Positions 1-64,000 of a stretch of 64,000 nt of DNA are shown piece after piece (the first letter of the stretch is position 1; every line of letters starts with the position of its first letter). The translations under genes were made by a program, and so were the position numbers. The notes beneath the pieces were generated by a model. It was not told where the DNA came from. It worked only from the letters and a program-made list of their open reading frames with translations, and searched no databases. Source of the DNA: Laccaria trichodermophora (Eukaryota; Basidiomycota; Agaricomycetes; Agaricales; Hydnangiaceae); contig JACTVC010000005.1 in NCBI GenBank assembly GCA_018417955.1, positions 1 through 64,000 on the forward strand, read 5' to 3'.

Positions 1-689
1 CAAGCGAGTAAACGTAGTAGTACATACAATGTTGAACGCAAAGCGTGGTAGACGACAAAGAGAGTGGTGAGGGGATCGCGCTTGGGATCGCGAGAGGCGA
101 CGACCAATGTCAATGGGCACGTGAACTTGCCTTTCCCTGTCACGCTGCCGACTGTCTGGACTCCGCGCATGGCCGGAGGGTCGGAATCTCGAAATTCGGA
201 ACTTATTGGAAGTTGCACAGCCTCGGTACAAATTCTCAAGATTCTATGACGCACGAACATTTCCCGATCATTTGATGGGGGGAAGTTTCGTGCGTCATCG
301 ATATCTAGATTTACGCCCACAATATGTCCAGACCGTTGGATCTAGCCTAAAATCGCCACAGATGGGCAGGGGATCTCAAAAAAGCTGACAAGGCCCAAGA
401 GGACAATTCAGAAATTGAGGCAACGGCATCGGAATAACATGCAGGCATCTTGTATACAACTTGGTATCTAGTAGCACATAATCTCGCCTAATAACTGTCA
501 TCAGAGTTTCCGCCTCGCTTCTCTCGCATACCCTTCGTTGTGGTATTTGCCGTTCAGTGCAGCCTGTGCATAGTGAATAAAGGGACTTGATTTAGCATCC
601 TGATAGAGATAGTAAGCAAGAAACAAGTAGATAAATTTCAGGTGAACTACTTTGTATATCTGTAGTAGGGCTGCAAAAGATCACGGAAA
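1..689. other. Non-coding, unassigned stretch
   Basis: I recognise no gene here; the short open frames do not resemble known proteins and carry no motif. From about 215 to 305 it holds a module (a short run ending in cacagcct, then a hairpin) that reappears inverted at 2530-2641. Whether this stretch belongs to the Helitron downstream or to flanking DNA cannot be told from the window. Confidence 0.4.
246..298. repeat. 53-bp hairpin module, copy 1
   Basis: Inverted arms begin ATGACGCACGAA and end TTCGTGCGTCAT around a spacer containing a GATC core. The same hairpin occurs at 2541-2593 (opposite orientation, with about 100 bp of flanking similarity) and at 39058-39109. It could be a very small fold-back element or a protein-binding structure; no terminal duplication could be assigned. 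Confidence 0.7.
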
Positions 690-2120
690 CACGAAACGAG
701 TTTGAACAAACTCGTTTCCTGAATCTTGTGGCGGGTTGACGCAGGGAATCGATGGAAACTGGGGTAGGAGGGGCGTATGTCTGAGAACGTGGGCGCCGTT
801 GTGTTCTCGCGCATCCGTGGGGCTAGAAGACATTACATGAACACGAAATGAGTTCAAACGAACTCGTTTCGTGCAACTGGAGGTCAGTCGATGCGGCGAA
901 TAGAAGGGAATCGGGGTAGGAGGGGTGTATGACCCCGTGCCATGGCGCTGTTGGGTTTTTGCGTATCAGTGGGGCTAGAAGACATTACGCAAACACGAAA
1001 CGAGTTCAAACGAACTCGTTTCGTGAAACTGGAGGTCGGTCGATGCAAGGAATAGAAGGGAATCGGGGTAGGAGGGGTGTATGGCCCAGAGCCTTGGCGC
1101 CGTTGAGATTTTGCGTATCCGTGGGGCTAGAAGACATTACGCAAACACGAAACGAGTTCAAACGAGCTCGTTTCGTGAAACTGGAGGTCGGTCGATGCGG
1201 GGAATAGAAGGGAATCGGGGTAGGAGGGGTGTATGACCCAGAGCCTTGGCGCCGTTGGGTTTTTGCGTATCCGTGGGGCTAGAAGACATTACGCAAACAC
1301 GAAACGAGTTCAAACGAACTCGTTTCGTGAAACTGGAGGTCGGTCGACGCGGGGAATAGAAGGGAATCGGGTAGGAGGGGTGTATGGCCCAGAGCCTTGG
1401 CGCCGTTGGGTTTTTGCGTATCCGCGGGACTAGAAGACATTACGCAAACACGAAACGAGTTCAAACGAACTCGTTTCGTGCAACCGGAGGTCAGTCGATG
1501 CAGGGAATAGAAGGTAATCGGGGTAGGAGTGTATGGGGGTATGCCTGTTAACAAATCAGACCAATGCACTGTGCCAAAGAAAGGCTGCTCACCAAGAGAG
1601 ACAGATGGGACCCACAGTGCTTGAAGCGTTTGGACTGGCCAAGACGACAACAAGAACCCAAAGATGGCGTAGTTACGCCGGCGTCTTGCTCTGCGAGACG
1701 AATGAATTAGATACGTGGCGCTCGAAGCGTTTGGACTGGCCAAGACGACGACGAGCGCACAGAAGAGAAGGGAGACGTCAGGAGTTATCAGCGAGATGAA
1801 TGGATTAGATCGATGCGGGGAATAGAAGGGAATCGCGGTAGGAAGGGTGTATGGCCCAGAGCCTTGGCGCCGTTGAGTTTTTGCGTATCCGTGGGGCTAG
1901 AAAACATTACGCAAACACGAAACGAGTTCAAACGAACTCGTTTCGTGAAACTGGAGGTCGGTTGATGTGGGGAATAGAAGGGAATCGGGGTAGGAGGGGT
2001 CTATGGCCCAGAGCCTTGGCGCCGTTGGGTTTTTGCATATCCGCGGGACTGGAAGACATTACGCAAACACGAAACGAGTTCAAACGAACTCGTTTCGTGC
2101 AACTGGAGGTCAGTCGATGC
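690..2120 (+). repeat. ~152-bp tandem array, each unit with a 14-bp-arm hairpin
   Basis: Hairpins start at 690, 842, 994, 1146, 1298, 1449, 1916 and 2068, a spacing of 151-152 bp except for one gap. Each is CACGAAACGAGTTC, loop AAAC, then the inverse arm. Copies 3-8 are nearly perfect and copies 1-2 carry mismatches. Short open frames of about 60-150 codons in this array are by-products of the repeat and not genes. The gap between copies 6 and 7 holds a segment of about 330 bp that recurs after copy 8, so the array also has a higher-order duplication. Confidence 0.85.
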
Positions 2121-2440
2121 GGGGAATAGAAGGTAATCGGGGTAGGAGTGTATGGGGGTATGCCTGTTAACAAATCAGACCAATGCACTGTGCCAAAAAA
2201 AGGCTGCTCACCAAGAGAGACGGATGGGACCCACAGTGCTTGAAGCGTTTGGACTGGCCAAGACGACAACAAGAACCCAAAGATGGCGTAGTTACGCCGG
2301 CGTCTTGCTCTGCGAGACGAATGAATTAGATACGTGGCGCTCGAAGCGTTTGGACTGGCCAAGACGACGACGAGCGCACAGAAGAGAAGGGAGACATCAG
2401 GAGTTATCGGCGAGATGAATGGATTAGATAATTTGCTCTC
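1500..2440 (+). repeat. Higher-order duplication carrying dyad motifs
   Basis: The segments at about 1500-1830 and 2118-2430 are close copies. Both start in the last part of a 152-bp unit and include a shared run beginning atgggggtatgcctgtt. Both carry two copies of the 19-bp motif GTTTGGACTGGCCAAGACG. The duplication period is about 619 bp. Confidence 0.75.
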
Positions 2441-2700
2441 GAAGCGTTTGGGCTGGCCAAGACGACGACGAGCGCATGGAAGAGAAGGTCAGAAGTTCAA
2501 CTTGCACAGCCTTGGCAAGATTGATGGCTACGATGAATCGATGACGCACGAAACTTCCCCCCATCAAACGATCGGGAAACGTTCGTGCGTCATAGAATCT
2601 TGCTCTTCTCGCCAAGGCTGTGCGAAGTTTAACTTGAACTTCCCACGTCTCCCTCCTCTCTTCTGCGCGCTCGTTGACGTCTTGGCCAGTCCAAACGCTT
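2438..2700. repeat. Imperfect inverted repeat at the centre of the fold-back
   Basis: The left half (dyad motif, agaagagaagg, gaagttcaactt, cacagccttggcaaga, hairpin arm) is mirrored in the right half. The symmetry centre is near 2567, inside the 53-bp hairpin at 2541-2593. To the left the dyad motifs are in forward orientation and to the right they are reversed, so this is the turning point of a structure spanning roughly 0.7-4.0 kb. Confidence 0.75.
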
Positions 2701-2939
2701 CGAGTGCGACAATATCACCCTCTTTGTTGCACGCTCTTTGACGTCTTGGCCAGTCCAAACGTCTGAGTGCATTGTATCTATGACATTCGTCTTGCAGATC
2801 AAGACGACGTATCTGCGCGCTCGCTGTCGTCTTGGCCAGTCCAAACGCTTCGAGCACAACGGTCCTGCCACACCTCTTGCAGGCTTACCTTTCGTCATGG
2901 TGATGCCAGGTATGTTGACAGCGCCCACTCACTTCTCAA

Positions 2940-3540
2940 CCATCCTCCTAACCGCCTTTCTCTTTGAAGCCCGCCGGTTCATCTGATTTCTTAGACACTA
3001 AACAGGTTCGTTTGAACTCGTTTAGTGTCTCCTCAACTTTCTTAGATGCGTGGAAGCGCAGATAGTCGTGAAACCAACCTTCTTGCCCGCCCCCTCCTGC
3101 TAACTGTTTCCGCGTTTTCGAAGGTTCGTCCACCTTCCTTCCTTTCTTTAAACAAGTCTTAACTACTTCGTTTGCTGCATATATAGCTCTTCTAGCCCAC
3201 GTGTTCTGCACAACGTCTATGCCGCCCAGTCGCATTTTAACCATACTCCCACCCCACTTTCTGTTTCATTCCTATGCGTCAATCTACCTTCCTGGCTACC
3301 AAACGAGTTCGTTTGAACTCATTTGGTGTCTCGACGACTTTCTTGGTTGCGGGAGTCACAATTTTTCAACAATATTGCACACACACCCTCTTCCTGCTAA
3401 CCGTTCTTGCGATTATAAAGGTTAGCCCACCTTCCTTATCTACCTTCCAACAAACTAAACAAGTTCTATTGAACTCGTTTAGTGTCCCTCAAGCTCACCC
3501 AGCCTCGCGGACGAGATAGACGTCGTTGTTCAAAATATAT
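2940..3540 (-). repeat. Diverged, inverted copy of the ~152-bp array
   Basis: Hairpins at about 2994-3029, 3298-3327 and 3454-3483 have the same arms as the 690-2120 array but the loop reads GTTT instead of AAAC, which shows the reverse orientation. A decayed copy is suspected near 3150-3170. The spacer resembles the reverse complement of the first array's unit (ctcc-accccn, ctattcc, gcgtc) with many substitutions. Confidence 0.6.
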
Positions 3541-4229
3541 TACCCACATCCACCTCCTACTGGCCGTTCCTGCCATTTTACAAGATAGATGGTTACGACG
3601 GTGTACTAGCGACTGTGTCTGATGAAAAATATACAGGATTTTTGAGCATTGCTCTAATAACATGGCTGAAATCAATTTATATGACTAAAGTAGCGAGACG
3701 CGTAGTATAGTGTTTGTCATTATTGTCTTTAGAGGGTCATGCAACGAAAGTTCTTATCTTTCCACTTGACTACTATCCAGCCTAAACGTGCTTGCAGCAT
3801 TGTATACTCGCACAGTCAAACGTACGAACGTTTTCACATTTCACACAACTTCTATCGTCTTGGCCAGTCCAAACGTGCTTGTTGTGTCGTCTGGTGGATC
3901 ATATCTTTGCTCAATCAATCAGGTGTCTCATTCGAACTGTACACACAAGGCGCATCGTCTTGGCCAGTCCAAACGTGTCGCTCAATTTGTGCATAGTTCC
4001 TGCCACCGTTATATCCGTCTTTCCGTCGCCTAAACGTGTCAGGCCTCAGTTCATCTTCAATCGATCAGATAATGGATCGCTTCACCTAGTATGTCAGGAT
4101 TTTGATTGATAAGAAGACTTGGACTCACGGATATTAGCGAACGTTCCCGTTTTCCGACTGCACGTCCATCGGGCCGCCGCGGTGTATTCCAACAGTATTA
4201 TCATACCTGGAGTAGCATTTTAGTTGAAG

Positions 4230-6792
4230 ATGAACGCACGTATGTTCTATCCTATGCTCAACACTAATGGCCTTTCAATTGATCACTGTTACTATAGCCC
4301 GATTGATCATTCGCGAGGGCGCTTGCAGTCTGTCAATGGTATAATGTTCTATTCACCAAACTGTTCAGATACTGTTAGTGCTCCACGTCCCAGTCCTGAT
4401 CGCGAGTCGAACAGCCTCGTCATCAATTACCACAATGATCTGTCCTCCTTGGTCAATGATCCTCAGTGGTGGACAGCAAATTTTGGTTGGCTGTCCTTTA
4501 CACCTAAAAGGCCTTTCTTTGGTGGTGGTCTACTGGGGCGACTGGCAGACATACGTATTGAGGAAATCGAGGGAAAGTATTCAATGCCTGAAGACTTGAT
4601 AAATAGCTGGACAAAGCTTGAATACATAATTCGCAGTGTCATCGTGATATTGGGGGGCATGTACGAAATACCTTCTATCGGTCCTGCCTATCCTGCAGCC
4701 AGAGGGTATCAGAGGCAACATGCTTATCGATCAGTAGCACATCGGGAAGCCCGAGCTTCTCGTGATATATTTGTGCTGTGGATTGGCCTATTATCATTCT
4801 TAATAGCAGGAGCAGATAGCTTATCGCAAAAGGGCTATGAATGGCCTTCTCTTCTTGAGAATCATTTACAATTCCATCCTGCCATTGCTGATTTAATTCG
4901 GGCATCTGACCTTGGCACGTTCTCACACGAAGTTCAGCGCGTTGGAGCGTTTATCTATCTTACCAAAGATGACATCGAAAAGACTCACCAACCTTCTGTT
5001 CGCTGGCTAATCGCTCACAACATTCCGATCTGGTATCAATGGGACGTGGATGAAATAGAGTGGGCAAAGCATGACCCAATATTTGCTCAATTTGGTCCCC
5101 CACAAAGTGGTGGAATACCAGAGTCATCTGCAAATCCTCTCAGCTCTCCAGCAACAACCACAGTCAAAACAATCACATGGAGAGAATTCTTTGAAAGACG
5201 TGAGGAAAATCGTCCCCGTCTTTTAAGTCTGGAGACAGCATTGGAGCGTGAAAGACGCTTGAATCGAGAACGAAATCCACCCATAAAATCTGCAAAGGTT
5301 TTTGTATGGGACCGTGACCCTGAACTCCCTGGTCGAGAAGAAGTCCTTGCTAGTGAACGTATCGAGACTTTGGAGGAATATGGCCCTGAACAGAAACGAT
5401 ATGATTCCTATTGGAACGAATGGGATTGTTGTTTTGAATTTGGAAGGTTCCGTACTCCATCTCCAGATGAAATGGAAGATGAGCACATGGATATGGCCCC
5501 CTCTGCAGATCAACAAGCTTCTGAATATGATATTGATTTCATCCCTCGTGAACAACGATGCCCAACCCCTCTACCTGATGATCTGTATGAGCAAACAGAT
5601 GTACCCCCAGATATCTTTCAAGATGGCCCCCAGTCAACAATCGCCGGCTTAATTTCAGAAGTACAGGAGATCTTGACCCTTCACTATGGCATGGTTCTGC
5701 CAGATCTTAACCAAGTCAATCATAAGGAGGTTTCAGACAAAGAGAAGAAATTCTGGCTGCGGTGGATTGGAGTTTGTGAAGAGAAAAAACTTGAATCTGT
5801 TGTTTCTCATTTCTGGCCAACTGCACGGGGCCGTTTTTTTGTTGAATTTACACGTCAAATTCTCGAAGGGCAGCAAATCATCTCCGATCTTGAACTTCCA
5901 AGATCTTCTTCTTTTCGTGAACGCCTGGATTCTATTGCCTTGTACAGAAATTCTGATGCTGATGTACCGGCGAAATGGCTCTACGTATTTTTATTCAATA
6001 AAGTCACAGTTCGCTGGAGGCTAGCTGTAACAACAGCCTCTGATGCGTTGCTGGTTTGCCGTCTTGATGCTCAATTTCTGGATGTAGATATTGCACGTTT
6101 CTTGGCATTACGTGGGATTCCATTCCGCACTTTGCTGACTGAGCCGCTTATGCCACGCTCAATATTGTACCCCGATGTTGAGTTATATCTTCCACAGCGT
6201 CCTGCCGGATACCGCTTTACCAAGTTGGATTATGAGGCATATCTGCAATGTCGATCACGAATTCTTCGACGTCCCCGCGTACGGGCAGCTATCCTTCGTG
6301 GTGGTTTTTTGTGGCGATTGACAATTGGAAGCGTGAGCATAGATGAGTTGTTGGAAGGACCTGTTGGAGGAGGAAGCCTTCTTGTTGTCGACAATAGTAA
6401 AGGATATCCGCCGCTTCTCGATGATAAGCTGACTCATAATGAAATGGACTGGATCTGTGGAATGTATGTGTGCTCAACAGGTATGTTTCTTATTAAAAAC
6501 TCTTCACTTTCTGAATATTCTGTGAAATCAAGGAGTTGCCAAAGTATATTCCAACAAATCATGGTGGCCACCTTACAACATCTTTGACAACAACAATGCA
6601 TGTGAAAGTTATGGTCACTGGAATGAGATGTTGGAATCAACATACGTTAAACGCTTGCAAGATATTCGTTTGGGTGCAGCTCAACCTCTTACAGTATCAG
6701 ATTGGAGGAATAAGCTCAAAGGACATAAGGAAACACGGGAACTCAAATCTATGAGGGAACAGCGAGCTACGGCCTTTTTTGATCATGCATAA
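4230..6792 (+). CDS. Helitron accessory protein, family of unknown function
   Basis: Function not recognised. The first ATG of the long frame is at 4230. The frame runs to 6480, then a 52-bp intron (6481-6532, GTATGT...AG) leads in phase to a second exon ending in TAA at 6792, giving about 837 residues. The splice is supported by the homologous gene at 47606-50353, whose last part aligns (SWWPP..., QPxxVSxWRNxLKGHKE). That homologue also suggests that 4240-4297 may be a further intron (GTATGT...ATAG), with the true first exon ending at 4239 and its start unresolved. Visible features are QWW near residue 70, a WLIAHNIPIWYQW segment near 258, an acidic stretch near 410-440, and RRPRVRAAILRGG near 680. 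The gene lies about 110 bp upstream of the Rep-helicase gene on the same strand. A homologue also sits in the gypsy element at 18369-20852. It could be a DNA-binding or packaging cofactor, but nothing in the sequence proves that. Confidence 0.75.
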
Positions 6793-6901
6793 TAGTATAC
6801 ACGCGAGCGAAAATCAAAGAGAGTGAGAAGACATCTGAATTTGTGTACATATAGGTCACGCGTTGTTATGAATATAAGCACTTGTTTGTACAGTCACGTG
6901 A

Positions 6902-9900
6902 ATGTTCAAGTTCAATTGCGTAAGTTTTCCATTCTTCTTTCTTGATCTTACCATCATGCGTATTACACGAGCCATTGCTTTCTTCATTATGCTTCTTATC
7001 CTCATCGTCATATCCCTGATTTTCAACGCACATCATTTGCTTGATGACTCCGGTCATCACTTCAAACCATATATAGAGATTGGAAACAATCCGAGCCTTT
7101 TGGCATTTTTTGCTCAACCAGCTGCGTTGGTTGAGAGGCACGGCCTTTTGGCACTTGATACTCGACCAGCTACCTTGGTTGAGAGGCATGGCCTATTGGC
7201 ACCAGACTACCATAATCGTAGTCATGATACGGCACATGTCAATGACACATACATTCAATTGCAAGGATTGAATGAGGCACAGATAAAGTACACGTACATT
7301 CAATTGCAAGGATTGAATGAGACACACAGAAAGTACAGATACATTTTGCAGGGATTGAATAGAGCACATACGCTTTACACATACCTTCGATCGCAAGGAT
7401 GGAATGAGATACAAGTTCAATTTACCAATATCACGAAGATTAGAATCACAAATCTATCCAACGCCTTACCATCATTTCCCTCTATATGTTGGATGATACT
7501 GAATGCTCTGCTTGAATATGTGCATCTCTCAATACCATATATCTTACACACCTGTATACTTGCCTATCTGTGTTCAAACGATGCACCTTCTCAGTTGTGT
7601 GTGGCCTTATGGTGTCGATTTCAACAGCATTGCATGCTGAAACATGAATACCGTAACTTGATTAAAAAATTATTGAGATTACAAGGCTCTTATAAGCTTC
7701 TATCTTATTTCTTCATATTCTCTTTTAGCCTTCAATTCATGTTATTTCATAGATCAGTTCAATCGGTAGATGTCTTCAGGTCTGTGGGTTATGAATCCTG
7801 GTCATCTATATCAATTTGGTATACTTATGAACTCCCATTGTCTAATAGAGTGCTTAGTTCACTAGAAGCTAACTCTAGTTACCTCCATTCAATAACCCAT
7901 TGGTATGGCTGTTATTGCCATGAACCTATGATTACTATACTACCTCAACAAACTGCCGGTGGAAAAAAACTTACAACATTTGAGAGCCTCAAACCATATA
8001 TTACATCTGACACACCATCATCCAGTATGAAATTGGAGGGGTCAGTCAAATATAAATTTGTTGATCAATTTGTCTTACAGGCTGCAAGAGCTGAGTTGCG
8101 TAAAAACCCAGAGCTATTGATTTGTCATGCTCCCTTAGAGATTTTGAAAGATTCTATTACTATTGGACAGGCAAAAGCAATTGCAAAAAAGCACCATGTA
8201 TCAGTATTTGCTAGAGCTCCAGTCACTGAAGTGATGGAACTGTTATCTCAACATATGTGCACCTCACGTTGTGCCCATTATTATACCCTATTTTCTCCTG
8301 AAAATCCTGCCCTTACAACTACAGAACGTAAAGCAAGATGGTATAAGGGATTGAGTAAATGTGATCGTAAAAAAGTCAACAAAGTTGGGTTGTCCAAGTG
8401 TAAAACCAAGTCAACCTTCAAAAATAACCGTTCTATTGAAAACAAAAACTCATATATAAAGTCAAAAAATGTAATCTTTCCTCCAAAGCCACCCTCTGAA
8501 AAATTAATTCACAAAATTATAACTGGGTTTTGTAGAGGCACTCATCCTTCAAACTTAATTGAAGCTGGGTGTGCAGCATGTGGCCAGCTCACAAGAGTTG
8601 TGGATATGATAGATCGCAGTGAAGTTACATGTAGTTTTGAACCACTGATAAGGGGAGGAGTGACTCGACTTGAGCGAAAATCTATCTATGAAGAAATCAA
8701 GGAAATTGAAGGCCCAATTATTGATCCGGATTGCAAACATATATGCAAGGACTGCTTAAAATTTCTTAAAAAAGGATTAACACCTCCTAAAGCTCTTTGC
8801 AATGGATTTTGGCTTGGAAAAATACCTGAAGAACTTGCATCTCTAACTTATGTTGAGCAGCTTTTAATTTCCAGAGTCCGACATAATAGATGTATTATAA
8901 AAGTTGCTTCAGGAAGATATAAAATGCATGCAAATGCAATCACATTTCATAATCCTGTTGCTAAAATCTATGATACACTCCCTCCACCTATTGAAGATCT
9001 TGATGAAGTCTTAGCAGTAATGTTTACAGGTCCATGCCAACCCACAAAAAAAGATGTTCAACGTACACCTTTGCTTGTACGAAGATTGCATGTTGCAAAA
9101 GCATTGGAATGGTTGAGATTGAATCATGAAGATTACTATGATATTGGAATTTCCAAGGAAAATCTAAGTCAGTACCCTTTATGTGATGCACCAGTTGTGA
9201 TTGACTATCGTCAATCTATTGTTAACAAGGACAGGGAGGCTACAAGTTTACATGATGATGGTGAGGAAATTGGAACCACAGAAGGTCCATGCACATTTGT
9301 TGTCCAAGGGTTGACAGGAGAGGAATATTCCACCATGCCATTGGAGGCTATTAAAGCACAGGCGTTGGAGCATCTTACATCCAATAAAAAAATTATGTTT
9401 GTTGGCCACTCTGATGAGCCTAACTCAGTTTATAATAATCCTCAACTATTTCCCTCAATGTTACCATGGTTATTTCCATATGGTTTTGGTGGCATATGTA
9501 ACAATATGATTCCTAAAAATATTTCTTCCATGGCACACAAGCGTCTTCTATTAATGTATTATGATAAACGCTTCCAGATGGACCCACATTTTCCATTGAT
9601 AGGGTTTAACCATGAACAAATACAACAAAGTACAACAGGTGGATATCTTACAACCAAAAAGTCCTCATTTTCCTTGGTCACAGATCGCCTGTTAAATCTT
9701 GATATGGATGTTTTATCTGGTATCAATAAACGACTTGCATTGGGGGAGCGTGTGAAGCCTGAAACGGAGCAGGAAAAAGAATGCTTCCAGCTACTTACCG
9801 ATTTAGATTCAGTGGGAGGTCATGTGCAGGGATCCATTACATCAAAGAAATATATGAGAAATGAGGTTTGGTCTCTAATATCTTATATTGGTGCACCTTC

Positions 9901-12900
9901 ATGGTTTATTACTCTATCACCAACAGACAACAAACATCCCATCTGTCTGTATTTTGCTGACACTGACACTGAATTTAAACCTGAATTGACATTTTCCAAA
10001 GAATCTTCATTGTTGATTGCTAAAAATCCTGTTGCTGCAGCAAGGTTTTTTCACTTTATCTGTGAAAATTTTATTCAGCATGTACTTGGTGTTGGAACTA
10101 ATCATCCTGGAATATATGGTGAAACAGATGCATATTATGCCACTGTAGAGCAGCAAGGAAGATTGACATTACATCTGCATATGCTTCTATGGATCAAAGG
10201 GGCTTTATCACCCCAAGAAGTAAGAGATAGAATTATGGATCCAGCCTCTGACTTTCAAAAACATATGGTTGAATATTTGGAATCTGTGCATAAAGGTGAA
10301 CTATATGAAGGAACTTATGAAGAGATTCGTGAAAGATGCCAAGAAGCTCAGAAAAATAATCCAGATTATCAAGATCCAACACATACAATGCCTGAACCTC
10401 CACCTCCACCTTGTAAAAAAAATGGATGCAACCAGTGCACACGATGCATTAACCAAAAAATATGGGATGGTAAATATAGAGCAACAACAGATGATATTCT
10501 GTCTCGATCTAATCATCATGGATGCCGTAGACCTGAAATAGATGGGGAGGACCCTACTAAACTTAAACGTAAGGGGTGCCTCAATTCACGTGGTCAGTGC
10601 AAAGCTCGTTTTCCTCGAGAAATTGTTGAAGAGACAATGGTGGATCCACTTAGTGGTGCTTTAAAAATGAAGAAAGGTGAAATGTGGTTAAATACTTTTA
10701 CACCAGAACTTACATACATGATTAGATGCAATACAGATGTTACTAGCTTGATGTCAGGTACAGCGATCAAAGCTGTTGTAGGGTATATCACTGATTATGT
10801 TACAAAATCAGGATTAAGTTCATATACCACATTTGATGCTGTCCGACAAGTATTCAATAGAAATTCTGAGATGATCGGAGGTAGTACAGATAGGCAAAAC
10901 ACAGCTCGGCGCTTGATGACAAAAATGGTAAACACATTGACTGCAAAGATGGAAATTGGAAGCCCCATGGCTTCTCTTTATCTGCTTGGAAATCCTGACC
11001 ATTATACCAGCCACAAATTCATTCTTTTCTATTGGAAAAATTATGTAAGAGAGGCACGAAGTGCATGGATAGATACAGAAAATAATACAACAGAGTCATT
11101 TAACACTGAATATAAAGATGCACCAGACAAAGTAGTTTTGCAGAAGTATGATGGCACATACATTGGAATATCAAGTGTATATGATTATATCTACCGCCCA
11201 ACTGCTTATGAGCACATGTCTCTATATGACTGGATACGTAAAGCCAAAAAAGAGAAGCGTTCAAAAGAAGAACAGCAAGAGTTTGATGTTCATTATGATA
11301 AGGATGAACTAGAATCTAATGCAGAAGATGATGACACAGACACAGAAGGAGAAGATGAAATTAATTTTCTTGGTGGAGGAGACAGTATAGATGATGACAT
11401 AGAAGATGAAGTTGGGCATCAAGATCTAGACTCTGAGGATGAACTAAATGATTACCAAATTATGTATGATGAACATGAAAGCCATGAATTTCTTCCAGAG
11501 CATCCTCAGTATTGTACTCATAAGGTTACAGTTGTTGATGAAGAAAATGCTCTTGTTCCAAATTTTGTTGGAGGTGGATTACCAAGATGTGACCAAGGAG
11601 ATCGAGAGTATTATTGCTCTACAATGCTTGCACTTTTCAAACCTTGGCGATGTGGAAAGTATCTTAAATTGGAAAATGAGTCATGGGATGAAGCATTTGT
11701 TGGATATTCATTTTCAGCACGACAATTAGAACTTATGAAGAACTTCAATATAAAATATGAGTGCAACGATGCTCGAGATGATTATTCTGCTGAGATGAAA
11801 AAGAAAGATGCAAGAGAAAATATATTTGGGTCATGGGAAGATATTGGTGGTGAAGTTGATACCAACTGTTCTCTCATCAATGAGGATATTCCCATAGATA
11901 TTGATGAAGATATGTATATGTTAGGTAATCCTAATAGCATTAATAACCAGAAACTTCATGAAATGAACAGAATTGAAAATGTAGTAAAAAATGCTGGGTG
12001 GCTAGATTCTTGCATTGGAAATATTGACCCAGTAGACACATCTTTCAAACCAGGAGAGAAACGGTCTGGCTCCCAGTGGAATGTACTTGTACAATCACTG
12101 AAAAAACTTTTTATTGCTACTCGTTCTAAAAATTTACCTGAAGCCAAAGCAATAAAAGATAAAAATAGTACATCAAATGATGAGGTAGTTGTAGATGATA
12201 TAAGTTATTTAAATAAAAATTTCAAAGCAGAGAAAGAACATGAGCATCAATTGATCAATACAATTGTTCATGAATTCAGTCTTAATGATGAACAGGAAAG
12301 AGCTTTTCGCATAGTGGCAAATCATGCTACAATGACAAAAAGTGAACAACTTAAAATGTATTTAGGAGGAATGGGTGGAACAGGAAAATCACAGGTTATT
12401 AAGGCATTAATAGCATTTTTTGACAGACGTAATGAATCACACAGAATCATGATATTGGCACCAACTGGATCTGCTGCTGCTCTATTAAATGGTTCAACAT
12501 ATCATTCAGCACTAGGTGTGCAAAGTAAATCAAGACAAAATAGCAATGAGCATTCAACTATGGCACAGGTTAGGTCACGACTAGATGGTGTAGACTATAT
12601 ATTTATTGATGAAGTTTCTATGATATCATGCTATGAATTGTATAAGATAAGTGCCCAACTGGCTAAGGCAAGGAATAGTATGGATGCACCTTTTGGTGGA
12701 CTCAATATGATCTTTGCAGGTGACTTTGCACAGCTTAAACCAGTTCAAGGACAGGCTCTTTATGATGGATATGTTGGTACATCAGTAGATGCCTCCATGT
12801 CAGAGAGAGGACAGCAATCTGCTATAGGCAGAGCACTTTGGCACCAAATTACTACTGTTGTTATTCTAAGAAAAAATATGAGACAAAATACACAATCAGT

Positions 12901-15052
12901 GGAAGATGCCAAGTTGAGGACTGCTTTGGAAAATATGAGATATGCAGCATGTACTGCTGATGACATTACATTTCTGAGAAGTCGTGTTGCAGGAAGACGG
13001 CCTGACCAACCAAAGCTGGCTGACAAATGTTTTAGAAATGTCTCTATTATTACTGCTTTAAATTCACAGAAAGATCGAATCAATGAACTAGGTTCTGCAC
13101 GTTTTGCAGCTGATACTGGCCAAACTCTAACTGACTTTTATTCTGTAGATACACTAGGGGTTGAGAGTGATCCAGTTACTGGAAAAAAGCCTCGTGGAAG
13201 ACCTAAAAAAACTGCCATTCAGAAAACTATAAGTCCAGGTTTGCAAAATGTACTTTGGAACTTACGTCATTCTGCATCTGAACATATTCCTGGAAAACTT
13301 TCACTATGTATTGGAATGCCTATAATGATACGGAACAATGATGCAACTGAATTGTGTATAACAAAGGGGCAAGAGGGTTATGTTGTTGGATGGGATGCAA
13401 AGGTGGGGCCAAGTGGTCAACGGATTTTGGAAACATTATTTGTAAAACTTGATCGCCCTGCCAAAACCATAAAGATTGAGGGGCTACCTGAAAATGTTGT
13501 CCCACTAATAAAGAATAGTACATCTATTGAGTGTCTCTGTCCAAGTGATCTTACCATATCTATATCACGTTCTCAGGTTTCTGTGTTACCCAATTTTGCA
13601 ATGACAGACTATGCATCACAAGGAAAGACTCGACCATTTAATGTTGTAGACTTGAATAGCTGTCGAACTCACTTATCTTACTATACTGCTCTTTCAAGAA
13701 GTGCTACATGTAAGGGTACTGTAATTGTACAAGGTTTTGATCCATCAAAGATAACACGTGGCGCATCTGGATATCTGCGGCAAGAATTCAGAGAGCTTGA
13801 GCTTTTGGATGATATTACAAATCTTCGCTATACAGGCAATCTACCTGGATCAATTAATGGAAAACTACGTAATGCTATTTTACGTCAATATCAACAACTT
13901 AAAGGAAGAGGATACTGCCCAGAGAATGTAATGGGACCCATCAGATGGAGTGAGGTATATCCTATGCAAACTTTTCAAGTTATAACTGACAGTTCATGGC
14001 AAGTTATTAATAAATCATCTAAGGATGGTTTGTTATCTGACAAATTGACTAATGAAGTGAATACTGAAACAAATAAAATAAACAAAAAATTATGTGGATC
14101 TTTTATTCCTGCCCAAGGATCTAATATGATTAAGACTAATTTGAAGAGAAAGTCTGCTGATGATCCAGAAATTGAGGAGCCAAAAAAGAAAAAAGTTAGA
14201 ACTAGTTTTGGCCCTACACCTGAAGTTCCCATTGGACTTGTTTGGGACTCTGTTGATTACAGCTGTTCATATGACTCACTTTTTACAATTTTATGTGAGA
14301 TCTGGATTTACAATCCAAGAAACTGGACAAAAGCATTTTATACATTTAGTAATCAGGGCAAACTGTTAGCAGATGGATACAAAAAAGTTATTAGAAGTAT
14401 AGATACTCTAGAAAATATTCGAAATGAAGTTCGTAGATCACTCAAACATGATAACCCAGTATTATTTCCAGATGGAGCTACTGGAACTGACATTCGTGAT
14501 CTACTTTACTATTTCTTCACATCAGATCATAGTGTCTCTTTGGGTTACAGAAGGTCATCATGCATTGGATGCAACAACAATCATGATATAGATAATCCTC
14601 CAGAAAGAGTTATGTCAGTTTTAGATGGAACTTACAAATCAATCAATGATTGGTTACAGCATTGGCTAGAGGAACCTAGTATATGTGACTGTGGCTCTCC
14701 CACAATTATCAAAAGGATATATGATCAGCCCCCTTCACTACTTGCATTCAGTTTAAATACTTCAAGAGTAGCAATAAGCAAGTCTATTCGTATCAAGGGA
14801 ATAAATGGAAGATCTACAATTCTACCATTAAGAGGTATTATTTATTCTGGTGGCTTTCATTTCACTGCTTATGTGATCACTCCTGGAAAAGAGGTGTGGT
14901 ATCATGATGGTATGACAACAAGAAGAAATTGCATCAAAAAGGGCCATCTTAATGAGTTCACAGAGGATGCACTCAAATCTTGCAGAGAAAAAAATTCAAA
15001 TGGAGCACTTTTTGAAAGACAAGCAGTCACAGTAATTTATTCAAAGAAATAA
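6902..15052 (+). CDS. Helitron/Helentron Rep (HUH)-PIF1 helicase with C-terminal USP-like domain
   Basis: Replicative transposase of a rolling-circle element: the Rep domain nicks and joins DNA and the helicase unwinds it. It is 2716 residues from ATG 6902; ATG 6956 aligns better with the second Helitron copy. In order: hydrophobic and repetitive N-terminus (1-370); Cys-rich region (GCAACGQL near 556, CKHICKDC near 611) like the DUF6570 region I associate with fungal Helitrons; Helitron-like N domain near 877; Rep motif SWFITLSP near 1000; HUH motif His1091-Leu-His1093; Tyr1295 and Tyr1299 with Lys1302 (YxxxYxxK). The PIF1 helicase has Walker A GGMGGTGKS (1822-1830), Walker B IDEVSM (1902 on), GDFAQLKP and YTALSRS. 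A basic PKKKKVR near 2427 resembles a nuclear localisation signal. The C-terminal domain has Cys2455 in SCSYDSLF, paired cysteines, His2653 in GGFHFTAYV and Asp2669, like a USP (C19) Cys box and His box. All catalytic motifs look intact, so this copy may be active. Confidence 0.93.
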   Translation: MFKFNCVSFPFFFLDLTIMRITRAIAFFIMLLILIVISLIFNAHHLLDDSGHHFKPYIEIGNNPSLLAFFAQPAALVERHGLLALDTRPATLVERHGLLAPDYHNRSHDTAHVNDTYIQLQGLNEAQIKYTYIQLQGLNETHRKYRYILQGLNRAHTLYTYLRSQGWNEIQVQFTNITKIRITNLSNALPSFPSICWMILNALLEYVHLSIPYILHTCILAYLCSNDAPSQLCVALWCRFQQHCMLKHEYRNLIKKLLRLQGSYKLLSYFFIFSFSLQFMLFHRSVQSVDVFRSVGYESWSSISIWYTYELPLSNRVLSSLEANSSYLHSITHWYGCYCHEPMITILPQQTAGGKKLTTFESLKPYITSDTPSSSMKLEGSVKYKFVDQFVLQAARAELRKNPELLICHAPLEILKDSITIGQAKAIAKKHHVSVFARAPVTEVMELLSQHMCTSRCAHYYTLFSPENPALTTTERKARWYKGLSKCDRKKVNKVGLSKCKTKSTFKNNRSIENKNSYIKSKNVIFPPKPPSEKLIHKIITGFCRGTHPSNLIEAGCAACGQLTRVVDMIDRSEVTCSFEPLIRGGVTRLERKSIYEEIKEIEGPIIDPDCKHICKDCLKFLKKGLTPPKALCNGFWLGKIPEELASLTYVEQLLISRVRHNRCIIKVASGRYKMHANAITFHNPVAKIYDTLPPPIEDLDEVLAVMFTGPCQPTKKDVQRTPLLVRRLHVAKALEWLRLNHEDYYDIGISKENLSQYPLCDAPVVIDYRQSIVNKDREATSLHDDGEEIGTTEGPCTFVVQGLTGEEYSTMPLEAIKAQALEHLTSNKKIMFVGHSDEPNSVYNNPQLFPSMLPWLFPYGFGGICNNMIPKNISSMAHKRLLLMYYDKRFQMDPHFPLIGFNHEQIQQSTTGGYLTTKKSSFSLVTDRLLNLDMDVLSGINKRLALGERVKPETEQEKECFQLLTDLDSVGGHVQGSITSKKYMRNEVWSLISYIGAPSWFITLSPTDNKHPICLYFADTDTEFKPELTFSKESSLLIAKNPVAAARFFHFICENFIQHVLGVGTNHPGIYGETDAYYATVEQQGRLTLHLHMLLWIKGALSPQEVRDRIMDPASDFQKHMVEYLESVHKGELYEGTYEEIRERCQEAQKNNPDYQDPTHTMPEPPPPPCKKNGCNQCTRCINQKIWDGKYRATTDDILSRSNHHGCRRPEIDGEDPTKLKRKGCLNSRGQCKARFPREIVEETMVDPLSGALKMKKGEMWLNTFTPELTYMIRCNTDVTSLMSGTAIKAVVGYITDYVTKSGLSSYTTFDAVRQVFNRNSEMIGGSTDRQNTARRLMTKMVNTLTAKMEIGSPMASLYLLGNPDHYTSHKFILFYWKNYVREARSAWIDTENNTTESFNTEYKDAPDKVVLQKYDGTYIGISSVYDYIYRPTAYEHMSLYDWIRKAKKEKRSKEEQQEFDVHYDKDELESNAEDDDTDTEGEDEINFLGGGDSIDDDIEDEVGHQDLDSEDELNDYQIMYDEHESHEFLPEHPQYCTHKVTVVDEENALVPNFVGGGLPRCDQGDREYYCSTMLALFKPWRCGKYLKLENESWDEAFVGYSFSARQLELMKNFNIKYECNDARDDYSAEMKKKDARENIFGSWEDIGGEVDTNCSLINEDIPIDIDEDMYMLGNPNSINNQKLHEMNRIENVVKNAGWLDSCIGNIDPVDTSFKPGEKRSGSQWNVLVQSLKKLFIATRSKNLPEAKAIKDKNSTSNDEVVVDDISYLNKNFKAEKEHEHQLINTIVHEFSLNDEQERAFRIVANHATMTKSEQLKMYLGGMGGTGKSQVIKALIAFFDRRNESHRIMILAPTGSAAALLNGSTYHSALGVQSKSRQNSNEHSTMAQVRSRLDGVDYIFIDEVSMISCYELYKISAQLAKARNSMDAPFGGLNMIFAGDFAQLKPVQGQALYDGYVGTSVDASMSERGQQSAIGRALWHQITTVVILRKNMRQNTQSVEDAKLRTALENMRYAACTADDITFLRSRVAGRRPDQPKLADKCFRNVSIITALNSQKDRINELGSARFAADTGQTLTDFYSVDTLGVESDPVTGKKPRGRPKKTAIQKTISPGLQNVLWNLRHSASEHIPGKLSLCIGMPIMIRNNDATELCITKGQEGYVVGWDAKVGPSGQRILETLFVKLDRPAKTIKIEGLPENVVPLIKNSTSIECLCPSDLTISISRSQVSVLPNFAMTDYASQGKTRPFNVVDLNSCRTHLSYYTALSRSATCKGTVIVQGFDPSKITRGASGYLRQEFRELELLDDITNLRYTGNLPGSINGKLRNAILRQYQQLKGRGYCPENVMGPIRWSEVYPMQTFQVITDSSWQVINKSSKDGLLSDKLTNEVNTETNKINKKLCGSFIPAQGSNMIKTNLKRKSADDPEIEEPKKKKVRTSFGPTPEVPIGLVWDSVDYSCSYDSLFTILCEIWIYNPRNWTKAFYTFSNQGKLLADGYKKVIRSIDTLENIRNEVRRSLKHDNPVLFPDGATGTDIRDLLYYFFTSDHSVSLGYRRSSCIGCNNNHDIDNPPERVMSVLDGTYKSINDWLQHWLEEPSICDCGSPTIIKRIYDQPPSLLAFSLNTSRVAISKSIRIKGINGRSTILPLRGIIYSGGFHFTAYVITPGKEVWYHDGMTTRRNCIKKGHLNEFTEDALKSCREKNSNGALFERQAVTVIYSKK
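7092..7423 (+). repeat. In-frame codon repeats in the N-terminus of the Rep-helicase
   Basis: Two 48-bp units (gccttttggca... ending gttgagaggca) at about 7096-7191 are followed by a partial third. From 7247 there are four units of 45, 45, 42 and 45 bp encoding variants of YIQLQGLNEA. All unit lengths are multiples of three, so the frame is kept. The second Helitron copy lacks these repeats, although it shares the preceding IEIGNNPSL. Confidence 0.8.
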
Positions 15053-15349
15053 TTGTTGAAATATATTATTTATTATATGATGAATTAAAAATATTTTTTG
15101 GTCAAGTTACCTTCTTAAAATTATATGACCTAGCCAGATAAAAATAAAATATTACAAAATATATTAAAACAATAAGGACATAACAGATTCAAAAAAATAC
15201 TATATATATATATTAGAAAATATTTGAATTTTTAAAGCTATATAAATTAATGTAAACATTGATAATTTGCATTGACTGCTTAAATAAAACTGGCTAATAA
15301 AAGGAGAGGACTCGTATCTGCCGTGCTTGCAACGGCCTCTGACACAAGT
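15053..15349 (+). other. 3' terminal region of Helitron H1
   Basis: AT-rich, non-coding stretch after the Rep-helicase stop codon. It ends with a GAGGACTCGT block, a 5-bp-stem hairpin at 15320-15336 (GCCGT, loop GCTTGCA, ACGGC) and the terminal run ACACAAGT ending at 15349. The next base begins a gypsy pol codon series. The same terminus closes the non-autonomous elements at 27602, 44939 and 54181 (reverse). The stem differs between H1 (GCCGT/ACGGC) and the others (GCCAT/ATGGC) by a paired change. Confidence 0.8.
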
Positions 15350-18128
15350 CGTAGTGTTCTCCAAATCGTACGAAGAACACATCCACCATCTCGACAAAGT
15401 TTTGGAAGCTATCGAACAAGCAGGAATTACACTGTCTCCGAACAAGTGTCACCTATTTTACGGCTCAATCCTATTATTAGGACACAAAGTTTCCAGACTA
15501 GGACTCTCAACTCACTCAGAGAAAGTGAAAGCTATACTCGAACTAGAACGCCCGAAGAGATTGTCCCAGTTGCAGACATTCCTGGGGATGGTAGTTTATT
15601 TTTCAGCTTTTATCCCGTACTACGCTTCAATCTGCGCACCATTGTTTAACCTTCTACGGAAGCATTGCCGTTGGAAATGGGGGGCCGAAGAGGAACACGC
15701 TTTCCAAGCAGCAAAGGAGGCGCTACGGTCCAGCCCAGTGTTGGGACACCCCATAGAAGGTCGACCATATCGATTGTACACGGACGCTTCGGACGAAGCA
15801 GCAGGGTGCGCGTTACAACAGATCCAGCCTATCTGCGTCAGAGACCTGAAGGGGACAAGAGTATACGATCGCCTAAAGAAAGCGTTCGATGCAGGATTGC
15901 CCCCCCCTAAACTGACGGCATCCATTAGTTCCAAGACGGCGGATAGCCCAAATGACGACCAATGGGGAAAGGATTTTGAATCCTCCACGGTGCACGTAGA
16001 GAGAGTAATCGCCTATTGGTCCCGGACGTTTAAAGGAGCAGAAACAAGGTACTCCACAACTGAAAGGGAAGCGTTAGTGGCGAAAGAGGGATTAGTAAAG
16101 TTCCAACCTTACATAGAGGGAGAGACAGTTCTTCTGATTACCGATCATTCCGCACTACAATGGGCAAGGACATATGAAAACGCCAACAGACGCCTCGCCG
16201 CTTGGGGAGCCGTATTCTCTGCATACGCACCAGGTTTGGAGATAATCCACCGTGCAGGGAGAGTGCACTCAAACGTAGATCCGTTATCGAGACTCCCTAG
16301 AGAGGCCCCAGTTCATACCTCACCAGTTTCAGATCCTAGTCCATCCATAGTCACAGACGCGACACTAGTCGAAGAGCAGGAACGGATGTTGAGTTACTCA
16401 ACGGCGCGAGAAGCATTCCTCGCCTGGAGTATCGACGAGTGCCTAGAGGGCGTTCAGTCAGCGTGGTTGTCAAACAAGTCAGCCAACAGTGGAGAGATCA
16501 GTCCTCAACCAGGAAACCCAGGCTCAGAGGACAGCGCTCAAGAGGACTTAGACACCTTAGCTGTGGGAGACGAGTACTGGGACGCCAGCAATCCAACGCC
16601 CAACGTCCACGTTGAAATGGATCCCAGCTTCATGGCGTCATGGGTCGAAGGATATGATTCCGACCCTGCATTCAGTTCGATCTGGAACGATAAGGAGAGA
16701 GAGATTGAGAACTGGAAGAACAACGGCCGATTTTTAAAAGATGAAAGAGGCTTACTATTTTTCCTCGACGAGAAATATCAACCAAGATTGTGCGTCCCAC
16801 GATCGCAGAGAAACTTCGTACTTCGGGAGGCACATGAGAATCCGTTAGAGTCAGCGCACGCCGGGCCAGAACGACTGTGGCAGAATTTGAGTCAGAAATT
16901 CTACTGGAAGAGAATGAAGGCGGACGTACTTGATTTCTGCGGAGCTTGCGATGTCTGTCAGAAGACTAAACCCACCAACTTCAACAGATACGGATACCTC
17001 ATCCCAAACCCCATTCCCTCTCGGCCCTACCAGTCGATCGCCATGGATTTTATAGTCAATTTACCCTGGTCGGACGGTTTTAACGCGATTTTCGTGGTTG
17101 TGGACAGACTCTCGAAACAAGGAACCTTCATACCTTGCACCACAGGCCTAACTGCTAAGGAGTTTGCGGAGTTGTTCGTCAGGCACATCGTCTGTAGATT
17201 CGGATTGCCCGACAGCATCATCGCAGATCGCGACCCTCGCTGGACTTCGGATTTCTGGAGGAGCGTAGCAGGTTTCCTGAAGACTAAGATGGCTCTATCC
17301 TCAGCCCACCATCCTCAACATGATGGGCAGACCGAAATCTTGAACAAACTGCTGGGCACCATGCTCAGGGCATACGTCTCAGACGATCTGTCCGACTGGT
17401 CAACTTGGCTACACATCTTAGAATTCGCTTACAACAACTCGACACATAGTTCAACGGGGACGTCTCCGAACTTCCTAGTCTACGGTTTTCAACCAAGGAC
17501 CCCCCTCGACTTCTTGCTACCGAAAGGCTCGAGAGAGGAGAGCGGACCGCTATACTCCCTGTCTTCGGAATCGGCCAACTTTCTTTCAACCCTCACCATG
17601 CACAGGGAAAGCGCGCGCAGAGCGATAGCTAAGGCACAGGATGAGCAGTCACGACAATATAACAAAGGAAGAAAACCGGTACCTGAATTAAAAAAAGGCG
17701 ATAAGGTTCTGGTGAACCCTCACTCCCTAGAATGGATTGACGCGAAAGGGCCCGGCGGCAAACTGAAACAGAGGTGGATAGGTCCCTTTGAAGTCACACA
17801 GCGCATCAACCCGAATGTTTTCCGTTTACGAATGAGCGATAAGTACCCCGGCCTACCTGTCTTCAACATTCAGCATCTGAAGAGATACGAAGACTCACCA
17901 TCCGAATGGGGGGAACGCACTGTCATGCCGGAATCACGTCGACCACAGAAAGGCTCGGAAGAGTACGAGGTCGAAATGATCATTGGACATCGCAGAAAAG
18001 GGAAGACACTCCAGTACCTGGTCAGATGGGCTGGATACGGCCCACAGTTCGACACTTGGGAGCCACAGCGAGGACTGAGGAACGCTTCTATAGTACTCAA
18101 CGAGTACAAGAAGCTGCACAACCTCTGA
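15350..18128 (+). pseudogene. Ty3/gypsy chromovirus pol, 5'-truncated by H1
   Basis: The reading frame is entered just downstream of where the RT catalytic YxDD motif would be (first residues VVFSKSYEEH). It continues through the RT thumb and tether, RNase H (LYTDASDEAAG, then DHSALQW), integrase zinc-binding HHCC region (ending CDVCQKTK), and integrase core with Asp in AMDFIVNLP, Asp in SIIADRDPRW and Glu in GQTEILN. A GPY/F-like module (WIGPFEV) and a chromodomain (YEVEMIIGHRRKG ... YLVRWAGYG ... TWEP) follow. Gag, protease and the catalytic half of RT are absent from the window, so the copy is defective, although the remaining frame has no stop codon. The order RT-RH-INT-chromodomain is that of Ty3/gypsy chromoviruses. 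Confidence 0.93.
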
Positions 18129-18368
18129 CGCCCCCAGAGCGCCCAAAGCGAGTTCATCGCTGATCATGGACAATTATGCATACCTGCCTTCATTTCTTAT
18201 TTAATCACGATTTGTCAGCCATCATATTTTTCAATCTTTTCAATTATTTTATCTTTCTTCTTTTACCCCCCCTCCACTGCGACCTGTTACGGAGCGCGGA
18301 TTTCCCGCTTGCAGCCAGGCCTCGGGACTATCGAGTTCTTTCCGGATTTCCGTCTAGAACGAGGAGTC

Positions 18369-20852
18369 ATGGACTTTCTGCCCTTGGACGGCCAGGGGAA
18401 GGTGCCCACTGCAGATTTCCGTCTCATCGGCCAGGATCAATGGATTGGCCTCAACGCGAACTGCGACTCGATCCCATTGGAAGCCGCCGCCTTCTTCGAT
18501 CACCATAGAAATCAAAGAATCGCTGACGACTTCCGGCCTAAAGGCCCTACCGGGGTCTTCTTGGACATGGAATGGGTCCTGGATGCGGATTGGTACGATC
18601 CAGATGCAGGGTGGCGACCCTTCCTCCCTCTACCTGCTGAGGGGGCGCCAGAGTGGTACTTCCAGCTCGATCAGAACACCCCGACAGACCCTGACGCAAT
18701 ACCCCCCCTGCACACTATCCTTCCGCAATATCTTTCGACTGTGGAAGGCGACCTCCATACGCTGGAAGACTGCGTCACTGCTGTTACGAAATCGTCCTTA
18801 TTCCCCATGAGAGGAGCGAGACCAGGGAGCTACGACTACGCGGCATTACGAGGTCCCTTCGACAGCGTACAAACCCTGGAAGCCTTTGGAGCCAACGTGA
18901 AACGTCAGGCGCTCGATTACCTGGCGTTCCTAACCTGGTGGACGGCGTCAGCTACGGAATGGGATCTACACGTTCCACAGGACGTGGTCGACGCCATCGC
19001 TGACCTACAACTCGACAGGCACGACAGAAGGGGAGTGTTAATCGCGTTGGAAAGGGATTGGCGGCACATCAGCATACCACACCTCCTCATCAACAGGATC
19101 CCCATCTACTATCGATGGTCGACAGCACTAGAGGCGGAGGAGCGTTTTCTCACCCTATCCCCGACCATCCTTCGCGCCTTCCAAGCCCAGCGGGACACCT
19201 CCATCGACGGCACGGTACTCGCGGTGGATATGCCGGAATTCTCTCTCCAGTTCGAAAGGATGAAAGACTACGACGAATTCTTCCAGCAACGAGTGTTTAG
19301 CGGTAAACCAGCCAACAACCTGACGTTAGAGGAGGACGGACACTACGCCGTGGTCGACTTCCAAGGATGGATGTACAGGCCTATCGACTTCCCCACTGCC
19401 CTGGAATTCGTGAAGCGTTTTGGCTCACACGTTGTACAGAGAGGAGACCGGACGACCGTTATTTTTAGGCGATGGGAGGCTTTGACGGACGAAGCGTCCT
19501 TAATTCATTCGGCAGGGTCTCTAAGTTCTTGTGTCCGCGACGAAGTCGTTCGCGGCAGCATGGAGATCCGGGAGATTCACCGTTCCTTCTTCGCCCCTGT
19601 CCAGAACCAGAAATTCGACCTCAACGGCTTCCCCGACTATGGCACAGGACCACAAGGGGACGGAACGTTGGCCAGACCTCTGAGCTGGGTGGATACGATG
19701 TCAAGCGCTGACAGGAACTCGAGCAGGAGCAGCTCTTCGGGCCCAGAACGTGGCCGCTCGAATCCTCGCAAGGCGAACAGAAAGAATCCTTACCCCAGAC
19801 CACGATCATCCTCCCCCTCCTACCGTGCGAGGTACCAGCGTCGCGGCGACGAATCACCCATCACTTCCTCAGAACAGTTCGCTCGCAGATTGCGCGTCCA
19901 CAGCATCATCACGGGGAATTCTAATACGTGGTTCACACCCATAGGTGCTACCTGGAGCCTGGGATTCTTGGAGGAAGGAGTCATCTTGTTTCCAGATGAC
20001 AGGACCCAGATCCGTCTTAGATTCTGGGCAGCTTGCGAACCAGTCTTTTCACGAATGCGTCACTTATTAGATCTGGCGATTGGCAGGGGCATGAAGTTCA
20101 TCATTGCCATCCCCTTCGACGCGCTCCCTCGTTTCCACCAACAGGAGAAGCCCAGTCTGTGCGATCTCACTAAACGAACCTACGACACCGGCTTCCAGGA
20201 GGCGCCGTTGACTTATAGCAAAGGCGGCTCTGCCTTCATCGACCAATATCTGGGTAAACTAGCGGACATCCTCCGTCGGCCTCATGCACGTGCAGCAGTA
20301 GCAATGGGGGGCCCTACGAGTTGGATCGCCCGGTTTTACGGCGGAGACCGCCTCGTCGAAGAGTTCATGAGTGGGCCGTCAAGCCAGGTTACAGTCCATC
20401 ACCGTGGTCAAGTCTCAGCAGCCGCATTCCTGAATATGCCGGTCTTTCACGACCAACTCTCGCACCAAGAGATCGAACTCATTCATGGTTACATACCTCT
20501 GGGCAGCCCTAGCGAGGATCGATGGGCCTTTCCTACGAACGAGATCTTAGCTGAATACTCTGACCATTGGCACGGCGAATGGAATCAAGGTTGCGAGCGT
20601 ATAATGGGTAATATCGCAAAGGCCTTGGAAACTGGAGCCTTAGCCCCTCTCACAAGACGCGAGTGGCGCGACTACCTGCGAAGCAGCAACCGTGGAGAGC
20701 ATGCTCCTTCGCCGGGGACCGTACCAAAACCTGCCGACTTCACACTAGTGGAATCCTTACTCGACAACGCATTTCCTATTCGCTGGCACGGGCGTAGGAT
20801 CCGGGACATTTGCCTTCCAGAAGAATTGACAGTTCCATCAAGTGGAAACTAG
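18369..20852 (+). CDS. Extra ORF of the gypsy element, homologous to the Helitron accessory protein
   Basis: About 827 residues from the first ATG of the long frame (18369); the frame is open further upstream to at least 18309 without an ATG. It lies between pol and the putative 3' LTR on the same strand, where canonical Ty3/gypsy elements have no gene. Similarity to the Helitron accessory proteins is visible at RIPIYYRW (near residue 242; IPIWYQW in H1), DEFFQQR (REFFERR in H1) and ILRRPHARAAVAMGG (near 640; ILRRPRVRAAILRGG in H1). The order is the same and a comparable length follows. It contains a Ser/Arg-rich low-complexity stretch near 450-500. Function unknown. The base composition is more GC-rich than the Helitron homologues, so the lineages are old or come from different donors. 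Confidence 0.75.
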   Translation: MDFLPLDGQGKVPTADFRLIGQDQWIGLNANCDSIPLEAAAFFDHHRNQRIADDFRPKGPTGVFLDMEWVLDADWYDPDAGWRPFLPLPAEGAPEWYFQLDQNTPTDPDAIPPLHTILPQYLSTVEGDLHTLEDCVTAVTKSSLFPMRGARPGSYDYAALRGPFDSVQTLEAFGANVKRQALDYLAFLTWWTASATEWDLHVPQDVVDAIADLQLDRHDRRGVLIALERDWRHISIPHLLINRIPIYYRWSTALEAEERFLTLSPTILRAFQAQRDTSIDGTVLAVDMPEFSLQFERMKDYDEFFQQRVFSGKPANNLTLEEDGHYAVVDFQGWMYRPIDFPTALEFVKRFGSHVVQRGDRTTVIFRRWEALTDEASLIHSAGSLSSCVRDEVVRGSMEIREIHRSFFAPVQNQKFDLNGFPDYGTGPQGDGTLARPLSWVDTMSSADRNSSRSSSSGPERGRSNPRKANRKNPYPRPRSSSPSYRARYQRRGDESPITSSEQFARRLRVHSIITGNSNTWFTPIGATWSLGFLEEGVILFPDDRTQIRLRFWAACEPVFSRMRHLLDLAIGRGMKFIIAIPFDALPRFHQQEKPSLCDLTKRTYDTGFQEAPLTYSKGGSAFIDQYLGKLADILRRPHARAAVAMGGPTSWIARFYGGDRLVEEFMSGPSSQVTVHHRGQVSAAAFLNMPVFHDQLSHQEIELIHGYIPLGSPSEDRWAFPTNEILAEYSDHWHGEWNQGCERIMGNIAKALETGALAPLTRREWRDYLRSSNRGEHAPSPGTVPKPADFTLVESLLDNAFPIRWHGRRIRDICLPEELTVPSSGN

Positions 20853-20859
20853 GGGGGCT

Positions 20860-21432
20860 TTGTAACAAGGGATTCAACTCCCTTCTTTCTATATGATATA
20901 TTTGTTTACTTTCCACTGACGGAACACCTTTATGTTTTTACGACTCTTTTCACTCTTTTGGTCACGTTAGTTACGTGTCACTCAAGTAGTTCACACGTTG
21001 TGTAAAGACAAGGACAATCTATTCTTTACTCTTAACTACCACTGCTCCTGGCATCCGGAAGAGGCGTGTTATCGTACTTCCATTAACCAAAGTAAGTAGT
21101 ATTGTCCTGAGTTGATTGCTGACTTCCTCTTCGTAAAAGAGGCAGTGTTAGATCATCAAATCTCCGCTTCAGCCTTCGTTGAGACATACGTCTGACACTC
21201 AGCTTTCCGCGGATTTCCCAGAAAGTAGCAGGGATTGTAGCATCGGATTTCCGTTGCAACGTCAATCCTCGCTCGAGTGCGCCCGTAGATAGTCCCTCGA
21301 CTCGAAGAGACTCAACACACCATTGGTAGCTTATCGGATCTTAATCCGATAGTGTCAGCCTTAGTCCGCTAGGGTACACGGCGTTGGTAAGTATCGTCTT
21401 AGGAACTCATTACCCACGGAGCACCTGCTACA
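20860..21432 (+). repeat. Putative 3' LTR of the gypsy element
   Basis: It is preceded by a purine-rich tract (ggaaactagggggg) just after the ORF stop. It begins TGTAACA and, by my reading, ends TGCTACA at 21432, which gives near-perfect terminal inverted repeats (TGTAACA versus TGTAGCA). The length would be 573 bp. The 5' LTR is not in the window, so the end is a proposal and no target duplication can be checked. Confidence 0.5.
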
Positions 21433-22399
21433 TCCATGGTGTTGTGGGGTAGCGATCTCTCAAAAACATGCTGTATGTCATAAATGTTTTCAATCATGGC
21501 AGAAAATTTCATCGCCCCAAGTCCTGTCAAGGCTAACGATTGCTTGATATATCTTCGCTGCTTTGGCTCACTATGTTATGAGGCTTAAACTTGTTTGGGC
21601 ATCTGAGCTTAGGATATGCTTACATTTTAAACGGCCGTTTGACCGGTGGGAGGCTTGAACCACAAATGATACCCTGAATGTGCAGTACGACTTCTTCTCA
21701 GTTGTTGTCATCGATGTTGGTCTTTGTGAGCTTCAAGCATCTTGGTCTTTCTACCTCTTCTACCGAGCAGAACTCTGACATTCCATTCTCCTGTTATTTC
21801 AGTACATCTTGAGTCATCTATAATGCTATATTATTGCTCACCGTATTGAAATATGCCAGTTGTACAACTCCTGGGCCCTTGGTTGTTCTAGCATCGATGA
21901 CAGCCTCAAGTAGATTACCTGTTATATAAAATTAGCGATTCTACATGTCCAGTTTAGGAGGGTACTTGCGTGCTTCTATCTTGTTGTAAAATGAATCCAT
22001 CATGGTGAACGATGCAATGCAACTTGTAAAGCGCTTCGGCTACTGAAGTTGGGGTGAGTACAATCCTCTCCGACAATTTCGGCAAACTTACCGACAGATC
22101 TGTAGTAGTCGATGAGCTCTGACAGTGCAATGCAATAGAGGGTGCGATAGTGTCGGATTTTCTGGCTATAATATTTTCCGGCATTTTTTTGAATTTCCCT
22201 GTGGCGTTGTTTTATTTGTCGATCTTTCCTCACAGCCATCATTTGAACCCTGTTGGAACATGGAGATGCTGTCACCGTCAGAACATGAAGATGCTGCCCC
22301 AGAGTAGGTAATTAGCTTGGACCACATTATTATGGAATATAGCACTTTTACCTGATAAATTATGCAGCGTATACCTACCTTCTTCACACTCCTCCGGTT
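21433..22399. other. Gene-free spacer ending in a ~360-bp tandem repeat unit
   Basis: No gene recognised. From about 22190 to 22399 the sequence matches 27760-27961 (ctttcctcacagc ... cttcacactcctc). It is thus the left part of a repeat unit that was later interrupted by element E1. The stretch 21433-22190 shows nothing I can assign. Confidence 0.6.
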
Positions 22400-23330
22400 T
22401 ACGAGTCCTCTGAGTTTACGAAGAGACTCATTTATTACCCTTGATCTCAAGGAATTTTTCAGCGTTCTAACGCTGAACTTTGCCTTTTTCCCACGAAAAT
22501 TGATGGTTTCCCACATTCAGGGTTTCAGGGTTTTGGGCCTTTTGTAGTCTTTCATATTCAGGGTTTCAGGGTTTCAGGCACTCAAGCTATTTGTATGCTT
22601 CCATCATCATCTTTGTAGTTGATGGTACACAGTACAAGGTTTTGTCTATTTGAATTGGTCCTGTAGTGCTGTAGACAGCCATACATTTGTTGAACTTGAT
22701 TGGCAGATAGTACTAGGAAATGTAGACATATTATAGAAGTATTTTGAGCTAGCTTCAACAACATTGTGTATGTCCTCACTCATAGTTGCAGTCTGGTTCT
22801 TAGATCTATGGTATCAACTTAGAATGTTAAGCCTGTCTCATAATGTAGACAACAGCTCACTTTAAATGTAGTTGGCTGGTAAGTATGTTGAGTAATTTTG
22901 AGGAGTTGTTTGACAGTCAACAAAGTGTATCAAAATGTTAGTCAAATCAACTACCCATGGTAGTTCAGTAAGTGGCATTGCTGAGTGATGTTGCCTTCAC
23001 ATAATGGTGTCAGTAAAAGGTGGGGCAGTCAGGACTCACCTAAGATGATGAAATCATGTCATTTGTCATCTCATTGTCATGTCGCCTGGCAGCAATGTGG
23101 CAATGCCTTGCACGCTGTTGCAAGCACTCATTACTGGGGAGCTGTCGTTATGGGGCAGCTGGTGTAGGGCATCGGCAGGTGGATGGTACAGGCAGTGGCC
23201 TTTGGTGACATTGTATAAAATAGCCTATGATGTAGGACTCAGCTTGTCTGAGCCCTAGCTGGGGCTCAGATGAACCCAGTCCTATGTCATAATTTGGTGG
23301 GAATGTTCAATGCAAATAGTAATCATCATA

Positions 23331-23370
23331 TGCAATCTGAACTACCGCATGTGTGGTAGTTCAGATTGCA
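23331..23370. repeat. Perfect 16-bp-arm hairpin with 8-nt loop
   Basis: Arms TGCAATCTGAACTACC and its exact inverse flank the loop 23347-23354. A second copy of the same palindrome was split by the solo LTR (23405-23416 plus 24118-24140), and partial relatives lie near 25930 and 26217. Confidence 0.8.
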
Positions 23371-23416
23371 CATATTTGTTTTCAATGATGTTGAAAACAA
23401 AGACAATCTGAACTAC

Positions 23417-24117
23417 TGTTAGAGTTCCTCGACTCGAACGTTGGTGTATTCCTGCGAATACACAATAGTTAGTAACTTGGATAGTAAGTACTACTTACTA
23501 ATGATAGTCCTGTACTCCAGCAAATGAGGCTGAAGATGAGTTGAGTGCATGATTGTATTCCTTGGATCATATGAATCCTTGACACGAATCGTAGTCTTGA
23601 TTACTTCTGCATTGACGACGTGTACACTTAAGATGTGGATGATGCAACTAGTATCAGAGACGTTAGTACTGAGATGTTAACGCTTCTGATTTAAGTATAT
23701 GATAGCATGCGGCTTTATCAGTTACTTAATGGTCCAAGTTGTACTTAAACTTAATAAGTTCACATGAAGTTTCATGGGTAAAAAAGAGGTATCCTTCATT
23801 CACGGTTTACGAACATCTTAAGTACTCTACTAATGATTCTAGATTCCAAGAGAAGGTGTTAGAACCTTCTGAAGCCTTCTAGTAAGTACGATTGTATCTT
23901 ATTCTACATTTGTGTCTGTTTGTTAGTACTACGCTTGCCAAATAGTATTAAACAGACGTGTCGCGTACAAAGAACATAGTCATGTTGGATCCGGGTATAA
24001 ACGCGCTATTAAGTTAATATACAGATGAGAGAATATAGCATAGGATCAGGAGACATAATGGGATAAGAGGGAATAGGAATTGAAGACTGTACTGATTGTG
24101 ATGAGGGTACCATAACA
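23417..24117. mobile_element. Solo LTR, 701 bp, with 5-bp target duplication
   Basis: It begins TGTTAGAG and ends CATAACA, giving terminal inverted repeats TGTTA/TAACA. It is flanked by ACTAC at 23412-23416 and again at 24118-24122. No coding capacity. Removing the insert and one duplication recreates a palindrome with ~17-bp arms, so the LTR landed in a hairpin-forming site. The 5-bp duplication and TG...CA ends are characteristic of LTR retrotransposons. It does not obviously match the putative LTR at 20860. Confidence 0.85.
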
Positions 24118-24192
24118 ACTACCGTGCACACGGTAGTTCAGATTGCACCTATTTGTTTTCAATGACATTGAAAACAAAGACACTGTTGTCTC

Positions 24193-24345
24193 TACTGTAC
24201 CATTTCGATCAATTCGGCAGTAACGTGTAATGCCAATTTTTTTTGACCCCAGATTTAATTTTTTCTCGATTTGTCCGATTTTTTGAGATTTATCAAAAAC
24301 ACAAAAAAGTCATGTGACTGCCGAATTGATCGAAATGGTACAGTA
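24193..24345. mobile_element. MITE of Tc1/mariner type
   Basis: Perfect 29-bp inverted ends are 24193-24221 and 24317-24345; the outermost pair reads TA on both sides, consistent with a TA target duplication. That leaves 27-bp terminal repeats beginning CTGTACC. The AT-rich core of about 95 bp has no coding capacity. TA duplication and short length fit a Stowaway-like element mobilised by a Tc1/mariner transposase. Confidence 0.75.
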
Positions 24346-25464
24346 CTTTGTTTTCAATTGACTCAACACCATGCATGACAATGCAAATACAACGCACGTC
24401 GACTCCCAATGCATTTACTAGTCCTCTGAGTTTACGAAGAGACTCATTTATTACCCTTGATCTCAAGGAAATTTTCAGCATTCTAAAGCTGAACTTTGCC
24501 TTTCTCTCACGAAAATTGATGGTTTCCCATGTTCAGGGTTTCAGGGTCTCTAGCCTTTTGTAGTCTTCTATGTTCAGGGTTTCAGGCACTCTAGTTATTT
24601 ATAGACTTCTGTCATCATTTTTGTAGTTGATAGTATCTGGTGATGGTGTGAACTCTCATTACAAGTCCTCTGAGTTTACAAAGAGACTTGTTTATTACCC
24701 TTGATCTCAAGAAAAATTTCAGTGTTCTAACACTGAACTTTGCCTTTTTCCCATGAAAATTGATGGTTTCTCACATTCAGGTTTTCAGGGGTTTCAGGCA
24801 CTCTAGCTTTGTACGCTTCTGGCATCATTTGTGTAGTTGATGGTATAAAGTAAAAGGTTTTACTGACCATGTGATCTGTCCAGTGATGGCACAGATTGTC
24901 ACTCAACATGGTCACCACCAGTTAATGGCAATTCATCTATCTGCCAAACACTATTGTTCATCAGTTCTATTGCATCATTTTGTCCATTGTATAGTTGTCA
25001 CATTATATATAGTTATGTGAACTAGTGCATGTGGCAGCAGTTATTTATAGTTTTGTTATAAGTGGTATCCAGTAAGTTGCAGCTTTTCTTTTGAATACAC
25101 TTTTATAGATGCTTTCCTCATTTTCAGGACCAATTATGTAATGTATACTACTACAATGTATGTAATTAAATTTCTTGCAGTTGTATAGTATCTTTGCATT
25201 TTATCTTATGTAATTTGGATCAGATATGACAGAGTTGCAGTATTTTCTTTCAGAATTGCAGATATAAGCTGGGAAATGACATGTCAGTTATGTAATATAT
25301 AGTGCACAAATCTACGTAATCGAATTGCGCGGAATTCTAGCTTTTTTCTGGATTTTATTTTATGTAATTCGGATTAGATTTGACAGAGTTACAGTATTTT
25401 CTTTCAAAGTTAGTAATATGAGCTGCACGCAAAAGCAGAAGGGTTAGCCAAATGACACCAAATT

Positions 25465-25528
25465 ATGACGTGCGCCAAGGATCGTCTGAACCCCAGCGCA
25501 GGTTCAGACGATCCTTGGCGCACGTCAT
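25465..25528. repeat. Perfect 28-bp-arm hairpin with 8-nt loop
   Basis: Arms 25465-25492 and 25501-25528 are exact inverses; the loop is CCAGCGCA. The arms begin ATGACGTGCG. The hairpin is GC-rich compared with its AT-rich surroundings in E1. Confidence 0.85.
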
Positions 25529-25559
25529 TGCTTAGTCATCATTTTTAGCGAAAATGAAG

Positions 25560-26470
25560 ATTTGTATGTAGCTCTGCCAAATCTGGTCCAAATGACATGG
25601 TTTTTTTTGCAGTATGCACTCCTTAATTGTAGGATCATTCTGAAATGAGGCTAAATGTAGGTAAATACAAATAAATAGTTCAAAATGACATGTGTACTCT
25701 CAGGGAATGTTGGTTTTATGTATGTAGTTGCCAAATCTGGTCCAAATGACATGGTTTTTTTTGCAGTTTGCACTCCTTAATTATAGGACCATTCTGAAAT
25801 GAGGCTAAATGTAGGTAAATACAAATAAATAGTCTGACATGACATGTGTACTCTCAGGAAACATTGGTTTCTGTATACTGCACTTGAATCACATGATATC
25901 ACATGGTTGCAAACAAATGCAAAGTGACCTACCGTGCGCGCGGTAGTTCTGTTTGTATATGTTGAATGCTTAGTAATCTCTGCTTGCAGAAACCAAGGTT
26001 TCTATGTAGCTCTGCCACTTCAGATCCAAATGACACAGTTTTTTTTGCAGTATCCAATCCTTGTCTGTGGGGTTATTCTGAAATGTGAATAAATGTCGGT
26101 AAATACAAATAAATAGTCTGAAATGACATATGTATTCTTAGGAAATGTTGGTTTCTGTATACTAAACTTGAATCCACATGATATCACATGGTTAAAAACA
26201 AATGCAAGCTGACTTACTGCATGCATGGTAGAAGTTTTTGCACATGTTGAATGATTAGTAATCTATCTTTGTGGAAATGAAGTTTTATATGCAACTCTGC
26301 CAAATCTGGTCCAAATGACATGGTTTTCTTTTGCAGTTTGCACTCCTTAATTGTAGGATCATTCTGAAATGAGGCTAAATGTAGGTAAATACAAATAAAT
26401 AGTCTGAAATGACATATGTATCCTCAGGAAATGTGGGTTTCTGTATACTGAACTTGAATCCACAAGATAT
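25560..26470 (+). repeat. Degenerate ~300-bp repeats in E1
   Basis: Blocks containing gccaaatctggtccaaatga, ttgcagt, ctccttaat, ttctgaaatgaggctaaatg and aatacaaataaatagtc recur at about 25575-25690, 25725-25840, 26025-26120 and 26300-26410. No gene is seen. Confidence 0.7.
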
Positions 26471-26519
26471 CATTTTTAAATGAAAAATAGCACTAAAATA
26501 GCAGAAAAATCAGGCAAAA

Positions 26520-27240
26520 TCAGAGGTGGTGCTCACTGTTGATGATGATGTTGGAGGTTGTTTTCAGAGTCCAGGGGGCATGTCTAAATTAGGAAATGTA
26601 CGCTTTTTCAGATGTAAAATAACAATAAAATAGCAGAAAATTCAGAAAAATTTGGGGGAGGTGCTCACTATTGGTGATGATGTTGGAGGTTGTTTTCAGG
26701 GTCCAGGGCACATTTCCAAATATGGTAATTTAGCCAAAAATAACCACAAAATAACTGAAAAATCAGAAAGAAATGGAGGGTGGTGTTCATCATTGGTGAT
26801 GACATTGGGGGTTGTTTTCAGGGTCCAGGGTGCATACCTAAATATGGTAATATAGCAGAAACAGCCTGCAAAAAAGCCAAAAAAATTAGAAAAACTGGGG
26901 GATGGTGCCCATTGCTAGTAATAATGTTGAGTAATGTTGTCAGGGTCCAGGGTCCATTTCTAAATATGGTAATATACCCAAAGATGGCCAAAAAATACCC
27001 CAAAAATCAGGAAAAAATGGGAGATAGTGCTTATTCTTGGTGATAACATGAGGTAATGTTGTCAGGGTCCAGGATCCAGTTCCAAATATGGTAATATATC
27101 CAAAATTAGGTGGAAAATAGCAGAAAAATGAGAAAGATATTTGAATGATGTATAGAACATCAGACACTGCCTTCAGAGTCCATTCCACAAAGAAAATATC
27201 ACCTTTGACCAAAAAGTGAAGAAAACCAAGTGAAGAATAA
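26520..27240 (+). repeat. ~120-130-bp degenerate tandem repeats shared with E2/E3
   Basis: Each unit reads roughly ggtgctcattgntggtgatgatgttggn, then ttgtcagggtccaggg, then aaatatggtaatata, then a purine-rich run with cagaaaa. Related units fill 43130-44700 and the mirror region in E3, so E1 and E2/E3 share their 3' halves. No gene is seen. Confidence 0.75.
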
Positions 27241-27602
27241 TTTTATCTATCAGGGTCCATGTAATGGGATCTTGGGATGATAGTCACATGATCAATTATG
27301 AAAAATGGTGAAAATGAAAGTTGTAGCCATACACTGTAGCTTCTCGACTCTATGTGAGCTATATTCTGAACTGCTTCCATTGTCAAGATATATGTAAAAG
27401 ACTTTTCCAAGTGTGACATTGTTTTTCATTGCTGGTAATGATGCTGAGGTACTGCAAGATTCAAATAGAAAATGGTACTTATTTGTGATAAAAAGGTACC
27501 TAGAAAAAAAGAAACAAGCAGAAGATAATAGAAATAGTTTACTATTGCCCTTGCAAAAGAGGACTCGTTTCTGCCATGCTTGCAATGGCCTCTTACACAA
27601 GT

Positions 27603-28115
27603 CTATATCTGTTAGTTGAAGTTGGTTTGAAACCCTTAACTAGTCCTAGGAATGTCTAATGCAGCTGCCCTTGTGGCGTCAGTTTCCTTGAAGCAGGGTT
27701 GTCCTTCTGAATTGACATCAGGGTGTTTGGTATGTTGAATCCAAGTTGAGCATCGTTGCCCCAGTGGCGTTATTTTCCTTCTCAATCTTTCCTCACAGCT
27801 GTCATTGAACCCTGTTGGAACATGGAGACGCTGTCCCTGTCAGAACATGAAGACGCTGCCCCAGGATAGGTAATTAGCTTGGACCACATTATTATGGAAT
27901 ACTGCACTTTTACCAGATAAATTATGCAGCGTACACCTACCTTCTTCACACTCCTCTGGTTCCATATCTGTTATGTAGTTGAAGTTGGTTCGAAACCCTT
28001 AACTAGTCTTAGGAACGTCTAATGCAGCTACCCTTGTGGCATCAGTTTCCTTTAAGCAGGGTTGTCCTTCTCAATTGACATCAGGGTGTTTGGTATGTTG
28101 AATCCAAGTTGAGCA
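27603..28115 (+). repeat. ~360-bp tandem repeat with preserved empty site
   Basis: The run starting ctatatctgttag at 27603 recurs at 27962 (ccatatctgttatg), a period of about 359 bp. The unit also matches 22190-22399, left of E1. One unit is interrupted by E1 and the next, at 27961/27962, is intact. The repeat peters out near 28115, just before a poly-A run. Confidence 0.8.
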
Positions 28116-28289
28116 TTGTCGCCACGGCGGCATTGAAAAAAAAAAAAATCCCTTGATAGATTGCTTCTGCACTAAATATTAGGAAATAGCGAGTAAAATT
28201 GTTCAGTCGGGGAAGGACAGACTGACCGTTCTTTTCTGCCGTCGTTCATATCAACTATCAAAGTTCACGTTCTACTTTGTCGCTTCACC

Positions 28290-29987
28290 ATGAGCCTCCG
28301 TCATCAACAGTCAGGTTTGCATTCCATTTCGAATTTCTTCCATATTTTTGACGTGATGCACTTAGGACTGTACACAGAGACCAGACTGCCAGCTGTCCCT
28401 TTGAATCGACCATCCTTCAGAGGTATTGGTTGAACTTTTTGTCGCATCGGGTATTGGACTCACATAGGATTATCTCCCCAGAACTTGAATCACAGACGTC
28501 CTCTCCAACCATCTCCTCGCCTTCTGTATCTGATCATGGTTCACCAACTGTGTTGGGTATGTCGATTTGCCCCTTCATCAACCATTAGATGTTGAATTCT
28601 TGTTATCACATAGCGTCCATGCCCTTGTTCCGAGATGGGCCTGCCCTTCGTACACTTTTCAGCAATGCAGTCGCGAGAGGCCGAGAGTCGCATTCTTCAT
28701 CTGAAGCAATGATAACGGATCCAAAGTTGGGTCTCTGGCAAATCACGTCTGAGAAACTCCTAGAGATCGGTCAGATGGACCCTGAGCGCTTCCATGAAAT
28801 CCAGTCTCATGTCCGTGAGTTGGCAGATGTTTATTGTTTGAAAACTAGTATGTCGCACTTGTCATTGTCGCTTGTTATTGTTCTGACCGATCATAGTTCC
28901 CCAAAATGCGTCTTATGAGTATCCCACGAACATTCTTCTTCATCTGCCACAAGATATCCAGAAGATTATTTATGACAACTTGGCCCTTCCGGCATTGCTC
29001 TGGTTGTCGAAGTGCTGCCATTATTTCTGTCATGCAGTCAATGCATATACTATGGCACGAATTGAGCGCATTCTGACCTCATTTTCCATCAATCCACACA
29101 AGCTTCTGGAAGGCATGGAAGTTTCAGGTGCATTCATTGGAGGGTCTGTCGCCCTTCTTGCCATGCTTGCCAATGTCGATGGTTTTGCTCCATATGATCT
29201 CGACCTTTATGTACCTGAAGCTCATGCAGATACCTTCACCCGGCGTATTTTATCAGGTTTCAAATCTGTTGGTGGTCACTCGCCAGTCTACCATCTGAAT
29301 TCCGCTATCGCTCACGTTGAATGGTACACCTCCAATTTCCATCCCCTCATTCGTGTCAACGTCATCGCAACCAAGTCCGCATCCCCCTTGGAGGCTCTAT
29401 TCCATTCTGGCACATCCATTACTATGAACACTATAACTGGCCGAGGAATTTTCACAGCATACACTGATCTGACACCCAGGAGAATCAGCTTGCTACCATC
29501 TGGTTTATCCCTACCCACCGCCAAAATCTATAATGCTGTTAGAAGCAGATCAGTTTTGCCTCACAGTGAGGCATATACCATCCTCGCTAACTTCGGTATT
29601 TCGGTACCAGTTCCAGCATTGCCTTGGGAGTTGTTGGAGCTTCTTGTCAAAAAGTATAAGGCGAGAGTCGGTGTTACCTTTGTTCGGGAGTTAATATCCA
29701 TCAAGAACCACATCTGTGGCGAGGATCGGTCTTGCAGCTTTACCCTGCGAACTTCTGCTGATCCCAGATGCGCTTTCTTTCTGTTCAGACCATTTTCGCC
29801 ACTTCCTACTTTGTCGCCAACCATGACTGTCACCCCCACCATGCCTGAAGTGGCAGAAAATCCAATCCGCTGGAGTGTCGTTACCCCAATGCTCATTTCA
29901 TGGTGTCTTGGTGGTTGTAAATGTGCTGGTAATGGCATTAGGCTCCCAAGGGTGGTGTCCAGCGTTCCCACCAATTACGTATCATAG
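28290..29987 (+). CDS. F-box-like / nucleotidyltransferase-fold-like protein
   Basis: Spliced gene; ATG at 28290 is the likely start. Proposed introns include 28315-28365, 28423-28467, 28557 to about 28610, and 28848-28896 (GTATGT...CATAG). The last joins ASYEYPTNILLHLPQDIQ to the long terminal exon in frame; phases of the first exons are not fully consistent, so the 5' structure is tentative. The exon after 28897 encodes an F-box-like segment (LPQDIQKIIYDNLALPALLW), which would recruit a substrate to an SCF ubiquitin ligase. Further on, GGSVALL followed about 20 residues later by YDLDLYVP resembles the GS...DxD signature of nucleotidyltransferase folds. The C-terminus is Pro/Thr-rich. It is the first host-like gene to the right of E1. 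The biochemical activity is inferred only from short motifs. Confidence 0.6.
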
Positions 29988-30394
29988 ATGGCGTGCTCTT
30001 CTTTGTTTATGAATATTTTAATTGAATGGGCTTGTGCAAAGTTAACAAAGTTCTGTTCATAACGAAATGCTGCGAGCGCTATCATTGCAGGCACTTGTGG
30101 GGTACAAATGGGGTGCAATTCATCTGCTACCCTTGTTTTTTTTACACCCCTTCTGATGTCTGAAACCGTTTTAGGCTCGATCAACTGCAGATTCTACGCT
30201 TCCCTCGGGAATTCTCTCATTGCAGGGTCTAACACCTCTAGCATTTTCAACGAAATACAGGGTTTCCAGGTCCAACCTCCTTGATTCCCCTCTCCGTTTC
30301 AGTTCTATCGTTTTTGTGTAAATTAAATTTTGTGTCCTATAAAAAAAGGATTGTTTCTCACTTCTGCTTTTCAATCTTCGCTTTGACAAAGATC
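29988..30394. other. Intergenic spacer
   Basis: Between two genes on the same strand. I see no repeat or RNA gene; it contains a poly-T run near 30135 and presumably the terminator of the upstream gene and the promoter of the next. Confidence 0.5.
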
Positions 30395-32960
30395 ATGGTT
30401 TCCACTCGTCGCAAGAAGGCTGCAATTTCTGCTGAGTTTATCGAAGACTCAGATGAATCCGACGGGAACGAGACTTATCAGGAGGAAGAGTACGTTTCTT
30501 CACACTTTTCTTGTTTGCAGTCACTTACCCACTGAACTCTGTTCAAGTTCATCGGATGAGTGTGGTGGAGAGGATGATGACGAGGAGGAGGAGGAGGAGG
30601 CAGAGTCAGTCGCTCTTTTCTTCCAACATTTGCCTTATCTAACTTCGCTTTCTGTTTAGAATGAGTGAGCCGGAGATTGTAGAGGTGCCAACAACCCCAC
30701 GTAAACGTGGGAGACCTCGCAAGGCCCCTGCCGCTATGCCTACCCCCGCAAAGTTTGTTATTTGCATCTATATTATCAAAAATCTAACTGTTGTGCGCAG
30801 AGGGAAAAAGCGACCGATTGACGAGGTCGCGGCTTCTGATTCGGATGGACCTTTCATCGCAAGGTATGTTAGTATGACATTATCTCCTTATATTTATGGC
30901 TCACCTCAAAATCTCCAGTCCCATTCACGACAGTCCAAAGAAGCCCCGTGTAGCTCCCTCCACGACTAAGAAGCCTCCCACCACGCCATTGAAAGCAACC
31001 CCAGCGAAGGCGGCAACTAAGGCAGCTTCTCCCACTAAGCTCAAGACCACTCCAGCGGTGAATGAATAACAAGTCAACCTCTCCCAGCAAGGCGGCTTCA
31101 GCTAAGAAGAGTAAAGTGTATGTCAACCTTTGCCCGCTCAATCTCCTATATAGAATTGTTGATTGTATCATTACTCTAGCGCTGCCATCAACGAAGATGA
31201 TGACGAACTAGAACAGGAATCCATGGACAGCGACGATCCAAGGTATTTTCGTATATTCATTCCAAGGCTATCTTATGGAAACATATGTTATGGGGTTTAG
31301 TGAACTTGGAAACGAATCACCAATGCCCACAGGAAAAAAGTATGTCACCTTTCCTTTTTTCTTTAATTTGAACGCCAATTAAACGCTTCACTTTAGAAAT
31401 AAGACCTGGCAACTTGTCTTTGATTCCTCAGTGTACGCTTGACTTATTTCATGAAGTAGAAGGTGATTGTCTCCAATTTTGTTCCAGGTTGAAGGCGAAA
31501 GGGAGCGTCCAAGCATACAAGAAGAAGAAAGATGCTCAAGATGTTTTCCATAACGATGCCACAATGTCCGACAATGAGATCACGTTCGTGCTCTGTCTGA
31601 GTTTATTCTCTCTCATCCATGTTGACCCAATATCAGTGAAAAAAAGGTTGTTTTTTTAGAAGATGTTGACCGCGATCCGCCTGCTAGGCAATTATTTCAA
31701 CTTCTTTTACTTGAATTTACTCTGATTCTCAACCCTAGTTATCCCAAGCTGTCGAAGTGTCATGTATCTGCTCCAGATCTTGTTGACCCTCTTCTTGAAA
31801 GTTCCTACAAGAAGCTGACCAAGTTGCCTGGGCAAGTCAATTGGCATTGACGTGTCGTCATACATCTTACTTTGAATCTAGCAGCCTGAAGTTTATCTCC
31901 TGGAAAGGAGATGCCGACAAAGAAGATGAGGATGGAAATGGGATGATACTCTTCTCAAGTATTAAAACCGTCCATCCCGACATTGATTTGAAGTATATCC
32001 TCTTTTCTTTTTTCATAAACGGTATACTTATACTTAGTTTTGCAGGTATGTCAAAGGGCTGGTGACCTTTGAGAAAGACTATAGTCTGAACATTATCAAC
32101 CTTTCTCGTATCGATCCATCGCTTCTTGTCAGTAAGAAGACACCTGGTCAAACAAAAGGGGGGCCTATGGTGTTTATACGAGATCACAAGACCCCTGCCT
32201 TGTGCGTAACGCTTGGAATCATTGCCGATGACCAGACAGCTTCACCTCGTCAACGTTACGGTGGAGATAAAGAGGTCAAGTTCATTACTGCAAAGCTTCT
32301 TGCATATGAGTATGAGAGAATGGTCGCCGTCCTTTGCATGATTCATGGAAAAGAGTCTGTTAGGGTACAGCTTGCCGATAGCACCCTAACCTTTTCCACA
32401 CGTTCTGCAGGTAAGTATTTCTTGACTTTCTTGTATGTGTTACTTCTTATCATTTCTACCAGTAGTGAACTCCGGTTCTTCTCCTGTCAAAGGATTTGCA
32501 ACTGTTCGCAGCCGTGCAACTATGACCAACAATACTCCAGATCGTAAGTACCGCTACTCATCGTTAGGCCCGCGTGACTTGGGTAAGAAAATTGCTCCAA
32601 TCTTTTAGTTTCCGCCGATAACTGATGGCTTATAGTCCCCATTTTGGATGCTCGAACCAAACACATAAAAATGCCCTCTGGCCTGGGTTCGGTTGAAAAA
32701 GACCTCCCATTGTTTGGTCGTCAAGTCCCCACTGGTTCCATCGCACTCATTGGATATACGGTTGGGTCCTATAACTCTAAGGCAAATCCTAAAGACATAT
32801 CTCTATCCATGAACGTGCTATGGGTTGCCATACTGGCAGCTAGCGAAGACACTTTGCAAGTCTCACATCATCTTTCTGTTATATTCGTCCTCATCATTGC
32901 ATTTCAGGTAGCCCTACACTTCTCAGTCTCTTTTATGATGATCCGGTCTTTAGGATGATG
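30395..32960 (+). CDS. AT-hook protein of unknown family, probable frameshift
   Basis: Multi-exon gene starting MVSTRRKKAAIS at ATG 30395. Early exons encode acidic stretches (EDSDESDG, DDEEEEEEAE), then an AT-hook (TPRKRGRPRKAP) that would bind the minor groove of AT-rich DNA. A Lys/Ala/Pro/Ser-rich segment follows. At about 31062-31070 the frame is broken: GAAT is duplicated (gtgaatgaataac), producing a stop, while the next frame continues the same Lys/Ser-rich composition. Later exons (31890-32400) encode FESSSLKFISWKGDAD and YVKGLVTFEKDYSL, and the last (32640 on) VPILDARTKHIKM...GSIALIGYTVGSY. I recall this C-terminal pattern as recurrent in Agaricomycete proteins without known function. 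Exon borders are approximate. It may be a recent pseudogene, or an unusual small intron may bypass the stop. Confidence 0.55.
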
Positions 32961-33358
32961 GAAGCCATGGAGTAATTTTGGTTTTTTTGACTTATGCGAT
33001 ATTCAACTATGGCCAGTTTACGTCCCCCCTCCCATATACAACTTTATCGCACGCTCTGGTACTCAACTACCATACATATTCCTTACCTTCTCTTATGTTC
33101 TGCCAACAATTGACTCAATAAATGGTCGCTGTTCAATTGTATTCAACATCGCTCTCCTTGTTTGCCAAAACTTGGCAGAGTTGAAGCTTATGTCCATTCC
33201 ATCGGCTCAGCCTAGTGAGTTAACAAATCATTATCTTCCCCAAGTCAGACGCTGTGATGAACTTTGTTTGATTTGTTAACCGCTCAACACTTGCTTGAAA
33301 AACAGGTGTTGGACTAGTTGTTTTTGTTATATACATAGAAGTAAAACTGTTTGATAAT

Positions 33359-36300
33359 CTATATTCCATTTTGTCTATGCTGCCGTGGTAAAATACGGCC
33401 GCGTTTGCACAAACCATGCTCAAGCGATATTACATTGAATCCAATCAGGGACTTTTCTTCGTCATCCAGCTCTTCTGCCAGATATTGATTCAAATCCTGG
33501 AATGAATGGCATGTTACTTCTAGAGTCACGATTTTTCCTTGCAAACCAAGTTCAACAAGACCATTTCTGGCACCTTTGTTAAGCTCGTGAACCAGTTCAC
33601 CCCAGATTGATGGTGTTGGCATAGGGAAAAATTGACATTTTGCTTCTATAAAGTCTCCAAGGACCAGAAGTGCACACAGTAGACCTATATTGGGAAATCG
33701 CTTTTTTCCCATCCGATTGTTTCCAACCAACCAATCAAACATCTCCTTTGCATTATGGTTGGCCTTGATGAATGTTTCCCAGCCCTGTGATTCCTCCCAA
33801 TAAGTTTTAGCCACTTCAGTTGACCGGGCAGCTTGACTGGGACCATATGCCGACTTGTTTACAAAGTATCGTTCCTTGGTGGCTGGTTTTGATAAGTCTG
33901 ATCCTTTTGCCTTTTTTTTGCTTGTTTGGTAGAATGCATGCCATTCATCAAGGGAGTTAAACCATACAAGATCATCTTTTGCAAATGGCGATCCATAAAA
34001 TACCCCTCTAAACATCAATGCATTGAAGAGACCAACCCTTGTGCCAAGACGATCGGTGTTCCCATATATCACCTGAGAAGCTTTGATGGCAGTGGGGGCT
34101 TTCTGTCTGAAGGGTAGTAGACGATCGGGGGACCTTGCAACTCGGCGTAATATTGGATCAGGAGAATTCACATGAATGGAAAATCCATCTCTGACAAGTG
34201 GAATGAGATGCCGTAGATAGTCTAGGTAAACCTTCATTTGTTTGATCCGAATTTCAGATGGAGATGTCGTCAGTGGGCTCATTACTGCATTGGTTGTAAC
34301 GTGTAGGACATCTCCCATTTGATTGTGTATCTGTATATTTGTGGTCAGTCACATCTATTTATGATCATATTCTTTACTCACTTGTGGTTGAGTCGGTGGT
34401 GTTCTTTTATTCTTCTCTTCATTACCAAAGAAATCTTTCATCTGAGTGGTCAAGCCCTCTAATGCTTTATACTCGTCTGAGTGTGGGTCGACAAATGGAT
34501 GAATGTAATAACGTTCTTTGAATTGTTTGAGGGGATCGCCTGAAATATGTCGCCCTTCGGTTTTGTTGAGAATAACATTGAATGGGTCACGATATGCAGA
34601 CCACACAATATCCAGAAGAAGAACCGATATTTGAGTACGTGAGACTATTGTCTCCAAGAATTCATGTTGAATCTGCGCTCTTTTGTTGTTGGGGTAATTG
34701 AGCCATGCTCTAATGACATCATATGCAATATCTTGGGTCCTCTCCGCAACTACCGTGGAGTTGTAGCTGAATCTAGGCTTTTTGAATTTTGTAGAATGTT
34801 CTGGGAGTCCAGATATGAATTCGGAGGATTTCAAAGTAATCTGTGTTCCTGCACAATCTTTGGTGTTCAGCAGGTTCTCAATTTTCAGCATCAGTTTGTT
34901 GATCCAAGTGTCCTTTACTTGTCCTGACTGTGCACTATCAATCGCCTTCTTAACCCATTGGTGCAAGCTTAAAACTGTCCACATAGCAAGAGCACGGGAA
35001 ATACGTATTTCGAGATGATGGCCATCAATTATTTCAACAACTTGGTTGACATTGCGCCACATTTGAGGTATTGAAATCACCGCTTCGATAGAGTGTGGGT
35101 GTTTGAGAATCATCATTAAATTCTCATCAAGCGCCATGGTCGATTTGCCATAATCAATTGCGCGCGATGGCTTGTCATATTTAGGTTTTCCAAACTGAAA
35201 ATCTCGAAACGCCTTTGATATCTCTGACATATTAAGATGCCCAAATAAATCGCCGAGGTGATCATCTGTACAGGTATGTCATTAGCCAGAATTCTGATGT
35301 GTCCCCACTTTATTCAAATAACTCACAGTACAAGAAGTCATTGTCTTCCTTATCTTCATAGTCATCAGAGTCTGAGTTTATTGCAGCCAAACAATCCTCC
35401 TCGTCTTCATCCAATGGAGTTGGTACATAATCTTTGTCAAACAAATCATTTTCATCACCACTGTTGATAGATCCATCATTGGATTCCTCAGCCAGCAGCA
35501 AAGGTTCTCTTTGATCAAATCTATTTGCTCGAGTTCTTCCAACTTTGCGCATAGCTTCTCCATCATCATCATCTTCATACATGGCATCTCCATTATCACC
35601 GTACAAACAAGATGAAAGATTGTCGATAGCTCCATCCTCACATTCCTCAATTGGTGATAAAGATGTGCCTAGCTCAAATTCATAATCCTGGCTTGTTCCT
35701 TCATCATCATCATCTGATGAATGAGGAGAATGGAAGTCTGATGCTTGACTTTCTTCATCTTCATCTCCACCTTCTGAAGACGATCGTGATTGACCTCTCT
35801 TTTTGTATTTCGCAAAGTCATAGTCATCCAAAGAATCATCAGAGTCAAATGGATTCTGATGATTATGTAGGTCTTTCCAATGCGTTACGACTGGCTCCTC
35901 ATCATTATAAAGGACATCGACCATATCTGCCTCATCATTTACATGGTCAACATTCATTTGACATGTTTCTTCTGTATCTTCATCACTGCATTCCATGGCA
36001 CTGGAAGCTGGCATTTCATTCGATGATCCAGATACTTTAAATCATAAATTATTATATATTTATTATTTATCATTTTAATTGCATACCATGATTGTGGGTT
36101 TGTTGTTCCCTGAGAATATCTCCCATTGCATTATTGTACTTGAAAGTATCAAGCCAGGGTGGTTTTACAATAACAACTTCCATCAAATTGGGTCTAGCGG
36201 TTGGTTGCCTTGCATGTACAATGGATTGAGAATTATGGTTGTTAGATTTTGAACCTAGATACTGAGGTCATAATCATTCTTTGGTGTTTGATTAAAGTAT

Positions 36301-38814
36301 TCTCACCATGTCCTGTTGGTTCCATTCTACTTCCATATGTTGACAACGCTTCATAACTGTTGAGCATATAGGCCAAATCAACTTTGCCTTCAAAGTTTGT
36401 CAGGGGTGGTAAATAATTGATAGTTTTAAAATATATATTCACGTTTCTTGGGTTTATTGGCATTGTTGCTAGACCCAGCACTTGGTCGTTTATTGGCTTT
36501 ACATATAGATATTAAATGAGATTATCAAATATGTATATATGAAAAGTCATACCTTTTGTTACTCCTTTACCCTTTCCTCGTATTGGCTTTCCTGGGCCTT
36601 CATCAAATTGGTTTTGAAGTAAGTCAAAACCTGTGAGACCATTCTCGTCCAACTCAAACAATGAATACTGAGATGGAATAAATCTGCTTTGATTTTCAAG
36701 ATGGTTGAACCATCCATCCCATCGTCCACGTCTGTGAACTTTGACTTGTTCATCAAGAATCTGACTATTGAATGTGGTTATATGATGTGGTGAAGATGTG
36801 GATGGTTTGGAAGGTTGTGTAGTTGATGGTTCGGAAGGTTGTGTAGTTGATGGTTCAGAAGGTTGTGTAGTTGATGGTTCAGTTTGTTCACCATTTGAAT
36901 CCACCTCAGCACTGAGGGGTGTATCATCGCAGACACATGACGGCACATCTACACCCCATGTTGATGAATCTTCGCAAGGTGTATCAACAACAATCCCATC
37001 CTCAGCACCCACCCAAGGGCCTAAGGAATACCGCTTCCCATCATTATCAATGAATGAGAATGCACTCAAAAATGTTGTGGAGTCTATGCGAGCTCCAAGT
37101 GTTCGAGAAAGTTGACCAAGCAGAAAAGCGCAAAGCTGCAGTAGCGAGCGCACAAAAAAACGGAAAAGAGATTTTCTTTCCATTATGACAATACCATCAG
37201 ACGCCCAATTTGCATAGTTCGAGGTAGGTGGCCGCTGTGGATTCCTATAAAAATATTATTCTTGATATGTCTCTCATAGTAATAGAAATTTCTTACATTT
37301 GTGAAGTGATCTCTGGCCCAAGCATCAACAGACCATCTTGTTGAGCTCGTCCAGGTAATGATGCCAGAGGATATATGTAGGCACCTGCAGCAGATATCAT
37401 AGATTTTGGTGGGTAGCAAACAGTCATACAATGAATTGCATCATCTGCAGGTTCTACGCCCCGAGGCGCAATTGGTGGTGTTCCACCATGTTTCCGTAAA
37501 CCAGAGAAGCACATGACAAATAGTGATTCCAATACAAAATAGCACCCCAACCCTAGAAGATGAAACCGTCCAGGTTCGTATCCTTCTGGCAACCGTGAAT
37601 TCGCCACCATGCATGTGCATGAGCCTCCAGAATCACACTTATCGGTGTGTCCTATTCCAAAACCACCCATCCCGGGTAACCCTTCATCTGTGTCACAATA
37701 AGTTGACTAGTTATCATTGGTTTTATGAAAAAGCTTTGTCCTACCTTCGCATTCTTCTTGCCTGACTGCAGGAGCCAAATTAATTTGATGAGCGGGTGTT
37801 ATAATATTTTCATCGGAGCCCACCTGAGGCATATTCGTAACCTCCGCATTCAAAGTGACCGCCTCGATATATTTTTTTGGTGCAAACATCTTCAAGGATT
37901 CCATAGCAACTTGCCCATGTATCTTGTATAGGCTTAACGAAAAAGAACAACATATAACCAAATAGTCACTCACTTTGACAGATCGCTTCCGACCAATGAG
38001 GTCATCGCTCCATTCAGATTCCTCCCCATCCGTATAAATTTTCCCTTGCGCCGTTGGACCTACTAAGCCCCTGCTATGTTGATGGGTACATGTTGTCGAG
38101 TAGCAACGAGTTCCCTTAACACCCTTGACGCCGGTGCGTTCAATTGCTGCGCCTCCAATGTACTCGCCTTTGTCATTTTTGGTTGGCAGATTTCGTGTCA
38201 TTTCTTCCGGTTTCCCGAGTATAATCTGTTGTACAGCATATAATTCTTCAACATATGATGGATTTAGAAGACGTTTGCTAACAAAACATTAATATGAGTT
38301 TTATTCATCGTGTTGACAATAATACAATTTCAACTTACCCCGCAAAACCCCAGCAATTGACAACATCATACTCCGGCATCTGAAGGCCGGTGTCGGGATG
38401 CCGTGGGCAGTTTAGAGCCCGAGCGTAGATCACCGTTCCATCCCCCAAATGAAGGAGACCTGTGATATTTGGTATCAAATTTTAACATGAGTATATTATA
38501 CAGAATAAACTTGGAGGTAACTTGCCATGCTCATCCATGTAAGCATCTGGGCCCAAAGGAATACCTAAAGTATCCTCCCAGTCCGCCAATTTTTTCATCG
38601 CAGCAGGGTCTGTATCTATCACGTAAACTAATATACGCTTGACCGCCTGTGTATTGTGCACAAGCGGATGCGAAGAGACTTCATAGAGATAAGGAAAGCG
38701 ATCATCATGGCGTTTGTCATAGACAAGACGGCCGTTATCTACAACAAAACGTTTATCCTTGGGACCATCGGCCCGCATGTATTCTGTTTTGTCCGGCGGA
38801 TAGAGCTTCGGCAT
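33359..38814 (-). CDS. Large multi-exon gene with possible 2OG-Fe(II) dioxygenase core
   Basis: One gene read leftward from ATG 38814 (MPKLYPPDKTEYM) to the stop at 33359. Splice-consistent junctions include the one near 34320-34380 (frame continues ...IHNQMGDVL) and the one near 35270-35330 (...DDHLGDLFGHLNM). At least eight introns are likely. Residues GHTDKCD (codons near 37650) and, about 53 residues later, GLRKHGGTPP (near 37490) match an HxD...H metal-binding spacing. With FHLLGLGCYF between them, this resembles TET/JBP-type 2OG-Fe(II) dioxygenases, which are expanded in Agaricomycetes. After this come a TTQPSEPS repeat (36801-36884), an acidic region (about 35700-35860), and two long conserved-looking exons (35230-34355, 34318-33359) I do not recognise. 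It is convergent with the AT-hook gene. The dioxygenase call rests on short motifs only. Confidence 0.6.
36801..36884 (-). repeat. 24-bp in-frame tandem repeat (TTQPSEPS)
   Basis: Three to four copies of a 24-bp unit (gatggttcggaaggttgtgt, agtt on the + strand) within the large gene encode a Ser/Thr/Pro/Gln linker on the minus strand. Because it is a multiple of three, copy-number change keeps the frame. Confidence 0.8.
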
Positions 38815-39057
38815 CTAATTTGGATATTTAGTTGATAGCACACATAAGACATGACCCACTCATGATGAAAGGAAAGGTAACGTCACAGTGTCCAGGTGGG
38901 GGAAAGGAAGAAAGGGCGGGGGAAAGAAAAGACGCCATCTGATGCGAAGGGTCTGCCCTAAAGATCTCACAAACAACGGTAAAGGCAAATTTCCAAGGCG
39001 AGGAAAATCCGAGATCCCATCAAGGGTCTCAGAGATTCGTTGCTTCGGTGCCTTGGA

Positions 39058-39109
39058 ATGACGCACGAACATTTCCCATCAATGCGATCGGGAAACGTTC
39101 GTGCATCAT
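39058..39109. repeat. 53-bp hairpin module, copy 3
   Basis: Arms begin ATGACGCACGAAC and end GTTCGTGCATCAT around a spacer with a GATC core; one arm has a single change relative to the other copies. The flanks (gtgccttgga, gaaggcacga) extend the inverted repeat imperfectly. Confidence 0.7.
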
Positions 39110-39573
39110 CGAAGGCACGAGAAGCCATGAACGATGACAATTTGTTTGTTTATTTCACTCGCTCTACCAAACAAAGCTAACTCTCCTTCCTTTCCACCCT
39201 ACCATCCTCTTTCCCCGTCGCCCCCATTCCTGTCCGCCCACCGAGTGCCAGAACAACGGGGACGACGACCACAACCACGACACAGCAACACCACCCAACA
39301 ACGTCCACGACGACCCAAAAGCGAACGGCAACAACCACCAAGAAACAGGCGCGTAGAACCCGAATACGCCAGCTGCCACACGAGACGACGAGATGATGGG
39401 ACGACGTGGCGACGAAGCTACGAGGCGAGGACGTGACATGGCAACGGGCGACGAGATGACGACGAACAACGATGAGCCTGGCTATTTGTCGTTGTCGTTC
39501 GTCATATTTCCTTATTTCGTGAGTCTGTCCCCCCTCAACTGCATGGGTGACCTTGCTGAACACGAGTTCCAGG

Positions 39574-39609
39574 TGCCACGTCGCCATGAGCGCTCATGGC
39601 GACGTGGCA
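39574..39609. repeat. Perfect 36-nt palindrome, no loop
   Basis: Arms TGCCACGTCGCCATGAGC and its exact inverse meet at the centre between 39591 and 39592. Related cacggcgatg blocks occur in the tandem repeats at 51050-51400. Confidence 0.85.
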
Positions 39610-39879
39610 ACCAGATTTGATGTCGTCAACTCGTCAACGTTGTCAACGCCGTCAACGTTGTCAATGCCATCAACGCCGCCATCAACCTCGTCTCTCACCA
39701 CAGGCTTGGCAAGCTTTACCCCTGGGAGGTGCGTGTATTCTTGTTTTTATCGATTGAACTTACCTACTCACTGATTAGTTTGAATAGATGAGTAGAATCT
39801 GCACTTGCAGTTCTCCCCCAACGGCCTCAATGCCCTCAATGCCCCCGCATACTGCGCCGGAGTAAATCCAGTATTTTCA

Positions 39880-40280
39880 CTAGTGGGCACCACTAGTTAT
39901 CATAACTTATAGTCAATTGCCTGCACAGTCATTTATTTGCAGCCAAGTAAAAATATGAAATGAAATGGCTAGGCAAATGAAATGATATGTGTCTTATTTC
40001 ATTCTGCCTACCTTATGTCATTCAACTTGGGATCCTGTCATTCTTCCCTAGGACTATTTATCATTTCTTCTCTAGGGCGATATTTTTGATATTTCATTAT
40101 TCCCCAGGGCTATATATCATTGCTTCCCAGAGTGATATTTATGATATTTCATTCTTCCCCAGAGGTCTATATCATTGGTTGTCTAGGGCGATATTTTTGA
40201 TATTTCATTGTTTTGCAGGGCTATATATCATTGGTTGCCTAGGGCGATATTTTTGGTATTTCATTGTTCCTCAGGGCTAT
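39880..40280 (+). repeat. Left segment of fold-back element X
   Basis: Nearly identical to 51580-51958: the shared run starts tgcctgcacagtcatt and includes ~60-bp repeats with ctagggcgatatttttgat and cagggctatatatcattg. At 40280 it is cut by element E2; its continuation (atttttggtccagg) is found at 54180 reading leftward. The outer end carries the self-complementary AGTGGTGGGCACCACT-like sequence also seen near 51560. Confidence 0.75.
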
Positions 40281-40639
40281 TACGAGTCCTCTGAGTTTAC
40301 GAAGAGACTCGTTTATTCCCCAGGATCTCAAGACTTTTTTCAGCGCGGTAACGCTGAAATTTGACTTTCTCCCACGAAAGTGATTTCTTCCCACGATCAG
40401 CTGTCTGCTTAGCATTGACGGCTTTGCTAGTTTACTTTACTATTCCTTACCTATCACTTGCTTTTAGTCCTATACAAGTTGTCATTAATGTAGGTGGTAG
40501 CTGAGGTACTGCCCTATTTGGCTGTCAGACTCTAACATATGAATATATTGCCTCTATTTCACATTTATGTAACAATAGTTCTTTATGTTGAAGATATAAT
40601 GATTAAGGACATGACAATTTTTGTGGCATATTTTTAGGA

Positions 40640-42440
40640 AGTGTGTGGGTATCCGAACAAGCCCTCGATCACAGAAAATGGGGCATATTGAGGCCCTGGG
40701 GAGTTGTGAGCATATGGGCAAAAAAGCGAAAATACACACTGACCTAGCTCCACGAGACCTCAACCGTTTTGTAAGCGGTTTTGGGGAGCGTCTTCACGGA
40801 GTGTGGGGGTATCCAAACGAACCCTCGACCATGGAAAACGAAGCAGATTGAGGCCCTGGGGAGTTTTGAGCAGATAGGCAAAAAAGCGAAAATACACACT
40901 CACCTAGCTCCACGAGACCTCAACCGTTTTATAAGTGGTTTTGGGGAGCGTCTTCACGGAGTGTGGGGGTAACCGAACGAGTGCTTGATCACAAAAATCG
41001 AAGCAGATTGAGGTCCTGGGAAGTTGTCAGCACAAGGGGAAAAGGAGCGAAAAGACAAACTTACCTAGCTCCATGAGACCTCAACCGTTTGGTACGCGGT
41101 TTTCGGGAGCGTCTTCACGGAGTGTAGGGGTATCTGATTGAGTACTCGATCGCAGAAATTGAAGCAGATTGAGGTCCTGGGGAGTTGTGAGCATAAGGGC
41201 AAAAGAGCGAAAATAGAAACTGACCTAGCTCCACGAGACCTTAACCATTTCGTAAGCTGTTTTGGGGAGCGTTTTAGCGGAGTGTAAGGGTATCCGAACG
41301 AGTCCTCGATCGCGAAAATCGAAGCAGATTGAGGTTCTGGGGAGTTGTGAGCACAAGGGCAAAAAAGCGATAATAGAAACTGACCTAGCTCCACGAGACC
41401 TTAACCATTTCGTAAGCTGTTTTGGGGAGCGTTTTAGCGGAGTGTAAGGGTATCCGAACGAGTCCTCGATCGCGAAAATCGAAGCAGATTGAGGTTCTGG
41501 GGAGTTGTGAGCATAAGGGCAAAAAAGCGATAATAGAAACTGACCTAGCTCCACAAGACCTCAACCGTTTTGTAAGCGGTTTGGGGGAGCATCTTAGCGG
41601 AGTGTAGGGGTATCCGAACGAGTCCTTGATCACAAAAATCGGCGCAGATTGAGGTTCTGGGGAGTTGTGAGCACAAGGGCAAAAAAGCGATAATAGAAAC
41701 TACCTAGCTCCACGAGACCTTAACCAGTTTGTAAGCGGTTTTTGGGAGCGTCTTAGCGGAGTGTAGGGGTATCCGAACGAGTCCTTGATCACAAAAATCG
41801 ACCCAGATTGAGGTTCTGGGGAGTTGTGAGCACAAGGGCAAAAAAGCGGTAATAGAAACTGACCTAGCTCCACGAGACCTTAACCGTTTTGTAAGCGGTT
41901 TGGGGGAGCGTCTTAGCGGAGTGTAGGGGTATCCGAACGAGCCCTTGATCACAAAAATCGACCCAGATTGAGGTTCTGGGGAGTTGTGAACACAAGGGCA
42001 AAAAAGCGATAATAGAAACTCACCTAGCTCCACGAGACCTTAACCATTTTGTAAGCTGTTTTGGGGAGCGTCTTAGCGGAGTGTAGGGGTATCCGAACAA
42101 GTCCTCGATCGCAAAAATCGAAGCAGATTGAGGTTCTGGGGAGTTGTGAGCATAAGGGCAAAAAAGCGATAATAGAAACTGACCTAGCTCCACAAGACCT
42201 CAACCGTTTTGTAAGCGGTTTGGGGGAGCGTCTTAGCGGAGTGTAGGGGTATCCGAACGAGCCCTTGATCACAAAAATCGGCGCAGATTGAGGTTCTGGG
42301 GAGTTGTGAGCATAAGGGCAAAAAAGCGCAAATGGAAACTGACCTAGCTCCCCGCAACCTCAACCGTTTTGTAAACGGTTTTTGGGAGCATCTTCACAGA
42401 GTGTGGGGCTATCCAAGCGAGCTCAAGATCATGAAAATCG
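40640..42440 (+). repeat. ~160-bp tandem array, about 11 units
   Basis: The anchor ACCTAGCTCCACGAGACC occurs at about 40742, 40902, 41063, 41223, 41383, 41543, 41702, 41862, 42022, 42182 and 42342. Spacing is 159-161 bp. Each unit also has a weak dyad (AACCG...CGGTT). Neighbouring units are more alike in blocks, suggesting unequal exchange. The open frames of 60-110 codons here repeat with the array and are not genes. Confidence 0.9.
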
Positions 42441-42469
42441 AAGCCGCGTTGACAGAGAACTTTCATTGT

Positions 42470-42931
42470 GTTTGGACTAGCCAAGACGGCAATGTACCAT
42501 TCCACCAACAAACTACACACAGCCACATGAGCAAGAGTCAAGACACACATTACAAGTTGACCAGATCCCCACCCAAATGAAATATTGCTGTGAGATGAAT
42601 ATGGTAGACATGTGGCACTCGAATTGTTTGGACTGGCCAAGACAATGACAAGCATGCAAAGGAAACAGACAAGATGTGGTAGATAGATACATTGCACAAA
42701 TCGTTTGGACTGGCCAAGACAACAAAGAGTGCAAGACAGCAAAGCAAACAGCACACCACCTGCTTTGGATGTGGCATTATGTGTGTCGCGTTTGGATTGT
42801 TCAAGACGATGACCATGCTAATGTGGCATCACAGAATACTCTGTGTTGTGTTTGGATTAACCAAGACGACAACAACACAATGGATGTGGCATCACAGAAT
42901 GCTCTGTGTCATGTTTGGATTGACCAAGACG
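42470..42931 (+). promoter_or_regulatory. Six dyad motifs in E2
   Basis: Copies at 42470-42488, 42626-42644, 42703-42721, 42790-42808, 42850-42868 and 42913-42931, all forward. The outer halves (GTTTGGA and CAAGAC) are constant. The five central bases vary (actag, actgg, attgt, attaa, attga), so TTGG-N5-CCAA is kept in all but one, where the right half reads TCAA. Confidence 0.65.
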
Positions 42932-42987
42932 ATGACAACAGGGTTTGTACTTAGCAAGCAGAAGTTGACGTTGAGTCTTCGGAAGTA

Positions 42988-43065
42988 TCCGAAAATGACG
43001 TACTTCCCTTGCGGGCTACCTTTGATTTTGAAGGTAGCCCGCAAGGGAAGTACGTCATTTTCGGA
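42988..43065. repeat. Perfect 35-bp-arm hairpin with 8-nt loop
   Basis: Arms 42988-43022 and 43031-43065 are exact inverses and the loop is TGATTTTG. The arms contain ATGACGTACTTCCC. The mirror copy in E3 is at 56055-56132. Short further pairing (cggaa/ttccg) continues outward. Confidence 0.88.
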
Positions 43066-43129
43066 GATTTCCGATGCTTACAAATCCAGCCTATACACAT
43101 TATATTAGCTGTAAAGGGCTTGCTGCTTG

Positions 43130-44700
43130 CGACAATGAGCTTAGGGTGTTGCTCACTGTTGGTGGCGAGGTCGGGGGTCGTTTTCAGGGTCCAGGGCGCA
43201 TTTCTAAATAAGGAAATGTGCGCATTTTCAGATGTAAAATAGCAATAAATTAGCAGAAAAATCACCAAAATCACAAAAAATTGAGGGTAGTCTGGTAATG
43301 ATGTTGGAGGTTGTTTTCAGGGTTCAGGGCACATTTCTAAATAAGGAAATGTGCGCATTTCCAGATGTAAAACAGCAATAAAATAGCAGAAAAATCACAA
43401 AAATCACAAAAAATTGAGGGTAGTCTGGTAATGATGTTGGAGTTTGTTTTCAGGGTTCAGGGCACATTTCTAAATAAGGAAATGTGTGCATTTTCAGATG
43501 TAAAATAGCAATAAAATAGCAGAAAAATCAGAAAAAAATTGAGGGTGCTGCTTACTGCTGGTAATGATGTTGGAGGTTGTTTTCAGGGTCCAGGGTATAT
43601 TTCCAAATATGGTAATATAGCCAACAATAGCCAGAAAATCAGAAAAAAAAATGGAGGATAGTGGTGATAACCTTGGGTAATGTTGTCAAGGTTCAGAGGC
43701 TATTCTCATCATGGTAATATAACCAGAGATAGCTAGAAAATAGCCAGAAAATCAGAAAGAAATGAGGGATGGTGCTTATTGCCAGTGATAACCTTGGGTA
43801 ACATTGTCAGAGTCCAGAGTCTAGTTCCAAATAGAGTAATATAGACCCAAAAATAGCCAGAAAATAGCTAGAAAATCAGAAAAAAATGGTGGATGGTGCC
43901 CACTGCAGTGATAACATTGGGTAATCTTGTCAGGGTCTAGTTCTATATATGGTAATATATCCAAAAAAAAGCCAGAAAACTGTTATAAAATCAGAAAGAA
44001 ATGGAGGATGGTGCTTAGATATCATTGGGTAACATTGTCAGGGTCCAGAGTCTAGTTCCAAATATGGTAATTAGCCAGAAAATGGGCAAAAAATCAGAAA
44101 AAAATGGTGGATGGTGCTCATTGCTGCGATAATGTTTGGTAATGTTGTCAGGGTCAAGGGTCCAGCTCCAAATATGGTAATAGATCCAAAAATTGCTGGA
44201 ATATAGTGGAAAATTTGAAAAAAAAAAAAAGTTTGAATGGTATGTAGAATGTCAGGCACTACCTTCAGAGTCCATACCAAAAAAGAAAATATCATCTACT
44301 TTGACCAAAAACTGGAGAAAACCAAGCAAATAATAACTTTGTCTATTACGGCCTATTGGTAATGGGATGATGGGATGATTGTCACATGATCAGTTACCAA
44401 AAATAGTCAACAAATGGAAGTTGTAGCCCTACACTGAAAGTGCTCCTGTTGTAGAGATAATCTAACTTTGTAGTCTATGTCTGACATCTGCAGTCTTTTA
44501 TTGTATATTAGTAAACTTTGTAGTATAAGTTTGCTAAAGTGTTCAGGGTATAGAGCAGACATCCAAATATGGTAATCCATTAAAAATAGTCATAAAATCT
44601 GTGAAGATTGAAGGATGGTGCTTATTGTTAGTAATGATGTTGGGTAACAGTTTCAAGCTCTAGGGTAGATTTCCAAATATGGTAATCTACCTGCATATAA
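43130..44700 (+). repeat. ~120-bp degenerate tandem repeats of E2
   Basis: Units contain gatgttggaggttgttttca, gggtccaggg, catttctaaataaggaaatg or aaatatggtaatata, and agcagaaaaatca. They are the same family as 26520-27240 in E1. No gene is seen; the rest of the element to 44939 also lacks coding capacity. Confidence 0.8.
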
Positions 44701-44939
44701 TGAGAAAATAAGAAAAAAATAAGAAAATCATAGAAATGTTTTTTATTGATGGTGATGATGCTGGGGTAATTTGTTTAGAATCCAGAAGAAGACTTATATA
44801 GGAAGATTTACTGGTTTGTGATAAAAATGTACCCAGAAAGACAGAAAAAAAGGAGAAAAAGTAGAAATTGGTTTCTATTGCCTTGGCAAAAAAAGGAGGA
44901 CTCGTTTCTGCCATGCTTGCAATGGCCTCTAACACAAGT

Positions 44940-46740
44940 CATAAATCTTTGCAACAGGATTTTGGAAAGTTATTGCATTTGCATGCATCTTGTACCGTCC
45001 AGAGGCTACTTTGATTATACAGCGATTGTGGCGAACACGTGATATGAGAAGCTGTTCAACATAAGTTAAGCAGGCAAGCTCATCAGGAATTTTACCAAGC
45101 CAAAAACCATTACAAAGTGCATTAGCGGGTATTTTTCCTTTGTCTAGACTTTTATTGCAAGTTTTGCATATATATTTACAGTCATCATCAATCACAGGCC
45201 CCGTGATTTCATGAATTTCATTTTGTTCAGATTTTCTTTCTATTCGGGAAACCCCTTCTCGAATCAATGGCTCCAAGTTACTTGAGGTATCAGATCGTTT
45301 TAACATGTCCGATACTCTCGTTAGCTGACCACCAACTGCGCATCCAGATTCAAGAAGTTTGGAAGGGTGTGTGTCTTCACAGAATCCACTAATTATTCTA
45401 TGAATTAATTTCTTAGAGGGTGGTTTAGGTGGGAATTTAGTGATTTTTGATGTCTGATAAGTAGACTTATTCTCTTTACTTCTCTTAGTTTTGTACGTTG
45501 GACCTTTTAAAAATTTAATGTACTTTTTTTTAATGATTTTTTTCTTGTCCGCTTTACTTAGGCCCTTGTACCATTTAGCTTGACGTTCAGAAGATGTCAA
45601 AGCTGGCTTCACTGGAGCAAACAATGTATAAAATTGAGAACATCTTGATGAACACATATGTGCGGATAAAACCTCCAGCACGTCTGCAACCAGAGATTTG
45701 CTCGGTATTGTAACATTGTGCATCTTTGCAATAGATTTTGCTTGAACTAATGATAATTTCCCCTTTAATAATTCCAATGGCATATAACATATAAGAAGTT
45801 CAGGGTTTTTACGTAACTCAGCCTGAGCTGCTTGAAGCACAACCTGGCCAACATATTTATAATTGATGGAGGTTGCATTCTGTGGTTCTAGACTGTATGG
45901 AGTTATATAGCTTTTGATCTCGCTTATGTTTGCATTGAATTTTCCACCACCATATTGAATGGAAGGCACAACCGTTGGCATTGCTTGACAAGTGCATCCA
46001 TACCCATACCAATGTCTAATAGAATGAAGATAAGGTTTATCTATGGTTGATGCATGGTTAAAGGAAACTCTATTTGACAATAACGGTTCATAGCTATACC
46101 AGTCAGAGATGGATGAAACTGAGGTATACGTATGGGCAGATATATATTGAATTGTTTGTGAAACCAGAAGCAAGGAGAAAAAATGCACAACAAACTGACG
46201 ACGAACAAATAATGCAGGTAGCGATAAAGAGAGGTGCTCTCGAAACAAGCGAAGTTTGTTTGCATACAAATGATGGTAACTACAATGTCTTGAGAATCGA
46301 AGTGCAAGCAAAATGCAGAGATCAATAGCGTAATTTACTGATAAGGAATATACAATTGCACTATAGTATACCAAGGACGGTATTTGACTGTACAGGTATT
46401 CCAAGGCAAACTCAAACAGCAAATGGATTACACAAGTTAATTTCACAGTCACTTCTCGGAACTCATTGGCATAGACGGTGCTCGTCTTAGCCTGAACATA
46501 TATTTCCCAATCTGTCTGCTCAGCCAGACGTATATAATCATCGTTGACATAGTCAACATGTGCCTGCAGGCTCGGATTGTTTCCAATCTCTATTATGGAT
46601 GCATGAAAGCTCGGGCTGTTCTCAGCCGCTATCAATCCTCTGCAAATTGCTTTGGATTCTATATTTGTATCAGTGTGATAGGTTGTGTAAGGCAGAGGAA
46701 TGATGGTAAGTAGCAAGAAAGTCGATCGATATAGGTTCAT
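44940..46740 (-). pseudogene. Helitron H2 Rep-helicase, N-terminal fragment
   Basis: Reading leftward from ATG 46740 (MNLYRSTFLLL), about 600 residues align with the N-terminal part of the H1 protein. Examples are IEIGNNPSL, VLQAAxAELRKNPELLIC, KFPPKPPSKKLIH, CNGFWLGKIPDELA and the end at NPVAKIYD. The frame then runs into E2 and stops after two codons. The next residues of the protein (TLPPPLEEL) are encoded from 58841 on the other strand. The first Cys pair seen in H1 (GCAACG) reads GCAVGG here, so one zinc-ligand candidate is lost. Hydrophobic segments near the N-terminus are conserved with H1. Confidence 0.9.
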
Positions 46741-46813
46741 TGTGAATGGAGTAGGAAGAGAAGACAGCAATCCGCATCAGAATGTTGAAAGTTGAACAAT
46801 CACATGACTTGAT

Positions 46814-47341
46814 TCACATGCACACGTGATTTTTTAGACTTTGCGGTGTTGACCATGGTGGATCAAAATGTCTGACTGTGTGATGGAGGTAATGTAGGCC
46901 AAGAAGGTGTGTATAATGTATTTTTGCTGTATTTCCTGTAAGCTCGAAACTCTTTAGCAAGAAAAACTGTTGCATCAGGCCTGTCTGTGTGTCCCAGTCC
47001 GAGTCATCCAGATGATAATGAAGGTGGTATATATATTGGGCGATGTGTGGACTAGCATGGAAAAGTTTGAAAAGGTGTCGGACTGAGGGCCCCGCAACGG
47101 AAATTGTTGTGAAAAGACGTCTTTGCGATGGTTGAACCAACAATCGGCACGTTCGGGACATGGAGGACAGTGTTTTCCAATCTTCAGCGAGCGTAAGCTG
47201 GTCCAAGACAGAATCTTGTAAGACGTTGAACGGGACGGTGACTCGCATTCCTTTTTCTAATTGTTCGTCAGTTCGATGCAGTAGTAGATTAGCTGGCTTA
47301 CTTGCAATCAAAAGCTTGTAGTATGGAATAAATCCTGACAA
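46814..47341 (-). pseudogene. F-box-protein-like fragment inside Helitron H2
   Basis: About 175 residues with LQDSVLDQLTLAEDWKTLSS, then CRLLVQPSQRRLF, a pattern I know from the N-terminal region of Agaricomycete F-box/LRR-like proteins (condensed LxxCSLVSRxxxxPxRxxLF). It lies between the accessory gene and the Rep-helicase gene of H2. In H1 the same interval is only about 110 bp, so this is probably a host fragment captured by the Helitron. It ends without the LRR region usual for the family. Confidence 0.55.
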
Positions 47342-47605
47342 GATTACTAAGCAGAGTCCAATTCAGCAGTAACACATCACATGGCCTTCAAATTTGCCGA
47401 AATGTAACCCATGTAACACGCCGTTGCTGAAACCATTTGGTCATCACATTCTCAAGTAGAATTTTGCTGTCATGTTTATTGCTTGAAGTTGGAGAAACAT
47501 ATTCATACCACTGTTTCAATTGACTTGATGAGTTTGTTGTGCATACCAATATCTTATTTCTCATAATTATTTACAAATGGCCCTATGTATCTTTGTATGT
47601 ATCTA

Positions 47606-50353
47606 TCACCACTCAGCATTACACTTTATCAAGGTGGTTCTTAATTCAGGTCGATGTTTGATGAGGAAGTTAACTGCTAATGTTTCTGTTTGTCGTATAA
47701 GTAACATTGACTCCTTGTGACCCTTAAGGAAGTTCCTCCATTGCGAGACTGGACGAGGCTGGGCACTGCCTGAACGAATTTCAGCAAGACGGGTTGAATA
47801 TAATGCTTCTGCCCATTCACTCCATTCGCCATAAACTTGATTTGTAGATTCATTGTCAATGATACTGGATGGCGGCCACCAAGACTTAAAAGCTGTATCA
47901 CTGGCACGAGCTATCAAATAGATCTGGTCAGCACTCGTATTGGTTAAAAAGAGAATAAAAAAAACATACATGTTCCACACATATATGTTCCACACAAAAG
48001 ATCCATCTCATGTTTGGATAACTTGTCATCCACAAATTCTTTGCCATCACCCTCAATAGAAAACATACTAGCACCACCAATAGGACCCTCCAAAACTTCA
48101 TCCAGGCTAACGCTGCCTATAACTAATCTCCAGAAGTATCCACCCCAAAGGATTGCAGCTCGAATACGAGGCCGACAAAGCATACGTGCCCTGAAGTACA
48201 GATATGCTTCATAGTCGGCTTGCGTGAAGATATAGTCTTGAGGACGACTGGGTAAATAAACGTCAACTTCAGGTACTGATGGTGACAATGGGATCTGAGC
48301 CCTTGAGGCCAAGGTTCGAAATGCAATGCCACGACCTGCCAGATACCTAGCAATATCGATATCCAGGAATCGATCATCAAGTCTACAGACAAGCAATGCA
48401 TCTGATGCGGATGTGACTGCCAATTTCCATGGCACTGTGGCTTCTACTCCAAAGTCAAAGATATACCAGGTTTTGATGTGTTTTCTATCATCTTTGTATG
48501 GGTGATTGAAATCATGCCGTTCATTGTCAAGAATATTGATCACATGACAGATCTGTTGAAGGCGTTTGGATTTTGTTAAGGAATCAGCATGATACATGTT
48601 AATATCACAGTTGATATTTTGAATGTTTTGGCGACACTGCAGTTCTTCCGTGAAGGCAACCCAAAACCTGACAAGGTCCAAATTCCAGAATTGATGTAAC
48701 ACATCTTCATTTTTATTTGTCGGCAATAGACCAATCCATCGGAGCCAAAACTTTCGATGTTTACTGGTCAAAGAGGGTAATCCTTGAGAGTTGAAGGTTT
48801 GTGGAGTGACCAATCCATAACGTTCATGCATGATGTGTTGTACTTGATCGATCAGACCTTGTAAGGTGCACCTTGGGCCCTTCAGAGTGTCCTGGTAGTG
48901 GTCAGGCAATGTATTGGCATTCTCATAGTCTTCTTCGGTCATGGGCTGAATCATGGGTTGTTGTAGTGGGGGTTGTTCAATCATCTCATCATACTGCTTG
49001 GGATTTTGGAAAGGATCAGCATCTTTATATGTATCTTCATCTTCCTGACTGCTAGATGCATCTGGTGGTCCAAATGCACAACAACAGTCCCACTGATTCC
49101 AGAATGAGCTATAGACTTTTTGCTGAGAGCCATATTCTGCCAAAGTTTCCTCACGTTCTCTAACAAAAACCTCCTCACGAACAAGATGATCAGGATCTCT
49201 GTCCCACACAAAGACCTGTGCAGTCTTTGTTGGTGGCATCTGTTCTCGATTCAACCTTCTCGCACGTTCAGATGGCTTCTCAAGAAAAAGCAATCGGGTT
49301 AAGGACTCCCTGCGTTTCTGGAAAAAATGTTCCCAAATCTGGTTCGGGTACTTCTTAGCGAGATTTGTTGGTATGTGGGAAAGAGCTTCCTCCCTTTGAA
49401 ACTCGATTTGATGAGGCAGAGGACCTATTGATGATAAATAAGGATTTCCCTCAGCTCTCTTAATCTCATACTTGTCCCATTGGTACCAGACAGGAATATT
49501 ATGATCGACAAACCATCGGACCGATGGTTGGCAGGTGTGTCTAATGTCGGTATTGTTCAGATGTATAAATGTGCCCACACGCCGACTCTCATGGGTACAA
49601 GTGCCAATATCAGATGCACGTATGAGGTCAATAATTGAAGGATGGAACTGCAGCGTTTCAACTAGAAAGGAGTTCCATTCTTGATACGATGTTGAATCGG
49701 CTCTTGCGACTGCATAAGAGAAGAGACCAATCCACAGAAGAAAGATTTCTCTAGCGGCATGTGCTTCCCTCCATGCAATGGAAGGTGATGCATGTGCCCT
49801 CAGATATCCTCGTGCAGAAGGATATGCGGGAGCGAGTGCTCCAAATCTACTCAAGCCTTTCATTGCGTTGACCATCCAACATTCTGCATTTCGCCATCCA
49901 TTCATAACGTGGGCAGGCAACTGGTACTTGCCATTGACTTGATCGAAATCACTGGGTATGTGAGCAAGAATGCCAAGTAAAGCACCTTCAAGGTGAGCAC
50001 GTTTAGGTATGAATGCCATCCACCCAAACACCTGTGTCCACCAATGAGGTACGTGGATCATGGCAGACAGATTTTCATGGAAGTGTACAGTGGGACTTTC
50101 CAGGCTTCGAAGATCAACACAGTTTGGAGGAGTTTGAATATCGTCACTACAGTTAGGAGAATAAAACAGCCGGTCTTGAATTCGTTGAAGTCGTCCACGA
50201 GAGCGATCAAGGGGCCTTGATACTAGTTAGTAAAGATGGAGTGCAATTGTTAACAGATACGCACGCATTTTCATTTTCAGCTGTGGCGCTGTGCAACTCT
50301 GGAAAATAAGGCTCACGCCGGGGTGCACTGGGAGCAGCCATGTCCCAAGGCAT
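47606..50353 (-). CDS. Helitron H2 accessory protein (homologue of the 4230-6792 gene)
   Basis: Spliced gene read leftward. Exon 1 starts MPWDMAAPSAPRR at 50353 and ends at 50265 (donor GTGCGT). Intron 50264-50216 has a TACTAAC-like branch site and exon 2 starts at 50215 in matching phase. Exon 2 carries FHENLSAMIHVPHWWTQ, FVDHNIPVWYQW and RRPRIRAAILWGG. A last intron begins GTATGT near 47971 and the final exon (from about 47923) encodes SWWPPSSIIDNES through VSQWRNFLKGHKE to the stop at 47606. The phase at the last junction could not be made consistent, so a small lesion there is possible. The first 0.3 kb shows that the H1 gene probably has an extra 5' exon. Function unknown. Confidence 0.7.
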
Positions 50354-50984
50354 AACGCTAAAGTGCACGATGAATTGAGTATGGTAAAATACGCGAAAAT
50401 CGCAACACTTACATAGATGGATTGTCCATGTAGCGTTTAGCAACTAGATTTTCTGACCTCAATGGAGTCCGTTGATGATAAGTTCGTAATAATCGAGACC
50501 TTATTGCGTTTGAGAAAGCAAATATTGAACCCACAACAGGTTTGGTATAACCAAGACGCTATCGTGCTAATCTGAATGCAAGAACCAGGACAGAAGATAG
50601 GTTTGGTATAACCAAGACGCTATCACGCCAGTCAAGTTGACGCTTGGATCGGATCAGAGATCTCAAAAATCAATGGGAGTCAAAGCGGCCGTCTCGTTGT
50701 GACCGTTGAAATATAGTATCCAATGATGCAAAGACCTTGACAGAAGATAGGTTTGGTATGACCAAGACTCTATCACACAGGGCTTGAAGGTTTGTACAGA
50801 GGATCAACGAAGCAGTCGTTCCGTGGTGAGTTTGCGAGCCCAGGTTCAATTGCAAGTGGCATTTGACTTATCTACGATAATTACATAATAAAGTTCAACT
50901 TTACAAAAAAGTACGATACGGTAGGTGCTCTGTAATAAGATAACCAGGAAGAAACACGAAGAAGGGGCCATGTTGTGAACGTGT
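50354..50984. other. Upstream region of the H2 accessory gene with dyad motifs
   Basis: No gene. It carries three copies of GTTTGGTATAACCAAGACG-type motifs at 50540-50558, 50601-50619 and 50751-50769, each preceded by ggacagaagatag-like or caacag context and followed by ctatc. In this version the core TTGGT-ATA-ACCAA is a perfect inverted repeat. Relative to the accessory gene they have the same orientation as the nearest copies upstream of H1. Confidence 0.65.
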
Positions 50985-51545
50985 CACGGCGATGGGGTGG
51001 GTGGGAAACAAAGCAGGGGAGTTTGGAACGTCGTTTGGTGTGTAAACGACGTTCCACGGCGATGAGTTGGGTTAAACAAAGCTGAGGGGGTGGAGACCAG
51101 CCAACGCCCGCGGCAGACGAAGCAAGTGGGTTTTGGATGACGTTGTTGACATCGTCAACGTGTAGCGGCGTTGTCGACGATGTTGATGGCAGCGTTCACG
51201 ACGTTGTTGATGTCGTCAACATGTAGCGGCGTTGATGACGTCGGGGCTGGGGACAGCGACGACGTTGACGAAGCAGGTGGGTTTGGAACATCGTTCGGCG
51301 TGAAAACGACGTGCCACGGCGATGGGGTGGGGCAGACAAAGCAGGGGAGTTTGGAACGTCGTTTGGTGTCTAAACGACGTCCCATGGCGATGAGTTAGTT
51401 GGGTTAAACAAAGCTGAGGGGGTGGAGACCAGCCAACGCCCGCGGCAGACGAAGCAAGTGGGGTTTGGATGACATTGTTGACGTCGTCAACATGTAGCGG
51501 CGTTGTCAACGACGTTGATGGCGGTGTTGACGACGTCGGGGCTGG
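50985..51545 (+). repeat. ~328-bp tandem repeat with GTCAACG minisatellite
   Basis: The run caaagcaggggagtttggaa occurs at 51009 and 51337, and the block caaagctgagggggtggaga follows in both. The units include gttgacgtcgtcaacatgta-type sub-repeats and cacggcgatg blocks like the palindrome at 39574-39609. Open frames here are repeat by-products. Confidence 0.75.
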
Positions 51546-51559
51546 CTGTAAAATACGAG

Positions 51560-54180
51560 TGGTGGGCACCACTTATATGATAAATACTAGGCAGTTGCCT
51601 GCACAGTCATTTATTTGCAGCCCAGCAAAAATATGAAATGAAATGGCTAGGCAAATGAAATGATATGTGTCTTATTTCATTCTGCCTACCTTATGTCATT
51701 CAACTTGGGATCCTGTCATTCTTCCCTAGGACTATTTATCATTTCTTCTCTAGGGCGATATTTTTGATATTTCATTATTCCCCAGGGCTATATATCATTG
51801 CTTCCCAGAGTGATATTTATGATATTTCATTCTTCCCCAGAGGTCTATATCATTGGTTGTCTAGGGCGATATTTTTGATATTTCATTGTTTTGCAGGGCT
51901 ATATATCATTGGTTGCCTAGGGCGATATTTTTGGTATTTCATTGTTCCTCAGGGCTATATTTTTGGTCCAGGACTATATATCATTGCTTGCTTAGGGCAA
52001 TATTTTTGATATTTCATTGTTTTCCAGGGCTATATATTATTGTTTGCCTAGGGCGATATTTTTGGTATTTCATTTTTCCCTAGGGCAATATTTCTGGTAT
52101 TTCAGGGTTGTTAGGAAAGTGGTCACATGACCATTTTCTTAAAATAGCAAAAAAAAAAAAAAAGTTGCAGCCCTGCACTCTAGCTTCTAGAATCTATTTG
52201 AATTATGTTCTGAAGTGCTCCTGTTGTGAAGATATGATCTAAAAGACTTTCAAAAGTGTCGCGTTTTTTTTTGTTTTTTGCATTTTTCTCCATAAAAACA
52301 AAACCAAACAACATAATTTCAGTACATTTAGAAAGCTAAAAGAAAGGGCTACAATTATTTTATCGTGGGAAAAATGACCAAAAAAGGAAGGTGCATGTAG
52401 TGTGTGCTTTTTCATTAGAAAAGTTTATAGTGTGCGCTTTTTCATTAAAAAAGTTTGTAGTGTCCACTTTTTGAGAGCTACACAAGATTTGTAGTCTGTG
52501 CTTTTTCATTAGAAAAGTTTATAGTGTGCGCTTTTTGAGACTACGAATGATTTGTAGTGTGTGCTTTTTCATTAGAAAAGTTTGTAGTTGACATGTAGTT
52601 TATAGTGTCCCTGACTCTGTATAGGTTCTGGGGGATGTGGTTGAAGGATTGACATGACCTTACATATTGCCATTGCTGCAGTCTATTCCTTCATATTCAT
52701 AGCTACTGTCCTACCTCAAAACACAGTGAGGTGCATGGAGATATGGGTTGTAGGATTGACATGACCTTACATATTGCCATGGCTTCAGCATTAGTTTTTG
52801 ACATCATGCCCAGTTGGCTTTCAGACCATGGAATGCTATTGTAGTTCACATGTAGTTTATAGTGTCCCTGACTCTGTATAGATTCTGGGGGATGTGGTTG
52901 AAGGATTGACATGACATTGCATATTGCCATTGCTGCAGTCTATAGCTGCTGTCCTATCTCAAAAGACAGTTATAGGTTCATGGAGACATGGGTTGAAGGA
53001 TTCACATGACATTACATATTGCCAAGCCTGCAGCATTAGTTTTTGACATCATGCCCAAGTTGACTTTCACATCAGGACAGGCTATTTTCTGCTTTCACAT
53101 TGATAGCTATTGGCCTGTCCCAAAGATATGTCCCAAAGATAGTTATCAATATGAATAGCCTCCCCTGGTCTGAAAGCCAACTGGGCATGATGTCAAAACC
53201 CAATGCTGCAGAAATGGTAATATGTAAGGTCATGGGAATCCTTCAACCCATATCTTCATGAACCTATAACTTTCTTTTGACATAGGACAGTAGCTATCAA
53301 TATGAAGGAATGGACTGCAGCAATGGCAATATGCAATGTCATGTCAATCCTTCAACCACATCCCTCAGAACCTATACAGAGTCAGGCACACCATAAACTA
53401 TGTGTGAGCTACAAACTTTTGTAGTCCCAAAAAGCAGACACTACAAAAAGCAAACACTACAAACTTTGTTAATGAAAAAGCACACACTACAAATCTTTTG
53501 TAGTCTCAAAAAGCGGACACTACAAACTTTTTTAATGAAAAAGCGCACACTACAAATCTTTTGTACTCTCAAAAAGTGGACACTATAAACTTTTCCAATG
53601 AAAAAGCACAGACTACAAATCTTTTATAGTCTCAAAAAGCAGACACTACAAACTTTTTTAATGAAAAAGCGCACACTACAAATCTTTTGTAGTGTCAAAA
53701 AGCTGGACACTACAGACTTTTCTAATGAAAAAGCACACACTACATGCACCTTCCTTTTTTGGTCATTTTTCCCACGATAAAATAATTGTAGCCCTTTCTT
53801 TTAGCTTTCTAAATGTACTGAAATTATGTTGTTTGGTTTTGTTTTTATGGAGAAAAATGCAAAAAACAAAAAAAAACGCGACACTTTTGAAAGTCTTTTA
53901 GATCATATCTTCACAACAGGAGCACTTCAGAACATAATTCAAATAGATTCTAGAAGCTAGAGTGCAGGGCTGCAACTTTTTTTTTTTTTTGCTATTTTAA
54001 GAAAATGGTCATGTGACCACTTTCCTAACAACCCTGAAATACCAGAAATATTGCCCTAGGGAAAAATGAAATACCAAAAATATCGCCCTAGGCGAACAAT
54101 AATATATAGCCCTGGAAAACAATGAAATATCAAAAATATTGCCCTAAGCAAGCAATGATATATAGTCCTGGACCAAAAAT
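51560..54180. repeat. Fold-back element X: long inverted repeat centred near 53.1 kb
   Basis: 51560 to about 53100 is mirrored, imperfectly, by about 53150-54180. Mirrored blocks include ggaaagtggtcacatgacca, a poly-A/poly-T run, gtgaagatatgatctaaaag, ~62-bp repeats with aatgaaaaagc (53471, 53533, 53597, 53662, 53725) and gggatgtggttgaaggattg. The missing outer part of the right arm is at 39880-40280. The intact copy of the E2 insertion site (ggctat/atttttgg) is at 51958/51959. No coding capacity. Confidence 0.8.
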
Positions 54181-57100
54181 ACTTGTGTTAGAGGCCATTG
54201 CAAGCATGGCAGAAACGAGTCCTCCTTTTTTTGCCAAGGCAATAGAAACCAATTTCTACTTTTTCTCCTTTTTTTCTGTCTTTCTGGGTACATTTTTATC
54301 ACAAACCAGTAAATCTTCCTATATAAGTCTTCTTCTGGATTCTAAACAAATTACCCCAGCATCATCACCATCAATAAAAAACATTTCTATGATTTTCTTA
54401 TTTTTTTCTTATTTTCTCATTATATGCAGGTAGATTACCATATTTGGAAATCTACCCTAGAGCTTGAAACTGTTACCCAACATCATTACTAACAATAAGC
54501 ACCATCCTTCAATCTTCACAGATTTTATGACTATTTTTAATGGATTACCATATTTGGATGTCTGCTCTATACCCTGAACACTTTAGCAAACTTATACTAC
54601 AAAGTTTACTAATATACAATAAAAGACTGCAGATGTCAGACATAGACTACAAAGTTAGATTATCTCTACAACAGGAGCACTTTCAGTGTAGGGCTACAAC
54701 TTCCATTTGTTGACTATTTTTGGTAACTGATCATGTGACAATCATCCCATCATCCCATTACCAATAGGCCGTAATAGACAAAGTTATTATTTGCTTGGTT
54801 TTCTCCAGTTTTTGGTCAAAGTAGATGATATTTTCTTTTTTGGTATGGACTCTGAAGGTAGTGCCTGACATTCTACATACCATTCAAACTTTTTTTTTTT
54901 TTCAAATTTTCCACTATATTCCAGCAATTTTTGGATCTATTACCATATTTGGAGCTGGACCCTTGACCCTGACAACATTACCAAACATTATCGCAGCAAT
55001 GAGCACCATCCACCATTTTTTTCTGATTTTTTGCCCATTTTCTGGCTAATTACCATATTTGGAACTAGACTCTGGACCCTGACAATGTTACCCAATGATA
55101 TCTAAGCACCATCCTCCATTTCTTTCTGATTTTATAACAGTTTTCTGGCTTTTTTTTGGATATATTACCATATATAGAACTAGACCCTGACAAGATTACC
55201 CAATGTTATCACTGCAGTGGGCACCATCCACCATTTTTTTCTGATTTTCTAGCTATTTTCTGGCTATTTTTGGGTCTATATTACTCTATTTGGAACTAGA
55301 CTCTGGACTCTGACAATGTTACCCAAGGTTATCACTGGCAATAAGCACCATCCCTCATTTCTTTCTGATTTTCTGGCTATTTTCTAGCTATCTCTGGTTA
55401 TATTACCATGATGAGAATAGCCTCTGAACCTTGACAACATTACCCAAGGTTATCACCACTATCCTCCATTTTTTTTTCTGATTTTCTGGCTATTGTTGGC
55501 TATATTACCATATTTGGAAATATACCCTGGACCCTGAAAACAACCTCCAACATCATTACCAGCAGTAAGCAGCACCCTCAATTTTTTTCTGATTTTTCTG
55601 CTATTTTATTGCCATTTTACATCTGAAAATGCACACATTTCCTTATTTAGAAATGTGCCCTGAACCCTGAAAACAAACTCCAACATCATTACCAGACTAC
55701 CCTCAATTTTTTGTGATTTTTGTGATTTTTCTGCTATTTTATTGCTGTTTTACATCTGGAAATGCGCACATTTCCTTATTTAGAAATGTGCCCTGAACCC
55801 TGAAAACAACCTCCAACATCATTACCAGACTACCCTCAATTTTTTGTGATTTTGGTGATTTTTCTGCTAATTTATTGCTATTTTACATCTGAAAATGCGC
55901 ACATTTCCTTATTTAGAAATGCGCCCTGGACCCTGAAAACGACCCCCGACCTCGCCACCAACAGTGAGCAACACCCTAAGCTCATTGTCGCAAGCAGCAA
56001 GCCCTTTACAGCTAATATAATGTGTATAGGCTGGATTTGTAAGCATCGGAAATCTCCGAAAATGACGTACTTCCCTTGCGGGCTACCTTCAAAATCAAAG
56101 GTAGCCCGCAAGGGAAGTACGTCATTTTCGGATACTTCCGAAGACTCAACGTCAACTTCTGCTTGCTAAGTACAAACCCTGTTGTCATCGTCTTGGTCAA
56201 TCCAAACATGACACAGAGCATTCTGTGATGCCACATCCATTGTGTTGTTGTCGTCTTGGTTAATCCAAACACAACACAGAGTATTCTGTGATGCCACATT
56301 AGCATGGTCATCGTCTTGAACAATCCAAACGCGACACACATAATGCCACATCCAAAGCAGGTGGTGTGCTGTTTGCTTTGCTGTCTTGCACTCTTTGTTG
56401 TCTTGGCCAGTCCAAACGATTTGTGCAATGTATCTATCTACCACATCTTGTCTGTTTCCTTTGCATGCTTGTCATTGTCTTGGCCAGTCCAAACAATTCG
56501 AGTGCCACATGTCTACCATATTCATCTCACAGCAATATTTCATTTGGGTGGGGATCTGGTCAACTTGTAATGTGTGTCTTGACTCTTGCTCATGTGGCTG
56601 TGTGTAGTTTGTTGGTGGAATGGTACATTGCCGTCTTGGCTAGTCCAAACACAATGAAAGTTCTCTGTCAACGCGGCTTCGATTTTCATGATCTTGAGCT
56701 CGCTTGGATAGCCCCACACTCTGTGAAGATGCTCCCAAAAACCGTTTACAAAACGGTTGAGGTTGCGGGGAGCTAGGTCAGTTTCCATTTGCGCTTTTTT
56801 GCCCTTATGCTCACAACTCCCCAGAACCTCAATCTGCGCCGATTTTTGTGATCAAGGGCTCGTTCGGATACCCCTACACTCCGCTAAGACGCTCCCCCAA
56901 ACCGCTTACAAAACGGTTGAGGTCTTGTGGAGCTAGGTCAGTTTCTATTATCGCTTTTTTGCCCTTATGCTCACAACTCCCCAGAACCTCAATCTGCTTC
57001 GATTTTTGCGATCGAGGACTTGTTCGGATACCCCTACACTCCGCTAAGACGCTCCCCAAAACAGCTTACAAAATGGTTAAGGTCTCGTGGAGCTAGGTGA

Positions 57101-58839
57101 GTTTCTATTATCGCTTTTTTGCCCTTGTGCTCACAACTCCCCAGAACCTCAATCTGGGTCGATTTTTGTGATCAAGGGCTCGTTCGGATACCCCTACACT
57201 CCGCTAAGACGCTCCCCCAAACCGCTTACAAAACGGTTAAGGTCTCGTGGAGCTAGGTCAGTTTCTATTACCGCTTTTTTGCCCTTGTGCTCACAACTCC
57301 CCAGAACCTCAATCTGGGTCGATTTTTGTGATCAAGGACTCGTTCGGATACCCCTACACTCCGCTAAGACGCTCCCAAAAACCGCTTACAAACTGGTTAA
57401 GGTCTCGTGGAGCTAGGTAGTTTCTATTATCGCTTTTTTGCCCTTGTGCTCACAACTCCCCAGAACCTCAATCTGCGCCGATTTTTGTGATCAAGGACTC
57501 GTTCGGATACCCCTACACTCCGCTAAGATGCTCCCCCAAACCGCTTACAAAACGGTTGAGGTCTTGTGGAGCTAGGTCAGTTTCTATTATCGCTTTTTTG
57601 CCCTTATGCTCACAACTCCCCAGAACCTCAATCTGCTTCGATTTTCGCGATCGAGGACTCGTTCGGATACCCTTACACTCCGCTAAAACGCTCCCCAAAA
57701 CAGCTTACGAAATGGTTAAGGTCTCGTGGAGCTAGGTCAGTTTCTATTATCGCTTTTTTGCCCTTGTGCTCACAACTCCCCAGAACCTCAATCTGCTTCG
57801 ATTTTCGCGATCGAGGACTCGTTCGGATACCCTTACACTCCGCTAAAACGCTCCCCAAAACAGCTTACGAAATGGTTAAGGTCTCGTGGAGCTAGGTCAG
57901 TTTCTATTTTCGCTCTTTTGCCCTTATGCTCACAACTCCCCAGGACCTCAATCTGCTTCAATTTCTGCGATCGAGTACTCAATCAGATACCCCTACACTC
58001 CGTGAAGACGCTCCCGAAAACCGCGTACCAAACGGTTGAGGTCTCATGGAGCTAGGTAAGTTTGTCTTTTCGCTCCTTTTCCCCTTGTGCTGACAACTTC
58101 CCAGGACCTCAATCTGCTTCGATTTTTGTGATCAAGCACTCGTTCGGTTACCCCCACACTCCGTGAAGACGCTCCCCAAAACCACTTATAAAACGGTTGA
58201 GGTCTCGTGGAGCTAGGTGAGTGTGTATTTTCGCTTTTTTGCCTATCTGCTCAAAACTCCCCAGGGCCTCAATCTGCTTCGTTTTCCATGGTCGAGGGTT
58301 CGTTTGGATACCCCCACACTCCGTGAAGACGCTCCCCAAAACCGCTTACAAAACGGTTGAGGTCTCGTGGAGCTAGGTCAGTGTGTATTTTCGCTTTTTT
58401 GCCCATATGCTCACAACTCCCCAGGGCCTCAATATGCCCCATTTTCTGTGATCGAGGGCTTGTTCGGATACCCACACACTTCCTAAAAATATGCCACAAA
58501 AATTGTCATGTCCTTAATCATTATATCTTCAACATAAAGAACTATTGTTACATAAATGTGAAATAGAGGCAATATATTCATATGTTAGAGTCTGACAGCC
58601 AAATAGGGCAGTACCTCAGCTACCACCTACATTAATGACAACTTGTATAGGACTAAAAGCAAGTGATAGGTAAGGAATAGTAAAGTAAACTAGCAAAGCC
58701 GTCAATGCTAAGCAGACAGCTGATCGTGGGAAGAAATCACTTTCGTGGGAGAAAGTCAAATTTCAGCGTTACCGCGCTGAAAAAAGTCTTGAGATCCTGG
58801 GGAATAAACGAGTCTCTTCGTAAACTCAGAGGACTCGTA
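54181..58839 (-). mobile_element. Non-autonomous Helitron/Helentron-like element E3 (4659 bp), inverted copy of E2
   Basis: Position p in E2 corresponds to 99120 minus p here. The 3' terminus (ACACAAGT read on the minus strand) is at 54181, next to element X. The 5' terminus is at 58839, next to the H2 Rep-helicase frame. It carries the same ~160-bp array (about 56680-58480), six dyad motifs (56189-56650), the 35-bp-arm hairpin (56055-56132) and ~120-bp repeats (about 54420-55990). Together with E2 it forms a 4.66-kb inverted repeat separated by 9241 bp. Confidence 0.9.
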
Positions 58840-58840
58840 A

Positions 58841-61800
58841 CACTCTTCCTCCTCCTCTTGAGGAACTTGATGAAGTCTTGGCTGTTATGTTTACAGGACC
58901 TTGTCAACCTACAAAAAAAGACCTTCAACGTACACCATTGCTGGTCCGTCGAAAGCAGATTTCAAAAGCACTTGAGTGGTTAAAATTGAACCATTCTGAC
59001 TACTTTGACATCGGAATATCACAGGAGAATTTGAGCCAGTACCCTTTGAGTGATGCACCAGTTGTAATTGACTATCGTCAGTCAATAATAAATAGGGAGC
59101 GAGAAGCTACAAGTGTTCATGATAATGAAGAAGAGATAGGTACCGAAGAGGGTCCTTGTACTTTTGTAGTGCAAGGGCTGACTGGAGAAGAGTATTCTAC
59201 CATGTCTTTGGAGGCAATAAAGGCTCGAGCACTGAAGCATTTGACATCCAATAGAAAAATCATGTTTGCAGGCCATTCTCAACAACCCAACTCCATTTAT
59301 AACAACCCTCAACTATTTCCTGCTATGCTACCATGGCTATTTCCTTATGGCCTTGGAGGTATCGGAAATGATATGATACCCCATAACATATCTACAATGG
59401 CCCACAAGCGTTTACTGTTAATGTATCATGATAAGCGATTCCAAATGGATCCACATTTTCCACTTATTGCATTCAATCATGAACAAATACAACAAAGTAC
59501 AACGGGAGGTTATCTTACGACCAAAAAATCCTCATTTAATTCAGTAACTGAACGCTTGCTTAACCTTGACATGCAAGTGATATCTAGCATAAATAAAAGA
59601 CTTGCTTCAGGTGAACGAGTAAAACCAGAAACTGAGCAAGAAAAAGAATGCTTTCAATTGTTGAAGGATCTGGATTCAGTTGGAGGTCACGTGCAAGGTT
59701 CAACAACATCTAAAAAATACATGCGAAATGAAGTTTGGTCACTTATATCTTATATTGGTGCTCCCTCCTGGTTTATTACGCTTTCTCCAGCAGATGGCAA
59801 GCATCCTATTTGTCTTTATTTTGCTGATACCAACACAGAATTCAGACCTGAATTAACCTTTTCACCAGAATGCTCTACATTAATTGCGAAGAATCCTGTA
59901 GCTGCAGCACGCTTTTTTCATTTTATCTGTGAGAACTTTATTAAACATGTACTAGGTGTTGGAAGTAATCATCCTGGGTTATATGGTGAAACAGATGCAT
60001 ACTATGGAACAGTTGAACAACAAGGGAGGTTAACACTGCACCTTCACCTGCTTTTGTGGATAAAAGGTGCCTTATCTCCTCAAGACATACGAGATCGAAT
60101 TATGGATCCTTCATCTGACTTTCAAAAATGTATTGTTGAATATCTTGAATCAGTACATAAAGGAGAACTTCATGGAGGATCCTCTGAAGATATTCGAGCT
60201 CAATGTCAAGATGCTCAGAAAAACAACCCTGAATACAAAAATCCAACCCATACTATGCCTATACCTCCACCTCCTCTCTGTAAGAATAGAGGGTGCAACA
60301 AATGTTTAAGATGCACTAATCTTAAAGTATGGTGGGGTAAATTTCATGCAACAACAGATGATCTTTTGTCTAGATCAAATCATCATGGGTGCCGCAGACC
60401 TGAAATAGATGGGGAAGACCCTACAAAAGTGAAGCGGAAAGGTTGTCTAAATGCACAAGGCCAATGTAAGGCACGCTTTCCACGTGAGATTGTAGAGGAG
60501 ACAATGGTTGATCCACTGAGCGGTGCATTGAAAATAAAGAAAGGTGAAATGTGGCTCAATACATTCACACCTGAGCTAACATATCTTCTTCGCTGCAACA
60601 CAGATACTACTAGCTTGATGTCAGGTACAGCAATAAAGGCAGCTGTTGGATATATCACCGAATATGTAACAAAAACTGGCTTAAATTCATATACAGCTTT
60701 TGATGCCGTTCGTCAAGTGTTTAACAGAAACTCTGAAATGATTGGAGGTAATGATGACAGGCAAAATACTGCTCGTCAATTGATGACAAAAATGGTGAAT
60801 GCATTAACTGCTAGGATGGAAATAGGAAGTCCCATGGCTTCTCTCTATCTGCTTGGAAACCCTGACCATTATACAAGTCACAAGTTCACTCTTTTCTATT
60901 GGAAAAATTTTGTAAGACAGGCTAGAAATCCCTGGATGATTACAACAGAAAGTGACACATCAAATTCAGCTGTTTCTGAGGAGAAAGAAATGCCAGAGAA
61001 GGTAGTACTGCAAAATATGAGGGAATGTACATTGGATTGTCAAATGTTTATGATTATATTTACCATCCTATTGTTTATGAGAAGATGTCTTTATATGACT
61101 GGATAAGAAAAGCAAAAAAAGAGAAACGCTCGAAAGAGGAGCAGCAGGAATTTGATGCTCACTATGACAAAAATGAAAATGAAGTAGAATCTGATGATGA
61201 ATCAGTTACTGAAGGAGAAGATGAACTCAATTTTCTGGGCGGTGGAGCAACTGCATGTGATATAGAAGATGAATCAACAGATGAATTGCTTGGTGAATTG
61301 GATTCTGATGATGAACTTAACAACTATGAAAATTTTTATGATGATGAACCAGATAGTCAAGAGTTTCTACCTGATCACCCTCAACATTGTACACACAAGG
61401 TAGTTGTTGTTGATGAGGAGAATGCTCTTATACCAAATTTTGTTGGTGGAGGCTTACCTCGCCGTGATCAAGGTGACAGAGAATATTACTGTTCTACTAT
61501 GCTTTCTTTGTTCAAACCTTGGCGAAATGGCAAAGATTTGAAACTAGAAGATGAATCTTGGGATGAAGCTTTTTGTGGCTATGCATTTTCAGCAAGACAA
61601 CTTGAGCTTATGAATAATTTCAATATCAAGTATGAATGTAATGATGCAAGAGATGACTACTCTGCACAAATGAAAAAGAAAGGTGAAAGAGAAGGAATAT
61701 TAGGCTCATGGGATGACAGTGGTGGTGAACTTGATACTAACTTTCCTGACTTTGGTGAAGATGGTCTATTGGATATTGATGAATCACTGTATATGTTGGG

Positions 61801-64000
61801 AGACCCCAATAGTATCAATAATCAGAAGCTTCATGAAATGAACAGAATTGAGAATGTCGTTCAAAATGCAGGATGGCTTGATCCATGCATTGGCAATATT
61901 GATCCAGTGGATGTAAACTTTAAGCCAGAAGAAGAACGAACTGGATCTCAGTGGAATGTTCTTGTACAGTCGCTAAAGAAACTCTTCCTTGAAACACGTT
62001 CAAAGAACCTTCCAGCAGCTAAAGCAGATAAAGAAAGAAATGGGACATCACAAAATGAAGTGGTTGTGGATGATATCAGCTACTTGGACAAAAAATTCAA
62101 AGCAAAGAAAGAAGAAGAACAGAAAATGATAGATGACATTGCCCAAACATTCAGTTTGAATGAAGAGCAGGAAAGAGCATTCCGAATTGTGGCCAACCAT
62201 GCAACTATGAAAGAAAGTGAGCAACTTAAAATGTATCTGGGAGGTATGGGTGGAACAGGAAAATCTCAGGTTATAAAAGCATTAATAGCTCTCTTTGATA
62301 AACGTAATGAAGCACATAGAATTATGATATTGGCACCAACTGGATCTGCTGCCGCTCTATTGAATGGCTCAACATATCATTCAGCTTTAGGTGTAAAAAG
62401 TGATTCCCGAAGAAGTCATAATGAACAGTCAAATATGGCACAAGTTAGATCTCGTTTGGATGGTGTAGACTATATATTTCTAGATGAAGTGTCCATGATC
62501 TCATGTTATGAGCTATATAAAATAAGTGCACAACTGGCAAAAGGAAGAAACAATATGGATGTACCCTTTGGTGGAATCAATATGATTTTTGCAGGAGACT
62601 TTGCACAACTTATGCCAGTACTAGGCCAGGCCCTTTATAATGGGAATGTTGGCACATCGGTGGATGCCTCCATGTCAGAACGTGGGCAGCAATCTGCTAT
62701 AGGTAAAGAGCACTTTGGCACCAAGTTACTACAGTTGTAATTCTACGAAAAAATATGAGACAAAATACACAATCAGTGGAAGATGCCAAGCTAAGGACAG
62801 CTCTAGAAAATATGAGATATGCAGCATGTACTGCTGATGACATTAAATTTTTAAGAAGCCGTGTTGCAGGAAGGCGGCCTGATCAGCCGAAGTTGGCTGA
62901 CAAACGTTTCAGAAATGTCTCTATCATTACTGCTTTGAACTCCCAGAAAGATCGAATCAATGAATTGGGTTCTGCACGTTTTGCAGCAGATACTGGCCAA
63001 ACCCTCACTGACTTTTACTCTGTGGATACGCTGGGGGTTGAGTGTGATCCAGTCACTGGTAAAAAGCCTCGTGGAAGACCTAAGAAAACTGCTATATACA
63101 AAACTATCAGTCCAAAGCTTCAAAATTTACTTTGGAACTTGCGCCATTCGGCCTCTGACCATGTTCCTGGAAAACTTTCACTGTGTATTGGTATGCCAGT
63201 TATAATACGAAATAATGATGCAACAGAATTATGTATAACAAAAGGTCAAGAAGGTCATGTTGTTGGATGGGATGCAAAGTTGGGCCCAAGTGGACAACGA
63301 ATCCTTGAAACTTTGTTTGTAAAGCTTGATCGTCCTGCCAAGACAATCAAGATTGAGGGATTGCCTGAAAATGTAGTTCCACTAGTAAAGAACAGCATGT
63401 CTATTGAATGTATCTGTCCAAGTGATGTTACTCTTGCTATATCCCATTCTCAGGTGTCTGTGCTACCTAACTTTGCAATGACAGACTATGCATCACAAGG
63501 AAAGACTCGTCCATTCAATGTGGTGGATTTAAATAGCTGTCGTAACCACCTATCTTACTATACTGCTCTTTCTAGAAGTGCAACATGTGAAGGAACTGTA
63601 ATTGTACAAGGATTTGATCCATCAAAGATTACCTGTGGTGCATCTGGTTATCTTCGACAAGAGTTTAGAGAACTTGAGCTTCTTGATGACATTACCAACC
63701 TTAAATACAATGGCCAATTACCTCCATCAATCAATGGCCAACTGCGTAATGCTCTCTTACATCAGTATCAACAGCTCAAAGGGAAGGGGTATTGTCCACA
63801 AAATGTGATGGGGCCAATTAGATGGAGTGAAATGTATCCAATGCAAACTTTTCAGGTGATCACTGATAGTTCATGGACACTCACCACAAAATCAACCACT
63901 GATGCAACTGAAGAGGTTGACATCCAATCACAAAAGAAAAGTAAAAACGTCTCAGGTTATTTTGTTCCTGCACAGGGATCAAAGGCAATTGCATCTACAC
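58841..64000 (+). pseudogene. Helitron H2 Rep-helicase, C-terminal fragment (runs off the window)
   Basis: It begins with TLPPPLEELDEVL, continuing the fragment at 44940-46740. Rep motifs are intact: SWFITLSPAD, HLHLLLWI (HUH) and GYITEYVTK. A one-base deletion near 61015 (caaaatatgag where H1 has cagaagtatgat) shifts the frame. A two-base insertion near 62702-62713 (ggtaaagagcac versus ggcagagcac) shifts it again just after the helicase GDFAQL motif. The helicase part has GGMGGTGKS, LDEVSM and YTALSRS. The frame is then open to 64000, where a region equivalent to about residue 2400 of H1 is reached, so the C-terminal peptidase-like domain lies outside. With the transposon insertion and two frameshifts this copy cannot make the full protein. 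Confidence 0.92.

Follow-up and report, generated by a model that had tools for sequence, protein, structure and literature searches.

The giant Helitron H2 and its inserted elements

The window, which is the whole 64,000-nucleotide stretch analysed here (Laccaria trichodermophora, contig JACTVC010000005.1), belongs to a genome assembly of 59.0 Mb in 77 contigs. One of its two Helitrons, H1, retains a single long ORF (6902-15052, 2716 codons) that encodes a DUF6570 domain, a Helitron_like_N Rep domain (PF14214) and a PIF1 helicase domain (PF05970). A fragment of a Gypsy-type polyprotein, matching RNase H, integrase and chromodomain, begins at the H1 3′ end and occupies positions 15327-18128. 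One of the proteins encoded here shares 66% identity with a Laccaria bicolor protein, 59% with a Laccaria amethystina protein and 27% with a Mycena protein, which fits an agaric-type basidiomycete. Scanning the window for tRNAs and Rfam families gave no matches.

The giant Helitron H2 is ~79% identical to H1 over 5 kb. By sequence comparison, its match to a Helitron copy on C39 begins at window position 21433 and ends at contig position 71252, with four E-type insertions, a stretch named X and an inversion as the exceptions. Three of the insertions (E1, E2 and E3) are in the window, and the fourth, E4, lies just beyond it at C45:64448-69404. The C39 copy, the left one of two (C39 198592-227818), is 29.2 kb long, and the giant Helitron H that it represents has its ends in common with the E elements. 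H2 is a giant Helitron chopped up by its own smaller relatives. The features of the locus are given below in window coordinates.

21433-22399, plus strand: start of the H2 body, which lacks its 5′ end, as the match to the C39 copy does not begin before 21433
22400-27602, plus strand: E1, a related element inserted in H2 at a clean, unswapped site
27603-39406, plus strand: upstream part of the H2 body, collinear with C39 201211-213008 at 98.9%
39407-40280, plus strand: outer part of X (a palindromic stretch internal to H2), interrupted by E2
40281-44939, plus strand: E2, a Helitron-type copy of 4659 bp without a long ORF; 5′ flank X, 3′ flank H2
44940-54180, no strand assigned: inverted segment of 9241 bp between the twins; un-inverted order seen in the C39 copy and in the flank joins
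44940-50607, minus strand: part of the H2 body that is now reversed, with ORFs 44929-46770 and 47944-50061
50608-54180, minus strand: rest of X, comprising the remainder of the cut arm, the centre and the intact second arm
51562-52536, no strand assigned: intact X arm, with site 1 unbroken at 51958/51959
54181-58839, minus strand: E3, the inverted twin of E2, 4659 bp with 2 substitutions; 5′ flank H2, 3′ flank X
58841-64000, plus strand: continuation of the H2 body with Helitron_like_N and PIF1 helicase ORFs, extending to contig position 71252

The H2 ORFs encode the same three domains as H1 (DUF6570, Helitron_like_N and PIF1) in pieces. ORFs 58878-61106 (PF14214) and 61025-62740 (PF05970) contain one Pfam domain each at E ≤ 0.001, and the ORF at 44929-46770 terminates 11 bases within E2. 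X is made up of 39407-40280 and 50608-54180, is 4.4 kb long and has palindromic arms of ~980 bp with 95.6% identity. A preliminary description of this DNA treated X and H2 as two distinct host elements. X was ruled out as an independent element because it sits inside H2, at a position that the C39 copy fills with another repeat stretch, of 1.7 kb (C39 213009-214723).

No ORF of at least 200 codons was found inside E2 or E3. Their ends are alike, with TACGAGTCCTC at the 5′ end and, at the 3′ end, GAGGACTCGT followed by 34 bases, of which the last letters are CACAAGT. Tandem arrays with units of 160, 133 and 115 bp lie inside E at window positions 40640-42444 and 43176-44071, and their summed length varies between most E copies. 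An E subfamily with a duplicated 185-bp 5′ end is represented at C13:91770-91954, C77:1163384-1163568, C77:1164446-1164630 and in other copies.

Several features of Helitron2 elements are found here. Both E and H have an asymmetric terminal inverted repeat, in which ACGAGTCCTC lies one base inside the 5′ end and its complement, GAGGACTCGT, is followed by 34 bases up to the 3′ end. The autonomous partner encodes Rep (PF14214) and PIF1 helicase (PF05970) according to Pfam. Insertion takes place without target duplication after a fixed T, and this common T leaves a one-base ambiguity in position. A T precedes the 5′ end in all 17 elements with a readable 5′ flank, and the first 3′ base over 18 elements is A in 8, C in 5, G in 3 and T in 2. 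A candidate 5′ hairpin of E (z -2.55) was equalled by 3 of 200 shuffles and the predicted 3′ stem-loop GCCAT/ATGGC (z 0.37) by 121 of 200. An endonuclease family, as required of a Helentron, was not among the Pfam matches of the H1 or H2 ORFs at E ≤ 0.001. E2 and E3 had been described as two inverted non-autonomous Helitron-like elements with an inversion readable to the base, and this agrees with their lack of a long ORF and with junctions that are exact to the base.

The segment between E2 and E3 is inverted relative to a C39 copy

The segment 44940-54180 is inverted relative to the C39 Helitron copy, with the flanks of E2 and E3 swapped on both sides. X terminates in GGGCTAT at 40280 and starts again, in reverse, with ATTTTTGG at 54180. 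The join of the E2 5′ flank with the E3 3′ flank (site 1) is unbroken in the second X arm at window 51759-52158, where the 400 bases match at 99.75%. H2 is broken at 44940 on the minus strand and picks up again at 58841. The corresponding join of the E3 5′ flank with the E2 3′ flank (site 2) is unbroken in C23, C65, C39 (twice), C11 and C2 at 98.5-99.5% over 400 bases and in C77a at 97.75% over 400 bases, i.e. in seven places of the genome altogether, and 304 bases of it are unbroken in another C39 stretch. The independent occurrences are fewer than seven because the two C39 copies are near-identical. The main BLAST matches have an E of 0, well past chance.

The left C39 Helitron, which is the one reference for the full order of the locus, is collinear with the window only after 44940-54180 is turned round. 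Window 27603-39406 then equals C39 201211-213008, window 50607-44940 equals C39 214724-220391 and window 58841-64447 equals C39 220393-225998. The preliminary description had X broken at 40280 and resumed in reverse at 54180, H2 broken at 44940 and resumed at 58841, and both sites mended by inverting 44940-54180. The unbroken X arm, the seven unbroken site 2 joins and the un-inverted order of the C39 copy bear out each of these points.

Flanks of the E and H elements were compared in a flank-join test, in which 17 usable 5′ flanks and 18 3′ flanks were combined into 306 joins of 200+200 bases and compared with ~311 kb of local sequence. A join was scored when the match extended 40 bases beyond it both ways at >85%. 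The right C39 H copy (H39R) has no 5′ flank because the contig ends there. Clean self-joins (at least 92%) were found in six elements, namely E1, E4, H39L (100%), C39bE, C77a and C11. The self-joins of C12 (86%) and C23 (85%) are partial, lie in tandem sequence and were not counted as clean, and C39pE, C13a, C13b, C27 and C4 had no join among the 306. Neither E2's own two flanks nor E3's own two flanks were found joined within the ~311 kb. The sole cross-joins among the 306 were those of E2 with E3 and of C77m with C77p, in both directions each.

Origin of the twins and of the inversion

The alignment of E2 with E3 spans 4660 bases, including one extra common T, and contains two substitutions and 0 indels. 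The preliminary description was right about the 4659-bp inverted copies but claimed one difference. The substitutions are at E2 41990 / E3 57130 and at E2 43507 / E3 55613. The first lies within the 160-bp tandem array, where E2 alone has A in one unit and each matching unit of 13 other motif-bearing copies, including E3, has G; E1 and C39pE gave no match to the motif. At the second, E3 alone has G and 12 other motif-bearing copies, including E2, have A, with no match to the motif in E1, C39pE and C11. From these comparisons, E2 and E3 seem to carry one derived change apiece.

End-to-end alignment covered 12 E copies shorter than 6 kb (C77a, C23, E1 and C39pE were left out). E2 and E3 diverge by 0.043% and C77m and C77p by 0%, and these are the only pairs below 0.36% among the 12 copies. 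The nearest other copy to the twins in this set is E4 at 1.08%. C77a comes closest when unique segments are compared (4 differences in 1584 bases, as against 0 between E2 and E3). Columns with a state private to E2 and E3 amount to 2 of 360 (against 12 other copies), 2 of 726 (against 5) and 0 of 500 (against 12). When the genome was searched for the first 350 bases, E2 and E3 alone among the best 40 candidates had the full score, and the next best matches, where read, had two mismatches. Because the twins agree in length, in their array and in private columns and diverge by 0.043%, it is likely that one is a copy (daughter) of the other and that they are not separate arrivals. The same observations contradict the "two independent insertions" of the preliminary description.

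The explanation nearest to that earlier reading is that two independent insertions were later homogenised by gene conversion and that the inversion came from the same recombination. Inverted repeats are able to convert each other. However, conversion would have to span the complete 4659 bases right up to each exact end and take in a tandem array that is variable between copies, and the two differences that are left look like a single new change per copy. Such a history is very improbable. A mismatch count had been proposed for locating an exchange tract between E2 and E3; it returned just the two differences and no tract.

Eight inverted pairs were tested in this small sample from a single assembly, and three of them look swapped, one on one side only. 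Besides E2/E3, the flanks are swapped on both sides of C77m (1158454-1163568, minus strand) and C77p (1164446-1169560, plus strand), which are head-to-head with a spacer of 877 bases. C77m and C77p have 0 differences over their 4930-base bodies, and the wider inverted match has 0 mismatches. The right spacer end and the C77m 3′ flank are joined, over the full 800-base flank, at no fewer than six other places (C23, C34, C45, C65 and C13 twice), and the left spacer end and the C77p 3′ flank are joined in C12 (99.5%) and C11 (96.5%). The third pair, C13a/C13b at C13:91770-106315, is tail-to-tail, 5.3 kb apart, 1.1% divergent and of unequal length. The C13a 5′ flank and the C13b 3′ flank belong to the same arm of an X-like palindrome, where they are separated by 295 bases of tandem units. 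The C13b 5′ and C13a 3′ flanks were unjoined at 17 further 5′-flank matches (at least 91%) and at 3 weak 3′-flank matches (73-79%), so the pair is counted as one-sided.

The tally is therefore two two-sided and one one-sided swapped pairs, and one near-identical and four other unswapped pairs. The near-identical one is the C39 H/H pair (198592-227818 and 229121-251194), whose copies lie tail-to-tail across a 1.3-kb spacer; the right copy is cut short by the contig end. Its copies have 0 substitutions and 2 gaps over 14,768 aligned bases and 3 substitutions over a further 5,491, and the array of the right copy is ~1.8 kb longer than that of the left. On the left, the testable side, this pair is unswapped, as its left flank directly adjoins the spacer sequence in C77:1152061-1154823; its right side lies beyond the contig. 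The remaining unswapped inverted neighbours (E3/E4, E1/E3, C77p/C77a and C39bE/C39pE) are weaker controls because they are not near-identical. C77a and C77p have 14 differences in 859 bases, E4 differs from E3 by 1.08%, and E1 and C39pE belong to subfamilies too divergent to align in the unique segments used. Mirrored matches at C77:1179077-1181828 and 1192667-1195418 suggest a further inverted pair, of a related short element that has TTATGAGTCCTTACGAG at its 5′ end and of which one copy, read at its edges, lies within C77a.

With three of eight pairs looking swapped (one of them on one side), orientation is near random, as it might be if the assembler had turned the segment between 4.7-kb inverted repeats and there were no biological inversion. 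C39 ends in a repeat arm, so repeats did limit assembly. On the other hand, eight of the contigs seen exceed 1 Mb in this assembly of 59.0 Mb in 77 contigs, and a 29-kb Helitron copy was assembled whole beside its near-identical inverted twin. Contig sizes and this whole copy suggest reads long enough to span 5-kb repeats, and two substitutions distinguish E2 from E3. An orientation error is therefore quite unlikely.

The 9.2 kb were probably flipped by homologous recombination between E2 and E3, one of which had likely arisen earlier as a nearby copy of the other. An E copy residing in H2 would have produced, by the rolling-circle route, a second copy that faced the other way at a different T target of this H2. 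This copying may have been driven in trans by an H-type Rep-helicase, as H and E have terminal sequences in common. E2 and E3 would have been identical at birth, since each seemingly carries one derived change. Crossing over between the 4.7-kb inverted repeats would flip the segment, and it could also flip back. If the flip is a separate later step, both swapped and unswapped near-identical pairs are expected, and both are seen (C77m/C77p and C39 H/H). The C13a/C13b pair, with copies 1.1% apart and of unequal length and one side swapped, fits recombination between distinct copies.

As expected of ectopic recombination, E2 and E3 are in opposite orientation with exchanged flanks, and the un-inverted order with empty sites is found elsewhere (in C39, and in further H copies for site 2). 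Against recombination, E2 and E3 are too alike, with two differences only, to reveal a crossover point or a chimeric copy, the C13 pair was rejoined on one side only, and the four inverted neighbour pairs that are not near-identical are unswapped. Recombination between inverted copies accounts for the exchanged flanks, for ends that are exact and for the fact that nothing was lost. The inversion by recombination proposed in the preliminary description thus stands as an inversion relative to C39, with recombination as its best but not its sole explanation.

Alternatively, a single E copy might have transposed replicatively (by rolling circle or hybrid ends) into a second site on the same molecule, inverting the intervening DNA in one step and leaving identical copies with swapped flanks. 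Such duplicative inversion accounts for all of this, and also for how alike the copies are, with one event per locus, which is fewer than recombination requires. At the two loci with swaps on both sides, the paired copies show no or very few differences (0 and 2), and the flanks are swapped without loss or gain except for the common T. One-step duplicative inversion with identical inverted copies is a known product of bacterial replicative transposons. Identical copies are also what an excerpt of the study of the Drosophila transposon Galileo gives as the expectation for hybrid element insertion (PMC2775673). A one-step origin is nevertheless unlikely. Both polarities are seen (E2/E3 tail-to-tail, C77 head-to-head), the near-identical inverted C39 H/H pair is unswapped on its testable side, and the C13 pair is swapped on one side despite 1.1% divergence. 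The latter two observations favour two steps over one, as does the literature, in which recombination between inverted elements is well documented, whereas no one-step inversion by a Helitron or other rolling-circle element was found among the titles and abstract openings searched. The preference for recombination as a second step is moderate because the tally is small. If the one-step route were true, Helitrons of this genome that move nearby on the same molecule would invert the DNA between donor and target.

Comparison with known systems

A base-exact inversion is here tied to rolling-circle elements at two loci on both sides and at a third locus on one side, in one genome and with very young copies. 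With both swapped and unswapped pairs among the near-identical ones, it becomes testable whether Helitrons do no more than offer inverted repeats to host recombination or can invert DNA by their own transposition.

A close parallel comes from Drosophila buzzatii, where inversions 2j, 2q7 and 2z3 have exchanged flanks at Galileo copies and the authors conclude, in the excerpted text, that ectopic recombination took place (PMC2775673). Like E2/E3, Galileo has two opposite-facing copies at both breakpoints, exchanged flanks and an un-inverted order with empty sites elsewhere, according to the same excerpt (PMC2775673). Galileo is described there as a cut-and-paste transposon with 7-bp target duplications (PMC2775673), whereas E is Helitron-type and has none. 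The excerpt treats identical copies as the expectation for aberrant (hybrid element) insertion and regards a chimeric structure of the copies as the hallmark of recombination (PMC2775673). At 2z3, chimeric copies are taken as proof of recombination (PMC2775673), whereas the E2/E3 and C77 copies are identical or nearly so. In comparison with the Galileo inversions, the flipped segments here are 0.9 and 9.2 kb.

HINE/DINE-type non-autonomous elements are like E in having no long ORF, Helitron2-type ends and internal tandem repeats. HINEs have central tandem repeats and are much shorter than 4.0-5.5 kb. E copies without large inserts, at 4.0-5.5 kb, are far longer. The HINE/DINE-type elements derive from Helentrons, as cited in an excerpt of the Fusarium oxysporum FoHeli study (PMC5148889).

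That excerpt mentions recombination between Helitrons as a route to deletion, not inversion (PMC5148889). FoHeli elements are described as ~5-11 kb long (PMC5148889), compared with 29.2 kb for the host element here (C39), and the terminal sequences differ. FoHeli (Helitron2) is nonetheless like E and H in its asymmetric terminal inverted repeat, whose 3′ unit lies ~30-50 bases short of the end, in the T ahead of the 5′ end, in the nesting of a non-autonomous copy within an autonomous one, and in short duplicated 5′ ends of <200 bp (PMC5148889 for FoHeli); those of the C13 and C77 copies measure 185 bp. FoHeli also has a 5′ hairpin (PMC5148889), for which E has a candidate counterpart.
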